64,000 nucleotides of DNA, from the NCBI GenBank assembly GCA_951799425.1, contig OX637399.1, positions 14,500,501-14,564,500 of the forward strand. The letters are read 5' to 3'. The notes below the pieces were generated by a model that saw nothing but the letters and a program-made list of their open reading frames with translations, did not search any database and was not told where the DNA came from. This DNA comes from Ilex aquifolium. Its lineage: Eukaryota > Streptophyta > Magnoliopsida > Aquifoliales > Aquifoliaceae. Within the stretch, counting starts at the first letter, position 1. Every line of letters starts with the position of its first letter. Positions 1-64,000 of the stretch are shown piece after piece. Both the position numbers and the translations under genes were made by a program.

Positions 1-1016
1 GAGTATGAGGTGCTGAGGAGGATGGCCTTGCTGTAGGAGGCTCTGGTCCCGATGCTCTCTCCCTTTGTCCTGGCTGCCCTCTTCCTGCTGCTCGACTTCC
101 CAATGGCACCAGTCTTAGGGGGGAGCAGTGTGTCATGCGCATAGGACTTCACCTTGCTATGGTCGCACATACGGGTGACGAGACTACCGAAGGGAAGATT
201 CACCTTCGGCTTTGCAGCCTTGGCGAACTCCCTCATCTCCTCCCAAATCAACGATGCCACAACAATTGCCTTCCCCGTCATAAAAGCATGGAGGAGGGCA
301 AGCTTCTCGACGTTTGGGCTCTTCTCGGACCCTTGGGGCATCAAATTATAGTGAAGCACCTTGTTCATCACCCCATAGGCATGCTTGAGGCCCCTGACAA
401 GAGTCATCCCCTTATAAGTGGTCGGGTCCTCGTAAGTGAGCCTAACATAGTCGGTGAGAGTCCTACCCCCTTCAACATTATGCGGGTAGACTGGGATAGT
501 AGGGGGAGGCCTCTCATACCCCATCACCATGGCAATCAAATCAGGAGTCACTTCGAAGGTCTTGCCCCACACATTCATCCTTAGCCAACTCATGTCCTCG
601 CCAAACACCGACTATTTCTTATAAAATTCTCGACATAACCCCAAATTTTAGCCTTCACCTCCTCAAACCAAATACCTAATCGATGTCCTTCAATCACCCT
701 CACGACCTCATCATTAGGCGCAAGAGATATTTTGTCCACATACCTCTCGCACGTGACATTTTTTTTCATCTATTCTTTGTCTATGTGCGTCGTGTTTTGC
801 TTTCGTTCTTCTCTCTTCCCGGTCTTGGCTACTAGGGCCTTCTACGGTCCTCTTGCAGGAGCTAGTGCCCGTAGGTGGTGGGATCTCAGGCCCCATTCTC
901 TTGGTGCAGGCCATGAGGACCAACAGTGCCCCTACACCAAGAAGTGTAACAATCCACATAAGGAGCCACTTAACGGGCTCGAAAGCATCGAGAGAAGCAT
1001 TTCCTAAACGAGCCAT
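1..1016 (-). pseudogene. 3' ORF of RE2, putative plant transposon protein-like, broken
   Basis: The reading frame opens at 1016 with MARLGNASLDAF and runs open to about 714. It is then continued by homologous but stop-containing sequence to the left edge. Residues about 14-35 form a hydrophobic segment (WLLMWIVTLLGVGALLVLMA) followed by an ACTKRMGP stretch. This matches the same arrangement in the RE4 copy at 39341, where the stretch is ARTKRPGP. The section antisense to 154-351 aligns with the RE4 protein at 40009-40206. In sequenced plants this type of ORF, sense to pol and lying between pol and the 3' LTR, is usually annotated as putative plant transposon protein. Its biochemical role is unknown. 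The C-terminus lies outside the window. Confidence 0.6.
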
Positions 1017-1274
1017 AGCACGGGATGTTTTTGAAATTGGGGGAAAAGTTTGAGACCTAGGGTTTTTTAGAGATTGTCCACAAATTTCGGCAAAATCAAC
1101 TCAATAACCAACCCTAATTAAGAGAAAAGTGAGAATCTAGGGCTTTGGTGAAGTATTTTGGAGCTTGGAAGAAGTTTGAGGGAGAGAAGAGAGTTTGGGA
1201 GCTTAAGATTGAGGGGAAATGTGAAGAGTTTTTCAAAAATTTTGAACTTAAAACCCTCATTTTTAGCATTCTGG

Positions 1275-1446
1275 GCAAGACCTTCATGAAGGTCGATGAG
1301 AACTTTCCGGAAGGTTTTGCTTACTGCTGGGGCACCACTGTCCAGTAATGAAAATCTTCCAAAAGGTCGATGAGAACCTTCCGGAAGGTTTTGCATACTG
1401 GACAGAACCTTCTGGAAGGTTTATGACGAATCCTTCCGGAAGGTTT
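1275..1446. repeat. Palindrome array, CCTTCCGGAAGG type (RE2 spacer)
   Basis: About six copies of the palindrome AACCTTCCGGAAGGTT or one-step variants, for example at 1301-1316, 1375-1390, 1406-1421 and 1431-1445. They are separated by short linkers such as TCGATGAG and a TACTG-type linker. The type matches the array in the LTR of the same element (12470-12795). Confidence 0.85.
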
Positions 1447-3313
1447 TGCCTTTGCTACAAAAACCAGTCCTTTGCTCCAAAACTCACATCCAAACTAACT
1501 TTCTTCAACTCCGAAACATTTTACCACCCTATCTATGACATCTAACCTACCAAAAACTTGAACCACACATATGAACCAGAATTGATTGATCATGCCCAAA
1601 GTCATTTCCGAAATTGCAACATGATTTAAATTTTTGATGTTTTCAAATGTACAAGACATGGATTTCTAATTTTAACTACCAAAATGAATACCCAAAATGT
1701 GAAACATAGATTCAAATAACAAGGGCATTACTAAATCTTATCAAATATCGAAAGTTGAGCAATATTCCCCTATCCTGCAAGCATAGGGCTACCTAACACA
1801 TCGTTCAAATACCTGAATCAAGCACACATAATCATCACTGTGGCTTTAAATGCTAGTCTAGAGTATGCACCTACACATTCATTTTCAAACTTGTGTGTGT
1901 GTAATGGACATGTAATTTAAGCATTTACACAATGGGATTCAGATTTACTTTGGCTATCCAAATTAAGCTTCGATGCAATCTCACCAAGGGTGTCTCTCAA
2001 TAATGAATCACACTATAGTTATCCCGGCATGCTCTCCATGTGTATATGTGAGATAGAATCTTATGCACAAAATGAAGTATGCTCACATATAATCCAAAAA
2101 TGAAGTTCATGCAAGAAAATGAAACAACCTTGGCATAATCTCATGACAAGAATGCTAGGGCATTAGATAGAAAAACCAATTTCTCTTTTTCTTTAAAAGT
2201 ATACATCCTCCATGCTTCTCTAGATCATTTAGGACTTTCACGGGTTGTAATGAGGCCTTGGGGTGACATCTAGGTAAATGAACGAAGGATAGAGGGCAAC
2301 AAAGAGGGTTGTTCCAGTTGAATGACCTTTATTTCAAAAAGATCTCCCTTTTTATGGGATTTCAAGTCTACCACCATCACTTCACTCTTTATCTCATTTT
2401 CTTCTTTTCCTTAACATTTTCCTTCTTTCATTGATCACTTTTTTTCTCTTTCACCCTTTTTTCTCCTTTTCTTGAATTTTCATTCTTTTTCGTTCAACTT
2501 TTTGAATTCAACTTCATTCATCCATTTTTGTTGAGTTTCCGCCATACTTCCTTCTCTTTTATGATCACTCATACTCAGCTCTAGGAACAACCAAGGTGAG
2601 GTAGATTTTATCATTTTGCATTGGCTTGGTCAAATGTGTGGCATGGGAACGAATTTATAATTAAGGCTCAATCACGACACTAGGGATAAACTTTCACAAG
2701 AAAAAGGCTAAGGCTCAAAGCAATTCAAAGCTGGCCTAAGATCATTTCTAGATAGGCATGGAAGAGCACATTGCATTTCAAGAAGAAGCCAATCAACTAC
2801 TTAAATGCATCTAACCAAAACAAGCATAATGAGATTATTGAACAAATTTAGAATTTGAAAATTGTTCCTTGAGTAAATGTAAGTTCCCTCCAATGAAGAT
2901 TGGCACTAAAGCTCTCATGGGTCCTTACTCATCTCCACTATTCATGTCAAGCAGTCAATGTGTACTCAATCCGTAAATTGTCAAAATTACACATTTAAGG
3001 TGCACTTAAGGTTGAGTTTAAAAGCAAACACATATGTGATACTCTAGCATATGATGAACTTCTATAATGTGCTAATGTATTCGAGGTTCAACACATAGAC
3101 CAACATATCAACAAACCCATAACACTCTAAATAAGGGAATACAGATTAACATTCAGATATTTTTAAGTAAAATTTTCAAAATTTTCACATAATTTGCAAC
3201 TATTGTAAACAAAAATTTGTATGATATGTGAAAGGTGAATTTTCACCACAAAAATTGGTATTCTCAAACAAAAATTTCCGCAAACATTGGTGTATCATAC
3301 AAATGGTGCACCT

Positions 3314-3327
3314 CACCCCCCCAACTT
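3314..3327 (-). promoter_or_regulatory. Internal polypurine tract-like site of RE2
   Basis: The minus strand reads AAGTTGGGGGGGTG, about 220 bp after the pol stop. It follows the conserved words GACAATGCATGAATCAA-like. The same string occurs after pol or the gag-like ORF in RE1, RE4, RE5, RE7 and RE10, and it resembles the true 3' PPT of RE5. A second, internal plus-strand primer site is an inference. Confidence 0.5.
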
Positions 3328-3546
3328 GATTCATGCATTGTCCTCAATGCAACAAAAAAAGATATGATATGCAATGAAGGACTGTAAAAAGATGAGTAGG
3401 GTTAGGGAACACCTCGCACTTGAGCTTTGACAAAAATACAAATATCTACAACTAAGAAAAATAACACTGTACGCAAGGATAAAGTGAGTAAACATAAACA
3501 GTTAAAGTAAGTAAAAATGACCGTACACTAAAAACTATATAAACAG

Positions 3547-4935
3547 TTAATCTTCCAACAAGTCCGGGTAGACTGGATCCACCAATTCTTCCCCCACCCC
3601 TTGGCCTTCAAACCCCTCAAAAAATGGCTTAAATCTTTGGCCATTGACCTTAAATGTCTTGCCATCTTTGGGGTTTGTGACTTCCACAACCCCATTGGGG
3701 TAGGCAACCTTGACAAGATAGGGGCCATCCCAACGGGATCGAAGTTTCCCATGAAAGATCGAGAGACAAGAATTGTATAAGAGCACTTTTTGTCCAGGCT
3801 CAAATGATTTCCTTAATATGGATTGTTCATGAAAGATCTTAGCCCTCTCTTTTGAAATTTTAGAGCTCTCATATGTATCTCTTCAAATCTCTTCCAATTC
3901 ATTCATTTCAAGCTTCCTATTCTCTCCGGCCATTCTCATGTTGAGGTTCAAGGTCTTGATGGCCCAATAGGCTTTTTGCTCCATCTCAACCTGCAAATGG
4001 CAATCCTTGCCATAGACTAGCCTATAGGGTGACATGCCTAGAATTGTCTTATAAGCAGTGTGGTAAGACCAAAGGGCATTGGTCAACTTAAATGACCAAT
4101 CCTTCCTATTGGGATTCACCGTTTTCTCTAGGATGTTCTTGATCTCCCTATTGGCCAACTCGGCTTGGCCATTGGTTTGTAGGTGATAAACGGTGGAAAC
4201 CTTGTGTGTGACGCCATATTTATGCATAAAAGATGCGAAGGGTCTATTACAGAAATGCGACCCACCATTGCTTATCATTACACGAGCCATCCCAAACCTC
4301 GAAAAGATGTTCTCTTTTAAGAACTTGACCAAGAACCGATGGTCATTAGTCTTGGTTGGGATAGCCTCCACCCACTTGGACACGTAGTCCACTGTCAGAA
4401 AACTGTATAGGTAGCCAAAAGGCACGGGGAAGGGACCCATGAAGTCAATGCCCCAACAGTCAAATATCTCAATAACATGTACAGGGGAGAGGGGCATCAT
4501 GTTCCTTCAGGTCACACTACCCAAACTTTGACACCTATCGCATTCCTTACAAAATGAAACACAATCTTTGTTTAATGAGGGCCAATAAAAATATGATTGT
4601 AAAACCTTTGTCGAGGTCTTCTTTGAAGAGAAATGGCCACCACACACCTCTGAATGGCAAAATGCAAGGACTTCCTGTTGTTCATTTTCTAGTACGCATC
4701 TCCTCATGACTTGGTCAAGGCAGTACTTGAATAGGTATGGATTGTCGAAGTAAATGTACTTCACATCCGCCATAAACCTCCTTCTATCCTCAGGGCTCTT
4801 GTACGACGGTATTTTTCCTGTAGCAAGATAATTGCATATGTTAGCATACCAAGGACAAACATAATGAATAGACAATAAATGCTTATCAGGGAAAAGATCA
4901 GGGATAGGAATGTGATCATCGGCATCTTGTGCCAC
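3547..4935 (-). pseudogene. pol: Integrase of RE2
   Basis: Three open stretches (4935-4507, 4500-3883, 3803-3547) together cover an Athila-type integrase. The first has the HHCC zinc-binding region (CHSEVCGGHF, then CKECDRC). The second has the catalytic core (WGIDFMGPF, then ISNGGSHF, then [11 protein letters not shown]). The third has the C-terminal GKLRSRWDGPYLVKVAYPNG region, ending in LLED and a stop at 3547. The second core aspartate is Asn (SNGG instead of SDGG), and stops separate the sections. The enzyme would be inactive. Confidence 0.85.
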
Positions 4936-5046
4936 AAGTCAGGATAAATGGTCTGCCACCAAGTTCTCAACTCCCTTTTTGTCTTTAATCGTCAAGTCAA
5001 ATTCTTGAAGGAGGAGTATCCACCTAATGAGTCTCGATTTTTCATC

Positions 5047-6477
5047 CTACTTAGACAACAGATACTTCAAAGTAGAGTGATTGGTATAGACTACTATAGG
5101 TGAAACAATGATGTATGGCCAAAATTTATCCAATGCAAATACTACAGCTAGCAACTCTTTTTCAGTGGTAGTGTAATTCATTTGTGCTTCATTAAGAGTT
5201 TTGCTAGCATAGTATATTACATAAGGTCTCTTGTCCTCCCTTTGACCGAGCACTGCGCCGACCGCGTAATAACTCGCATCACACATAAGCTCAAATGGTG
5301 AGTCCCACTTGGGTGGTCGCATAATTGGAGGTGTAGTGAGCATGCTTTTCAGTTTTTTAAACAATGCCTCACAGTTATCCAACCACACAAATGGGACATC
5401 TTTTGAAAGCAAATTGGTCAAAGTTTGGGCCAATGCACTAAAGTCCTTAATAAAATGACGATAAAAGCCGGCATGGCCAAGAAATGACCTGATATCTTTG
5501 ATAACCTTTGGCATGGGGAGGTTGGATATTGCATCCACCTTTGATTTGTCCACTTCGATCCCCTTTGCCGAAACAATGTGCTCGAGCATAATTCCTTATG
5601 TCACCATGAAGTGACACTTCTCCCAGTTAAGAGCCAAACTTTTATCCTCGCATCTTTCAAGAAATCTCTCCAAGTTCTCCAAACATCCTCCAAATGAATC
5701 CCCGAGCACTAAGAAGTCATCCATAAAAACTTCCACGATCTTCTCCGCCATATCACTAAAAATCCCCATAGCGCATCTTTGAAAAGTCCCTGGGCCATTA
5801 CATAGCCCAAATGACATGAGTCGGTAGGCAACGGTACCATAGGGGCAAGTGAAGGTGATCTTTTCTTGATCCTCTAATGCGATCTCAATTTGGTTGTAGC
5901 CGGAGTATCCATCCAAGAAGCAACAGAACAAGTGTTCGGCTACTCTCTCCAATACTTGGTCTAGGAATGGCAAAGGTAAGTGGTCCTTTCTTCTGCAAGA
6001 TTTGAGCTTCCGATAGTCAATACACACTCTCCATCCAATGACTATTCTTGTCGAAATCAACTCATAGTCCTCATTTGCAACCACTGTGACTCCCGATTTC
6101 TTTGGCACTACTTGAGTGGGACTCACCCATTTACTGTCGGCAATTGGAAAGATGATGCCCACATCAAGTAGCTTGAGTACCTCATCTCTCACCACATCCT
6201 TCATGATTGGATTCAACCTTCTTTGTGGTTGTTGAGACATCTTGGAGTCTTCTTCAAGGTAGATGCGGTGTGTACAAATGAGGGGGCATATCCCCTTGAT
6301 GTCGACAATTGTCCACCCAATTGCTCCCTTATGCCTCCTCAACACATTCAAGAGATCCTCTTCTTGCTTCGCCTCCAAAGTTGAGCTAATAATAGCTGGA
6401 AATGTCGCATGATCCCCCAAGAATGCATATTTAAGGTTGGATGGTAATGGCTTCAACACCATGATGGGTTTTTGCAC
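5047..6477 (-). pseudogene. pol: Reverse transcriptase and RNase H of RE2
   Basis: The minus-strand frames 6477-5596 and 5589-5047 cover the RT palm ([37 protein letters not shown]), the catalytic box FMDDF and the RNase H start ([19 protein letters not shown], then [15 protein letters not shown]). The FMDD box is intact. A stop after [10 protein letters not shown] separates RT from the connection and RNase H domains, and another ends the frame after YLLSK. It is clearly homologous to the intact RE5 enzyme. Confidence 0.88.
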
Positions 6478-6687
6478 ATTTGATGGAAAGATCTTCTTGT
6501 CTTGGTGTGGAAGCTTATCAAATGTAGGGGTCTATTTTTCCACCCCTTTCAAGCTCTCCGGTTCCCTTTGATCATCAACCTCTTCCTCCCCCAATTTCAA
6601 CATGCCCAGCAGCTCCAAGTGCTCCTCCACCAAGGTATCAATCATATTGACTTCATGCACTTCCTCATTATCCCCTGGTTGTTTACA

Positions 6688-7367
6688 TTAATTGAACACA
6701 TTGAAGCCCATAGTCATGTACCCAAAAGTAAGCTTCATAAGTCCATTCCTGTAATTAATCACAACATTAGAAGTAGCAAGGAACGGTCTTCCAAAAATGA
6801 CAGGAATTTGTGAGCCAGGGTTAGCAATTGGTTGAGTTTCAATTACAATAAAGTCGACAGGAAAATAAAAATTATCCACTTGAACTAAGACATCCTCAAC
6901 TACTCCCCTCGGTGTTCAAATGCTTCTGTCCGTCAATTGAAGAGTGATTGGAGTTGGCTTCAACTCTTCAAGTTGGAGTTGTTGATAAACCGAGTAGGGT
7001 AGGAGGTTGACACTTGCACCCAAATCAAGAAGTGCTTGCTCCACTGGTAATTCCCTATTGTGATGGCAATAGTAGGGCAGCCGAGGTCTTTAAACTTTGG
7101 TGGTGTGTTTGTCCTCAAGATTGAGCTCACTTGCTCGGTGAGAAATGCCTTCTTGTGAACATTCAATTTTCTCTTCAATGTGCACAAGTCCTTCAAGATC
7201 TTAGCACATGACGGGATTTGTTTTATGGCATCGAGAAGTGGAATGTTGATTTTTACCTGCTTGAACATTTCAATTATATCAAAATAGTTAGCCACCTTCA
7301 TGGGTGGCTTCAAACGATTGGGAAAAGGGGCAGGAATGGGGGATGCATGCACACTTTCATCAACCAA
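6688..7367 (-). pseudogene. pol: Gag-Pol protease region of RE2
   Basis: The frames 7367-6960 and 6879-6688 correspond to the retropepsin-like section. They contain the conserved upstream block ([31 protein letters not shown]), then a disrupted active-site region, then the flap and C-terminal part ([30 protein letters not shown]). The DLGAS active-site motif seen in RE5 is not readable in one frame here, because a small deletion and stops fall around 6900-7060. Probably dead. Confidence 0.8.
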
Positions 7368-8236
7368 TTTTTTTTTCTCACTCCCCTCACCCCCTCGGAG
7401 TCACCCATTGTCTCTTTCTCTAATGGCAATGTGGTCTTGGGTGAGACTTTTGGCATGATAGTCTTATCAAATTGTTTGCCACTTCGAAGGGTGGTGACTG
7501 CCTTGAGTTGCTCATAACTCTCCTTTATGGGTTCGGATGACTCAATCATATGTTGGCCTTTAGGGTTCTCTTGGGTTTGAGTGGGGAATTTCCCCTTCTC
7601 TTGTTGTGATGTCCCTATGACATTGGTCAGTTTTGTGATTTGAGTTGAAATGTTATTATTGAAGGCGGTTTGACTTTGGATGAAATTATAAACCATATCC
7701 TCCAAATTCCTCTTATGGGGAGGTTGGTAGATGGGAGGATTGGTCGGTCCTTGTTGACCATAACATTGCACAAGTGGACTTTGGGAAAAATTTTGTGGAG
7801 GTGGGTTTGGTGAAAACCCTTGCGTATTGGACCGAGGGTATTCAGAGCTAGAGGAATGACCTTGTCCTTGGTATTGACTTTGCTTAGGAGGCATGGAGGG
7901 TGAATAAGCACTAGACCCATGAGGAGTGGGATTCTCATTTCTCCAACGAAAGTTCGGGTGATTACTCCAACCTAAATTGTAAGTGTTAGAGTGCAGTGAT
8001 AATGATTGCCTAGTTTGATTAAAGGCATTAATTTGCTCATAATAGACTTCCTTAAGTGCCAGAATGTTAGGGTATTCTGATATGGAATGCTCGACACTCT
8101 CACAAATTGAGCAACCCTTCTCGGTCTTTGAAATATTGCACACCTCGTGTCTCCTATTGGCTTCTAAACTTTCCACCTTTTGAGACAACTTGGTGATTTT
8201 AGAGAGCAAATTTTTATGATCCCTTAAGTTATACAT
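7310..8236 (-). pseudogene. gag: C-terminal Gag of RE2, with damaged zinc knuckle
   Basis: One open minus-strand frame of 308 residues. A predicted coiled-coil-like stretch (LLSKITKLSQKVESLEANRR) is followed by a CCHC knuckle whose last cysteine has become tyrosine (CSICESVEHSISEYP). A Pro/Gln/Ser-rich linker (NLGWSNHPNFRWRNENPTPHG and beyond) and the conserved YQPPHKRNLEDMVYNFIQSQ block follow. Loss of the fourth ligand should impair nucleic-acid binding. The frame overlaps the start of the protease section. Confidence 0.85.
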
Positions 8237-8317
8237 CCCTCCCCCATGCGATTGATTACTACTCGGAGAAGACCTCGATACATCTGTGGGATCCGTGATA
8301 TCCCAAGATTGTGCATT

Positions 8318-9083
8318 TTACGCCAATGTAGTAAAGTATTCCAGGGCCTCATCGGTATCCTTGTTCAAAAACTCCCCATTGCACATCATGTCAATGAATT
8401 GTCGATGGCCCGGTGTAATCATTTCGTAGAAGAAACTCACCAATTGCCATGATTCAAAACCATGATGTGGAATGGATTGTAGCAATTCCTTGTAGCGATC
8501 CCAACAATGATAAAATTGCTCATTGGACTTTTTCAAAAAGTTTTGGATTTGCTTCTTAAGAGCGGTGGTTTTAGGCACCGAATTTTTTTTTTCAAAAACT
8601 CGGAAAGCATTTGTGCCCAAGAGGTTATGGATCGAGGCCTTAAGGAATTCAACCACGTTTTGGATTTATCCTTAAGGGAAAAGGGAAACAATTTCAAGCG
8701 AGCTATGTCTTCCATAGCATGATTAGTGAGGAAGGTTGCAACTATATCATCGAATTCCTTAATGTGTAAATAAGGATTTTCTCTTTCAATTTTGTGGAAT
8801 TAAGGAAGTAGTTGCAACATTCCTGGCTTGACTAGGAAGGCATGAGCTTGGATCGGTAAGAGAAAATGCATGAGTGAGTGGTGCAACGAGTGGGCTGGAG
8901 ATAATCCCGCATTGACCTCGCCAGAGGATCGATGGGGATATTGTTCCCTTCATTCCTAGGAGGAAAATGCATTCTAGGGTTTGGAATTCTAGGGTATTTC
9001 ATTCCCCCACCCCTTGGGACATTAGCCTCCACATTCTCAAAGTTATCACCGGCATCCTCGGGTGGGTCTTGGTCAATATTCAT
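8318..9083 (-). pseudogene. gag: N-terminal Gag (capsid-like) of RE2
   Basis: The start is placed at 9083 (MNIDQDPPEDAGDN) because this matches the RE4 start at 17292. Frames 9110-8832, 8715-8533 and 8656-8318 make up the capsid-type domain (ARMKLFPFSLKDKSKTWLNSL-like, then KKQIQNFLKKSNEQFYHCWDRYKELLQS, then SFFYEMITPGHRQFIDMMCNGEFL). At least two frameshifts break it. Confidence 0.85.
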
Positions 9084-9195
9084 GTTGGGGCATAAGGGTC
9101 GCCTAACCAATCTATTTTAGTCGTCCCTTCCCCACATGCAAAACAATATCTACAATTGAAAAACAAGTAAAAAAAAGTATATACAAGGAGCAACG

Positions 9196-9234
9196 TACCT
9201 CAGCCCGTGATGAGAATTCACGGGACTTACCTCC
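9196..9234 (-). promoter_or_regulatory. Leader splice-donor-like site with hairpin (RE2)
   Basis: On the minus strand a perfect plant 5' splice consensus AG|GTAAGT is followed at once by CCCGTGA, a 7-base loop and TCACGGG, a 7-bp stem. The same donor-plus-hairpin arrangement occurs between PBS and gag in RE4, RE7 and RE10. The function (splicing of the 3' ORF message, dimerisation or packaging) is inferred. Confidence 0.55.
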
Positions 9235-9273
9235 ATTGTGTGAAAATTACCTTTTTAATTCAACCATTTGCCT

Positions 9274-9290
9274 TCCCCGACAATGACGCA
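9274..9290 (-). other. Degenerate primer-binding site (tRNA-Asp) of RE2
   Basis: The minus strand reads TGCGTCATTGTCGGGGA. Compared with the tRNA-Asp complement TGGCGCCGTTGCCGGGGA seen in RE4, RE5, RE7 and RE10, it has a one-base loss and several transitions. It lies 5 bp inside the LTR end, the expected place. Confidence 0.75.
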
Positions 9291-10543
9291 AAAAATGCTT
9301 GAGTTTCTATTCCCTTGTTCCTAATTTTCGACCATGATTCCGATTGTGTGTATGGCTTATACGGTTAGGTGAGTGTCACTCTCCCTCGAATATCATGCAA
9401 GAAATGGGAAAACAGGTGTGTGGGAGGAAATGTATGTGTGTGTGTATGAACAAAAGTGCTCCCCAAGCATAGAGAGACTTTCGAGTATCGTGTTTTACTT
9501 GGAATTCGTATTCCAAGGTCATCTCCTCAGGGAAGGAAGGTGAATTGTTTTGAAGATGATTTTTGGTGAAAAAGGAAAAGTGTAAAAATCTTTTGAATAT
9601 TTGTTTTGGTGAGTGAAGTTTGTGATAGAAAAGGTAATGGAAACAAGTGTTGGCTAATCCAAAGAGGTCATTCCAATAGGAATGCCAAATCAACTCAAGA
9701 CGTTCTTCCAATGGTGCCTAGACATTCGATTGATTCGTAGGAAGCGCGGGACTAAAATGGAGGGGAGGATTCAAGCATACCTCGTGACAAGTCTATGGTG
9801 TATCAAGAACTCACAACGACGTCCACACTCAACCTAGTCAAATCAAACCGTCGTACACTACGAGGAGGAATGAAAAAGAGTTGATTTAGCATACCCAAGA
9901 GGAATTCTCCCTTGGATTAGCCAACTTAAAGCTTAGCTACTCATATTTAATGCAAGAACATAAATGAAGTAAAGAGACATTGTGAAGAAATGAAGATTGG
10001 AACTTAAATTAATGCAAGAAAATTTAAACTATGAAATAGTGCATTGAATACCCATCTTAAAAGCATTGAAATGAAGAAAACTCAACACAACAATGGTAGA
10101 ATCTAAATGGTGTATCTAAAATTGCAATGTACTTGAAATAAATGACATTAAAGACAATAAATGAAGCTTACAAGAGTATTCAAGAAGATTAAAAGTGAAA
10201 ATGGGTAAAAGAGATGCCAAAATCTAACTTCCCTCACTAAAAACTACGTCTTCCTCCTAGAGCGTCTCTTTCTATATCTCTATAATGCTAAATAATGTCC
10301 AATTGATGCTTGCATTTTCATCCATGGAGGTCTTCTCTGGTGTGTGACAGGCTTCCCATCAAGGGGGGCTGAGTTGATGGCTTGGGTAGGCTAGGACAAG
10401 CCTAGCCTGCAACTTCCCTGGCTTGGCTCTTCTCTCTCCTCCTCATTAATGCATTGGCCTCCAAAGTCCAACTTGAAGTGAAGGGAGGCTTGTATGTGTG
10501 TAAGAGATGTCAGGGGACAAGTGGGAGAAGCATACGTGGGACC

Positions 10544-12414
10544 TGCTCGATGAAAAACGTTGTTGTTCCTAACCTCCTAATATCATCCCTCAAATGGAAG
10601 GGAGTGTCACTCTCCTTTGGGATGAATTGGGAAATAGGGCAACAGAATGGTGGATGCAATGAAATGTATGAAATGGAAAGTGCGTAATGGACAAAAGTGT
10701 TCCCCAAGCGCAAGGAGTCTTTTGCGTGTCGTGTTTTACTTGGAAAAGTATTCCAATGTCGTCTCCTCAGGGAAGGAAATGTCAAGTTATGTGAAAGTGA
10801 TTTTGGTAAAAAAAAAGAGAAAGTGTAAAATCTTTTGTTTGAGTTTTGGTGTTTGAAGTTTGTAAATGAAAATACAATGAAAACAAGTGTTGGCTAATCC
10901 GAAGGGTTCATTCCAATGGGAATCCCAACTCAACTCAAAACCTTCCTCCAATGGTGCTTAAATGAACGATTGATTCGTGGGAAGCTAGAGACGAGATGGA
11001 GGTGAGGATTCAAGCATACACCGTGACAATGCCTACGGTGTATCAAGAACTCACAACCAAATGGAGGTGAGGATCCAAGCATAACCCGTGACCAGGCCTA
11101 CGGGATATCAAAGACTCACAACCACGTCCACTCTCAACCCAGTCAAACCGAACCACCGTACACCGAGTAGAGGAAAAAAGAAGAGTTGAAGTGGAATCCT
11201 CACGGGGAGATCTCCCTTGGATTAACTAACTAAAACTGGAAAGACATTGCATAATGTAAATGGACATAATTGAAATGGAGCATGAAACTTAACTCAATGC
11301 AAGAAAAATTGAACTATGGAGAAAAATATTCAAAACCCATTTCAAAGCAAGAAATTGAAGAACTAGCTACAACAATGGTGCAATCTAAAATGTAGCATTA
11401 AACTTGAAATGTACTTGAAGTAAATGACATTAAAGATAATAAATGAAGGTTGCAAGAGTCTTACAATAAACTACAAAAGAAATGATGGAAGAAAAATGCT
11501 AAACCATAAATTTCTATTCTACTATTCATCTTCTTCTTCCTAGGAACTATCTAAGCTTAGGTAGCCACCCCTTCAAAACTTGTGAATGCTGAGTATATGG
11601 TGAAGGAGCCTTGCATTTCCGTCCATGGTGGTCCCCCCTAGCTGTGTGAAAGGCCTCCATCATTAGGGGGCTGAATGGATGGGTGTTACAGGCTAGGACA
11701 AGCCTCCCCCCAGGCTACCCCTTCTCTCTCTCGTCCCCATTAATGCCCAAGCCTTCCAAGTCTTCAAGTAGGGTGTAGGAGGCATGGTTGTAGGGATAAA
11801 ATGTCGGGCTAGGTGTGGGAGAAGTGTAGGTGGGACCCCCAAGCAAGTGGAGCATAATTGGAGGCAATTCTGGGCTGTCAGGCACGGCGTACCGGTACTC
11901 ATACCGGTACGGTAAAGCTACTGGAGTTCGGCGTACCGGTACGCGTACCGGTACGCTTTTTCTGCTCTGGACCAGTCTTCATAGAATTGGCATAACTTTT
12001 GATCCAACCATCCGATTGAGCTAAAATTTTGGCACAATACAAAAGACATCCAGATCTACAACTTTAATGTTTTGAACTTTTTCAGATTCAAAGGGGATCA
12101 TGGTCAAAATGGAGGAATACCGAGGCTCTATTTCCAGATGGTGTGGTTGCTGGTGCTTTTGTTCCCAAACACCAATACCTCCTTGATTTCTTCAGTTTTA
12201 AGCCTCCAAATCTTCATGTAATGTGTACATGCCCTCACCACACATCCATCATAGTTGCAAGGTCCTAAAATCAATCATGTAAGCTATAAAAACTTGCAAC
12301 ATTGAAAATTCAACATTATTCATAAAATTGGCTAACACTAAGTACTTATATGCAAAAGTTGAGTTAAAATGAATGTAATAAGGCCTTCAAATATACAATA
12401 TTTTGTGCTCATCA
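10544..12414 (-). mobile_element. RE3: solo LTR of an Athila-like element
   Basis: A 1871-bp LTR on the minus strand, starting TGATGAGCACAAAATATTG at 12414 and ending in CA at 10544. It is flanked on both sides by GGACC (10539-10543 and 12415-12419), a clean 5-bp target duplication, and it has no internal region. This is the signature of LTR-LTR recombination after insertion. It belongs to the same LTR family as RE6, RE7 and RE10 and sits inside the LTR of RE2. Confidence 0.92.
11889..11954. repeat. Palindrome array, GTACCGGTAC type (RE3 LTR)
   Basis: Four palindromes: GTACCGGTAC at 11889-11898, TACCGGTAC at 11902-11910, then GTACCGGTAC at 11933-11942 and 11945-11954. The linker between the pairs reads like the CTGGAGTTCGG linker found in RE4, RE6 and RE7. 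Confidence 0.9.
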
Positions 12415-12469
12415 GGACCCCCAAGTGTCAGAGCTTGAGTTGTAGGCTGTCTGGGATTTCTGGGCAAAA

Positions 12470-12795
12470 CCTTCCGGAAGGTCGATATAAACTTTCTAGA
12501 AGGTTTGTGCAGGAACAGTTAAAACAGCAGTCCAGACTGGAAAACCTTCCGAAAGTTCTATGCAAACCTTCCGGAAGGTTTGTGCAGGGACAGTTAAAAT
12601 AGTAGTCCAGTGAGCTAAACCATCCGGAAGGTCGATGCAAACCTTCCGGAAGGTTTATTCCAGTAGACAAATGCAAACCTTCCGAAAGGTTCATTCCAGT
12701 AGACAAAACCTTCCGGAAGGTTTTGGCAGTGAATAGGCAGACCAAGTGCAAACCTTCCGGAAGGTTTATGGCCAAACCGTTAGGAAGGTTTGCAT
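12470..12795. repeat. Palindrome array, CCTTCCGGAAGG type (RE2 LTR)
   Basis: About ten copies of ACCTTCCGGAAGGT or close variants spread over about 325 bp, with linkers that include CCAGTAGACAAA. Some copies carry single transitions (CCTTCCGAAAGG, CCGTTAGGAAGG). No coding function is likely, although several frames remain open through the repeats. Confidence 0.88.
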
Positions 12796-13040
12796 CTAAT
12801 TTGCCTTTTTCTTGGTTTCTTCACCTTCCAATCCTTCCTTTAAGCTATCCCCTCATCTTCATTGACTTCAAACACTTCAACGGGGGCTTAACTCAAACCA
12901 TTTGCAATTCATCACTTACATTCACACAAGATTTCATTAAAACATAGATTAACCACATTTATCCCCAATTTCACAACAAAAGTAAGTATAAAAGGGCAAA
13001 ACAAGCCGCACAAACTATGCAATATTTTGTGCTAATCACA

Positions 13041-13184
13041 CTTTCTACGGTTGTTGAGGTGGGAGAGTCCGGGGATGACGATGTTGACGAGAAGGAGGGG
13101 AGTGAGTCCGAGAGTGATGCTGAGGATGAGGATGCTTTTGACGATGATGATGATGGGGATGAGGGTGATGAGTATGATTTCTAA
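13041..13184 (+). CDS. Orphan acidic C-terminal coding fragment
   Basis: The plus strand is open from the RE2 boundary to TAA at 13182 and encodes a very acidic tail (GESGDDDVDEKEGSESESD, later DDDDDGDEGDEYDF). Such tails are common at the end of plant transposon-type ORFs, but the orientation is opposite to RE1 pol. The similarity of RE1 to RE2 stops within the word GATTTCTAA (13176-13184), which contains the stop codon, so the fragment looks joined there by recombination. It is incomplete at its 5' end. It could also be a chance open frame in GAT-rich repeat DNA. Confidence 0.35.
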   Translation, partial: LSTVVEVGESGDDDVDEKEGSESESDAEDEDAFDDDDDGDEGDEYDF

Positions 13185-15062
13185 TTTAAACCACCAAAAT
13201 GAATACCCAAAATGTAAAACATGAATTCAAATAACAAGGGCATTCCTAAATCTTATCAAATATCGAAAGTTGAGCAATATTTCCCTATTCTTTAAGCATA
13301 GAGCTACCAAACATGTCGTTCAACTGCCCGAACCACGCACACATGAGCAACACCATGGCTTTAAATACTAGCCTAGAGTATACACCTACACATTCATTTT
13401 CAAAATCGTGTGTGCGTGCAATGGACATGGAATTTAGGCATTTACACCATGGAATTCACATTCACCTAGCTATCCAAATTAAGCTTCAATGCAACCTCAC
13501 CAAGGGTGTCTCTCAACAATGAATCACACTCTAGTTATCCTGGCATGCACTCCATGTGGATATGAGAGATAGAATCTTGTGCACAAAACGAAGTATGCTC
13601 ACATATAATCCAAAAATGAAGTTCATGCATGAAAATGAAACAACCTTGGCATAATCTTATGAAAGGAATGCTAGGGTATTAGATAGCAAAATCAACCTTT
13701 CTTTTTTCTTTAAAAGTATGTTATTCCCCATGCTTCTCTAGATCAATTAGGACTTTCGAGGGTTATAATGGAGCCTTAGGGTGATAATTAGGCAAATGAA
13801 ATGAAGGATATAGGATAACGAAGAGGGTTGTTCCGAGTGAGTGACTTTTATTCCAAAAACATCTCTTTTTTTATGGGATTTTTAGTCCAACACCATCACC
13901 ACACTCTTTGTTTCTTTTGTTTCTTTTCCTTAAGATTTTCCTTTTCTTTTGATCATTCTTTCTTCTTCTCACCCATTTTTCTCCTTTTCTTGGATTTTCA
14001 TTATTTTCCCTTCAGCTCTTTGAGTTTCAACCTCATTCATCCCTTTTGTTTGAGTTTCCACACCATATTTTCTTCTCTTTTATGATCACTCATATTCAAC
14101 TCTAGGAACAACCAAGGTGAGGTAGATTTTTATCATTTTGCACTGGCTTGGTCAATTGTGTGGTATGGAAACGAATTTCAATTAAGGCTCAATCACGGCA
14201 CTAGGGATAATATTTTCACAAGAAAAGGGGCAAAGGCTCAAAGTAAATCAAAGATGGCCTAAGATCCTTTCTATATGGCATGGGAGAGCATTATGCATAT
14301 CAAGACAAAGTCAATCCACTACCCAAATACAACTAGCCAAAACAAACATTATTGAACAAATTTGGAATTTGAAAAATTGTTCCTTGAGTAAATGTAAGTC
14401 CCCTTGAACAAGGATTGGCACCAAAGCTCTCATGGGTTCTTACTCATCTTCACTATTCATGTCAACCACTAAAATGTGAACTCAATCCGTAAATTGACGA
14501 AATTACACATTCAAGGTGTGCATATTGGTGAATTCAAAAGAAAATACATATGTGATACTCAAGTCTAGGATGAACTTCTATAATGTGCTCATGTATTCAA
14601 AATTCAAAGCGAAGATCAACGTATCAACAAACCCATAACACTCTTAATAAGGGAATACAGATCAACATTCAGATATTTTCACAAAAAATTTCAAAATTTT
14701 CACATAATTTGTGATTATTGCGAACAAAAAATCTGTATGATATGTGAAAGGTGAATTTTTCACCCCAAAACATTGTATTATCAACAAAAATTTTCCACAA
14801 GCATTGGTGTATCATACAAATGGTGCACCTCACCCCCCAACTTGATTTATGCGTTGTCCTCAATTCAACAAAAAAGATATGATATGCAATGAAGGACTGT
14901 AAAAAGGTGAGTAGGGTTAGAGAACACCTCGCGCTTGAGCTTTTGACAAAAACACCAACATCTGCAACTATGAAAAATAACACTGTACGTGAATTTAAAG
15001 TAAGTAAACATAAACAGATAAAGTAAGTAAAAGTAACAGTACACTAAAGACCATAAGAAAAG
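13185..15062 (-). other. RE1 post-pol spacer
   Basis: Non-coding. It aligns along its length with the RE2 spacer. It contains pyrimidine-rich runs (13850-14100) and the internal purine-tract site at 14831-14843. The frame at 14669-14983 on the minus strand has no family resemblance and is not called. Confidence 0.7.
14831..14843 (-). promoter_or_regulatory. Internal polypurine tract-like site of RE1
   Basis: The minus strand reads AAGTTGGGGGGTG, at the same distance after pol as in RE2 and RE4. Confidence 0.5.
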
Positions 15063-15446
15063 TCAATCCTCCAACAAGTCCGGGTAAACCGGATCCACTA
15101 AATCCTCCCCCACTCCTTGTCCTTCAAAACCCTCGAAGAATGGCTTAACCCTTTAGCCATTGACCTTGAATGTCCTACCATCTTCGGGGTTCGTGACTTC
15201 CACAGCTCCATTGGGGTAGGCCACCTTGCCAAGATAGGGGCCATCCCAACGGGATCGAAGTTTCCCTTGAACGACCGAGAAACGAGAGTTGTATAAGAGC
15301 ACTTTTTGGCTAAGCTCAATTGACTTCCTCACAATGGATTTGTCATGAAAGATCTTAGCCCGCTCTTTTGAAATTTTAGAGCTCGCATACGCATCTCTTC
15401 GAATCTCTTCCAATTCATTCATTTCTAGCTTCCTATTCTCTCCGGT
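15063..15446 (-). pseudogene. pol: Integrase C-terminus of RE1
   Basis: From the RE4 junction the frame reads MNELEEIRRDAYASSKISKE, then the GKLRSRWDGPYLGKVAYPNG region and a stop in place of Gln after FKVNG (TAA for CAA). It then continues to the end at LLED (stop 15063-15065). This is the DNA-binding C-terminal part of an Athila-type integrase. The catalytic core is lost to the RE4 insertion. Confidence 0.85.
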
Positions 15447-15485
15447 TGATTAGCACAAAACTTTGCATATTTTAAGTGCTAATCA
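15447..15485. repeat. 10-bp perfect inverted repeat at the RE4 LTR start
   Basis: TGATTAGCAC (15447-15456) is repeated in inverse as GTGCTAATCA (15476-15485). The 39-bp stretch therefore has the terminal sequence of this LTR family at both ends, TG...CA. Confidence 0.85.
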
Positions 15486-15694
15486 TCCTTTTTTCAATTT
15501 CTTTTTGGGGCTAAATGATTGGAGTTGTATCATTAGAGTTCTTAACGAAGATTTTTGGTGTTTGCAAAAAAAAGGCACTAAATGAGGCTTCTTAAGGCCT
15601 TCCCAAATGAGTTGAGGTGAATGAGGATGAAAAAGTGGCTAAAGAATAGCTCAAGAGTGAAGAAATCAGAAAAATCAGACAAAGCAGCAGAAGC

Positions 15695-15762
15695 GTACCG
15701 GTACGCAGTACCGGTACGGTCCTGTCTCTGGAGTTTGGGGTACCGGTACCGCGTACCGGTAC
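15695..15762. repeat. Palindrome array, GTACCGGTAC type (RE4 LTR)
   Basis: Four perfect copies at 15695, 15708, 15740 and 15753, in two pairs separated by a linker containing CTCTGGAGTTTGGG. The type matches the array in the RE4 spacer (38957-39070). Confidence 0.92.
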
Positions 15763-17085
15763 GGTCTACTATCCCTGCCCCAATCTCTGCAACTCAAGTC
15801 CGCCATTTTTTAGGGACCCACCAATCACTCTCCCACTTGTCTCTGACTCCTCCTTCACATTGTACTACCCTCCAACACCCTCCATTTGACTTTGGGAATC
15901 TTGAATGATAAATAAGGAGAGAGAAGAAGAATGAAGCTGGGTGTGCAGGCTAGCTCTGCGCCACCCTGTCCAGCCCATCCCTCTTGACAGCCTATGGATG
16001 GAGATCACATCACTCAGCTGGGAGAGCACACTATGGACGTTTTGGGGGGAAAGAAGACTCCATTCATTCTTCAGCGTTGGTTACAAAGAGAGAGAGACAG
16101 ATATAGAGAGAGAGAGTCTGGGTAGAAGATGATGAATAGTATTCTAGAGAGAAAAATTGAGATTTTTACATTTTCTTCAATACATTGTCTTGTAATCTCC
16201 TGTAAGAATCTTTAGAGCTTCATTGAATGTCATTAATGCTAGTTCCTACAAGTTCATTATAAGTTTAATTCTCTTTTAAAGCTTTTACTATCAATGCATC
16301 AAAGTTCTTCTTTTTCTTACTTTTAAAATGGGTATTCATTGTTTTCACTTATAGCTTATGTTTGTGTGCATTTAGTTACTCAAGAACTTCATTCCTGTGC
16401 AATGCATTTTCATTACATTGTTAATTTCATCGCATGCATGAGTGGCTAAAATCCTTTAGTTGGCAAACCAAGGGAAACCTCCACTTGGGCATGCCATTTC
16501 AACTCATTCTCCTCCCTTCTTTCAGAGTTCAATGGTTCGGTTTGACTAGGTTGAGGGTGGATAAATTGGTGAGTCTTTGATATTCCGTAGGCCCAGTCAC
16601 GGTTTATGCTTAGATACTCACCCTTCTTATCCCTAGCTTCTCATGAATCAATCATTCATTTATGCTTTCTTGGAGGAGGGATTCGAGTTGAGATGGCATT
16701 CCTATTGGAGTGACCTCTTGGGTTAGCCAACGTTTGTTCTCATTTCATTTTCACCAAAACACACTTCACCAAACAACTTTCAACAACAAAAGATTTTACA
16801 CTTTCTTTCACTCAAAATACCTTCCCATTGGTTTACATCCTTCCCCGTGGAAACGAACTTGGAATACCTCCAAGTAAAACACGACCCACAAAAGTCTCAT
16901 TGCGCTTGGGGAGCATTTTTGTTCATACACATAACACATTTCCACCATCCCATTTTCCCATCTCCTTGCCCTTTCTTTTGACACTACTCAAAGGGAGAGT
17001 GACACTCCCCTCCATCCATATACAATACATTTTGCGGGATGATATTTAGGGGTTAGGGATAACAAGGAAATACACCAAGCATTTT

Positions 17086-17103
17086 TGGCGCCGTTGCCGG
17101 GGA
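17086..17103 (+). other. Primer-binding site (tRNA-Asp) of RE4
   Basis: TGGCGCCGTTGCCGGGGA is complementary to the 3' end of plant tRNA-Asp, including the CCA tail. It is the priming site for minus-strand DNA synthesis. Confidence 0.93.
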
Positions 17104-17143
17104 AGGCAAGTGTCAAACCAAGAAGGTGATTTTCGGACGACCA

Positions 17144-17178
17144 AGGTAAGTCTCGTGATCTTCATCACGGGCTGAGGT
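17144..17178 (+). promoter_or_regulatory. Leader splice-donor-like site with hairpin (RE4)
   Basis: AAG|GTAAGT is followed by CGTGAT, CTTC and ATCACG, a 6-bp stem with a 4-base loop. The same arrangement is conserved in RE2, RE7 and RE10 with paired changes. Confidence 0.55.
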
Positions 17179-17291
17179 ACGTTATCCTGTGTATATATTC
17201 TTGTTTATGTATAATTTCATTTATAGATATTTTGTTGCATGTGGGGAAGGGACGACCAAAATCGGTTAGTTAGGCAACCCCTTGGCCCAAC

Positions 17292-18088
17292 ATGAATCTT
17301 GACCAAGACCCACCCGAGGATGCGGGTGATAATTTTGAAAATATGGATGCCAGCTCGAACATGCAAAGGGGTGGGGGAGCACAAGAACCTAGAATACCCA
17401 ATCCACGAATGCATTTTCCCCATCCTAGAAATGAAGGGAACAATATCCAAATTTATACTCCGGCGAGGTCAATGCGGGAATTCCTTCAACCAACCCGTAC
17501 CACCACAACTTCATGCATCCACCTTCCAATCCAGGCTCATCTCTTCATAGTTAAACCAGGGATGTTACAATTACTTCCTACTTTCCACGGAATTGAGAAT
17601 GAGAACCCCTATTCTCATATAAGGGATTTTGAGGAAATAGTTGCAACCTTTCTCCCCAATCACAATATGGAAGAGATAGCAAGAATGAAATTGTTCCCCT
17701 TTTCCCTGAGTGATAAGGCAAAAATGTGGCTTCATTCCTTAAGATACCGGACTGTGACATCTTGGGGCCAAATGATTTCCATGTTTTTGAACAAGTTTTT
17801 TTCGGTGCATAAAACCACCACCCTAAAGAAACAAATTCAAAACTTTTCTCAGCTGCCCAATGAACAATTATATCACTGCTGGGAACGATATAAGGAATTG
17901 CTACAGTCCATTCCACAGCATGGCTTTGAACCCTGGCAAATGGTGAGTTTCTTCTATGAAGGAATCACACCAGGCCATCGACAGTCCATTGATATGATGT
18001 GCAATAGGGAGTTTTTGAGCAAAGACCCCGATGAGGCCTTAGATTATTTTGATGCATTGGCAGAAAATGCACAGTCATGGGACATTAC
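17292..18088 (+). pseudogene. gag: N-terminal Gag of RE4, interrupted by RE5
   Basis: It starts MNLDQDPPEDAGDN. It carries the block before the capsid-like domain (SMREFLQPTRTTTTSCIHLP) and a Retrotrans_gag-type domain (ARMKLFPFSLSDKAKMWLHS through LYHCWERYKELLQSIPQHGF and ITPGHRQSIDMMCNREFLS). It is fully open up to the RE5 insertion, after DALAENAQSWDI. The frame resumes in register at 32437 once one ATTAC copy is removed, which proves the two parts are one gene. The structural role is the particle shell. Confidence 0.9.
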
Positions 18089-18280
18089 TGATTAGCACTC
18101 AAAAGTAGCATATTGTTACACTCTTTTTGGACTAATTATACTTTGATGGAGTTTAAATGATGATATTTTAGGTTCTAAAGTGAAGGAAAGTCCAAAGGCA
18201 TCAAAGAAGTACATCTGAGGGACAAATGCCGAATTAACGCAAGACCAAGGGAGCAATGTCAGGAGAATGCAAAGAATGAA

Positions 18281-18343
18281 GGACAAAGTGTAATAAAAGC
18301 AGGACAAAGTGTAATAAAAGCAGGACAAAGTGTAATAAAAGCA
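18281..18343 (+). repeat. 21-bp tandem repeat, three copies, in the RE5 U3
   Basis: GGACAAAGTGTAATAAAAGC with one more base repeats at 18281, 18302 and 18323, about 100 bp upstream of the TATA box. It is repeated identically in the 3' LTR at 30923-30985. The position suits an enhancer, which is an inference. Confidence 0.85.
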
Positions 18344-18422
18344 TTTGAAAAATCAGCATTCAGCAACACCACCGTTCATTCTCCACTTGCCCACTTGCCC
18401 ACTTGCCCAGCCTTCCTACGCC

Positions 18423-18430
18423 TATAAATA
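18423..18430 (+). promoter_or_regulatory. TATA box of the RE5 LTR promoter
   Basis: TATAAATA stands in the context CGCCTATAAATAGGC, a near-perfect plant TATA box. It is preceded by three CACTTGCCCA-type repeats. The start site would be about 30 bp downstream, near 18455. The 3' LTR copy is at 31065-31072. Confidence 0.8.
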
Positions 18431-18621
18431 GGCTGCTCCTTCTGCATTTCAAGGGGAGATCTGAGGGTGGAATTGGTGGAAAAACCAAGAGAGGAACTAA
18501 GAGTTAGGAGAGATTTTAGAAGAGTTTTTAGAGAGCAAATTTTCTTTCATCTTTTGTAGCTTCCATTTCAATTCATGTATTGAAGATTTTATGCTTATGT
18601 TCTTATGGTAAGAGTTCTTTC

Positions 18622-18915
18622 TTCTAATTGTCATTTCTTTATAGCTTTTATATTTACTTGCTTGTATAAATATAATGGAAGGCTGAGCCTCCTCTTCTAA
18701 TTGTCATTTCTTTATAGCTTTTATTATTTTCTTGCTTGTATAAATATAATGGAAGGCTGAGCCTCCTCTTCTAATTGTCATTTCTTTATAGCTTTTATTA
18801 TTTTCTTTTATGTATTTTTATTTCTTGGTTGTGAATTAAACACCAAGTAGTTATTGTTTTCTTTTATGTATTTTTATCTCTTGGTTGTGAATTAAACACC
18901 AAGTATTTATTGCTT
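18622..18915 (+). repeat. 72-74 bp and about 57 bp tandem repeats in the RE5 LTR
   Basis: CTTCTAATTGTCATTTC begins units at 18622, 18694 and 18768 (the last partial). Each of the first two ends in AAGGCTGAGCCTCCT. Downstream, a unit containing GTGAATTAAACACCAAG occurs twice. The units lie in the R/U5-side leader. Confidence 0.8.
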
Positions 18916-19800
18916 TCTTTTAATTTAAGTATTGTTTTCTTTTACTTCCATTGTTGGAGCTTCCTTCTTCCCCTTAGAGGAGTGAAACTCTTCCACTTTT
19001 CTAGAGCTTTACCAAAGCCGTGAAGGGTGGAACGTGATTCACTTGTTCTTTGTCGAAGAACGACTCCTTGTTTAGATATTTTACTTTAGAGTATTTTACT
19101 TTGTAACACCTTTTGGGGATGAGTACTATTCATCATTCTAGCTTTACCATAGTTATGAAGGGTGAGTAGTCCTCATTCACTCTTTGGGAAGGGATGATAG
19201 ATATGTAAAAGATTAATCCGGACATTATGTTTGTGTATCACCTTTATGCTTAAATGTTCTATACTCCACTTGATTTTTGGGTGATTGAATGCACCTAGCA
19301 AAGTAAAGGTACTTTGTATAATCAACGGATCTTTCTATGATAAATGGATGACTCCTACATGGAAAGATCCATTGATTCAAGGCAAGTACCCTAACTAACT
19401 CTTCATGATAAAATTTCAATGTCCACCATTATTGCACTTCATTCCTATCTTCCGATTAATTTGCCGTTGACACGGGAGTTAATTGAGTTATAAAGCATAA
19501 ACATAATGCACCGGATAATCAACTACATATTCTGATTCCCGAACCAAAGAGTGTTTGTTACATTTAATCATCTTATATTTTGTCTAGAAAAATACCCATT
19601 GGAAAGAATTTTACATTCTATCCAAAACTTCCCACAACTTCAAAATCATAATATTTCCAGTTACAAGTCTTTCTCACTATTTACTTCAAAGAACACCAAC
19701 CATAGTTCCCTGAGGATTCGACTCTGGACTCAAACCAGATTATTACTACAACTTGACCGCCTGCACTTGGGTGTACACATTTCGGATCAAGTCAAGTTTT

Positions 19801-19818
19801 TGGCGCCGTTGCCGGGGA
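19801..19818 (+). other. Primer-binding site (tRNA-Asp) of RE5
   Basis: TGGCGCCGTTGCCGGGGA, perfect, 6 bp after the LTR end. Confidence 0.95.
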
Positions 19819-19916
19819 ATCATAAAAGGTGCTCTTTTTAGAAAAAAGGTGAAAAAAAAAAAAAAAAACCTCTCTTTTTGTTTATATTTTTGCCTTATTG
19901 TGAATAATTTTGTTTT

Positions 19917-22900
19917 ATGACTGACACCAATCGCCTCTTTCAAAATTTGCCTGCTGAATCTTCTGGGTCTGTAAATCAACTTGAACCACCTTCACCCAAA
20001 TCAGAAGCCGATTCTTGTAACTTCAATATGGCAAATATTGACAGGCAGGGTGAAGATCATGTGAGAGAGGGGGAAGTACCCAACATTCGAACATTGCGGG
20101 ATTACTTACATCCCACAAGGAATAGTGTCCCCTCTTGTTTTGTTTTTCCGGAGAATGCACCCCACTTCACTGTGAAGCCGGGGACAGTGCATTTATTGCC
20201 CGTGTTTCAGGGATTGGATACAGAAAATCCGTATCTGCATATCAAAGACTTCGAAGAAGTGTGTGGAACATTTCAAGACAATTCTGAATTGACAAAAATG
20301 AAATTATTTTCTTTCTCTTTGAGGGATAAAGCCAAACAATGGTTACATTCTTTAAAATCTCTTTCAATCCCTAATTGGCAGGCTCTACAGAATGAATTTT
20401 TCAGAAAATTCTTTCCTCTGCACCGCACTAATGCACTCAAAAGACAAATCATGAATTTTTCGATCAAAGAAGGGGAAACTTTTTATCAAAGCTGGGAGAG
20501 ATTCAAAGATCTTCTCCAATCTTGTCCACACCATGCTTTTGAAGATTGGACTTTGGTAGGATTTTTCTATGACTCCTTGCCCACTAGGTTACGACAGTTT
20601 GTCGAAATGATGGCTCAAGGAGAGTTCATGGGAAAAAGTCCGGAGGAGGCATTCAATTTTTTTGATACCATATCTGACAGTTCTCAAATGTGGGACTCAG
20701 CCTCTCCTACCACTGTAGAAGCCAAACCACCTACTTTCCAAGGGGGTAAGTATGTCTTGAGAGAAGATGATGATCTTAGAGCAAAAATGTCCACTTTGTC
20801 TCGAAAGCTTGAAGCTTTAGAGATGAAAAAGATCCATCAAGTTGATGTTGTCCCTCCCACAGAACAAGTATGTGGGATTTGTGCGCTAACAGGGCATCCT
20901 ACTGGGGAATGTCCGACCATTCCGGCATTCAAAGAAGTTTTGTTGGAACAAACAAATGCCATTTCCAATTTCAACAAGCCTTACTCCAACCCATATTCTG
21001 AAACATACAATCCAGGGTGGCGGAACCACCCAAATTTCAGTTGGAGAAACACACAACCAACCCCCATGAATCAGCAACAAGGTCCACAACAACCACCTCA
21101 AGGACCTCCACAATATCCTCATCAACAAGGGCCACCACATCCACCTCAAGTACCTCCACAATATCCTCCATATCAACCACCACACAAAAGGAGCCTTGAA
21201 GATACATTGAATCAATTCATGCAAACCCAAATGAGCTATAACAATAGTTCTACTCAGGCTTTTATTGATTTCAAGGCCCAGACCACACAATCTTTTGAGG
21301 ATCTCAAAGGCCACATTCAAAAGCTGACCCAGTCCATGAGCACACATGAGAAAGGAAAATTTCCTGCCCAACCAAAGCCTCCACAAGGCCAATTTCAGGT
21401 GGGAAATCCATCAACTATGGAAACTCCACAAGACCAAGCCAAAACTGTCACCACATTGAGAAGTGGCAAAAAGATTGACAAGTCCATCAGAAACATGCTA
21501 ATTCCAGACCCAAAACCAGACTCAATTCCAGCCAACCCATTAAGTGAGCCAGAACTTGAAAAAAAAAATGACTGTGATCCCATGATTGAACAAGAACCAG
21601 AGCCATCAAGGGAAGAAGAACCATCGTGTTCTATTCCTGCTCCTTTCCCTCATAGACTCAAGAGCATACAGAAAGCAAACAATCAGTCTGAAATTTACGA
21701 GCTTTTCAAGCAAGTAAAAATCAACATCCCACTTCTGGATGCAATCCAACAGGTTCCAGCTTATGCCAAGTTTCTAAAAGACTTGTGCACAGTCAAAAGA
21801 AGCCAAAATGTTCAAAAAAGAGCCTTCCTCACAGAGCAAGCCAGTGCCCTACTTCAACACAAAATCCCTTCAAAGTGCGAAGATCCAGGGTGTCCCACTG
21901 TGTCATGTGTCATTGGAAATTTCAAAATTGAGCAAGCATTGTTAGACCTTGGAGCTAGTGTCAACTTGCTTCCTTTCTCTGTCTACCAGCAGTTGGGTTT
22001 AGGTGAACTGAAACCCACTTGCACCACACTCCAATTGGCAGATAGATCTGTAAAAATTCCTAGGGGTATTGTTGAAGATGTACTTGTCCAAGTGGATAAT
22101 TTTGTCTTCCCTGTAGACTTCATTGTTCTAGATACTCATCCAGAAGTTCATTCAGAAACTCCAATTCCTGTCATTCTTGGTCGACCTTTTCTAGCAACCT
22201 CCAATGCACTAATCAATTGCAGGAATGGTATTATGAAATTGACTTTTGGGGATATGACTCTCGAAATGAACGTCTTTGACATTGCAAAACACCCAAGAGA
22301 GTACGAGGAGGTAGGAGAAATAAATTCCATTGAGTCATTAATACAAGCACATCTGAATGACTCATTCTGTGAGGATCTTAGTGAATCAACTTTGTCAAAA
22401 TCTGACTCATCTGACTCTCTGGAACAAAACTCCATTGAGTGTCCTACCTTCAATGTGGGGACATGGGCTCCTAAATTTGAAGAAATTTCATCAAGTGGTA
22501 CAAAACCACTATCTTCAAGTGACAGGCCACCAAAGCCTGAACTGAAACCGCTCCCTTCTGATCTCAAGTATGCATTTTTAGGTGAGGATAAATCTTACCC
22601 AGTGGTAATTTCTTCAAAAATCACAGACTTGCAAGAAGCTCAATTAATTGAAGTTCTTAAAAGTCATAAAAGCATCATTGGGTGGACCATCGCTGATTTG
22701 AAAGGTATAAGCCCGTTAATATGTAATCATGCCATATACCTTGAAGAGGACTCAAAACCCTCTCGTCAAATGCAGCGACGATTGAATCCTCACATGAAAG
22801 AGGTTGTGAGACTGGAAGTGCTCAAACTCCTGGATGCAGGGATAATTTTTCCTATCTCCGATAGCAAATGGGTTAGTCCAACCCAAGTTGTACCAAAGAA

Positions 22901-25517
22901 ATCTGGAGTCACAGTAGTCAAAAATGATGCAAATGAACTTGTGCCAACACGAGTCGTCACAGGATGGCGAATGTGCATTGACTATCGAAAACTCAATCTG
23001 GTGACTAGAAAAGACCATTTTCCTCTTCCCTTCCTTGACCAAGTCCTCGAGAGAATAGCAGGCCATGAATTTTACTGTTTCCTAGATGGGTATTCCGGAT
23101 ACAATCAAATTGAGATAGCTCTGAATGACCAAGAAAAGACCACATTCACATGTCCATTTGGCACCTTTGCATTCAAAAGGATGCCATTCGGACTTTGTAA
23201 CGCTCCTGCAACATTTCAAAGATGTATGCTGAGCTTGTTCAGTGACATGGTCGAAAATTTTTTGGAAATCTTCATGGATGATTTCTCGGTATATGGTGAC
23301 TCATTTGATTTGTGTCTAGCTAACCTAGAAAAAGTTTTGATAAGATGCAAAGAGGCAAATCTGGTGCTTAACTGGGAGAAATGTCATTTCATGGTGAATC
23401 AAGGCATTGTCTTGGGTCACATTGTGTCGTCTGAAGGCATGAAAGTTGATAAAGCAAAAATTGATTTGATAAGGAATCTTCCTGCTCCTAGGGTTGTAAA
23501 GGATGTTCGATCATTCTTAGGTCATGCAGGATTCTACAGAAGATTCATAAAAGACTTCAGCACCATAGCAAAACCTATGTGTCATCTTTTGAGTCAGGAT
23601 GTCATTTTTGACTGGAATGAAGCGTGCCAAAAATCCTTTGACAAACTCAAAGGCATGTTAATTTCTGCCCCAATAATGCAACCTCCTGACTGGACTCTAC
23701 CCTTTGAATTGATGTGTGATGCTAGTGACTATGCTGTAGGTGCTGTTTTGGGACAAAGAAAAGATAAGAAGCCACATGTGATTTACTATGCAAGTAAAAC
23801 TTTAAATGATGCCCAAATGAATTACTCAACAACTGAAAAGGAATTACTTGCTGTAGTATTTGCATTGGAAAAATTTCGATCTTATCTTGTTGGTTCTTCT
23901 GTTACTGTATTTACTGACCATGCAGCACTGAAATTTTTGCTTACAAAAAAAGATGCCAAACCAAGGCTCTTGAGATGGATCCTTTTGCTCCAAGAATTTG
24001 ATTTAGTCATTAAGGACAAAAAGGGTGTGGAAAATGTGGTGGCAGATCATCTGTCAAGATTAACTTATGAATTTCATGAGGATGGACTGCCAATCAATGA
24101 AAAATTCCCTGATGAACAACTATTCAGGATTGATGAGACCCCATGGTACGCTGATATTGCTAATTTCCTTGCTACCGGAACACTTCCTCCATTTTTCACT
24201 CCCATGGACAAAAAGAAGTTTCTGAGGGAGGTCCGCAATTTCTTTTGGGAAGATCCCTACGTATTCAAGTACTGTAAGGATCAGATCATAAGACGTTGCA
24301 TCCCCGCTCAGGAAAGTAGACAGGTAATAACATTTTGTCATTCAGAAGCATGCGGTGGTCATTTTTCATCTCGAAAAACCGCTGCAAAAATCTTGCAGTG
24401 TGGATTTTACTGGCCCACACTTTTCCAAGATGTCCATGCTTTTTGCGTAACTTGCGATAGATGTCAAAGGTTGGGAAACATTTCAAAAAGAAACATGATG
24501 CCCTTAAACCCAATTTTGGTGATCGAAATTTTTGACTGTTGGGGTATCGATTTTATGGGACCATTTCCCCCCTCCTTTGGCTATCTATACATTTTAGTAG
24601 CCGTAGACTATGTATCCAAATGGGTTGAAGCAATTCCATGCCGAAATAATGATCATCAAACAGTGATCAAGTTTTTAAAAGAAAATATTTTATCTCGGTT
24701 TGGAATTCCAAAATCCATTATAAGTGATGGGGGTTCTCATTTTTGCAATCGTCCCTTCTGGAATTTAATGAAAAAATACTTGATTTTTCACAAAATTGCA
24801 ACCCCTTATCATCCACAGACCAGTGGACAAGCTGAGTTAGCTAATCGGGAGATCAAATTAATTTTGGAAAAAACGGTGAACCCAGATCGCAAAGATTGGT
24901 CATTAAGACTAACTGATGCGCTCTGGGCATACCGAACTGCTTTTAAAACAATTTTGGGCATGTCTCCCTATCGATTAGTCTATGGAAAGCCATGTCACTT
25001 GCCTGTGGAATTGGAACATAGGGCATACTGGGCTATTAAAGCAATGAATTTTGACTTAGACAAGGCTGGACTGTCACGGAAGCTTCAGATTAATGAATTG
25101 GAGGAATTGAGAAATGAAGCATATGAAAATGCTAAGATTGCAAAAACCAGGATGAAAATTTTTCATGACAAGAACATAGTGCGAAAATCTTTTGAACCTG
25201 ATCAAAAGGTTCTACTTTTCAATTCGAGACTTCGCCTATTTCCTGGTAAGTTGAAATCAAAATGGACTGGACCATACATTGTTAAAAAGGTATTTGAACA
25301 TGGGGCAGTGGAAGTGGAGAACCCATCAAACGGTAACATTTTTACCGTCAATGGTCAGAGATTAAAACCCTTTGTGGAGAATTTTGTCCAAAATGTGGAG
25401 AGCATTTTTTTTATGGATCCAGAAAGTATCTCCGGAAATCACTCCGGAGATTACGCTTGCCGACACAAAAAAGGGTCGGGTCAGTCAGACACCCGACACG
25501 ATGGACTGCCTTTATAA
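19917..25517 (+). CDS. gag-pol: Gag-Pol polyprotein of RE5, intact (1866 aa)
   Basis: A single open frame with no stop or shift. A capsid-like Retrotrans_gag domain lies at about residues 129-225. A CCHC knuckle follows at C319-C322-H327-C332, then a Pro/Gln-rich linker with repeated PPQ units. The retropepsin motif D677-L-G-A-S681 has Leu in place of the usual Ser/Thr, as in other Athila-type proteases. RT has the FMDD box at 1119-1122, and RNase H starts around D1268. Integrase has an HHCC region (H1475 or H1482, then C1510 and C1513) and catalytic D1545, D1604 and E1640, with exactly 35 residues between the last two. There is no chromodomain. All key residues are present. A tail of about 45 residues after the integrase C-terminus runs into the promoter-like start of the first accessory cassette. 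Expression of Gag and Pol as one polyprotein is usual in this superfamily. Confidence 0.97.
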
Positions 25518-25640
25518 GGCTCCCATCGCTTTTTTTTTTTTTTTTTTTTCTTTTCCTCACCACACCTTTACTCTTTTCTTTTCTTTTTCTTCTTCTGCTT
25601 CTTCTCTTTTCTTCTTCTTCTCCACTGCATCTGGTCTTCT
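25505..25640 (+). promoter_or_regulatory. Candidate internal promoter or leader of accessory cassette 1
   Basis: GCCTTTATAAGGC overlaps the pol stop codon and is followed by 22 T residues and a long T/C-rich leader. Cassette 2 has the matching order (GCCTTTATTAGGCC at about 27586, then a T/C-rich leader). A TATA-like role or a splice-acceptor tract are both possible. Only the conservation is seen. Confidence 0.35.
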
Positions 25641-25668
25641 GTACCACGATCCAACCCATAACAGTACC

Positions 25669-25815
25669 ATGTCTGCATTTTTCGATGACCCTATCCTCCT
25701 TCTCATGATCTACATTTGTTTGTATTATTTACTTATGGCTGTTCTTCTTCGGGCCGCACTGATGATCAAGGGTTTTTGTCCCAATGAAAACCCAGACCAC
25801 CCCAAAGATGCTTAA
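25669..25815 (+). CDS. Small membrane-segment peptide, cassette 1 (48 aa)
   Basis: It starts MSAFFDDPILLLMIYICL, continues with a hydrophobic segment of about 22 residues and a basic turn (LLRAALMIKG), and ends NENPDHPKDA. It is homologous to the 43-residue peptide of cassette 2 (27747-27878): both have a DDP motif near the N-terminus, an ICLY-type core and an N-P-D-x-P ending. It is too short for family assignment. Survival of the frame in two diverged copies argues that it is translated. It is followed by a pyrimidine tract and an AG that look like a splice acceptor (to about 25842). Confidence 0.5.
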   Translation: MSAFFDDPILLLMIYICLYYLLMAVLLRAALMIKGFCPNENPDHPKDA

Positions 25816-25932
25816 TCTCTGTTTTTTTTTTTTGGTATAGGTCATCGGCGATTGAACAGATCTCCACAGTTAACTGCGTATTCAAGCTCTACAAACCGAA
25901 AAACTCGAAACATTGGGGACAATGTTCAGTCT

Positions 25933-25945
25933 AGGTTGGGGGGTG
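25933..25945 (+). promoter_or_regulatory. Internal polypurine tract-like site of RE5
   Basis: AGGTTGGGGGGTG stands in the context CAATGTTCAGTCT-AGG, nearly identical to the true PPT at 30718-30730 (CAATGTTTAGG-TTGG). It lies between the small peptide and the zinc-ligand ORF of cassette 1. Confidence 0.5.
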
Positions 25946-26139
25946 AGATCTACAGTTTACAATAGTTGATCTGCAGTTTACAGTAGTTGATCTGCGCAGG
26001 TTGAACCCGTAAAATTTTCTGTAAATTTTTTTTGTTTTTATTGTTGTATCTGTTCATATTATGTACATTGTATTAATGATAATATCTGTGGGTCAGTTTT
26101 GATCGTCTTTGTGACTGGAAGACGTAAAAAAACCAGATA
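25946..26139 (+). other. Cassette 1 leader between the small ORF and the zinc-ligand ORF
   Basis: Non-coding. It holds a short direct repeat (GATCTACAGTTTACAATAGTT, then GATCTGCAGTTTACAGTAGTT) and A/T-rich DNA. The last 50 bases before the ORF (CTTTGTGACTGGAAGACGT and following) are conserved in cassette 2. Confidence 0.6.
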
Positions 26140-26571
26140 ATGGGTCATAGAGTATCAATCATGGATGTAAATCTTTTTTGGTTTAGTCTAGGAGTCCTAC
26201 GTACTTTTCCATCTGATGTACATATCATGATCATGAGAAAAGCAAGATTAGTAAGGAAGGCTGAAATCAAAGAAAAACAAGCGAAACCCCTCTGTGGCCG
26301 AAGCAGTTATTCTAAACGTCGTCGTGCTACACGACTTGGTGCCTGTAAACAGTGTGGCAGATACTTTCATGAGAAAAGATACAACAAATGTTCTGAACCA
26401 ATTTCCGGTCGCGCAACCGATCGATTAAACTGGATAAAACATGGGCTGAGTAAGGATTACCCTGATACGCCATGCTATTCCGGTATTGTGCTTACCCGAT
26501 TTGTGAGAGAGGAAGTTGGGAGAGTTACTAGTTGTCCATTTTACACAGATACGGAGGGGGAATCGGATTGA
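26140..26571 (+). CDS. Accessory zinc-ligand basic protein, cassette 1 (143 aa)
   Basis: The alternative start M8 (26161, MDVNLFWFSLGVL) matches the cassette 2 copy and may be the real one. Order of features: a hydrophobic start; FPSDVHIMIMRKAR (residues 23-36); a charged stretch; LCGRSSYSKRRRATRLGAC (51-69) with a basic cluster usable as a nuclear signal; zinc ligands C69-C72-H77-C84 (CX2CX4HX6C); SEPISGRATDRLNW (85-98); and an acidic C-terminus. It is about 70% identical to the protein at 28412-28837, with all ligands kept. The Pro-x-Asp-Val, Gly-Arg-Ser, basic run and CX2C order resembles the carlavirus cysteine-rich nucleic-acid-binding protein family. That is recognised from layout only and not confirmed. 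Function is unknown. A DNA/RNA-binding or silencing-related role is an inference. Confidence 0.75.
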   Translation: MGHRVSIMDVNLFWFSLGVLRTFPSDVHIMIMRKARLVRKAEIKEKQAKPLCGRSSYSKRRRATRLGACKQCGRYFHEKRYNKCSEPISGRATDRLNWIKHGLSKDYPDTPCYSGIVLTRFVREEVGRVTSCPFYTDTEGESD

Positions 26572-26988
26572 CCTCTGTGGAAAAGTGTACTGAGGTTGGG
26601 AATGAAAGCTGAAGGTCCGAGTCTGTAAATTTTATTTTATTTTATTTTATTTTATTTTTTTATGTTCTGTACAAACTCTTTTGGCTTAAGAATGTTTATT
26701 TTGATTCCTTTTAGGATGCATAAAAAAAAAAAAAAAAAAGGGGTTGGAATATATAATAAGTAAAATAGAGATGTTGAAATATATAATAAGTAAAATAAAG
26801 GGGTTAGTAGTGTAAAATCTGAAATTTTATATTCATTCGGTTTAGTGAATTGAGAATAATTACAACTTTATTGAAAAAAATTTAATAACACCCTTTTCTT
26901 TTGAATAATAAACACTTTATATTTTTTTTCTTTCTTGTGTTACACTTTGTACCCCTACAAATTTTGGGATTCTTGGTGAATTAAGGAA

Positions 26989-27060
26989 TTTCAGGGACGA
27001 AATTCTTTTGAGGAGGGTAGATTGTGAGATCCCAAATTTTTTAAATTTTTGACAATAGTT
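26989..27060 (+). repeat. Captured chromovirus PPT/LTR-start fragment
   Basis: TTTCAGGGACGAAATTCTTTTGAGGAGGGTAGA followed by TGTGAGATCCC. The chromovirus RE9 has TTTCGGGGACAAAATTCTT, AAGGGGGAAGAA and TGTAAAACCC at its own pol-to-3'-LTR junction (58691-58733). Such a junction is foreign to an Athila-type element. The likeliest origin is template switching or insertion followed by loss. No second LTR end was found nearby. Confidence 0.6.
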
Positions 27061-27334
27061 TAAGTATATATATTATGAGTTTTGATGGGAAAGTATAAGG
27101 AATAGTTAAGTTTTGTGGTTGATATATATAATAAGTGAAATATAGGGGAGCAAAGTATAACTATTTTAACTTTTATGATAATTGAGTCTTCAGCCACGTG
27201 AAGACTGGCAAAAAAAAAAAAAAAAAAAAAAGTCAAAAGTAGGCAGCCGTTCATTCATTACATTTTAGAAAATGTGGGTGTGTGCAATTAATGGTATAAA
27301 ATTTAGTGTGTGTCTGGTTCTTTGTTGGAACCGT

Positions 27335-27500
27335 GAGTGAAGTACAGTTGCTTTTATTTATTAAATGTTATTTTTAATGCATGTCACTTTATTTTGTTGT
27401 ATAATTTTGTTGTTCCTAGTTTCAGATATCGGTGCATGGGTCAAAGCTCAAGTGCGAGGTGTTCTCTTACCCTACTCATTTTTATTACTATGCACCATTA
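27335..27500 (+). repeat. Segment homologous to the Athila post-pol spacer
   Basis: It matches RE4 at about 37215-37385 (shared words TTTCAGATATCGGTGCATG, TGCGAGGTGTTCTCT, ACCCTAC). In RE4 this lies directly after pol. In RE5 it lies after cassette 1, so cassette 1 appears to interrupt or precede the ancestral order. Confidence 0.65.
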
Positions 27501-27746
27501 TTGCGCCTGCTGCCATTATTGCGCCTGCCGACACTGCCGAAAGTAAAGTTAAAAAAAAAAAAAAAAAAAAAAAATCTGAGGAATGCCTTTATTAGGCCTT
27601 CCACCTTTTTCTTTTTCTTCCACCATCACCGGTGTTGGTTTCCCCCTTTTCTCTTTCCCTTATCTTCTTCTCTTTCTTTTTCTTCTCTTCTTCTTCGTCG
27701 TCGTTCTTTCTATTCTCTGTAAAAACAACTCAACCCCTGTAAATAC

Positions 27747-27878
27747 ATGACCATATACGCCGACGATCCAGTCTTTTGTTTAATAATTTGTCTTATATGT
27801 TTGTATGTGTACCTGGGTGCTCTTTGTGTTCTCACACTTAGGATGAGGAGTTTCCAGAGAAACCCAGATATTCCTTGA
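27747..27878 (+). CDS. Small membrane-segment peptide, cassette 2 (43 aa)
   Basis: It starts MTIYADDPVFCLIICLICLY, continues hydrophobic, and ends MRSFQRNPDIP. It is the counterpart of 25669-25815 by position, the DDP motif, hydrophobic core and N-P-D-x-P end. The stop is followed within about 30 bp by a T-rich tract and TTTGTAG (27908), aligned with the splice-acceptor-like site of cassette 1. Confidence 0.5.
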   Translation: MTIYADDPVFCLIICLICLYVYLGALCVLTLRMRSFQRNPDIP

Positions 27879-28411
27879 GTTGAGTAATTGTTGTATTTTG
27901 TTTGTAGGTTTCGGCAGATGAACAGATCTGTACCTTACAACCTTATCTCCACTAGCCCACTAGTGCTAGTGTTGTAAGTATTGCTTGTTTGTAATTTCAT
28001 TTATATATATATTTGAAATTTGATATCTACAGCTTGTGATTCTCATGGCTATTTGTCTTTATAAGATTCCTTGTGAATTTGCTATGCCCTCCAATGACTA
28101 TGTTGTAATTGCTGTTACAGTAAGATCTGATAATTTGCCAAATAATCCTCCTCAATCCTATGTATTCTGGGTTTATTCCTTCTTCGTTAATTTGTTTGTT
28201 TCATCCTAAATCTTCTTCCTTCCGCTTGTATTTTGGTATACTTTCTCTAGTTTCGTATTTGTAATTTTAGTTTTAGATCTGAAAAAAAAAAAAAAAAAAT
28301 TTATTTTTTTTGGATCGCGTTTTTTTTAGTATTTGTACCTGTATTTCATGATCACATCGGATGCAGCTTCAACTGTCTTTGTGACTGTCAGACGTTAAAG
28401 AACCAGATAGA
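27879..28411 (+). other. Cassette 2 leader between the small ORF and the zinc-ligand ORF
   Basis: Non-coding. It opens with the acceptor-like AG and the block GATGAACAGATCTG shared with cassette 1. A/T-rich DNA with a 17-A run (about 28281) follows, then the conserved CTTTGTGACTGTCAGACG block just before the ORF. It lacks the purine-tract site present in cassette 1. Confidence 0.6.
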
Positions 28412-28837
28412 ATGTCTTTAGTCTTAGCAAGCATGGATCCTAAACTTTTTTGGTTTAGTCTAGGAGTTCTACGCATTTTCCCATCTGATGTGCATGCTGT
28501 GATAATGAGAAAAGCAAGGGATGTGAGAAAAATTGAGATCCGAGAGAAACAACAACAACCATTGTGTGGCAGAAGCAATTTTGCTAAACATCGTCGTTCC
28601 AAACGACTGGGTGCTTGTTACTATTGTGGCAGGATATTTCATATGAAAAAACATAATCAGTGTTCTGAACCAATTTCGGGTCGTGCAACCGATCGATTAA
28701 ACTGGATAGTGTATGGGCTGAGTAAGGATTATCCTGACACACCATCTTATGCCAGTCCGGGACTTACAAGTTATGTGCGACAAGAAGTTGGAAGGGTCAC
28801 TGATAATGACATAGATCCAAGCGATGACTCGGATTAG
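28412..28837 (+). CDS. Accessory zinc-ligand basic protein, cassette 2 (141 aa)
   Basis: A paralogue of 26140-26571. It starts MSLVLASMDPKLFWFSLGVL, with M8 (28433) aligned to the other copy. FPSDVHAVIMRKAR, LCGRSNFAKHRRSKRLGAC and the ligands C69-C72-H77-C84 are kept, as is SEPISGRATDRLNW and the GLSKDYPDTP block. The acidic tail (DIDPSDDSD) differs. Substitutions are spread over linkers while ligands and basic residues stay, which suggests selection on protein function in both copies. Confidence 0.75.
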   Translation: MSLVLASMDPKLFWFSLGVLRIFPSDVHAVIMRKARDVRKIEIREKQQQPLCGRSNFAKHRRSKRLGACYYCGRIFHMKKHNQCSEPISGRATDRLNWIVYGLSKDYPDTPSYASPGLTSYVRQEVGRVTDNDIDPSDDSD

Positions 28838-28950
28838 ATTTTGACTATAAAAACAAAGCTGTGGAAAAATGTGTTTTGGAATGAAGGTTAAGGGTCTGAA
28901 CTCTTTTGTAAAATATTTTTGTACAAAGTCTGGTTGTTGAAATAAAAATA

Positions 28951-29214
28951 TGGGCCGAGTAAGGAACGTCCCGAACTACCAACTAACAGTGTAGGTAGGG
29001 ATTTGATCCTGAGACGCCATAAATTTCCAAGTTCAATTTGTGCATTTTATCTTCTTTCAATTCTCATAGATAAATGAGTATGTGGGCGGAGTAAGGAATG
29101 TCCTAAAATGCCAACCTGTAGTGTGGGTAGGGACTTATCCTGAGACGCCATAGTTTTTCAAGTTTAATTGGTGCATCTAGTCTTCTTTCAATTTTCATAG
29201 ATAAATGAGTATGT
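28951..29214 (+). repeat. 132-bp tandem duplication with relics of the zinc-ligand ORF tail
   Basis: Two units (28951-29082 and 29083-29214), each starting TGGGC(C/G)GAGTAAGGAA and containing CCTGAGACGCCATA and CATAGATAAATGAGTATG. The unit start resembles the coding stretch for GLSKDYPDTP in the preceding ORF (TGGGCTGAGTAAGGATTA at about 28710), so the units may be degenerate partial copies of its 3' end. Confidence 0.7.
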
Positions 29215-29882
29215 TTATAATTTTGAATTTTATTTTTCTTGTTTTCTAAAAAAAAAAAAACCACTTCCTTGAAAAATGGTATTTTCTCTATGCTTAAATG
29301 TCAAATGTATATTGCTATTTGTTATTCTTAAGGTAAAGAATGACCAGACTCAAAAATAGAATCGGTATATAACCGACATTCCATGAAAAACCTGACATTA
29401 CCAGTGGAGATGATAAAGAATACCATGGTAAGTTTTGAGCCTTATCATACTTTTGAGAGATAATTAACATTTATTCAAGTAAGGTCTTTCACTCTCTATT
29501 TTTGAATAATCTCATTAAATTTGCTTTGATTGACGCAACTAAGGTAATCTGTTGACATATCCCCAAGAAATCTGTTCATACGACACATACATGTTCACAT
29601 ACTTGAGAAAGGATTTTAGGCCATCTTTGATTTGATATTGAGCCTTAGCCATTTTTTCTGCAAAATTATTTCCCTAGTCAGCCATGTTTGAGCCCTCAAT
29701 GTATGATTTCTTCTTTGATAAACCCAAATATTTACCAAGCCACAAGAAAACATACTGGACACACCATTGCTATCAAATTTTCTTGCACACTCTTATTAAT
29801 CAATATGACACAGAAATGCAAAGAAATGGGAAAACTGTGGAGATTACTTTTCGATGATAAGGAGAATCAATGGGAACAAATG

Positions 29883-29928
<46 letters not shown>

Positions 29929-30717
29929 TTCTGGGCAAAATGTCGAAAAGCTAGAAAGAAGTGTGCTACATTACAGAATGAAAAGATAGCTTTTGAAAAC
30001 CTCTGACGTCATTTCATTAGCCACTGACCTCTGGCCACGCTACAACCTATGAAAAGCCCTAATTGATCTCAAGTCTGTTACATGTGTGTGTTGTTAATCA
30101 AAATTGGGGTATGGTAAATAGTATTTCTTTAAATTGCATCAATATTCTTTCATGAGATTATGCCAAACATGATTAGTTTGTTTCCGTAAACTTCACTTCC
30201 TTCCTAATTGTGCATGTGATTTTTCGATTGGCCACCTTCTGATCACATGCCCCGTGAGAGACAAGTCACTATAATCGGAGTGAATTTTTGCTGAGAGCAT
30301 TCTACGAGAGGTTTGTGAAATCGAAGCTATCCATGGAAGGTAGTAAAGTGGAGTGTTTGTTATATAACAATTCTTGTTGCTAGAATGATCATTCTTACTA
30401 CATAGGGAATTTCAAATACCAATATAACAAGTGTTTATTTTTGCGTATATTACGTACCAATGACAGAGAAGTGTTCTATGTTATAAAAAAAAAAAAAAAA
30501 AAAAGTTTCAACTATCATGGTGCTAATGCATATACACATTTTTTTTTTCACAATGGAGTTTGTAGGTAGCTTCACTGAAAACCTTCACGAGACAAAACTC
30601 GTCCACTAGGAATCACCTAGGGGTTTAACGGCTTATTGCATATGCTAAATGCAATCGTGTTATCTACGAAAGTGATTTTGTTATGTTGTTATTTATTGCT
30701 AGAGACCAGCAATGTTT
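29215..30717 (+). other. RE5 3' non-coding region
   Basis: No gene seen. Parts match the RE4 spacer (for example the text around 29610-29700 and 30130-30200 against 38030-38120 and 38640-38700), which shows common descent. It contains a 42-base A run (29883-29924) and an 18-base A run (about 30486). Confidence 0.7.
29883..29924 (+). repeat. Poly(A) run of 42 bases
   Basis: An uninterrupted homopolymer inside RE5. Similar shorter runs occur near 26723, 27211, 27550, 28281 and 30486. Assembly length may be unreliable here. Confidence 0.9.
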
Positions 30718-30730
30718 AGGTTGGGGGGTG
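30718..30730 (+). other. Polypurine tract of RE5
   Basis: AGGTTGGGGGGTG directly abuts the TG start of the 3' LTR. It is the primer site for plus-strand DNA synthesis. Confidence 0.9.
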
Positions 30731-32436
30731 TGATTAGCACTCAAAAGTAGCATATTGTTACACTCTTTTTGGACTAATTATACTTTGATGGAGTTTAAAT
30801 GATGATATTTTAGGTTCTAAAGTGAAGGAAAGTCCAAAGGCATCAAAGAAGTACATCTGAGGGACAAATGCCGAATTAACGCAAGACCAAGGGAGCAATG
30901 TCAGGAGAATGCAAAGAATGAAGGACAAAGTGTAATAAAAGCAGGACAAAGTGTAATAAAAGCAGGACAAAGTGTAATAAAAGCATTTGAAAAATCAGCA
31001 TTCAGCAACACCACCGTTCATTCTCCACTTGCCCACTTGCCCACTTGCCCAGCCTTCCTACGCCTATAAATAGGCTGCTCCTTCTGCATTTCAAGGGGAG
31101 ATCTGAGGGTGGAATTGGTGGAAAAACCAAGAGAGGAACTAAGAGTTAGGAGAGATTTTAGAAGAGTTTTTAGAGAGCAAATTTTCTTTCATCTTTTGTA
31201 GCTTCCATTTCAATTCATGTATTGAAGATTTTATGCTTATGTTCTTATGGTAAGAGTTCTTTCTTCTAATTGTCATTTCTTTATAGCTTTTATATTTACT
31301 TGCTTGTATAAATATAATGGAAGGCTGAGCCTCCTCTTCTAATTGTCATTTCTTTATAGCTTTTATTATTTTCTTGCTTGTATAAATATAATGGAAGGCT
31401 GAGCCTCCTCTTCTAATTGTCATTTCTTTATAGCTTTTATTATTTTCTTTTATGTATTTTTATTTCTTGGTTGTGAATTAAACACCAAGTAGTTATTGTT
31501 TTCTTTTATGTATTTTTATCTCTTGGTTGTGAATTAAACACCAAGTATTTATTGCTTTCTTTTAATTTAAGTATTGTTTTCTTTTACTTCCATTGTTGGA
31601 GCTTCCTTCTTCCCCTTAGAGGAGTGAAACTCTTCCACTTTTCTAGAGCTTTACCAAAGCCGTGAAGGGTGGAACGTGATTCACTTGTTCTTTGTCGAAG
31701 AACGACTCCTTGTTTAGATATTTTACTTTAGAGTATTTTACTTTGTAACACCTTTTGGGGATGAGTACTATTCATCATTCTAGCTTTACCATAGTTATGA
31801 AGGGTGAGTAGTCCTCATTCACTCTTTGGGAAGGGATGATAGATATGTAAAAGATTAATCCGGACATTATGTTTGTGTATCACCTTTATGCTTAAATGTT
31901 CTATACTCCACTTGATTTTTGGGTGATTGAATGCACCTAGCAAAGTAAAGGTACTTTGTATAATCAACGGATCTTTCTATGATAAATGGATGACTCCTAC
32001 ATGGAAAGATCCATTGATTCAAGGCAAGTACCCTAACTAACTCTTCATGATAAAATTTCAATGTCCACCATTATTGCACTTCATTCCTATCTTCCGATTA
32101 ATTTGCCGTTGACACGGGAGTTAATTGAGTTATAAAGCATAAACATAATGCACCGGATAATCAACTACATATTCTGATTCCCGAACCAAAGAGTGTTTGT
32201 TACATTTAATCATCTTATATTTTGTCTAGAAAAATACCCATTGGAAAGAATTTTACATTCTATCCAAAACTTCCCACAACTTCAAAATCATAATATTTCC
32301 AGTTACAAGTCTTTCTCACTATTTACTTCAAAGAACACCAACCATAGTTCCCTGAGGATTCGACTCTGGACTCAAACCAGATTATTACTACAACTTGACC
32401 GCCTGCACTTGGGTGTACACATTTCGGATCAAGTCA
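30731..32436 (+). repeat. 3' LTR of RE5
   Basis: The same length and, by eye, the same sequence as the 5' LTR, offset by 12642 bp throughout. The small frames inside it repeat those of the 5' LTR exactly. It is followed by the ATTAC target duplication. Confidence 0.97.
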
Positions 32437-34170
32437 ATTACGAATCCCACCGATGTACCAAGGTCTTCTCCTCAAGGGAGTAGCCAAACTCATAGGGGAG
32501 GGATTTATGACTTAAGTGACCGGGAGGACTTACTTTCAAAAATTGCTAAATTATCTAGGAAGGTTGAGAGTCTTGAGGTCAATAGGAGGCATGAGGTGTC
32601 ACAAGTGTCAAAGGCCGAGGAGTTTTGCTCAATATGTGAGAATGTGGAGCATTCCACGTCGGAGTGCCCCAACATTCCGGCGCTTAAGGAAGCATATCAC
32701 GAGCAAGTCCATGCATTTAACCAAACAAGGCAATCATTCTCCCCTCACTCAAACACGTATAATCCGGGTTGGAGCAATCACCCTAATTTTAGTTGGAGAA
32801 ATGAGATTCCCACTCCTCATGGCTCAAATGCACATACACCTCCCGTGCCTCCTAAGCAAGGTCAATACCAAAATCAATACCAAGGCCAAGGGCAAACGTC
32901 TAGCTCCCAATACCCTCAGACTAATCCGCAAGGGTATTTGACAAACCTGCCACCATAAATTTTTTCTCTAAGTCCACCTTCACAAATTTTTTCTCAAGGA
33001 TCGTCCAATCCATCCACATACCAACCTCCTCACAAAAGGAATTTGGAGGATATGTTCCATTCCTTCATTCAAAGCCAAACCGCCATCAATAACCAAAATG
33101 CCACAGCCATCAATGATATAAGAGCCCAACTCACAAAGTTGACAAACTCCATAGGGGCATCTCAACAAGAAAATGGGAAGTTCCCCGCTCAACCACAAGA
33201 GAACCCTAGGGGTCAACACGTTGTTGAATCATCGGAGCCTTCGAGAGAGAGTTTCGAGCAACTCAAAGCTGTCACCACCCTCCGTAGTGGCAAAGAAATT
33301 GACAAAACCATTTTGCCAACGGTCTCACCCAAGACCACATTGCCAAAAGGAAAAGATATATTGGTTGACGCCGACAAGGTTGAGGTGAGTGAAGAGATAG
33401 AAAGAGAGGTTGTTGAGAAAGAAAAATTGATTGATGATTGTGTGCTTATTCCTCCTACGTCTGCCCGTTTCCCGAGTCGTTTGAAGCCACATGTCAAGGT
33501 GGCTAATTACACTGATATCTTGGAAATGATTAAGCAGGTGAAGATTAACATTCCACTCCTCGACGCCATCAAGCAAATCCCATCTTGTGCTAAAATTTTG
33601 AAGGATCTATGCACGGTGAAAAGGAGATTGAATATCCACAAGAAGGCATTCCTCACAGAACAAGTGAGCTTAATATTGAGGACCAACACTCCTCCCAAAT
33701 TCAAAGACCCCGGTTATCCAACCATAGCCATCACCATTGGAAATTGTCGAGTGGAGCAAGCACTCCTCGATTTGGGGGCAAGTGTGAATCTTCTTCCCTT
33801 CTCGGTGTATCAACAACTTCAGCTTGAGGAGTTGAAGCCCACCTCAATCACGCTTCAATTGGTGGATCGTAGTATCCGTACACCAAGGGGAGTAGTTGAG
33901 GATGTCTTAGTTCAAATTGATAAATTTTACTTCCCTGTCGATTTCATTGTGCTTGATACACACCCTGTTACAAACCTTAGCTCCCAAATTCCCGTAATAC
34001 TTGGAAGACCCTTCCTTGCTACATCTAATGCCGTGATAAATTGTAGGAACGGTCTAATGAAGTTGGCATTTGGGAATATGACAATGGAGCTCAATGTATT
34101 CAACTTGGCAAAGCAACCATGTGATAATGAGGAAGTAAGGGAGGTAAATAGAATCGACACTTGGAGCTGA
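32437..34170 (+). pseudogene. gag-pol: C-terminal Gag and protease of RE4, after the RE5 interruption
   Basis: In register with 17292-18088 after removing RE5. It has a coiled-coil-like stretch (LLSKIAKLSRKVESLEVNRR), an intact CCHC knuckle (CSICENVEHSTSEC), a Gln/Pro-rich linker, an in-frame TAA at 32956, and then QPPHKRNLEDMFHSFIQSQ. The protease block follows, with [19 protein letters not shown] and [19 protein letters not shown]. The frame ends at 34168 by a shift before the RT section. The protease motif itself is intact. Confidence 0.88.
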
Positions 34171-34202
34171 AGGGGATGTTGAAATTTAAGGAAGAATGAA
34201 TT

Positions 34203-35709
34203 GTGGATCTTGAGAATTATGATGAGCAAGAGGAGGTAGAAGATTTGAAAGGGATGGAAAGGTGGATCCCAACATTCGAGGAGTTACCCCGTCGAGAAAA
34301 GAAAATTTTTCCGTCGGATGAACAAAAGCCCAACTTGGAGTTGAAGCCCTTGCCCTCCCATTTGAAGTATGCCTATCTTGGGGAAGGTGAAACATTTTCA
34401 GTGGTCATTAGCTCTACAATGAACATGGAACAAGAAAAAGAACTCTTGGAGGTATTGAGAAAGCATAACGGAGCAATTGGGTGGACCATTGCGGATATCA
34501 AGGGGATAAGCCCTCTCATTTGCACCCACCGCATATATCTTGAGGAGGATTCCAAACCTTCCCAACAACCACAAAGACAGTTGAATCCCATCATGAAGGA
34601 GGTGGTGAGGGATGAGGTTCTGAAACTACTTGATGTGGGGATCATCTTTTCAATTGCCGATAGTAAGTGGGTTAGTTGAGAATGATGAGAATGAGCTTAT
34701 ACCTACAAGAGTGATCACCGGATGGAGGGTGTGCATTGATTACTGGAAGCTGATCGCTTGCACAAGAAAAGACCACTTCCCATTGCCATTCCTCGATCAA
34801 GTTCTAGAACGAGTAGCGGGTCATCTATTCTACTGCTTTTTAGATGGATACTCCGGCTACAATCAGATCGAGATTGCTTTGGAGGATCAAGAGAAGACCA
34901 CCTTCACGTGCCCCTATGGTACCTTTGCCTACCGCCGCATGCCATTTGGACTGTGCAATGCTCCGGGGACTTTTCAACGCTGTATGATGGGGATTTTCAG
35001 TGACATGGTGGAAAAGATAGTGGAGGTCTTTATGGATAAATTTTTTGTGTTTGGAGATTCATTCGAGGGATGTTTGGCAAACTTGGAGAAAGTTCTAACA
35101 GTATGTGAGGAGAATAATCTAGTCTTGAATTGGGAAAAGTGTCACTTTATGGTGACGGAAGGAATTGTGCTTGGCCATATAGTTTCGGCAAGGGTTATTG
35201 AAGTCGACAAATCCAAGGTGGAGGCCATCTCCAACCTCCCCACGTCAAGAGCCATCAAAGGCATCCGGTCATTTTTGGGCCATGCGGGGTTTTATCGTCG
35301 ATTCATAAAGAATTTCAGTGCATTGGCCCGACCCTTGACCAACCTGATGTCCAAGGAGGTCCCATTCGAGTGGTCGGATGATTGTGAGGCATCCTTTAAA
35401 AAACATAAAAGCATGCTAGTCACACCTCCGATCATGCGACCACCTAATTGGGATCTACCTTTTAAGCTCATGTGCGACACGAGTGATTACGCGGTCGGTG
35501 CAGTGCTCGGTCAAAGGGAGGAAAATAAATCGTATGTGATACACTATGCTAGCAAAATACTGAATGAGGCTCAGATGAATTACACTACCACCGAGAAAGA
35601 GTTGCTAGCAGTAGTGTTTGCCTTAGATAAATTTCGTTCTTACATCATTAGTTCACCTATTGTTGTCTTTACTGATCACTCTGCTTTGAAATATTTGTTG
35701 TCTAAGTAG
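34203..35709 (+). pseudogene. pol: Reverse transcriptase and RNase H of RE4
   Basis: 34203-34679 is in a different frame from the protease section. A deletion of about 40 bp at 34677 removes the block equivalent to [13 protein letters not shown] of RE5. The frame continues as ENDENELIPTRVITGWRVCI. The catalytic box is FMDKF instead of FMDDF, so a catalytic aspartate is lost. RNase H ([16 protein letters not shown]) is readable and ends at a TAG (35707) after YLLSK. It is inactive. Confidence 0.9.
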
Positions 35710-37209
35710 GATGCAAAACCGAGACTCATTAGGTGGATACTTCTCCTACAAGAGTTCAACTTGACAATCAAGGACAAGAAAGGAGTTGAGAACGTGGTGG
35801 CTGATCATTTATCCCAGCTTGTGGTGCAAAAGGCCGATGAGCACATTCCTATCCCTGACTTTTTCCCTGACGCGCATTTGCTTTCAATTCATTCTGTATG
35901 TCCTTGGTATGCTGATATATGTAACTATCTTGCAATAGGACAGATACCACCACAATGGAGCCCAGAAGATCGAAGACGATTTATGGCAGATGTGAAGTAC
36001 TTCTACTTCGACAACCTGTACCTATTCAAGTATTGTCCCGACAAAGTCATGATAAGATGTGTACCTGAGAATGAACAACGGGATGTCCTTGCATTTTTCC
36101 ATTTACAAGCATGCGGTAGACATTTTTCAGCAAAAAAGACTTCCGCTAAAATTCTCCAATCAGGTTTTTACTGGCCCTCTCTTATCAAAGATTCTGTTTC
36201 GTTTTGTAAGGGATGCAACAGATGCCAACGTTTGGGTAGTGTGACCCGAAGAAACATGATGCCTTTTTCCCCTGTGCTTGTCATAGAAATATTCGACTGT
36301 TGGGGCATCGACTTCGTGGGTCCTTTCCCTATGTCATTTGGTTATTTGTACATCCTCCTGGCAGTGGACTATGTGTCCAAGTGGGTGGAGGCTATCCCGA
36401 CCAAGACTAATGACCACCGGGTCGTAGTCAAGTTTCTCAAGGAGAACATCTTTTCGAGGTTTGGGATGCCTCGTGCAATAATAAGTGATGGTAGATCACA
36501 TTTCTGTAATAGGCCATTTGCATCTCTAATGTTCAAATATGGCATCACTCACAAAATATCCACTGTCTATCACCCACAAACAAATGGCCAAGCCGAGCTA
36601 CCCAATAGGGAGATCAAGAACATTCTAGAAAAAATGGTTAACCCAAATAGGAAGGATTGGTCCGATAGATTGACCGATGCCCTATGGGCATACCGCACTG
36701 TCTTTAATACTGTTTTGGGCATGTCTCCCTACCGGCTTGTCTATGGAAAGGCTTGCCACCTGCCAGTCAAAATGGAACACAAGGCCTATTGGGCCATTAA
36801 GACTTTAAATTTTAATTTGAGAATGGCCGGTGATCATAGGAAGTTAGAGCTGAATGAGTTGGAAGAGATTTGATGAGATGCGTATGAGAGCTCAAAAATA
36901 TCAAACGAACGGGCTAAAATCTTTCATGACAATTCCATCATACGGAAATCATTCGAGCCCGGACAAAAAGTGCTCTTATACAATTCTCGCCTCTCAATTT
37001 TCCAGGGAAAACTCTGATCCCGTTGGGATGGCCCCTATCTTGTCAAGGTGGCCTACCCCAACGGAGCTGTTGAGGTGACAAACCCTGAGAATGGCCAGAC
37101 ATTCAAGGTCAATGGCCAAAGACTTAAGCCATTCTTTGAGGGTTTTGAAGGGCAAGAAGTTGAGGAGGAGTTGACGGATCCTGTGTATCCGAATTTGCTG
37201 GAGGAGTAG
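35710..37209 (+). pseudogene. pol: Integrase of RE4
   Basis: An HHCC region ([10 protein letters not shown], then CKGCNRC) is followed by the core [18 protein letters not shown] and [11 protein letters not shown], so the three acidic residues persist. The C-terminal part has two adjacent TGA stops at 36871-36876, where relatives have Arg-Arg, and another TGA at about 37015 in GKL-stop-SRWDGP, where relatives have Arg. It ends at NLLEE (37209). All three stops fit CGA to TGA change at methylated CpG. Confidence 0.9.
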
Positions 37210-37432
37210 CTAATGTTTATGCTTTTTAGTGTACAATGCTTTTATTTACTTATGTTATTTTTATTCCATGTCACTTACTTTCTTTGGTTGTATAGTATTG
37301 ATCTTCTTAGTTTCAGATATTGGTGCTTTTGTCGAAACTCAATTGCGAGGTGTTCTCTAACCCTACCTATCTTTCTACTATCCTTCATTGCATATCATAT
37401 CTTTTTGTTGCATTCAGGACAATGCATGAATC

Positions 37433-37445
37433 AAGTTGGGGGGTG
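37433..37445 (+). promoter_or_regulatory. Internal polypurine tract-like site of RE4
   Basis: AAGTTGGGGGGTG follows GACAATGCATGAATC, about 225 bp after the pol stop. Confidence 0.5.
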
Positions 37446-38956
37446 AGGTGCATGCTACACCAATGTTTGTGGAATTTTTTTTTTTACACCAATGTTTTGG
37501 GAAATTTTTGTGGATAATACCAATTTTGGGGGTGAAAATTGACCTTTCACATATTATATGGATTTTTGCTTACATTAGTGCAATTATGTAAAAATTTGAA
37601 AATTTTTGATGAAAAATATATGAATGTTGATCTATATTCCTTTATGAAGAGTGTGTGGATTAGATGATATATTGATCTTTGTTGTGAACTTTGAACACAT
37701 GAACATACTATGGAAATTGATCATATGCGTGAGTATCACATATGTATTAATTTTTTAACTCAACTGTATGTGACCTTTGAATGTGTAATTTCAGCAATTT
37801 ATAGATTGGATTCATGTTTTAGGCTTGACATAAGTAGTGGAGATGAGTAAGGACCCGTGAGAGCTTTAGTACCAATCCTTTTTGGAGGGAACTTACAATT
37901 ACTCAAATAACAATTTTTCAATGTCAAATTTGTTCATTAATCTCATTATGTTTGTCTTGGCTAGGCGCATTTGGGTAGTAGACTAATGTTGTCTTGTATG
38001 TGCAATGCCCTCCCATGTGTATCTGGAAGTGATCTTAGGCCATCTTTGAATATTTCGAGCCTTTGCCTTATTCTTGTGAAATATTATCCCTAGTGCCATG
38101 ATTGAGCCTAATTGAAATTCATTTCTATGCCACACATTTGACCAAGCCGATGAAAAAAAAAAAAGAGAAATATCTACCTTACGTTGGTTGTTCCTAAAAG
38201 CTGAAAATGAGTGATTGCAAAAATAAAGGAAGTGTGGTGTGGAAATTCGAGCAAGGGATGAATGGAAGTGAAACTCAAGGAGTTCATTAGAAAGAAAATG
38301 AAAATTCAAGAAAAGGAAGGAAAGGGGTGAGAAGAAGAAAGAATGATCAAAAAGAAAAAGAAAATGTTAAGGAAAATAAAGAAAAGAAATAAAGAGCGAG
38401 GTGAAGGTGTAAGAATGAAATGGAAAAAAAATCCCATAAAAAGGGAAGTGTCTTGAAATAAAAAGGCTTTCACTTGGAACAACACTATTTGTATCCTATG
38501 TCCTTCGTTTCTTTTACCTCAATATCACCCCAAGACCCCATTATAACCTTCGAAGTCCTAAGTGATCTAGTGAAGCATGGGAGATGCATAATTTCAAAAA
38601 AAATGATGAGTTAGTCTTACCACCCAATGCCCTAGTTTTCTTTTCATGAGATTATGCCAAAGTCGCTTCATTTTCATAACATGAACTTCATTTTTGGATT
38701 ACATGTGAGCATACTTTGTTTTGAGCACAAGATTTCATCTCACTTGTACATTGAATGCATCAAAAGTTTAAATCACTTTGCAATTTCAGTAATAATTTGG
38801 GCATGATGGTTCGGATTGTGGTTTATAAGTGGAGTACATTTTTGGGATGGAGTAGAGGTCGTAAGTAGTGTAGTAAAATGTCTAGGGAGGTCCTGAGTTG
38901 GAATGGAGTGGAGAGGTGTGCTCAGCAAGATTATTTTGGCAAACAAAGTAGAAGCG

Positions 38957-39070
38957 TACCGGTACCGCGTACCGGTACGGTTTGGCCTCTGGAGCATAGC
39001 GTACCGGTATGCAGTACCGGTACGGTTTTGCCTCTGGAGTTCAGGGTACCGGTACCTCGTACCGCTATGG
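38957..39070. repeat. Palindrome array, GTACCGGTAC type (RE4 spacer)
   Basis: Six or so copies (38957, 38970, about 39001, 39014, 39049 and a damaged one at about 39060), with linkers reading GGCCTCTGGAG and TTGCCTCTGGAG. The flanking words GTAGAAGC and GGTCTGCTG are shared with arrays in the RE4, RE6 and RE7 LTRs. Confidence 0.92.
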
Positions 39071-39340
39071 TCTGCTGAACCGAAAAAAAAAATTAGGGCT
39101 TTAAATTAATTTTTTTCGGGGAACCCTTCATTTTCCACCTCTAATTACAGCCCTAAACCACCCTCTCTCACTCAAAAACCTCCCAAGCCTCCAAATCCCC
39201 TCATCCCTCTTTCAAATCCAAATTCATCATTTCCTTAATCTTTGATTTTGTGCAATCCACGCCTGTGAAACCCTAAGTGCCGAATTTCCATAAGCTTCAT
39301 TCACCCCTATTGTTCTCCAATCTATTCAAAGGAACTCTAC

Positions 39341-40534
39341 ATGGCTCGTCATTTAGATGTTGTTCCTGAGGCCATAGACCCGATTGAGGGTATTTTCTTG
39401 ATCCTCTTTGCAATTCTCTCAATGGGGGCATTGTTGCATTGCATGGCCCGAACCAAACGACCTGGACCCAGTTCCTCTCCACCCGAGGATCCCACTAGCT
39501 GCAAGAGAAGCGGTGAACGGTCAAGCACAGACCCAAATGTGCAAAGGAAGAAGGCCAGGAACGAGGCATGACTCCAGTGGATTCAAGGGAGGAGTGTGAC
39601 TTGTGAGCGGCACCTTGATCACCTCTCACTGACCCCAATGCATGAGGTTGTGAAGATCATTGAGAGACATGGCATGAAATTTTGGTTTAAGCCTGTTGAT
39701 GGGTATAATTTTTCAATGTGTAGAGAATTCTACCAAACGCTTAGGGTGGTTGTGGTGGACGGTGTGGAAGTTTTGAGAGCAAATGTGCGGGGTAAAAGGT
39801 TCGAGGTGACCCCCGATGTCATTGACACTCTTCTTGGAGAATACGAGAGACCACCACCCTTCCCGCCTGTCTATCCCCACAATGTCACTAGAGCCAAGAG
39901 TTGAGAAGAGTTCGTGGCTCTAATGTATGAGGATCCCACTCAATTCAAGGGACGTTTTCAAAGTGGAGGGTTGAAGCACGTGTATGGGCTTCTGAATAAA
40001 CTCCTCCATTACAATCTGCTCCCAAGGGCTTCGGAGAAGAAGCCGAATATAGAGAAGTTAGCCCTATTAGATGTCGTCGTGTCAGGTAAAACGATCGACT
40101 TTGCACTCTTCATGTGGGAAATAATGAAAGATTTTGCTAAAACAATGAAGTCGATGACTAATTTGTCGTACGGGAATTTGGTAACTCGGATGTGCACGCA
40201 CTTCAAATAAAGGGCTACGTGTTTGACAAGCTCACTCTTCCCGAAACCGGGGCTATTGGCAAGGCCAATAGTAAGAAGAGAAAAGCAATGAGTAAGGGAG
40301 AGCGAACTAAGCCACTGGGTTCTGATGTTAAGGCTCCCGGACCATCCTCATCCACTGGGCCATCCACAGCTACACCAGCACGCTCAATCCCCCAGCGTCT
40401 GGATGCACTCGAAGCATCAATGCAGGGGATGACGGCCATGCTGAGAGAGATGTACATGCATACCTTCCCAAGGAGGCCCATCCCAGAAGGACCCACTCCA
40501 CAAGCTACTGTCCCTTCTGCACCTGTCCCCTCTG
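39341..40534 (+). pseudogene. 3' ORF of RE4, putative plant transposon protein-like
   Basis: It starts MARHLDVVPEAIDPIEG and carries a hydrophobic segment (about residues 18-36), then MARTKRPGPSSSPPEDPT. That is the usual beginning of such proteins, so an extra membrane-type leader precedes it. The conserved domain follows (CREFYQTLRVVVVDGVEVLR, then RGKRFEVTPDVIDTLLGEYE, then LKHVYGLLNKLLHYNLLP). In-frame TGA at 39569 and 39902 and a frameshift near 40207 break it. A Ser/Pro-rich tail is cut by LTR RE6 at 40535. Function is unknown. The position is that of env-like genes in some Athila elements, but I see no envelope-type cleavage site. Confidence 0.7.
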
Positions 40535-41309
40535 TGATGAGCACATAATATTGCATATTTGAAGGCCTCATTACATGCATTTTAACTAAACTTTTGCATT
40601 TAAGTACTTAGAGTTAGCCAAAGTTGTCAATAATGTTGAATTTTCGATGTTGCAGGTAATTATAGCATAAATGATGGATTTTAAAACCTTGCAACTATGT
40701 GTGGATGTGTGGTGAAGATATGGACACATTACATGAGGATTTGGAGGCTTAAAAGTGAAAGAAATCAAGGAAGTATTGGTGTTTGGTAACATAGGCATCA
40801 GCACCCACACCATTTTGTAGTAGTACCTCATTTTTCCTCATTTTTGACCATGATCCGCTCGAATCTGAAAAAGTGGAAAACACTAACGTTGTAGATCTGG
40901 ATGTCTTCTGTATTGTGTCATAATTTCAGCTCAATCAGACCGTTGGATCAAAAGTTATGATGATTCACGAAAACTGGTCCGCAGCAGAAACAATAACGAT
41001 ACGCAGTACCGGTACGGTTCTGCCTCTGGAATTCGGGGTACCGGTACTGTCTGCTGAGCAGCCCAAAACACCTGCAAACCATGCTCCACTTTCTTGGGGG
41101 TCCCACCATTGATTCCCCCAGTTGTCCCCTGACATCCCTTACACATTTACATGATTCCTACACCCTTGTGGAAGACTTTGAAGGCAATGGCATTAATGGA
41201 GATGGGAGAGAAGGGGGCAGCCAGGAGAGTTGCAGGCTAGGCTTGTCTTAGCCTGTGCAATGCATCAACTCAGCCTCCTATGGATGGGAGGCTTAGCACA
41301 CGGGCTAGG
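40535..41309 (+). mobile_element. RE6: 5' part of an Athila-like LTR, cut by RE7
   Basis: It starts TGATGAGCACATAATATTG and follows the RE7 and RE3 LTRs closely until it stops abruptly at the TG start of RE7. It is not the 3' LTR of RE4, because it diverges from that 5' LTR after the first 30 bases and no purine tract precedes it. The flanking CTCTG (40530-40534) is the presumed target sequence. Confidence 0.75.
41006..41047. repeat. Palindrome pair, GTACCGGTAC type (RE6 LTR)
   Basis: Copies at 41006-41015 and 41038-41047, separated by a TGCCTCTGGAATTCGGG linker. Confidence 0.9.
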
Positions 41310-43163
41310 TGATGAGCACAAAATATTGTATATTTCAAGGCCTCATTACATGCATTTTAACTCAACTTTTGCATGTAAGTACTTAGAGTTAGCCGATTTT
41401 ATGAATAATGTTGAATTCTCGATATTACATGTTTTTATAGCTTAAATCATGTATTTTAGGACCTTGCAACTATGTTGGATGTGTGGTGAGGGCATGGACA
41501 CATTACATGAAGATTTGGAGGCTTAAAAGTGAAGAAATCAAGGAGGTATTGGTGTTTGGTAACAAAGGCGCCAGCAGCCACACCACTGGGTTGAAGAGCC
41601 TCGGTTGTACTCCATTTTTACCATGATCCACTTCGAATCTGAAAAAGTTCAAAACATGAAAGTTGTAGATCTGGATGTTTTATGTATTGTGTCAAAATTT
41701 CAGCTCAATACAACGGTTGGATCAAAAGTTATACCGATTCTACGAAAAGTGGTCCGGAGTAGAAAACAGTACCGGTATTGCGTACCGGTACTTCGAACTC
41801 CAGAAGGTTTAGAGTACTGGTACACAGTACCGGTACGCTCCCAGAACAGCCCAGAACACCTGCAAACTCTTCTCCACTTGCTTGGGGGTCCACCAATGAT
41901 TCTCCCACTTGCCCCCAACATTTCCTTGCACATCTCCATGCCTCTCTTACACATTTTGAAGACTTTTAAAGCTTGGCATTAAAGGAGGATGGGAGAGAAG
42001 GGGGCTGCTCAGTGAGTTGCAGGCTAGCTCTTCCTTAGCCTGTCAAGAGCCATCATTCAACCTCCCATTGATGGGAGGCCTGCACACAGCTAGGGGGGAC
42101 CACCATGCACGAAAATTGAAGGCTAACTCTCCATGATATTCAGCATTTTACACATTGTATTGAGGGTGGCTACCTAAGCTTAGGAGTAGTCTTGGCTCAA
42201 TGAAGAAGATGATGAATAGTGCTATAGAGATAAAATTCATGTTTTTGCATTTTCTTCTCCCATTTCATTGCAGTAAGTTGTAGTTCCCTTGTAATCTTTA
42301 TTTCCTGCATTGTAATCTCTTTTATTTCAAGAATATTGCAAGTTTAATTATATGATCTTCATTTCACCATTGTTGTGTTAAGCTTTCTTCATTTCTTAGT
42401 TTTAAAATGGGTATTGAATATTTTTCTTCTTAGTTTAAGTTTTCTTACATTCCTTTAAGTTTCATGCTTTATTTCTTTTACATGTCCCTTTACATATTGT
42501 ATGCCTTCCTTCAAGTATGAGTAGCTAGATTTTTAGTTGGTTAATCCAAGGGAGACCTCCTCTTGGGTGTGCCATTTCAACTCATTTTCTTTCCTCCTCT
42601 CGGTGTACGATGGTTCGGTTTGACTGGGTTGGGGTGAGGACGTGGTTGTGAGTCTTTGATATCCCGTAGGCATTGTCATGGGTTATGCTTGGATCCTCAC
42701 CTCCCTTTAGTCCCGAGCTTCCCACGAATCAATCGTTCATCTATGCACCATTGGGGGAAGGCTTGAGTTGATTTGGTATTCCCATTGGAATGACCTCTTC
42801 GGATTAACCAACACTTGTTTTTCTTGCATTTCCATTCACAAACACAACCAAAAAACTCAAACAAAAGATTTTTCACTTTATTTACCTTTTGCAAAATCAC
42901 CTTCACACAACTTGAACTTTCCTTCCCTTAGGAGACGACCTTGGAATACTTTTCCAAGTAAAACACCGACACACAAAAGACTCTTTGCGATTGGGGAGCA
43001 CTTTTGTTCACACACCCGCATTTCATTTCACATTTTGTTCATTCCATTTTCCACCAATCCGTTGTTGCCTAATCTCTTGCATCACCCCGAGGGAGAATGA
43101 CACTCCCTTTCACACATAAGCCATATACACATGTCAAATGGTGATGTTTAGGGGTTAGGAATA
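41310..43163 (+). repeat. 5' LTR of RE7, left part (right part 62724-62743)
   Basis: It starts TGATGAGCACAAAATATTG. The right end CAATCAATCA at 62734-62743 completes it, 3 bp before the PBS. It contains the shared LTR module (41620-41745) and a palindrome array. It is non-coding. Confidence 0.9.
41769..41836. repeat. Palindrome array, GTACCGGTAC type (RE7 LTR)
   Basis: Four copies at 41769 (one variant base), 41782, 41814 (GTACTGGTAC) and 41827. Confidence 0.9.
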
Positions 43164-43820
43164 TGTAACGCCCCAAAACACACCCTGGACGGCATTACAT
43201 TCTAAAACATTCACATCATGAGAGCACTAGAATAATCCATCAATAAATAAGACTTCATAAAGTCATCCATAAAATTTACAGCATTATCCCAAAAGAATAG
43301 ACCTATTTTGGCATTTACATTCCAAAAATCACATAATGTAGTGCAGCGGAAATAACAAAAGAAAACTAGACTTTACAAGGTTCAAAATGAATATCCTAGT
43401 TTAGTACAAAAAGGAAAGGAGGTCGCTCTATGCGTCCACCTCGGGGTCCACGTTCCCTTCTACGGGAGCTTCCCAATGTCCCGGCTCGTCAGTTCCGAGC
43501 TCCTCCTCTAAACAAAGACCTGAAATATGTTGTTTGTAGGGGGTGAGCACTAAGCTCTGTAGCAACATTCCTCCCAAACTCGAACAAGGTTTATAAAAGC
43601 ATATAAAATGGCCGGTCTCATTTCACAAATAACATATATAATCTTTGAAGTAAAATAGGGATATTTTTAAATAGATCTCAAGTTTAAGCCGTAACAATAA
43701 TCAAGTGAAAAGTTAAGGTAAATTTCATAACAATATACCATTTCCAACTTTGAGCCATTTAGGAAGGGCGCCTTCCGATGCATTGTCCCATACCAATCCA
43801 CCGGCCAAGGCGGTCCAATC

Positions 43821-46244
43821 TGTAAAACCCGAGGAAATTTAAACTTTTGAGAAAAAAGGCAAAATGGTAAATTACCACTATGGTACAGGTTGTAAACCTG
43901 AAATTTTCTAGAGCTCGGATGACGAAACGGACATCACCGTTGGATTCGTCTCGCGAAACCTAGTTACCCTGTCAAATTTCATTGAATTCCGAGTTAGTCG
44001 AATTTTTCGCGTTTTACGAGGCGGTCGAACCTCGGGAGACCCAAAAACGAGATTCTGAATAAAATTTTAAATTTTGGGAAATAAATGACGGCAAGTTAAA
44101 ATAAAAATATTTTGAACTTGAATCGGAGCGAAATTTAATCGTTTCGGGGCTAAAACGGACCCGGGAAATAAGGGCCGTGTGGCGCATTGAGGGCCAAGTA
44201 TTTAAAGGGTATTTAAAGGGGAGAAAATCAGATTTTCTCCCCATTTGTTCAGCCGATACACGTGAGAGGAAGAGGGAAAGAGCAAAGTTTTCTCCACCTT
44301 CTCTCTACGATCTACAACGATTGAGAGCTCAAATCAACTCGAGCCAAGAAAGAAAGTTGTTCTCCTCGCCAAGGACTACAAAACCATACCAAGAAGGTCG
44401 GGTTTGGGCGAAATTCGAGGAACGGGATTTTGGGAAGCTAGGGCTTAGAGCTTGAATCGGGTCTTGGAGCTTCCTACGGTCGTTCCTTACGCTTCAAGAG
44501 GTAGGATTTCTTCCTACTAAGATTTATTCCAAACTTTGAATGTTTTAATGAAATGGGTAGGATGATAGGATGTGTATCTCTTGCCTATTTGTTTGATTTG
44601 GGTGAAATGGTTATGGAATTGGGTAAAGATCAATTCTAATTGGATTAGTAATTAGAAGTTTCTAAATGAGATTTCTAGAATTGGGTACATGAAATTAATC
44701 CAATGTGAATCTTGGGTTAGATGGAATTGTGGGCATGTTATGTGTTTATGTATATGCCTTGAGGAATTTAAGATGTTGATAACATGATTATGTGACAACA
44801 TGCTTGGAAATTGTTTTATGGAAATTATATGCTTATGATATGGTTTTGCCATGAAGTGTGTGAAATGTGTTGTAAATGTTCATATGTTACTCATACCATA
44901 TTGAACATTGTATTATTGTTGCAATGGGACATCACATTGCATATGCACGGGAACATCGCATTTAATGGGTGTGTGTGCATGGTGGTTATCTTCACCAAGT
45001 TTGGTGGACGACGAGTGGGCTCGGGTGATACGGGTCGATGACCTAGTCGAGTCTCACGGTTTGCATGATTGTTAGGGTTGGGGTAGCAAGAAGGGCTAGA
45101 CTATCTCTCGGGTGAGAGACCCGGTGATTGGATACGCACTCCGTTGGTATATGAGCCCATAAAGTGTGTCGGTGTACGCGGAACCGTTGGTGGAAGTCCA
45201 TGAATTCCGTGTAGGTTGGGTGACCTTTGGTGTGAGTCCATGAACATCCACCCCTATAAAGACCCTAGAATGAAATGTCATTTGATGTGCAACATAAATG
45301 ACGAATTGGTACACATTGGCACTTGCATGTGTAGAGGAACCGGGAAGGGCTCGGTTGATATGCATGAGTGGGTCTCACCTCATTCCATAGCATGGCATTA
45401 CAAATTCCATCATTGAATATATTTCCTTGCTTGGAATGTTATGAATTGTTGATTTTGGCATGTGAACATTTCATATGCATTTAGGTTGGGGAGTAGCCTC
45501 ATTAGGAGATACCCTATTGAGCGTGGCTCACCCTTTGTGGGAAAAACATTTCAGGTGCGGGGTTTACACCGGCGGACGGCTCCCATTTCGAGCCTCAAGG
45601 TTGAAGAAAACCGACTTGTGGCTTTTATGGTTATTTTGTAAAGCTTTTGTAAGAATTCCATTTTGATATGTAAATATATGGAATCAATTGTAATAGAACT
45701 TGTACAAACCATATTTTATATGAAAATCTTTGTCAAACATGTATTTGATGAATTGTGAAAGGTTTTGAATGGATTGGAAATGAAAAATGGTTGAAAATGG
45801 TAAAACTGGGCAGAGAGTACCGGTACTGGGTACCGGTACAGTATAGTACCAGTACTGTGTACCGGTACCCCCTTTCCAGTAGGTTAACAGTACTGGTACT
45901 GTGTACCGGTACATCGGGGTACCGGTACGGTATGGTACCGGTACTGTGTACCGGTACACTCTCCAAAATTTATTGATTTTTAAATTGCTTTGCCCTATTT
46001 TCAATCTATGTTTTTCCTTCCTCCAATGATGTAAATGGACTATAATGGAGTGTAAATCAAGGTGTGTTGGGTCTTGGTTAAACCAAATGAATAATTGATT
46101 TCAATCTACAGTTGTGGGTTATGATTCCGGTTAAAGGAATGTTATTTGACGTGGTGTCGGGTTTAAGGGACATTCACGGATACTTCCGCGGGTTGACGGT
46201 TGGTCAACGGTTAATATAGGACTCCCGGAAATTGGGGCGTCACA
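43821..46244 (+). repeat. 5' LTR of RE9
   Basis: TGTAAAACCCGAGG to GGGGCGTCACA. It contains TATTTAAAGGG repeats near 44199-44220 that could serve as TATA elements, a leader-like R/U5 region and a palindrome array (45817-45957). The many small frames inside are chance and are repeated in the 3' LTR. Confidence 0.95.
45817..45957. repeat. Palindrome array, GTACCGGTAC type (RE9 5' LTR)
   Basis: About eight copies, in pairs joined by TGGG, AGTATA or TGT-type spacers, some with one variant base (GTACCAGTAC, GTACTGGTAC). Confidence 0.92.
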
Positions 46245-46247
46245 GCT

Positions 46248-46260
46248 TGTTATCAGAGCA
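46248..46260 (+). other. Primer-binding site (tRNA-iMet-like) of RE9
   Basis: TGTTATCAGAGCA differs at two bases from the complement of the plant initiator tRNA-Met 3' end (TGGTATCAGAGCC). It lies 3 bp inside the LTR. Confidence 0.8.
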
Positions 46261-46606
46261 TAGGTATGCGATTTACCTAGGGCTTGATGGGGCATGAGTC
46301 TAGATCATTGCATTCATTGTACATTACATGTTATGTGCTTAAATTGCTACATGTTATGTGATATGTGATATGTGATATGTGTATTTTATGCATGGTAAAA
46401 TGTGTATGGAAATGGACACGCTAGGGTTAGAGAATTTAACCTTGGGAGTGGGAAAGCAAATTAACGGGAAAGTTCAAAGAGTAAATTTCTATTGGTGGTG
46501 GCATGCGCACTACTAGTGAGACAAGGGAAAATTTTATAACGTTTCAACTTGATCCCAATCTCGGGATACTAAGTTAGTGTACCATTGCCACTTGACGTGT
46601 GTGTAG

Positions 46607-47760
46607 ATGGCAAGTGGAAGGAGAGGACGTCGAGGCGGTGGGCGGAACAATAATCAACCACCACCGGTCTTCGGCCAACAAGCATTTACGGAAACCATGG
46701 GTATGATGGCGGCTACTGTTGCACAAGTTAGTGCAAATGCCGGGCACGGAGGCACGAGTAGCCTCCAACAGTTTAAAGCACACAAACCTCCAGTCTTCAT
46801 GGGAGGGGCGGATCCGATGGTGGCCGACCATTGGTTCCGGCAAGTCAACAAAATCTTAGGGGCAATGGAGGTGACCTCAGACACTACTAAGATAAGACTA
46901 GCTGCATTCCAGCTAGAGGGAGAAGCCCAATTGTGGTGGGATTGGGTGACGGCCTCGAAGAACTTAGAGGCCATGACATGGGGAGAGTTTAAGGAGCTCT
47001 TCATGGGTAAATATTTCCCAACGGCCGTTCGACACGCAAAGGCCCGAGAATTCCTAGATTTGAAGCAAGGGTCAATGACCGTGATGGAGTATGTGGCTAA
47101 GTTCACCGAATTAGCCCGATTTGCTGATGATTACGTGGCCACGGACATGGCCAAGGTAAGAAGGTTTGAGGATGGGTTGAAATTATCCATCCGGGGAAAG
47201 ATTGTGGGCCTCCGTCTGCAAGACTTGGACTCTATGGTCGAGACTGCTATGGCCATTGAGAGGGAGGTTGACGATGCACGAAGCATCCGTGAGGCGGGTG
47301 CCAAGGATAAGAAGAAAGAGGGCCAATCCTCTTCTTCTAGTTCAGGGAAGAAGCAGAAGACCTCTGCTCCTCAAGGATAGGGCCGCGGCTATCAAGGCCA
47401 AGGCCAAGGTCAATTTTCCCAGGGCGGGAGAAACTTCAGGACTACCTACCAGGCAGGCCAGAAGACATGTTTCCATTGCCACCAACCGGGGCATATGAAG
47501 CGGGATTGTCCGCAGAGGCAAGGATCCCAGAGCTACGGGACATCTCAGTCCCAGTCATCAGTGGGACAGCCACAGACACACTTTGTTCCTCCCTACCCCA
47601 CCATGGGCCAAGGAAGCCAGTATCAGTTCCAGGGCACTACTCAGGCCCCTACCACTTTTCGAGCGGGGACTCCGCAGCCGAGCCAGATGGGCCAAAGCAT
47701 GGGTCGAGGCCGAGGGCAGGGCTTGCAGGCCGGGACTTCGGGGACCCAAGGGCGTGTCTA
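46607..47760 (+). pseudogene. gag: Gag of RE9
   Basis: It starts MASGRRGRRGGGRNNN. A Retrotrans_gag domain spans residues about 60-175 (ADHWFRQVNKILGAM, LWWDWVTASKNLEAMTWGEF, VMEYVAKFTELARF). A Ser/Lys-rich linker runs into an in-frame TAG at 47378. Past the stop, in the same frame, the CCHC knuckle CFHCHQPGHMKRDC is intact (47468). A Gln/Ser/Gly-rich section then leads into the protease. Confidence 0.88.
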
Positions 47761-50700
47761 CGCCATTACACCTCAGGCTGAGCCAGTGGACCAGTCAGTC
47801 ATTCAGGGTACATTTCTACTTTCTCGCTTATGGGCTAAAGTGTTATTTGACTCTGGTGCATCACATTCATTCATTTCTGCATCATGTGTGAGGGAATTGG
47901 GCTTAGAGGTTGATACCTTGGAAGAGCCGTTGTATGTGAATTCACCCCTAGGAGCTAGGGTGTGTGTGAATTAGATATGTCGGAGTTGTGAGTTAGAGAT
48001 CTCAGGGATTCTACTCACTGTGGACCTTAGGGTTATGGACATGTCGGAATTCGATGTCATCCTTGGGATGGACTGGTTGGCATCGCATCGGGTCGTTATT
48101 GATTGTGACAGGAAGAGGGTCACTGCCTATACACTGGACGGTGTTTGTTTCAAGTTTCAAGGGGAAAAGTATGATGCTTTGCCCCAAGCCGTGTATGACT
48201 CTCGATGGCATGGGCAGTTGATGGGTTGGCTTGCGAGCCTCACCCTGGAGGACGAGGCGAGACAAGAATTGGGTTTACCTCGGGTAGTGTGCGAGTATGA
48301 GGATGTTTTTCCGGATGAATTACCGGGATTACCTCCCTATAGGGATGTGGACTTTAGCATCGAGTTACATCCGGGTACTTCGCCCATTTCTATGGCTCCA
48401 CATAGGATGGCGCCAGCTGAGTTGCAAGAACTCAAGGTTCAATTACAAGAATTATTGGACAAGGGCTTTATTAGACCGAGCACTTCACCTTGGGGCGCTC
48501 CGGTGTTGTTTGCCAAGAAGAAGGATAAGACCCTTTGATTATGTATAGACTATCGGCAGTTGAACCGGGTCACCATCAAGAATAGGTACCCTTTGCCGAG
48601 GATCGATGACCTGTTTGATCAACTGAGGGGAGCGCGGGTCTATTCCAAGATAGATCTCCGCACGGGCTACCATCAGTTGAGGATTAGGGAGGCAGATATC
48701 CCTAAGACGGCGTTCAGAACTCGATACGGGCATTTCGAGTTCACAGTGATGCCATTTGGATTAACGAATGCCCCAGCGGCATTCATGGATCTCATGCACA
48801 GGGTATTCCAACCCTATTTAGATCGGTTCGTCGTGGTGTTTGTTGATGACATCCTGATCTACTCCAAGACAGAGGAGGAGCATGAGGGTCACTTGAGGAT
48901 TGTTCTCCAGACCTTGAGGGACCATCAATTGTACGCCAAGTTCAGCAAGTGTGAATTTTGGCTCACGGAGGTGAAATTCTTGGGACACGTGGTGTCAGCT
49001 TCGGGGGTGTCAGTTGACCCGGAGAAAGTTGAGGCAGTTATGAGTTGGGAGAGGCCAAAGTCAGTCTTCGAGATACGTAGTTTCTTGGGATTGGCAGGGT
49101 ACTACCGGAGATTCATCGAAGACTTCTCCCGACTAGCCGCACCTATGACTAGATTGACCTGGAAGGAGGTCAAGTTCGAGTGGAATGATCCGTGTGAGAA
49201 GGCATTCCAGGAGCTAAAGAGGAGACTCACTTCAGCTCCTATCTTGATTGTTCCGGAAAGGGGACAAAATTACACGGTGTACTGCGATGCCTCCAAGGAC
49301 GGACTTGGTTGTGTCTTGATGCAGTCCGGGAGAGTGGTAGCTTATGGTTCTCGACAGTTGAAGAATCACGAGCAAAACTACCCCACGCATGATATGGAGT
49401 TAGCGGCCATAGTTTTTGCCTTGAAGGCTTGGCGCCACTATTTATATGCTGAACAATTTGAGGTGTTTTCGGACCACAAAAGTCTGAAGTACATCTTCAC
49501 TCAGCGGGACCTCAACATGAGGCAGCGTAGGTGGATGGAGTACCTAGAAGACTATGACTTCACTTTGCATTACCACCCTGGTAAGGCAAATGTGGTGGCT
49601 GACGCACTTAGCCGGAAGTCACGGGGTGTCTTAGCTAGTGTGGCTTCCCGGGAGTGGCGGATGCTTGAGACCGTGGGTCAATTTGGGCTGCATTATCGGG
49701 GTCGGACTGAGGGTGTTTTAGGGAGCTTGGTGGCTACACCTTCCCTATTGAGCAGAGTGATTGAGTCCCAGGGGCAGGACCCAGAGTTATCATCCATCAG
49801 GGACCGAGTGCAGACGGGTACTGGCGACGAGGGCTGGGCCATTCACTCGGATGGCAGTCTTCGGTTTAGGGGAAGGGTCGTGGTTCCCCAGTCGGCGGAT
49901 CTGAGAAGGGAAATTCTCAGGGAGTTCCATTGCTCTCGTTTTGCGGTGCATCCAGGCGGCACGAAGATGTATCATGATCTTCGTCGCCAGTATTATTGGA
50001 GCGGGATGAAGAGGCAGATAGGCGACTTTGTCAGTAGATGCCTCACATGTCAGCAGATTAAGGCTGAACACCAAAGGCCAGCTGGTATACTTCAGCCGTT
50101 GGAAGTGGCTGAATGGAAGTGGGAGCACGTCACGATGGATTTTGTGACCCACTTGCCACAGACATCGCGGGGACATGACGCGGTGTGGGTGATAGTGGAC
50201 CGGCTTACAAAGTCGGCACACTTTTTGGCTGTGCGGATGACCTTCACGCTGGAGGAATTCTGCAGGTTGTACATAAGGGAGATAGTCCGGTTGCATGGGG
50301 TGCTCGTATCTATAGTATCAGATCGGGATCCCAGGTTTACGGCTCACTTTTGGGAGAGTTTCCAGTGAGCCATGGAGACTCAGTTGAGGATGAGCACAGC
50401 CTTTCATCCCCAGACAGACGGTCAGTCGGAGAGGACCATTCAGACATTAGAGGACATGCTACGAGCATGTGTCCTAGACCTCAAGGGTAGCTGGGAAGAG
50501 CATTTACCCTTAGTGGAATTCGCCTATAATAACAGCTATCAGGCGAGCATACGGATGGCACCCTATGAGGCGCTTTACGGGAGGCCTTGTCGTTCTCCAA
50601 TTTGTTGGACGGAGATTGGAGAAAGACCCTCTACTGGTCCAGACTTGATTAGAGACACCTCAGAGAAGGTGGATTTGATAAGGAAGCGTCTTCTCACGGC

Positions 50701-50787
50701 TCAGAGCCGGCAGAAGAGTTACGCCGATAGACAGCGGCGACCTCTGGAGTTTGAGGTGGGAGATCATGTCTTCTTGAAGGTGATGCC
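47761..50787 (+). pseudogene. pol: Pol of RE9 (protease, RT, RNase H, integrase core)
   Basis: One frame continuous with gag. The protease has FDSGASHSFISASC. A TAG lies at 47972. RT has a TGA at 48536 before LCIDYRQLN (CGA to TGA likely), and intact [12 protein letters not shown]. RNase H has [26 protein letters not shown] and ADALSRK. The integrase HHCC lies around [17 protein letters not shown] and CLTCQQIK. Its core has [18 protein letters not shown], a TGA at 50366 after FWESFQ, and then HPQTDGQSERTIQ. The frame is cut after HVFLKVMP by RE10 and resumes in register at 58219. Confidence 0.92.
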
Positions 50788-52697
50788 TGATTGATTGATA
50801 ATTACGTCGTTCCTAATCTCGTAACATCACCCTCACCCTCAATGTGTGTATGTGGCTTATAGTGATGGGGGAGTGTCACTCTCCCTCCAGATGATGCAAA
50901 AGATTAGGAAACAACAACAAAATGGATGTGAATGGAAATGTGATGAAAAAAATAGATGGAATGAAATGCGGGTGTGTGAACAAAAGCGCTCCCTAATCGA
51001 AAGGAGTCTTTTGTGGTCGTGTGTTTTACTTGGAAAATATTCCAAGGTCGTCTCCTCAGGGAAGGAAAGGGAGTTTTGTGAAAGTGATTTTGCAAAAGTG
51101 AAAAGAAAGTGTAAAATCTTGTATTTGTGTTTTGTGGTTGTGTTTATGTATGGAAAATGCAAGAAAACAATATTGGCTAATCCAAAGGAAGTCACTCCAA
51201 TAGGACTACCATTTCAACTCCAATCCCTCCTTAACTCCGATAGAGCATGAAAGAACAATTGATTCGGGGGAAGCTAGGGATGAGGTTGGTGATGATCTAA
51301 GAATAAACCGTGACAAGTCTACGGAATATCAAAGGCACCAATTCATCCACTCTCAACCCCGTCAAACCGAACCATTGGAATCTTAAGGGAGGGAGGAGAA
51401 TGAGTTAAAATGGAATCCCCAAGAGAAATTTTCCCTTGGATTTACCAACTTAAATCTAACTACTCATGGTAAAATGAAAGACAAGCATAATAATGTAAAT
51501 GGATATAATGAAGACATGAAGCATGAAGCATGAAACTTAACTCAAAGCAAGAAATCTTAAACTAAGGAGAAAAATATTCAATACCCATTTTAAGCTTGAA
51601 AAATGAAGAACTTGAGCAACAATGGTGAAATGTAAATGGTGTATTGAAACTTGCAAAGTACTTGAAATAAATGAGATTAAAGACAATAAATGAAGCTTAC
51701 AAGGTTCTTACATTAAACTACAAGTGAAAGAGTGGAAGAAAAATGCAAAAATGTCACTTTGAGCACTATTCATCATCTTCCCCCTTGGAGCTTTCTATAT
51801 CTAATCCTAAGCTTAGGTAGCCAACCCCTTTTCTTGTGTGTTGAATGTTGAATGTATAATGGAGAGTGCAAGCATTGAATTTCATCCATGGAGGGTCCCC
51901 CTAGGTGTGTGCAGGTCTTACACCAAAGAGGGGCTGAGTTGATTGCCTTGGACAAGCTAGGACAACACCCCCATGGTAGCCCACTTCCCTCCCATGCCTT
52001 CTTCAATGCAAAGCCTCCAAAGTCCTCCAAATGTGTAAGGGAAGCATGTGCTTGTGTAAGATAATGTTGGGGAGCAAGTGGGAGAAGATTAGGTGGGACC
52101 CCCAAGCCGCAAAGTTGAGTTGCAGGCTGTTTTTCGCATTCTGGGCAAGACCTTCCGGAAGAACGATGACAACCTTCCGGAAGGTTTAACCTACTGGAAT
52201 CTGGTGACAGCTCTGGACCAGTTTTGGTAGAAAAATAATAAATTTTGATCCAACAGTTGGATGGAGCTGAAATTTTGACACAATAAAAAGGACATCCATA
52301 TCTACAACTTTCATGTTTTGAACTTTTTCAAATTCGAAGTAGATCATGGTCAAAATTTAGAAAATCAGTGGTACAGTGTCAAAATTACGAAATTCCAGTG
52401 GGCTAAACCTTCCGGAAGGTCTTCATAAACCTTCCGGAAGGTCTTCATCCAAAATGCATTTTTCTTGATTTCTTTACCTTCCAAGCCTCTCAATCCTCAT
52501 TTCATGAGTCCACCACTTCACCTCACATCCAACATAGTTGCAAAGTCCTAAAATCCATCATTTAAGCTATCAAAACATGCAACATCAAAATATCAACATT
52601 ATTCACAACTTTGGCTAACACTAAGTACTTAAATGCAAAAGTTGAGTTAAAATGCATATAATGAGGCCATCAAATATGCAATATTTTGCTCTCATCA
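50788..52697 (-). repeat. 3' LTR of RE10
   Basis: It runs from TGATGAGAGCAAAATATTG (minus strand) at 52697 to CA at 50788. It is the same family as RE3, RE6 and RE7. Both LTRs contain a 134-residue open frame with no family match, here treated as chance. Confidence 0.95.
52151..52450. repeat. Palindromes, CCTTCCGGAAGG type (RE10 3' LTR)
   Basis: Two pairs, near 52151-52185 and 52406-52445, flank the shared LTR module (52236-52355). The RE7 LTR has GTACCGGTAC palindromes at the corresponding place. Confidence 0.9.
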
Positions 52698-52711
52698 CAC
52701 CCCCTAACTTA
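52698..52711 (-). other. Polypurine tract of RE10
   Basis: The minus strand reads AAGTTAGGGGGGTG directly before the 3' LTR start. Confidence 0.85.
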
Positions 52712-54408
52712 AGCTTTGCTAGTCCCTAGCAAACAAAATGTAAAAGCAAGCAAACAAAAAATAAACCTATACTAATTCCGAAATTGCATTTAGCATATGC
52801 AATAAGCCTTTAAACCCCTAGGTGATCCCTAGTGGACGAGTTTTTTCTCGTGAAGATTTCCAGTGAAGGTACCTACAAACTTCTTTTGCTAATATTCAAT
52901 ATTTAAAGAATATTCCCCTATCTTAACTAGCAATGGGATTTCAAAAATAGCTTTGTTCAAAACACCCGAACTAAAAACAAATGAAACACATTATAGCTTT
53001 AAATGCTATTCTAGAGTATTCACCTACACATTCATTTTCAAACTCGTGTGTGTGTGGAATGAACATGTAATTTAAGCATTTACTCAACGTAATTCACATT
53101 CACATGGCTATCCAAATTAAGCTTCGATGCAAAAACTCACCAAGGGTGTTCTCTCAACATTGAATCACTCATGATTATCCTAGCATGCTCTCCATGTGTA
53201 TATGTGAGATAGAATCTTGTGCTCAAAACAAAGTGCTCACATATAATCCAAAAATGAAGAACATGTATACAAATGAAACAACTTTGGCATGAAAGTAATG
53301 CTAGGGCATTAGATAGCAAAATTAACTTTACTTTTTCTTTAGAAGTGTGCCTTCCCCATGCTTCTCTAGATCATTTAGGACTTTCAAGGGTTATAATGGG
53401 GCCTTGGGGTGGTATCTAGGTAGGTGAAATGAAGGGTATAGGATAACAAAGAGGGTTGTTCCGAGTGAGAGACTTTAAATCTTGGACAAACACTTCCCTT
53501 TTCATGGGATTTTGATTCTCACACCATCACCAATTCTTTGTTTCTTTTCTTTTCTTTTCTTTTCTTTTCCTTATCATTCTTTTCTTTTTTTTCTTCTTTC
53601 ACCCATTTTTCTCCTTCTCTTGTATTTTATCATTCTTTTCCGTTTGAAATCTTTGAGTTCCAACATCATTCATCCTTTTTGTTTGAGTTTCCACACCATA
53701 CTTCCTTCTCTTTTATGATTACTCATACTTAGCTCTAGGAACAACCAAGGTAAGGTAGATATTTATCATTTTCATTGGCTTGGTCAAATGTATGGCATAG
53801 AAACGAATTCAATTAGGCTCAACCATGGCACTAGGGATAAATTTTTCACAAGAAAAAGGCTAAGGCTCAAAGCAAATCAAAGATGGCCTAAGATCATTTC
53901 TAGATAGGCATGGGAGAGCACATTGCATTTCAAGACAAAGTCAATCAACTACACAAATGCACCTAACCAAAACAAGCATAATGAGATTATTGAACAAATG
54001 TGAAATTTGAAAAATTGTTCCTTGAGTACATGTAAGTTCCCTCCAACAAGAATTGTCACTAAAGCTCACATGGGTTCTTACTCATCTCCACTATTCATGT
54101 CAAGCACTAAAATGTGAACTCAATCCGTAAATTACCAAAATTACAAGTTCATGGTGCACTATGGTTAAGTTTGAAAGAAAACACATATGTGATACTCTTG
54201 GCAATAGGATAAACTTCTATAATGTGCTCATGTATTCAAAGTTCAAAATGAAGATCAAGCAATTCACAAATCCCATAACAACTAAGATAGAGGAATATAG
54301 TTCAATATTGAATATTTTTCACAAAAATGTTCCAAATTTTTTTTAAAAATTTTCACATTTCCAACTTATTCTATACAAAAAGTGGCGGAACATGTAAATG
54401 GTGCACCT

Positions 54409-54421
54409 CACCCCCCAACTT
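54409..54421 (-). promoter_or_regulatory. Internal polypurine tract-like site of RE10
   Basis: AAGTTGGGGGGTG on the minus strand, after GACAATGCATAGTTC. The site is kept although pol is lost. Confidence 0.5.
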
Positions 54422-54681
54422 GAACTATGCATTGTCCTCAATGCACAAAGAATCATGCAATGAGAAAAATGAAAGAAAGTGGAAAAATAAGATACACCCT
54501 TTTTCTCTTTCTTTTTTTTTTTTTTTTTTAAATTTTTTTTTTTTTTTTAGAGGAGGTATGTCGAAGAGTTGAATAAAGCAGAAGGAGAGGAGAAAGCTTG
54601 GGAGCTTGAGGTTTGGGGGAAATGTAAAGGGTTTTTCAAAAATTTTAACATAAAACCCTCTTTTTTTAGCATTTTGGGCAA

Positions 54682-54993
54682 AACCTTCCGGAAGGTCGAT
54701 AGAAACCTTCCGGAAGGTTTGAGCAGGAACAGTTGAATAAAGAGGTCAACAGGTAAAACCTTCCGGAAGGTAGGTTTATTCCAGTAGACAAAACCTTCTG
54801 GAAGGTTTCACTCCAGTAGGCAAAATCTTCCGGAAGGTCGATGAAACCTTCCGGAAGGTTTTGCTTATCGCCTGAGGCAAAAAAATTCCAGTAGGCAAAA
54901 CCTTCCGGAAGGTCAATGAAACCTTCCGGAAGGTGTTGCTCACTGGAATAAAACCTTCCGGAAGGTCGATGAAACCTTCCGGAAGGTATTGCC
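54682..54993. repeat. Palindrome array, CCTTCCGGAAGG type (RE10 spacer)
   Basis: About a dozen copies of AACCTTCCGGAAGGT with TCGATGAA and CCAGTAGGCAAA linkers. It is the densest array in the window and the same type as in the RE10 LTRs. Confidence 0.93.
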
Positions 54994-55190
54994 TTTTGCT
55001 GCAAAACCATTCCATTGCTTTAAAAAAAAAAAATTCTCAACCAAACCAAATCTCCTCAACTCCAAAACATTTTAACACCCTTTCTAAGACATATAACCTA
55101 TCAAAAACTTGAATCACACATATATACACGAAAATAAAAACAAAGAAGGCTACTTACTATGTACATTAAAACAAACAAAGAGGGCTCTTG

Positions 55191-56114
55191 TCAATCCGGC
55201 TTCAATTCGGATATGACCTTACGCCCATTAATTTTTTTGATTTTAAATTTTTTTTGTTGTATAAATGCCCTTCTTAAACCATCTATCCAACAATATAAAG
55301 GAAAATGAGTCAAAAATCTCCACCAAACCAAGATATAGGCAAGTTTATGCAATACAAAAGGTGGAGTATTCAATTTTTCTTTAAGAGTCTCAACACTTAA
55401 CTCCATTGCAATGCCCTCCCCAAGTTGAGAAATGTGAATCTCAACACCACTCATAGATGGCAAAATGTCCTTGGGCTCATTAGCCTTATGCAAGATAATA
55501 ACTTCATCATATGTTTCACAATCTATAGTGGTGGGAGATTCAACATCCATATGCATTTCATTGGGGGGGTCATCCTCAATACATTGACTATGCTCAAGGT
55601 GTTGTTCTTCATGCATAACAATTGTAGCATTAGTCAATGCATTAAGTTGTTGGGCAATGCATTCCATTTGGGCATTGCATTCCATTTGGGATTGCATAAA
55701 CTCATAAAAAGTATTTTCCAATGCTTGTTCGGTTGAGTCCTCATATGTTGGATAATGGGGAGATTCATTTGGTGGTGTGAGATCGGATGACCAATCATGA
55801 GGTTCATTCTCCCAACCATAACTCGAATAACTCGGTGTAACATAATGGTTAGGGTAAAAAATTTCGGAGGCCAAATTTGAATTTGAACCTTCGCATTCAA
55901 AGTGTTGAACCGGATAATTAATTGGGCATTCACTAGTGAGGTGTCCATTTTCACCACAAATTTCGCAAACGTTTCCAAAATAAGGGGCATTTATAGGGCA
56001 CTCACTAGTGATGTGTCCATATTCACCACAAATCTTGCAAACGTTTTCAAAATAAGAGGCCATTCTTGGGCACTCACTAGTAATATGCCCATACTCATCA
56101 CAAATCTTATACAC
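55191..56114 (-). CDS. Serial zinc-knuckle Gag-like protein of RE10 (307 aa open)
   Basis: The open frame starts at 56114. The RE7 copy and upstream codons suggest the original start was at 56165, now separated by a TAA at 56118-56120. Three CCHC-type knuckles follow (CDEYGHITSEC, with its first Cys-pair partner changed to Tyr, then CKICGEYGHITSEC and CEICGENGHLTSEC). Then come FYPNHYVTPSYSSYGWENEPH, a block like the Gag LED..YEFMQSQ motif, a His/Glu-rich stretch and a conserved C-terminal region ending INGRKVISELKPD. It resembles only the nucleocapsid end of Gag. It may bind element RNA for packaging by a helper, which is inferred. Confidence 0.75.
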   Translation of the reverse strand: MYKICDEYGHITSECPRMASYFENVCKICGEYGHITSECPINAPYFGNVCEICGENGHLTSECPINYPVQHFECEGSNSNLASEIFYPNHYVTPSYSSYGWENEPHDWSSDLTPPNESPHYPTYEDSTEQALENTFYEFMQSQMECNAQMECIAQQLNALTNATIVMHEEQHLEHSQCIEDDPPNEMHMDVESPTTIDCETYDEVIILHKANEPKDILPSMSGVEIHISQLGEGIAMELSVETLKEKLNTPPFVLHKLAYILVWWRFLTHFPLYCWIDGLRRAFIQQKKFKIKKINGRKVISELKPD

Positions 56115-56210
56115 ATTTTACAAATTTTGGGCATTATATACATTTCCATAATAATTAGAAAACATTACAAAACACAAACTAAAATAAAATATTTACAAGT
56201 TAGACGACAT

Positions 56211-56249
56211 ACCTTGGCCCGTGATGAAAATCACAAGACTTACCTTATG
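56211..56249 (-). promoter_or_regulatory. Leader splice-donor-like site with hairpin (RE10)
   Basis: The minus strand reads AAG|GTAAGT, then CTTGTGAT, TTTC and ATCACGGG. G-T pairs replace G-C at two stem positions. Confidence 0.55.
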
Positions 56250-56287
56250 CCGTCCCAAAATCACCTCTTGAACTCAACGCTTAACCT

Positions 56288-56305
56288 TCCCCGGCAACGG
56301 CGCCA
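56288..56305 (-). other. Primer-binding site (tRNA-Asp) of RE10
   Basis: Perfect TGGCGCCGTTGCCGGGGA on the minus strand, 3 bp inside the 5' LTR. Confidence 0.95.
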
Positions 56306-56308
56306 AAA

Positions 56309-58218
56309 TGATTGATTGATAATTACGTCGTTCCTAATCTCGTAACATCACCCTCACCCTCAATGTGTGTATGTGGCTTATAGTGATGGGGGAGTGTCAC
56401 TCTCCCTCCAGATGATGCAAAAGATTAGGAAACAACAACAAAATGGATGTGAATGGAAATGTGATGAACAAAATAGATGGAATGAAATGCGGGTGTGTGA
56501 ACAAAAGCGCTCCCTAATCGAAAGGAGTCTTTTGTGGTCGTGTGTTTTACTTGGAAAATATTCCAAGGTCGTCTCCTCAGGGAAGGAAAGGGAGTTTTGT
56601 GAAAGTGATTTTGCAAAAGTGAAAAGAAAGTGTAAAATCTTGTATTTGTGTTTTGTGGTTGTGTTTATGTATGGAAAATGCAAGAAAACAATGTTGGCTA
56701 ATCCAAAGGAAGTCACTCCAATAGGACTACCATTTCAACTCCAATCCCTCCTTAACTCCGATAGAGCATGAAAGAACAATTGATTCGGGGGAAGCTAGGG
56801 ATGAGGTTGGTGATGATCTAAGAATAAACCGTGACAAGTCTACGGAATATCAAAGGCACCAATTCATCCACTCTCAACCCCGTCAAACCGAACCATTGGA
56901 CTCTTAAGGGAGGGAGGAGAATGAGTTAAAATGGAATCCCCAAGAGAAATTTTCCCTTGGATTTACCAACTTAAATCTAACTACTCATGGTAAAATGAAA
57001 GACAAGCATAATAATGTAAATGGATATAATGAAGACATGAAGCATGAAGCATGAAACTTAACTCAAAGCAAGAAATCTTAAACTAAGGAGAAAAATATTC
57101 AATACCCATTTTAAGCTTGAAAAATGAAGAACTTGAGCAACAATGGTGAAATGTAAATGGTGTATTGAAACTTGCAAAGTACTTGAAATAAATGAGATTA
57201 AAGACAATAAATGAAGCTTACAAGGTTCTTACATTAAACTACAAGTGAAAGAGTGGAAGAAAAATGCAAAAACGTCACTTTGAGCACTATTCATCATCTT
57301 CCCCCTTGGAGCTTTCTATATCTAATCCTAAGCTTAGGTAGCCAACCCTTTTTCTTGTGTGTTGAATGTTGAATGTATAATGGAGAGTGAAAGCCTTGAA
57401 TTTCGTCCATGGAGGGTCCCCCTAGGTGTGTGCAGGTCTTACACCAAAGAGGGGCTGAGTTGATTGCATTGGACAAGCTAGGACAACACCCCCATGGTAG
57501 CCCACTTCCCTCCCATGCCTTCTTCAATGCAAAGCCTCCAAAGTCCTCCAAATGTGTAAGGGAAGCATGTGCTTGTGTAAGATAATGTTGGGGAGCAAGT
57601 GGGAGAAGATTAGGTGGGACCCCCAAGCCGCAAAGTTGAGTTGCAGGCTGTTTTTCGCATTCTGGGCAAGACCTTCCGGAAGAACGATGACAACCTTCCG
57701 GAAGGTTTAACCTACTGGAATCTGGTGACAGCTCTGGACCAGTTTTGGTAGAAAAATAATAAATTTTGATCCAACCGTTGGATTGAGCTGAAATTTTGAC
57801 ATAATAAAAAGGACATCCATATCTACAACTTTCATATTTTGCACTTTTTCAAATTCGAAGTAGATCATGGTCAAAATTTAGAAAAACAGTGGTACAGTGT
57901 CAAAATTACGAAATTCCAGTGGGCTAAACCTTCCGGAAGGTCTTCATAAACCTTCCGGAAGGTCTTCATCCAAAATGCATTTTTTTTGATTTCTTTACCT
58001 TCCAAGCCTCTCAATCCTCATTTCATGAGTCCACCACTTCACCTCACATCCAACATAGTTGCAAAGTCCTAAAATCCATCATTTAAGCTATCAAAACATG
58101 CAACATCAAAATATCAACATTATTCACAACTTTGGCTAACACTAAGTACTTAAATGCAAAAGTTGAGTTAAAATGCATATAATGAGGCCATCAAATATGC
58201 AATATTTTGCTCTCATCA
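56309..58218 (-). repeat. 5' LTR of RE10
   Basis: 1910 bp, offset 5521 bp from the other copy throughout, so no indels separate them. Confidence 0.95.
57672..57970. repeat. Palindromes, CCTTCCGGAAGG type (RE10 5' LTR)
   Basis: The same two pairs as in the 3' LTR. Confidence 0.9.
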
Positions 58219-58629
58219 ATGCCTAAGAGAGGAGTGGTCAGATTCGGCAAGCGGGGAAAGCTGTCGCCGAGGTATATTGGGCCCTTCGAGATACTTGAGA
58301 GAGTTGGCACTGTGACCTACAGATTGGCGTTACCGCCAACTTTATCAGGTGTTCACGCGGTATTCCATGTCTCCATGCTCCGGAAATATACTCCAGATCC
58401 GACGCATGTTGTGGATTGGGGCGAGCTTGTTGTTGATACGGATGGAACCTTTGAGGAGGGGCCAGTGCGTGTCATGGATAGCCGGGATCAGGTTTTGCGA
58501 GGCAAGACCGCGAAGCTTGTGAAGGTGTTGTGGCAGCACCGAGGAGTGGAGGAGGCAATATGGGAGCGTGAGGACACCATACGTGCCAATTATCCTTTCT
58601 TATTTGAGGATAGAGGTACATTCTTATAG
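58219..58629 (+). pseudogene. pol: Integrase C-terminus and chromodomain of RE9
   Basis: It resumes after RE10 with PKRGVVRFGKRGKLSPRYIG and the GPFEILERVG motif common to gypsy integrases. It continues through ALPPTLSGVHAVFHVSMLRK and ends in a chromodomain (VRVMDSRDQVLRGKTAKLVK, then VLWQHRGVEEAIWEREDTIR). A stop at 58627 ends it. Chromodomains of this lineage are thought to steer insertion into heterochromatin. This segment itself has no stop. Confidence 0.92.
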
Positions 58630-58710
58630 TCATTTAGTGTTATATGACTGTGGCATATGCATGTGGTTGTTTGTGCATGAGTGTGTGAATTTCGGGGACA
58701 AAATTCTTTT

Positions 58711-58722
58711 AAGGGGGAAGAA
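58711..58722 (+). other. Polypurine tract of RE9
   Basis: AAGGGGGAAGAA directly before the 3' LTR, preceded by the lineage-typical GGGGACAAAATTCTTTT. Confidence 0.9.
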
Positions 58723-61119
58723 TGTAAAACCCGAGGAAATTTAAACTTTTGAGAAAAAGGGCAAAATGGTAAATTGCCACTATGGTACAGGTTGTAAACC
58801 TGAAATTTTCTAGAGCTCGGATGACGAAACGGACATCACCGTTGGATTCGTCTCGCGAAACCTAGTTACCCTGTTAAATTTCATTGAATTCCGAGTTAGT
58901 CGGATTTTTCGCGTTTTACGAGGCGGTCGAACCTCGGGAGACCCAAAAACGAGATTCTGAATAAAATTTTAAATTTTGGGAAATAAATGACGGCAAGTTA
59001 AAATAAAAATATTTTGAACTTGAATCGGAGCGAAATTTAATCGTTTCGGGGCTAAAACGGACCCGGGAAATAAGGGTCGTGTGGCGCATTGAGGGCCAAG
59101 TATTTAAAGGGTGTTTAAAGGGGAGAAAATCAGATTTTCTCCCCATTTGTTCAGCCGATACACGTGAGAGGAAGAGAGGGAAAGAGCAAAGTTTTCTCCA
59201 CCTTCTCTCTACGATCTACAACGATTGAGAGCTCAAATCAACTCGAGCCAAGAGAGAAAGTTGTTCTCCTCGCCAAGGACTACAAAACCATACCAAGAAG
59301 GTCGGGTTTGGGCGAAATTCGAGGAACGGGATTTTGGGAAGCTAGGGCTTAGAGCTTGAATCGGGTCTTGGAGCTTCCTACGGTCGTTCCTTACGCTTCA
59401 AGAGGTAGGGTTTCTTCCTACTAAGATTTATTCCAAACCTAGAATGTTTTATTGAAATGGGTAGGATGATAGGATGTGTATCTCTTGCCTATTTGTTTGA
59501 TTTGGGTGAAATGGTTATGGAATTGGGTAAAGATCAATTCTAATTGGATTGGTAATTAGAAGTTTCTAAATGAGATTTCTAGAATTGGGTACATGAAATT
59601 AATCCAATGTGAATCTTGGGTTAGATGGAATTGTGGGCATGTTATGTGTTTATGTATATGCCTTGAGGAATTTAAGATGTTGATAACATGATTATGTGAC
59701 AACATGCTTGGAAATTGTTTTATGGAAATTATATGCTTATGATATGGTTTTGCCATGAAGTGTGTGAAATGTGTTGTAAATGTTCATATGTTACTCATAC
59801 CATATTGAACATTGTATTATTGTTGCAACGGGACATCACATTGCATATGCACGGGAACATCGCATTTAGTGGGTGTGTGTGCATGGTGGTTGTCTTCACC
59901 AAGTTTGGTGGACGACGAGTGGGCTCGGGTGATACGGGTCGATGACCTAGTCGAGTCTCACGGTTTGCATGGTTGTTAGGGTTGGGGTAGCAAGAAGGGC
60001 TAGACTATCCCTCGGGTGAGAGACCCGGTGATTGGATACGCACTCCGTTGGTATATGAGCCCATAAAGTGTGTCGGTGTACGCGGAACCGTTGGTGGAAG
60101 TCCATGAATTCCGTGTAGGTTGGGTGACCTTTGGTGTGAGTCTATGAACATCCACCCCTATAAAGACCCTAGAATGAAATGTCATTTGATGTGCAACATA
60201 AATGACGGATTGGTACACATTGGCACTTGCATGTGTAGAGGAGCCGGGAAGGGCTCGGTTGATATGCATGAGTGGGTCTCACCTCATTCCATAGCATGGC
60301 ATTGCAAATTTCATCATTGAATATATTTCCTTGCTTGGAATGTTATGAATTGTTGATTTTGGCATGTGAACATTTCATATGCATTTAGGTTGGGGAGTAA
60401 CCTCATTAGGAGATACCCTATTGAGCGTGGCTCACCCTTTGTGGGAAAAACATTTCAGGTGCGGGGTTTACACCGGCGGACGGCTCCCATTTCGAGCCTC
60501 AAGGTTGAAGAAAGCCGACTTGTGGCTTTTATGGTTATTTTGTAAAGCTTTTGTAAGAATTCCATTTTGATATGTAAATATATGGAATCAATTGTAATAG
60601 AACTTGTACAAACCATGTTTTATATGGAAATCCTTGTCAAACATGTATTTGATGAATTGGGAAAGGTTTTGAATGGATTGGAAATGAAAAATGGTTGAAA
60701 ATGGCAAAACTGGGCAGAGAGTACCGGTACTGGGTACCGGTACAGTATGGTACCGGTACTGTGTACCGGTACCCCCTTTCCAGTAGGTTAACAGTACCGG
60801 TACTGTGTAACGGTACATCGGGGTACCGGTACACTCTCCAAAATTTATTGATTTTTAAATTGCTTTGCCCTATTTTCAATCTATGTTTTCCCTTCCTCCA
60901 ATGATGTAAATGGACTATAATGGAGTGTAAATCAAGGTGCGTTGGGTCTTGGTTAAACCAAATGAATAATTGATTTCAATCTACAGTTGTGGATTATGAT
61001 TCCGGTTAAAGGAATGTTATTTGACGTGGTGTCGGGTTTAAGGGACATTCACGGATACTTCTGCGGGTTGACGGTTGGTCAACGGTTAATATAGGACCCC
61101 CGGAAATTGGGGCGTCACA
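58723..61119 (+). repeat. 3' LTR of RE9
   Basis: It matches the 5' LTR with scattered substitutions and one 30-bp loss inside the palindrome array. Confidence 0.95.
60721..60832. repeat. Palindrome array, GTACCGGTAC type (RE9 3' LTR)
   Basis: The same array as 45817-45957 but one repeat pair shorter, with some variant bases of the 5' copy in perfect form (GTACCGGTAC for GTACCAGTAC). Confidence 0.92.
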
Positions 61120-61124
61120 CAATC

Positions 61125-62718
61125 CATCATCCCATTTATATTGGTTCATCCCCGTACCCTGTATGTTGACTGCTTCTCATGAATCTACCCAACGATTATA
61201 CCTAGTCCACCAATCACAATCACAATCACAAACACTTTAGGAAAATGGCGTCTACCATCCCAATGGCAGTGACGAGTCCCTTCCCAGGAAAAGTATACCA
61301 TCCCTTGTTCGAACTCCAGTGAACGATAGTGGTCGCATTACCACATGACAACCCACTACAAGTGTTAGGAAACCATCTCCCCCCACTGGGGTAGACTAAC
61401 CTCTAACACTCTACGGTATCTCTCGAAGGCAATCCAAGTCCATCACAACAACCATACAAATGAGGAAACCAAAATATTCTCAATTCACCAACAATTCCAA
61501 ATAACTACAAAATCCACAATTTCTCATTTTACAAGCATATCTCAAAATCCCCAAATTAAGCATGTGACATTTTCAATAACCAACCAAGAAAAATGCAAGA
61601 GATCACAACAATATCATTTTATTACTCAACACAAAACACTATGATTTTTAAATCAAGAATAAAGGAAGAGTTCAAGAGAAAAACCCATCACTCTTGAAAA
61701 CTAGGGTTTTTCAAACCAAAAAGAGATTTCATGGGTATTCAACCCTAACTTTGTGTAAAACATGTTAACAATTGCAAAAGAACTAAGAAACAATGGAGCC
61801 ATAGCAAATACATATCATTAAGAATCAAAACATACATATTTATTAACCCTAACATCAATGTAAGAGAAAGAGAAGAAATCCCCTACTTGGTGTTCTTGAA
61901 ATCTAGGGCTTGGATCTTGAATCACCCTTAAATCTTGTGTTTTTCCCCTTTGATCTTGAGTCATCTCTTCCTTTCTTTCTCTCCTAGGGTTCTAAAGTGT
62001 TTTGTGTGGGAGTGGAATGAAGAATGGGGCAAATGAGGCTTAAAAAGGGTGTTTTAAAACACTAAAATCCCGACTTTTACTGTTCGGCGAGCGTCAGATA
62101 AATCGTACCGGTACGCGGTACCGGTACGGTATGGTACCGGTACGCGGTACCGGTACGGTTAAGCTACTGGTTCGAGCGTACCGGTATGGTACCGTACCGG
62201 TACTGTGTACCGGTACACTTCGGCTGCTTTGACTTCCAGGGCAGTTTTGATCCATTTAGAGGTCGAATTGGAAAATTTTCATGAGATACACTTTTGTAGC
62301 CCTAGATGTCTACTATCTACTGTCCACATTTCAGATCAATTGGACATAAGAATAAAAATTTATGACCAAAATACTAGAAGGTGTCCCAACTCATTTTTAC
62401 CCAAATTTTCTCTAAGTGTGTTTTCACTCCGGAATACTTCCTAACTTCCAATACACCTCATATTACCTCTCCCAAGGTTGTTCGACCTTCCGGATTCAAT
62501 GGACACCTTATTTTGACCTAAAAATATTTAGAAACTTCCATAATCCCTCTTCTCAAGTTTACACACATTCGAAACTTAAACTTTCCAATCCATTCCTAAG
62601 CCAACCAAAACCATCTCAAACCTCTCCAACACATATTTCTACACATATCCACATTTTTACCACAATTATTTACTATATATCTATATACATATATAAAAGA
62701 AAAATGCGAGGTGTTACA
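61125..62718 (-). repeat. RE8 solo LTR, right segment
   Basis: Non-coding LTR sequence. On the minus strand it is the 5' part of the LTR, with the palindrome array and a leader-like stretch near 61860-62000. The plus-strand frames at 62205 and 62416 are not supported by any homology. Confidence 0.8.
62105..62216. repeat. Palindrome array, GTACCGGTAC type (RE8 LTR)
   Basis: Six or seven copies including paired GTACCGGTAC-GCG-GTACCGGTAC units. Next to it (62250-62385) is a stretch similar to the module beside the palindromes in the RE3, RE6, RE7 and RE10 LTRs. Confidence 0.92.
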
Positions 62719-62746
62719 GAATAACAACGTTTTCAATCAATCATTT

Positions 62747-62764
62747 TGGCGCCGTTGCCGGGGA
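62747..62764 (+). other. Primer-binding site (tRNA-Asp) of RE7
   Basis: Perfect TGGCGCCGTTGCCGGGGA. Confidence 0.95.
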
Positions 62765-62802
62765 AGGTTAAGCGTCGAGTTCAAAGGTGATTTTTGGACG
62801 GC

Positions 62803-62838
62803 ATAGGTAAGTCTCGTGATTTTCATCATGGGCCAAGG
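62803..62838 (+). promoter_or_regulatory. Leader splice-donor-like site with hairpin (RE7)
   Basis: TAG|GTAAGT, then CTCGTGAT, TTTC and ATCATGGG. One stem pair is G-T. Confidence 0.55.
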
Positions 62839-62886
62839 TATGACGTCTAACTTGTAAATATTTTGTTTTAGTTTGTGTTTTGTATT

Positions 62887-63780
62887 ATGTCTTATAATTT
62901 CTATGAAAATGTATCAAATGCCCCATATTATGAAAATGTGTGTGAGATTTGTGATGACTATGGGCACATTACTAGTGAGTGCCCAAGAATGGCCTCTTAT
63001 TTTGAAAATGATTGCGAAATTTGTGGTGAGTATGGACACCTCACTAATGAATGCCCAAGAAATTATTTGGTTCAAGACTTTGCATGTGAAGGTTCAAATT
63101 CATTTTTGGCCTCCGAAATTTTTTACCCCAATCATTATGTTACACCGAGTTATCCGAGTTATGGTTGGGAGAATGAACCTCATAATTTTTCATCCAATCT
63201 CACACCATCAAATGAATTTTGCCATTATCCAACGTATGAGGACTCAACTGAACAAGAATTGGAAAATACGTTTTACGAGTTTATGCAAAGCCAAATGGAA
63301 TGGAATGCCCAAATAACCCAACAACTTGATACATTGACTAATGCTATAATTGCTATGCATGAAGAACAACATCTTGAGCATAGTCAATGTATTGAGGTTG
63401 ATCATCCCAATGGAATGCATATTGATGTTGAATCTCCCACCACTCTTGATTGTGGAAAATTTGATAAAGTTATTATCTCACAAGAGGCTAATGAGCCCAA
63501 GGTCATTTTGCCATCTACGAGTGGTGTTGAGATTCAAATTTCTCAACTTGGGAAGGGCATTGAAGTGGAGTTAAGTGTAGAAATTTATAAAGAGAAATTG
63601 AACACTCCATTGTTGGAATTGCATAAACTTGCCTACACCTCGGTTTGGTTGAGAATTTTGAATCATTATCCTTGCTATGTTTGGATAGATGGGTTAGGAA
63701 GGGCATTTATACAACAAAAAAATTGTAAAATCAAAAAAATCAATGGGCGCAAGCTCATATCCGAATTGAAGCCGGATTGA
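62887..63780 (+). CDS. Serial zinc-knuckle Gag-like protein of RE7 (297 aa), intact
   Basis: The start at 62887 (MSYNFYENV) is chosen over the upstream in-frame ATG at 62875, because the RE10 leader has its ATG at the same place. Two intact CCHC knuckles (CEICDDYGHITSEC and CEICGEYGHLTNEC) follow. The rest aligns almost without gaps to the RE10 protein, ending INGRKLISELKPD. There is no capsid, protease or polymerase domain. Intact length against a decaying background suggests selection, perhaps for packaging by a helper element. Confidence 0.8.
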   Translation: MSYNFYENVSNAPYYENVCEICDDYGHITSECPRMASYFENDCEICGEYGHLTNECPRNYLVQDFACEGSNSFLASEIFYPNHYVTPSYPSYGWENEPHNFSSNLTPSNEFCHYPTYEDSTEQELENTFYEFMQSQMEWNAQITQQLDTLTNAIIAMHEEQHLEHSQCIEVDHPNGMHIDVESPTTLDCGKFDKVIISQEANEPKVILPSTSGVEIQISQLGKGIEVELSVEIYKEKLNTPLLELHKLAYTSVWLRILNHYPCYVWIDGLGRAFIQQKNCKIKKINGRKLISELKPD

Positions 63781-64000
63781 CATGAGCCCTTTTTGTTATG
63801 TTTCCATGTACATAGTAGTTAGATTTCTTTTATTGTTATAGTTTTATTTTCATAAATGTTGTAGTGTAGATTTTAGCATGAATGTTGTTTACCTCTTCCT
63901 AATTTGGACTCATTTCACTTTGAGCATCATTGTATCAAATCTTATTGGGTATCATGTTCTAGTCTAAGTTGGGGGGTGTAAACAAGCTTTTTGTGTTTTA
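63781..64000 (+). other. RE7 region after the knuckle ORF
   Basis: Non-coding to the window edge. An internal purine-tract site AAGTTGGGGGGTG lies at 63966-63978, placed as in RE10. The real 3' LTR is beyond the window. Confidence 0.6.

What the first reader, a model, noticed from the sequence alone, without database searches (positions are those of the whole stretch)
25669..28837. Duplicated accessory cassette in an intact Athila-like element, encoding a protein that resembles carlavirus cysteine-rich nucleic-acid-binding proteins
Seen: RE5 carries, after an intact pol, two diverged cassettes, each with a small membrane peptide and a 141-143 residue protein. The two larger proteins share about 70% identity and keep C69-C72-H77-C84, a basic cluster and a FPSDVH...RKAR block. 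Established: carlaviruses encode small cysteine-rich proteins with a Pro-x-Asp-Val stretch, a Gly-Arg-Ser plus Arg/Lys run and CX2C, and some act in the nucleus or suppress silencing. Inference: RE5 uses a related or convergent protein against host silencing or as a nucleic-acid-binding regulator. I know of no described Athila element with such a pair.
Basis: partly seen in the sequence, partly recalled or inferred. Interest (0 to 1): 0.87.

Follow-up and report, generated by a model that had tools for sequence, protein, structure and literature searches.

The report
Plant-virus gene pair inside holly retrotransposon
A young jumping gene in the holly genome carries two selectively maintained copies of a small gene whose known relatives belong to plant RNA viruses, where some of the proteins block the plant's RNA-silencing defence; this suggests that jumping genes and RNA viruses have shared this gene.

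Summary
The window is chromosome 9 of English holly. The element (18089-32436) has identical 1706-bp LTRs, a 5-bp target duplication and one uninterrupted gag-pol frame. Behind pol lie two tandem cassettes, each a one-helix membrane peptide (48, 43 aa) plus a basic CCHC protein (143, 141 aa). Both larger proteins pass Pfam's cut-offs for Viral_NABP (1.1e-10, 3.7e-12) and Carla_C4; a profile with no virus-named member reaches the grapevine virus A protein at 1.4e-7. So this is homology to flexivirus nucleic-acid-binding proteins, with a vitivirus-like rather than carlavirus-like finger. dN/dS between the copies is 0.33 (0.19-0.52): selection, not decay. The pair is open in 8 of 8 fetched copies and present without stops in 3 of 3 more in a 200-kb sample. 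Two older elements there carry one cassette behind pol; whether one is the original state or a loss is open. Relatives occur outside holly. Function (silencing suppression or nuclear nucleic-acid binding) is inferred only; direction of transfer is unresolved. My searches found no report of such an element.

The parts
18084..18088 (.). target-site duplication ATTAC, left copy (right copy 32437-32441)
18089..19794 (+). 5' LTR, 1706 bp, no difference from the 3' LTR
19801..19818 (+). primer-binding site TGGCGCCGTTGCCGGGGA (tRNA-Asp type, recalled)
19917..25517 (+). uninterrupted gag-pol ORF, 1866 aa; gag has its own CCHC knuckle at residue 319
25511..25623 (+). TTTATAAGG motif and pyrimidine tracts ahead of cassette 1 (promoter-like, inferred)
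25669..25815 (+). membrane peptide 1, 48 aa
26140..26571 (+). NABP1, 143 aa, Viral_NABP / Carla_C4
27588..27696 (+). TTTATTAGG motif and pyrimidine tracts ahead of cassette 2 (promoter-like, inferred)
27747..27878 (+). membrane peptide 2, 43 aa
28412..28837 (+). NABP2, 141 aa, Viral_NABP / Carla_C4
30719..30730 (+). purine-rich tract just before the 3' LTR
30731..32436 (+). 3' LTR

Best explanation
Shown: this is a very young, structurally intact Ty3/gypsy (Athila-type) element of holly whose region between pol and 3' LTR carries two tandem copies of a cassette (membrane peptide + NABP). The NABP is homologous to the nucleic-acid-binding proteins of flexiviruses and is kept by purifying selection; relatives with one cassette exist in the same genome. 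Inferred: each cassette is expressed from its own transcript (TATA-like motif plus pyrimidine tract), and the NABP binds RNA or DNA through its basic cluster and CCHC finger and blunts host silencing of the element, in the cytoplasm and/or nucleus, as some viral relatives do. The membrane peptide anchors or aids it. Two diverged copies may serve different targets.
For: Viral_NABP and Carla_C4 above curated cut-offs for both proteins; 12 of 12 members of A1 match both families at E<=0.01. The grapevine virus A protein, which is shorter (90 aa), itself scores 30.4 bits against 42.4 and 47.1 for the holly proteins. A profile with no virus-named member reaches grapevine virus A at 1.4e-7. dN/dS 0.33 (0.19-0.52) between the copies; 0.26-0.40 in 6 of 6 pairs among these and two older copies, upper limits 0.45-0.73; membrane peptide 0.24 between the older copies. 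Both NABPs full length and stop-free in 8 of 8 fetched copies and stop-free in 3 of 3 further young copies. The CRP of potato virus H suppresses local silencing, and carlavirus CRPs share a basic motif and finger (PMC3689765, passages).
Against: No transcript, protein or silencing data. One carlavirus relative (CVB p12) did not suppress locally induced silencing and acts as a transcription factor (PMC3689765, passage), so family membership does not fix the function. The predicted structure is poor (mean pLDDT 44 and 53), so the fold is untested. Promoter-like motifs are consensus matches only. The Athila assignment rests on features, not on an RT tree. Each older single-cassette NABP has a stop codon.
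Confidence: 0.55

Rival explanations
1. The cassette is a two-part transport module: a small membrane protein plus a nucleic-acid-binding protein, like the double gene block of plant RNA viruses, helping the element's RNA pass between cells.
For: Each cassette pairs a one-helix peptide with a basic nucleic-acid-binding-type protein; the pairing is also found in two older single-cassette elements. Movement modules of several plant viruses combine a nucleic-acid-binding and a membrane protein (PMC7595835, abstract passage), and env-like proteins of plant elements were proposed to act at plasmodesmata (PMC7264820, section 4).
Against: Pfam shows no movement-protein match for the peptides: 4 peptides scanned, no hit above a curated cut-off, best a sub-threshold DUF3481 at 0.0083. 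In carlaviruses the NABP gene is separate from the movement block (PMC3689765, passage).
Confidence: 0.15
2. The NABP serves the element's own replication, as an RNA chaperone, packaging or translation factor beside Gag.
For: CCHC finger and basic cluster. Selection is of the order seen for Athila env in Arabidopsis, 0.21-0.30 in the env rows of the table passage seen (PMC2410132; the column head was not in the passage, I take it as dN/dS).
Against: Gag already has a canonical CCHC knuckle (residue 319); two related elements in the window with pol similarity (2041-8299 and 32442-38750) show no NABP match better than E 0.64, though both are decayed.
Confidence: 0.2
3. The gene flowed the other way: viruses took the NABP from plant elements or plants, and the element family is nearer the source.
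For: Besides the viral branches the tree has three multi-row groups without virus names, one of them with a Striga protein on a 2.88-Mb contig; the vitivirus proteins lack the N-terminal part that the element proteins have.
Against: Branches between groups are long and several are weakly supported; trichovirus and prunevirus proteins match over nearly the full length; the hosts of the metagenome rows are unknown.
Confidence: 0.25
4. Passenger: a chance insertion of a viral gene (EVE) or an unrelated zinc-finger ORF that is decaying.
For: Flexivirus sequences are known as endogenous insertions in plants, e.g. a replicase-like one in cucumber (PMC3136472, passages). Weak sequence matches to ribosomal eL37/eL43 fingers exist (best 0.0036).
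Against: dN/dS well below 1; cassette present in young copies and in the order pol-peptide-NABP-LTR in two older elements; shuffled controls negative.
Confidence: 0.03

Closest known systems
Viral_NABP (PF05515): nucleic-acid-binding proteins of vitiviruses, trichoviruses and relatives
   Same: Same protein family above curated cut-off; GRSxxxKxRR basic cluster, C-C-H-C finger, a D-R-L-x-W/F...ETP-like block and an acidic tail shared with grapevine virus A
   Different: Sits behind pol of an LTR element in a plant chromosome, duplicated, with a membrane peptide in front
Carlavirus cysteine-rich proteins (Carla_C4, PF01623)
   Same: Basic cluster and finger; cut-off passed (26.4 and 23.1 vs 20.9 bits)
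   Different: Finger is C-x2-C-x4-H-x6-C, not the C-x2-C-x9-C-x4-C reported for potato virus H (PMC3689765, passage); match limited to residues 46-77 and 25-76
Athila elements with an env-like third ORF
   Different: Instead of one env-like ORF there are two small two-gene cassettes with a viral-type NABP
Orchid Ty3/gypsy elements with an AlkB RNA demethylase domain (PMC9289625, passages)
   Same: A plant Ty3 element fixed an extra domain of a kind that some flexiviruses also carry
   Different: A different protein; here the named relatives are viral NABPs and the gene is tandemly duplicated

Membership tests
Viral_NABP (PF05515) | whole-protein score above Pfam's curated cut-off (23 bits) | tested here: met
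   42.4 and 47.1 bits; 12 of 12 A1 members match at E<=0.01; 0 of 8 shuffled/reversed controls
Viral_NABP (PF05515) | basic cluster followed by a zinc-finger-like Cys/His motif | tested here: met
Viral_NABP (PF05515) | encoded by a flexivirus genome near its 3' end | tested here: not met
   encoded behind pol inside an LTR element; so a homologue, not a viral gene in place
Viral_NABP (PF05515) | same three-dimensional fold | tested here: inconclusive
   mean pLDDT 44 and 53. BFVD search: 0 of 27 matches at E<=0.001, query TM-scores 0.14-0.23; of the top 13, 12 are named proteins of plant viruses that I recall as flexiviruses (11 called NABP, RNA-binding or silencing suppressor, one '15kDa protein') and one is unnamed
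Carlavirus cysteine-rich protein (Carla_C4) | C-x2-C-x9-C-x4-C finger | tested here: not met
   C-x2-C-x4-H-x6-C in both; motif as given for potato virus H in PMC3689765
Carlavirus cysteine-rich protein (Carla_C4) | score above curated cut-off (20.9 bits) | tested here: met
   26.4 and 23.1 bits
RNA silencing suppressor | suppresses silencing in a reporter assay | not testable with these tools
   no expression possible
Athila lineage | no chromodomain and no second RNase H domain; non-Met tRNA primer | tested here: met
   Pfam hits of the gag-pol ORF; PBS; criteria from PMC6317226 passages; tRNA-Asp identity recalled
Athila lineage | RT/integrase phylogeny within Athila | not tested
   no reference elements fetched
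Athila lineage | Athila ORF-1 domain (in 16% of Athila elements, PMC6317226) | tested here: not met
   absent from the Pfam hits of gag-pol, the two NABPs and the two peptides; not required for membership

The most novel reading that the evidence does not exclude
A lineage of plant Ty3 retrotransposons has made a plus-strand RNA-virus gene a standing part of its genome, as a duplicated membrane-peptide + NABP module that works as suppressor and/or transport machinery in the place of env; the NABP family has moved between retroelements and RNA viruses, possibly more than once and possibly from elements to viruses.
Probability: 0.35. Interest if true: 0.92.

Novelty: new variant of a known kind. 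Interest (0 to 1): 0.83.

Why it matters
Plants hold retrotransposons down with RNA silencing, which they also use against viruses (PMC3689765, passage), yet I recall few plant elements known to fight back. A young, high-copy element with a selected homologue of viral NABPs makes that directly testable. It also points to gene sharing between plus-strand RNA viruses and LTR elements. A likely reason it was overlooked: the broad survey of extra ORFs in plant LTR elements counted only ORFs of at least 250 codons (PMC6317226, passages), and these are 141-143.

Tried and rejected
Structure: two AlphaFold jobs (and 37/45) gave low confidence, so the BFVD result is not used as structural proof. Solved structures: only weak matches, chiefly ribosomal zinc fingers; not taken as homology. 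IMG/VR: 31 pattern matches, none confirmed. NCBIfam: nothing above a cut-off. Membrane peptides: no Pfam family above a cut-off; one search had scanned only peptide 1, inside a longer frame, and a frame that is not peptide 2. Whether holly has other NABP lineages: a search with a group-2 protein (P0016) gave best identity 47% among 150 scored of 3400 candidates, many of the places being NABP2 sites; searches with P0054 and P0022 did not complete. Selection among near-identical young copies is too shallow to judge (pN/pS 0.47 for both NABPs on 8 and 19 changes; 0.83 for peptide 2 on 4; no change in peptide 1). Convergence and decay were rejected (see rivals). Direction of transfer is left open.

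Literature: 10 searches used. Searches returned no paper; (Pfam names and accessions) returned two gene-family papers on other subjects; the one paper was seen as a listing only; the listings (20 of 347 shown; 6 of 6; 12 of 15; 15 of 16) named no NABP-bearing element in titles or abstract starts. The library holds open-licence papers only, so 'not described' is limited to that.
Full report
Host. The genome that holds the window is 800,232,872 bases in 103 contigs. The lengths of C1, C2, C6, C8, C9, C10, C14 and C15 match chromosomes 1, 2, 6, 8, 9, 10, 14 and 15 of Ilex aquifolium drIleAqui2.1 to within 0.02 Mb, 8 of 8 compared (PMC11109700, passages; the paper gives 800.0 Mb in 104 scaffolds). 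The window is therefore chromosome 9, 14,500,501-14,564,500.

Element. LTRs 18089-19794 and 30731-32436 are 1706 bp without a difference, flanked by ATTAC, so the insertion is very recent. One open frame, 19917-25517, holds gag, protease, RT, RNase H and integrase. There is no chromodomain and no second RNase H in the Pfam hits, and the primer site is TGGCGCCGTTGCCGGGGA, which I recall as tRNA-Asp type; this fits Athila, though no RT tree was made.

Cassettes. Behind pol come, twice, a TTTAT(A/T)AGG motif with pyrimidine tracts, a small peptide with one strongly hydrophobic stretch (19-residue Kyte-Doolittle means 2.75 and 2.82), and a basic CCHC protein. Nucleotide similarity between the cassettes is concentrated in the NABP and just upstream (511 bp at 75%), with short patches in the pyrimidine tract. 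The two peptides are 34% identical (tblastn E 0.02 within the window).

Identity of the protein. Pfam: Viral_NABP 1.1e-10 and 3.7e-12 over residues 15-112 and 5-113; Carla_C4 6.7e-6 and 7.4e-5; all above curated cut-offs. The first protein search gave 10 relatives at 64-89% identity among 13 candidates; all come from metagenome-type sources with short contigs, hosts unknown. A profile of the two holly proteins and these ten (A1) gave 27 proteins at E<=10 among 562 candidates, among them grapevine virus A (1.4e-7) and, weakly, carrot vitivirus 1 (1.0e-2). A wider profile (A2, which contains those two viral proteins, so further vitivirus hits are partly by construction) gave 58 at E<=10 among 3460 candidates; 14 carry virus names, including peach mosaic virus (1.4e-8, 2.1e-8) and weaker carlavirus hits (1.2e-3, 7.4e-3, 0.32), and one is from the plant Striga hermonthica (3.8e-8) on a 2.88-Mb contig. 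The structural route failed for lack of confidence.

Selection. NABP1 vs NABP2: aa identity 67%, 37/28/51 differences at codon positions 1/2/3, dN/dS 0.33 (bootstrap 0.19-0.52); the same stretch read in the two other frames gives 0.94 and 1.35. Without the first seven residues it is 0.28; among NABP1, NABP2 and two older copies, 6 of 6 pairwise values are 0.26-0.40, with bootstrap upper limits 0.45-0.73. The membrane peptide gives 0.24 between the older copies (on 23 changes) and 0.50-0.57 against peptide 1 at dS near 0.9; peptide 1 vs 2 is too diverged to judge (dS 1.37).

Spread within holly. The 150 best-scored places for NABP1 (of 4100 first-look candidates) and for NABP2 (of 4090) are all full length and stop-free; as the best-scored they are biased toward intact copies, and the true copy number is unknown. 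I fetched 8 of the 150, chosen from top and bottom of the list: 8 of 8 have both NABPs full length without stops, 8 of 8 have peptide 2, 7 of 8 peptide 1; one has an additional NABP1. In a 200-kb sample chosen for its density of copies (C10:27.2-27.4 Mb), 3 of 3 young copies have both NABPs and both peptides.

Older relatives. The same 200 kb holds two older elements, with LTR pairs 92.8% (main piece; 96.5% over a further 344 bp) and 91.1% identical. Each has an RE5-like pol with stops, then one 48-aa peptide frame, open, one NABP with one stop, the RE5-like 3' region and the 3' LTR; tblastn at E<=0.01 shows no second NABP there. Is one cassette the original state? The data do not decide and lean the other way. 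NABP1 and NABP2 are 78.0% identical in DNA and dS 0.80 apart, while the older NABPs are 79.0-84.3% identical to them at dS 0.37-0.60. In the tree with these copies included, both older NABPs fall on the NABP1 side, with modest support (86/84). In the wider tree an NABP1 group (97/94) and an NABP2 group (94/86) both contain metagenome proteins, and P0009 (NABP1-like) and P0014 (NABP2-like fragment) are both listed on a 2941-base contig, apparently the same one. So the duplication may well be older than the young family, with later loss of one cassette in the older elements.

Wider family. The tree used 44 rows; 19 of 61 database proteins were left out as fragments or frame-shifted. Besides vitivirus, trichovirus and carlavirus branches it has three multi-row groups without virus names (the holly type with P0011 and P0013; P0015-P0019 with P0028-P0030; P0047 and P0051-P0054 with the Striga protein) plus single rows P0031 and P0033. 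To my eye several unnamed relatives of the second group are frame-shifted versions of it (P0024, P0025, P0027), as expected of decaying genomic copies, but their hosts are unknown. Branches between groups are long and several are weak, so the direction of transfer is open. Holly itself shows no group-2 protein among the 150 places scored (best 47%).

How it works. [quoted passage not shown] Of two mandarivirus CRPs studied, one is reported as a suppressor of local silencing (PMC12172455, abstract and passages). The best guess is therefore a nucleic-acid-binding regulator that blunts silencing or acts in the nucleus. The steady partnership with a membrane peptide leaves a transport-module reading open (PMC7595835, abstract passage).

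Novelty. Plant LTR elements with extra genes are known, including an RNA demethylase domain in orchid elements (PMC9289625, passages). In the searches made no element with a flexivirus NABP appears. The survey of extra ORFs used a 250-codon minimum. I file it as a new variant of a known kind.

Noticed in passing
window 16454-18088 and 32442-38750: The element sits inside an older, decayed related element; its two halves resemble the inverted stretch 2041-9931. tblastn finds no NABP match better than E 0.64 elsewhere in the window.
   Followed up: partly
window 27342-27491 and 37231-37381: A 150-bp piece between the two cassettes is 80% identical to the post-pol region of the other element, hinting at recombination between families.
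   Followed up: no
L014 3090-4138: One copy carries a third NABP (a second NABP1, 620 bp away), so cassette number still changes.
   Followed up: no
window 43821-46244 and 58723-61119; 50788-52697 and 56309-58218: Two long direct repeats at 97% and 99% identity, probably LTRs or duplicated elements.
   Followed up: no
window 29006-29214: Two-copy tandem repeat (spacing 131 bp) just downstream of NABP2, visible in 7 of 8 fetched copies.
   Followed up: no
P0051: A Striga hermonthica protein named only 'Unknown protein' passes the Viral_NABP and Carla_C4 cut-offs.
   Followed up: partly
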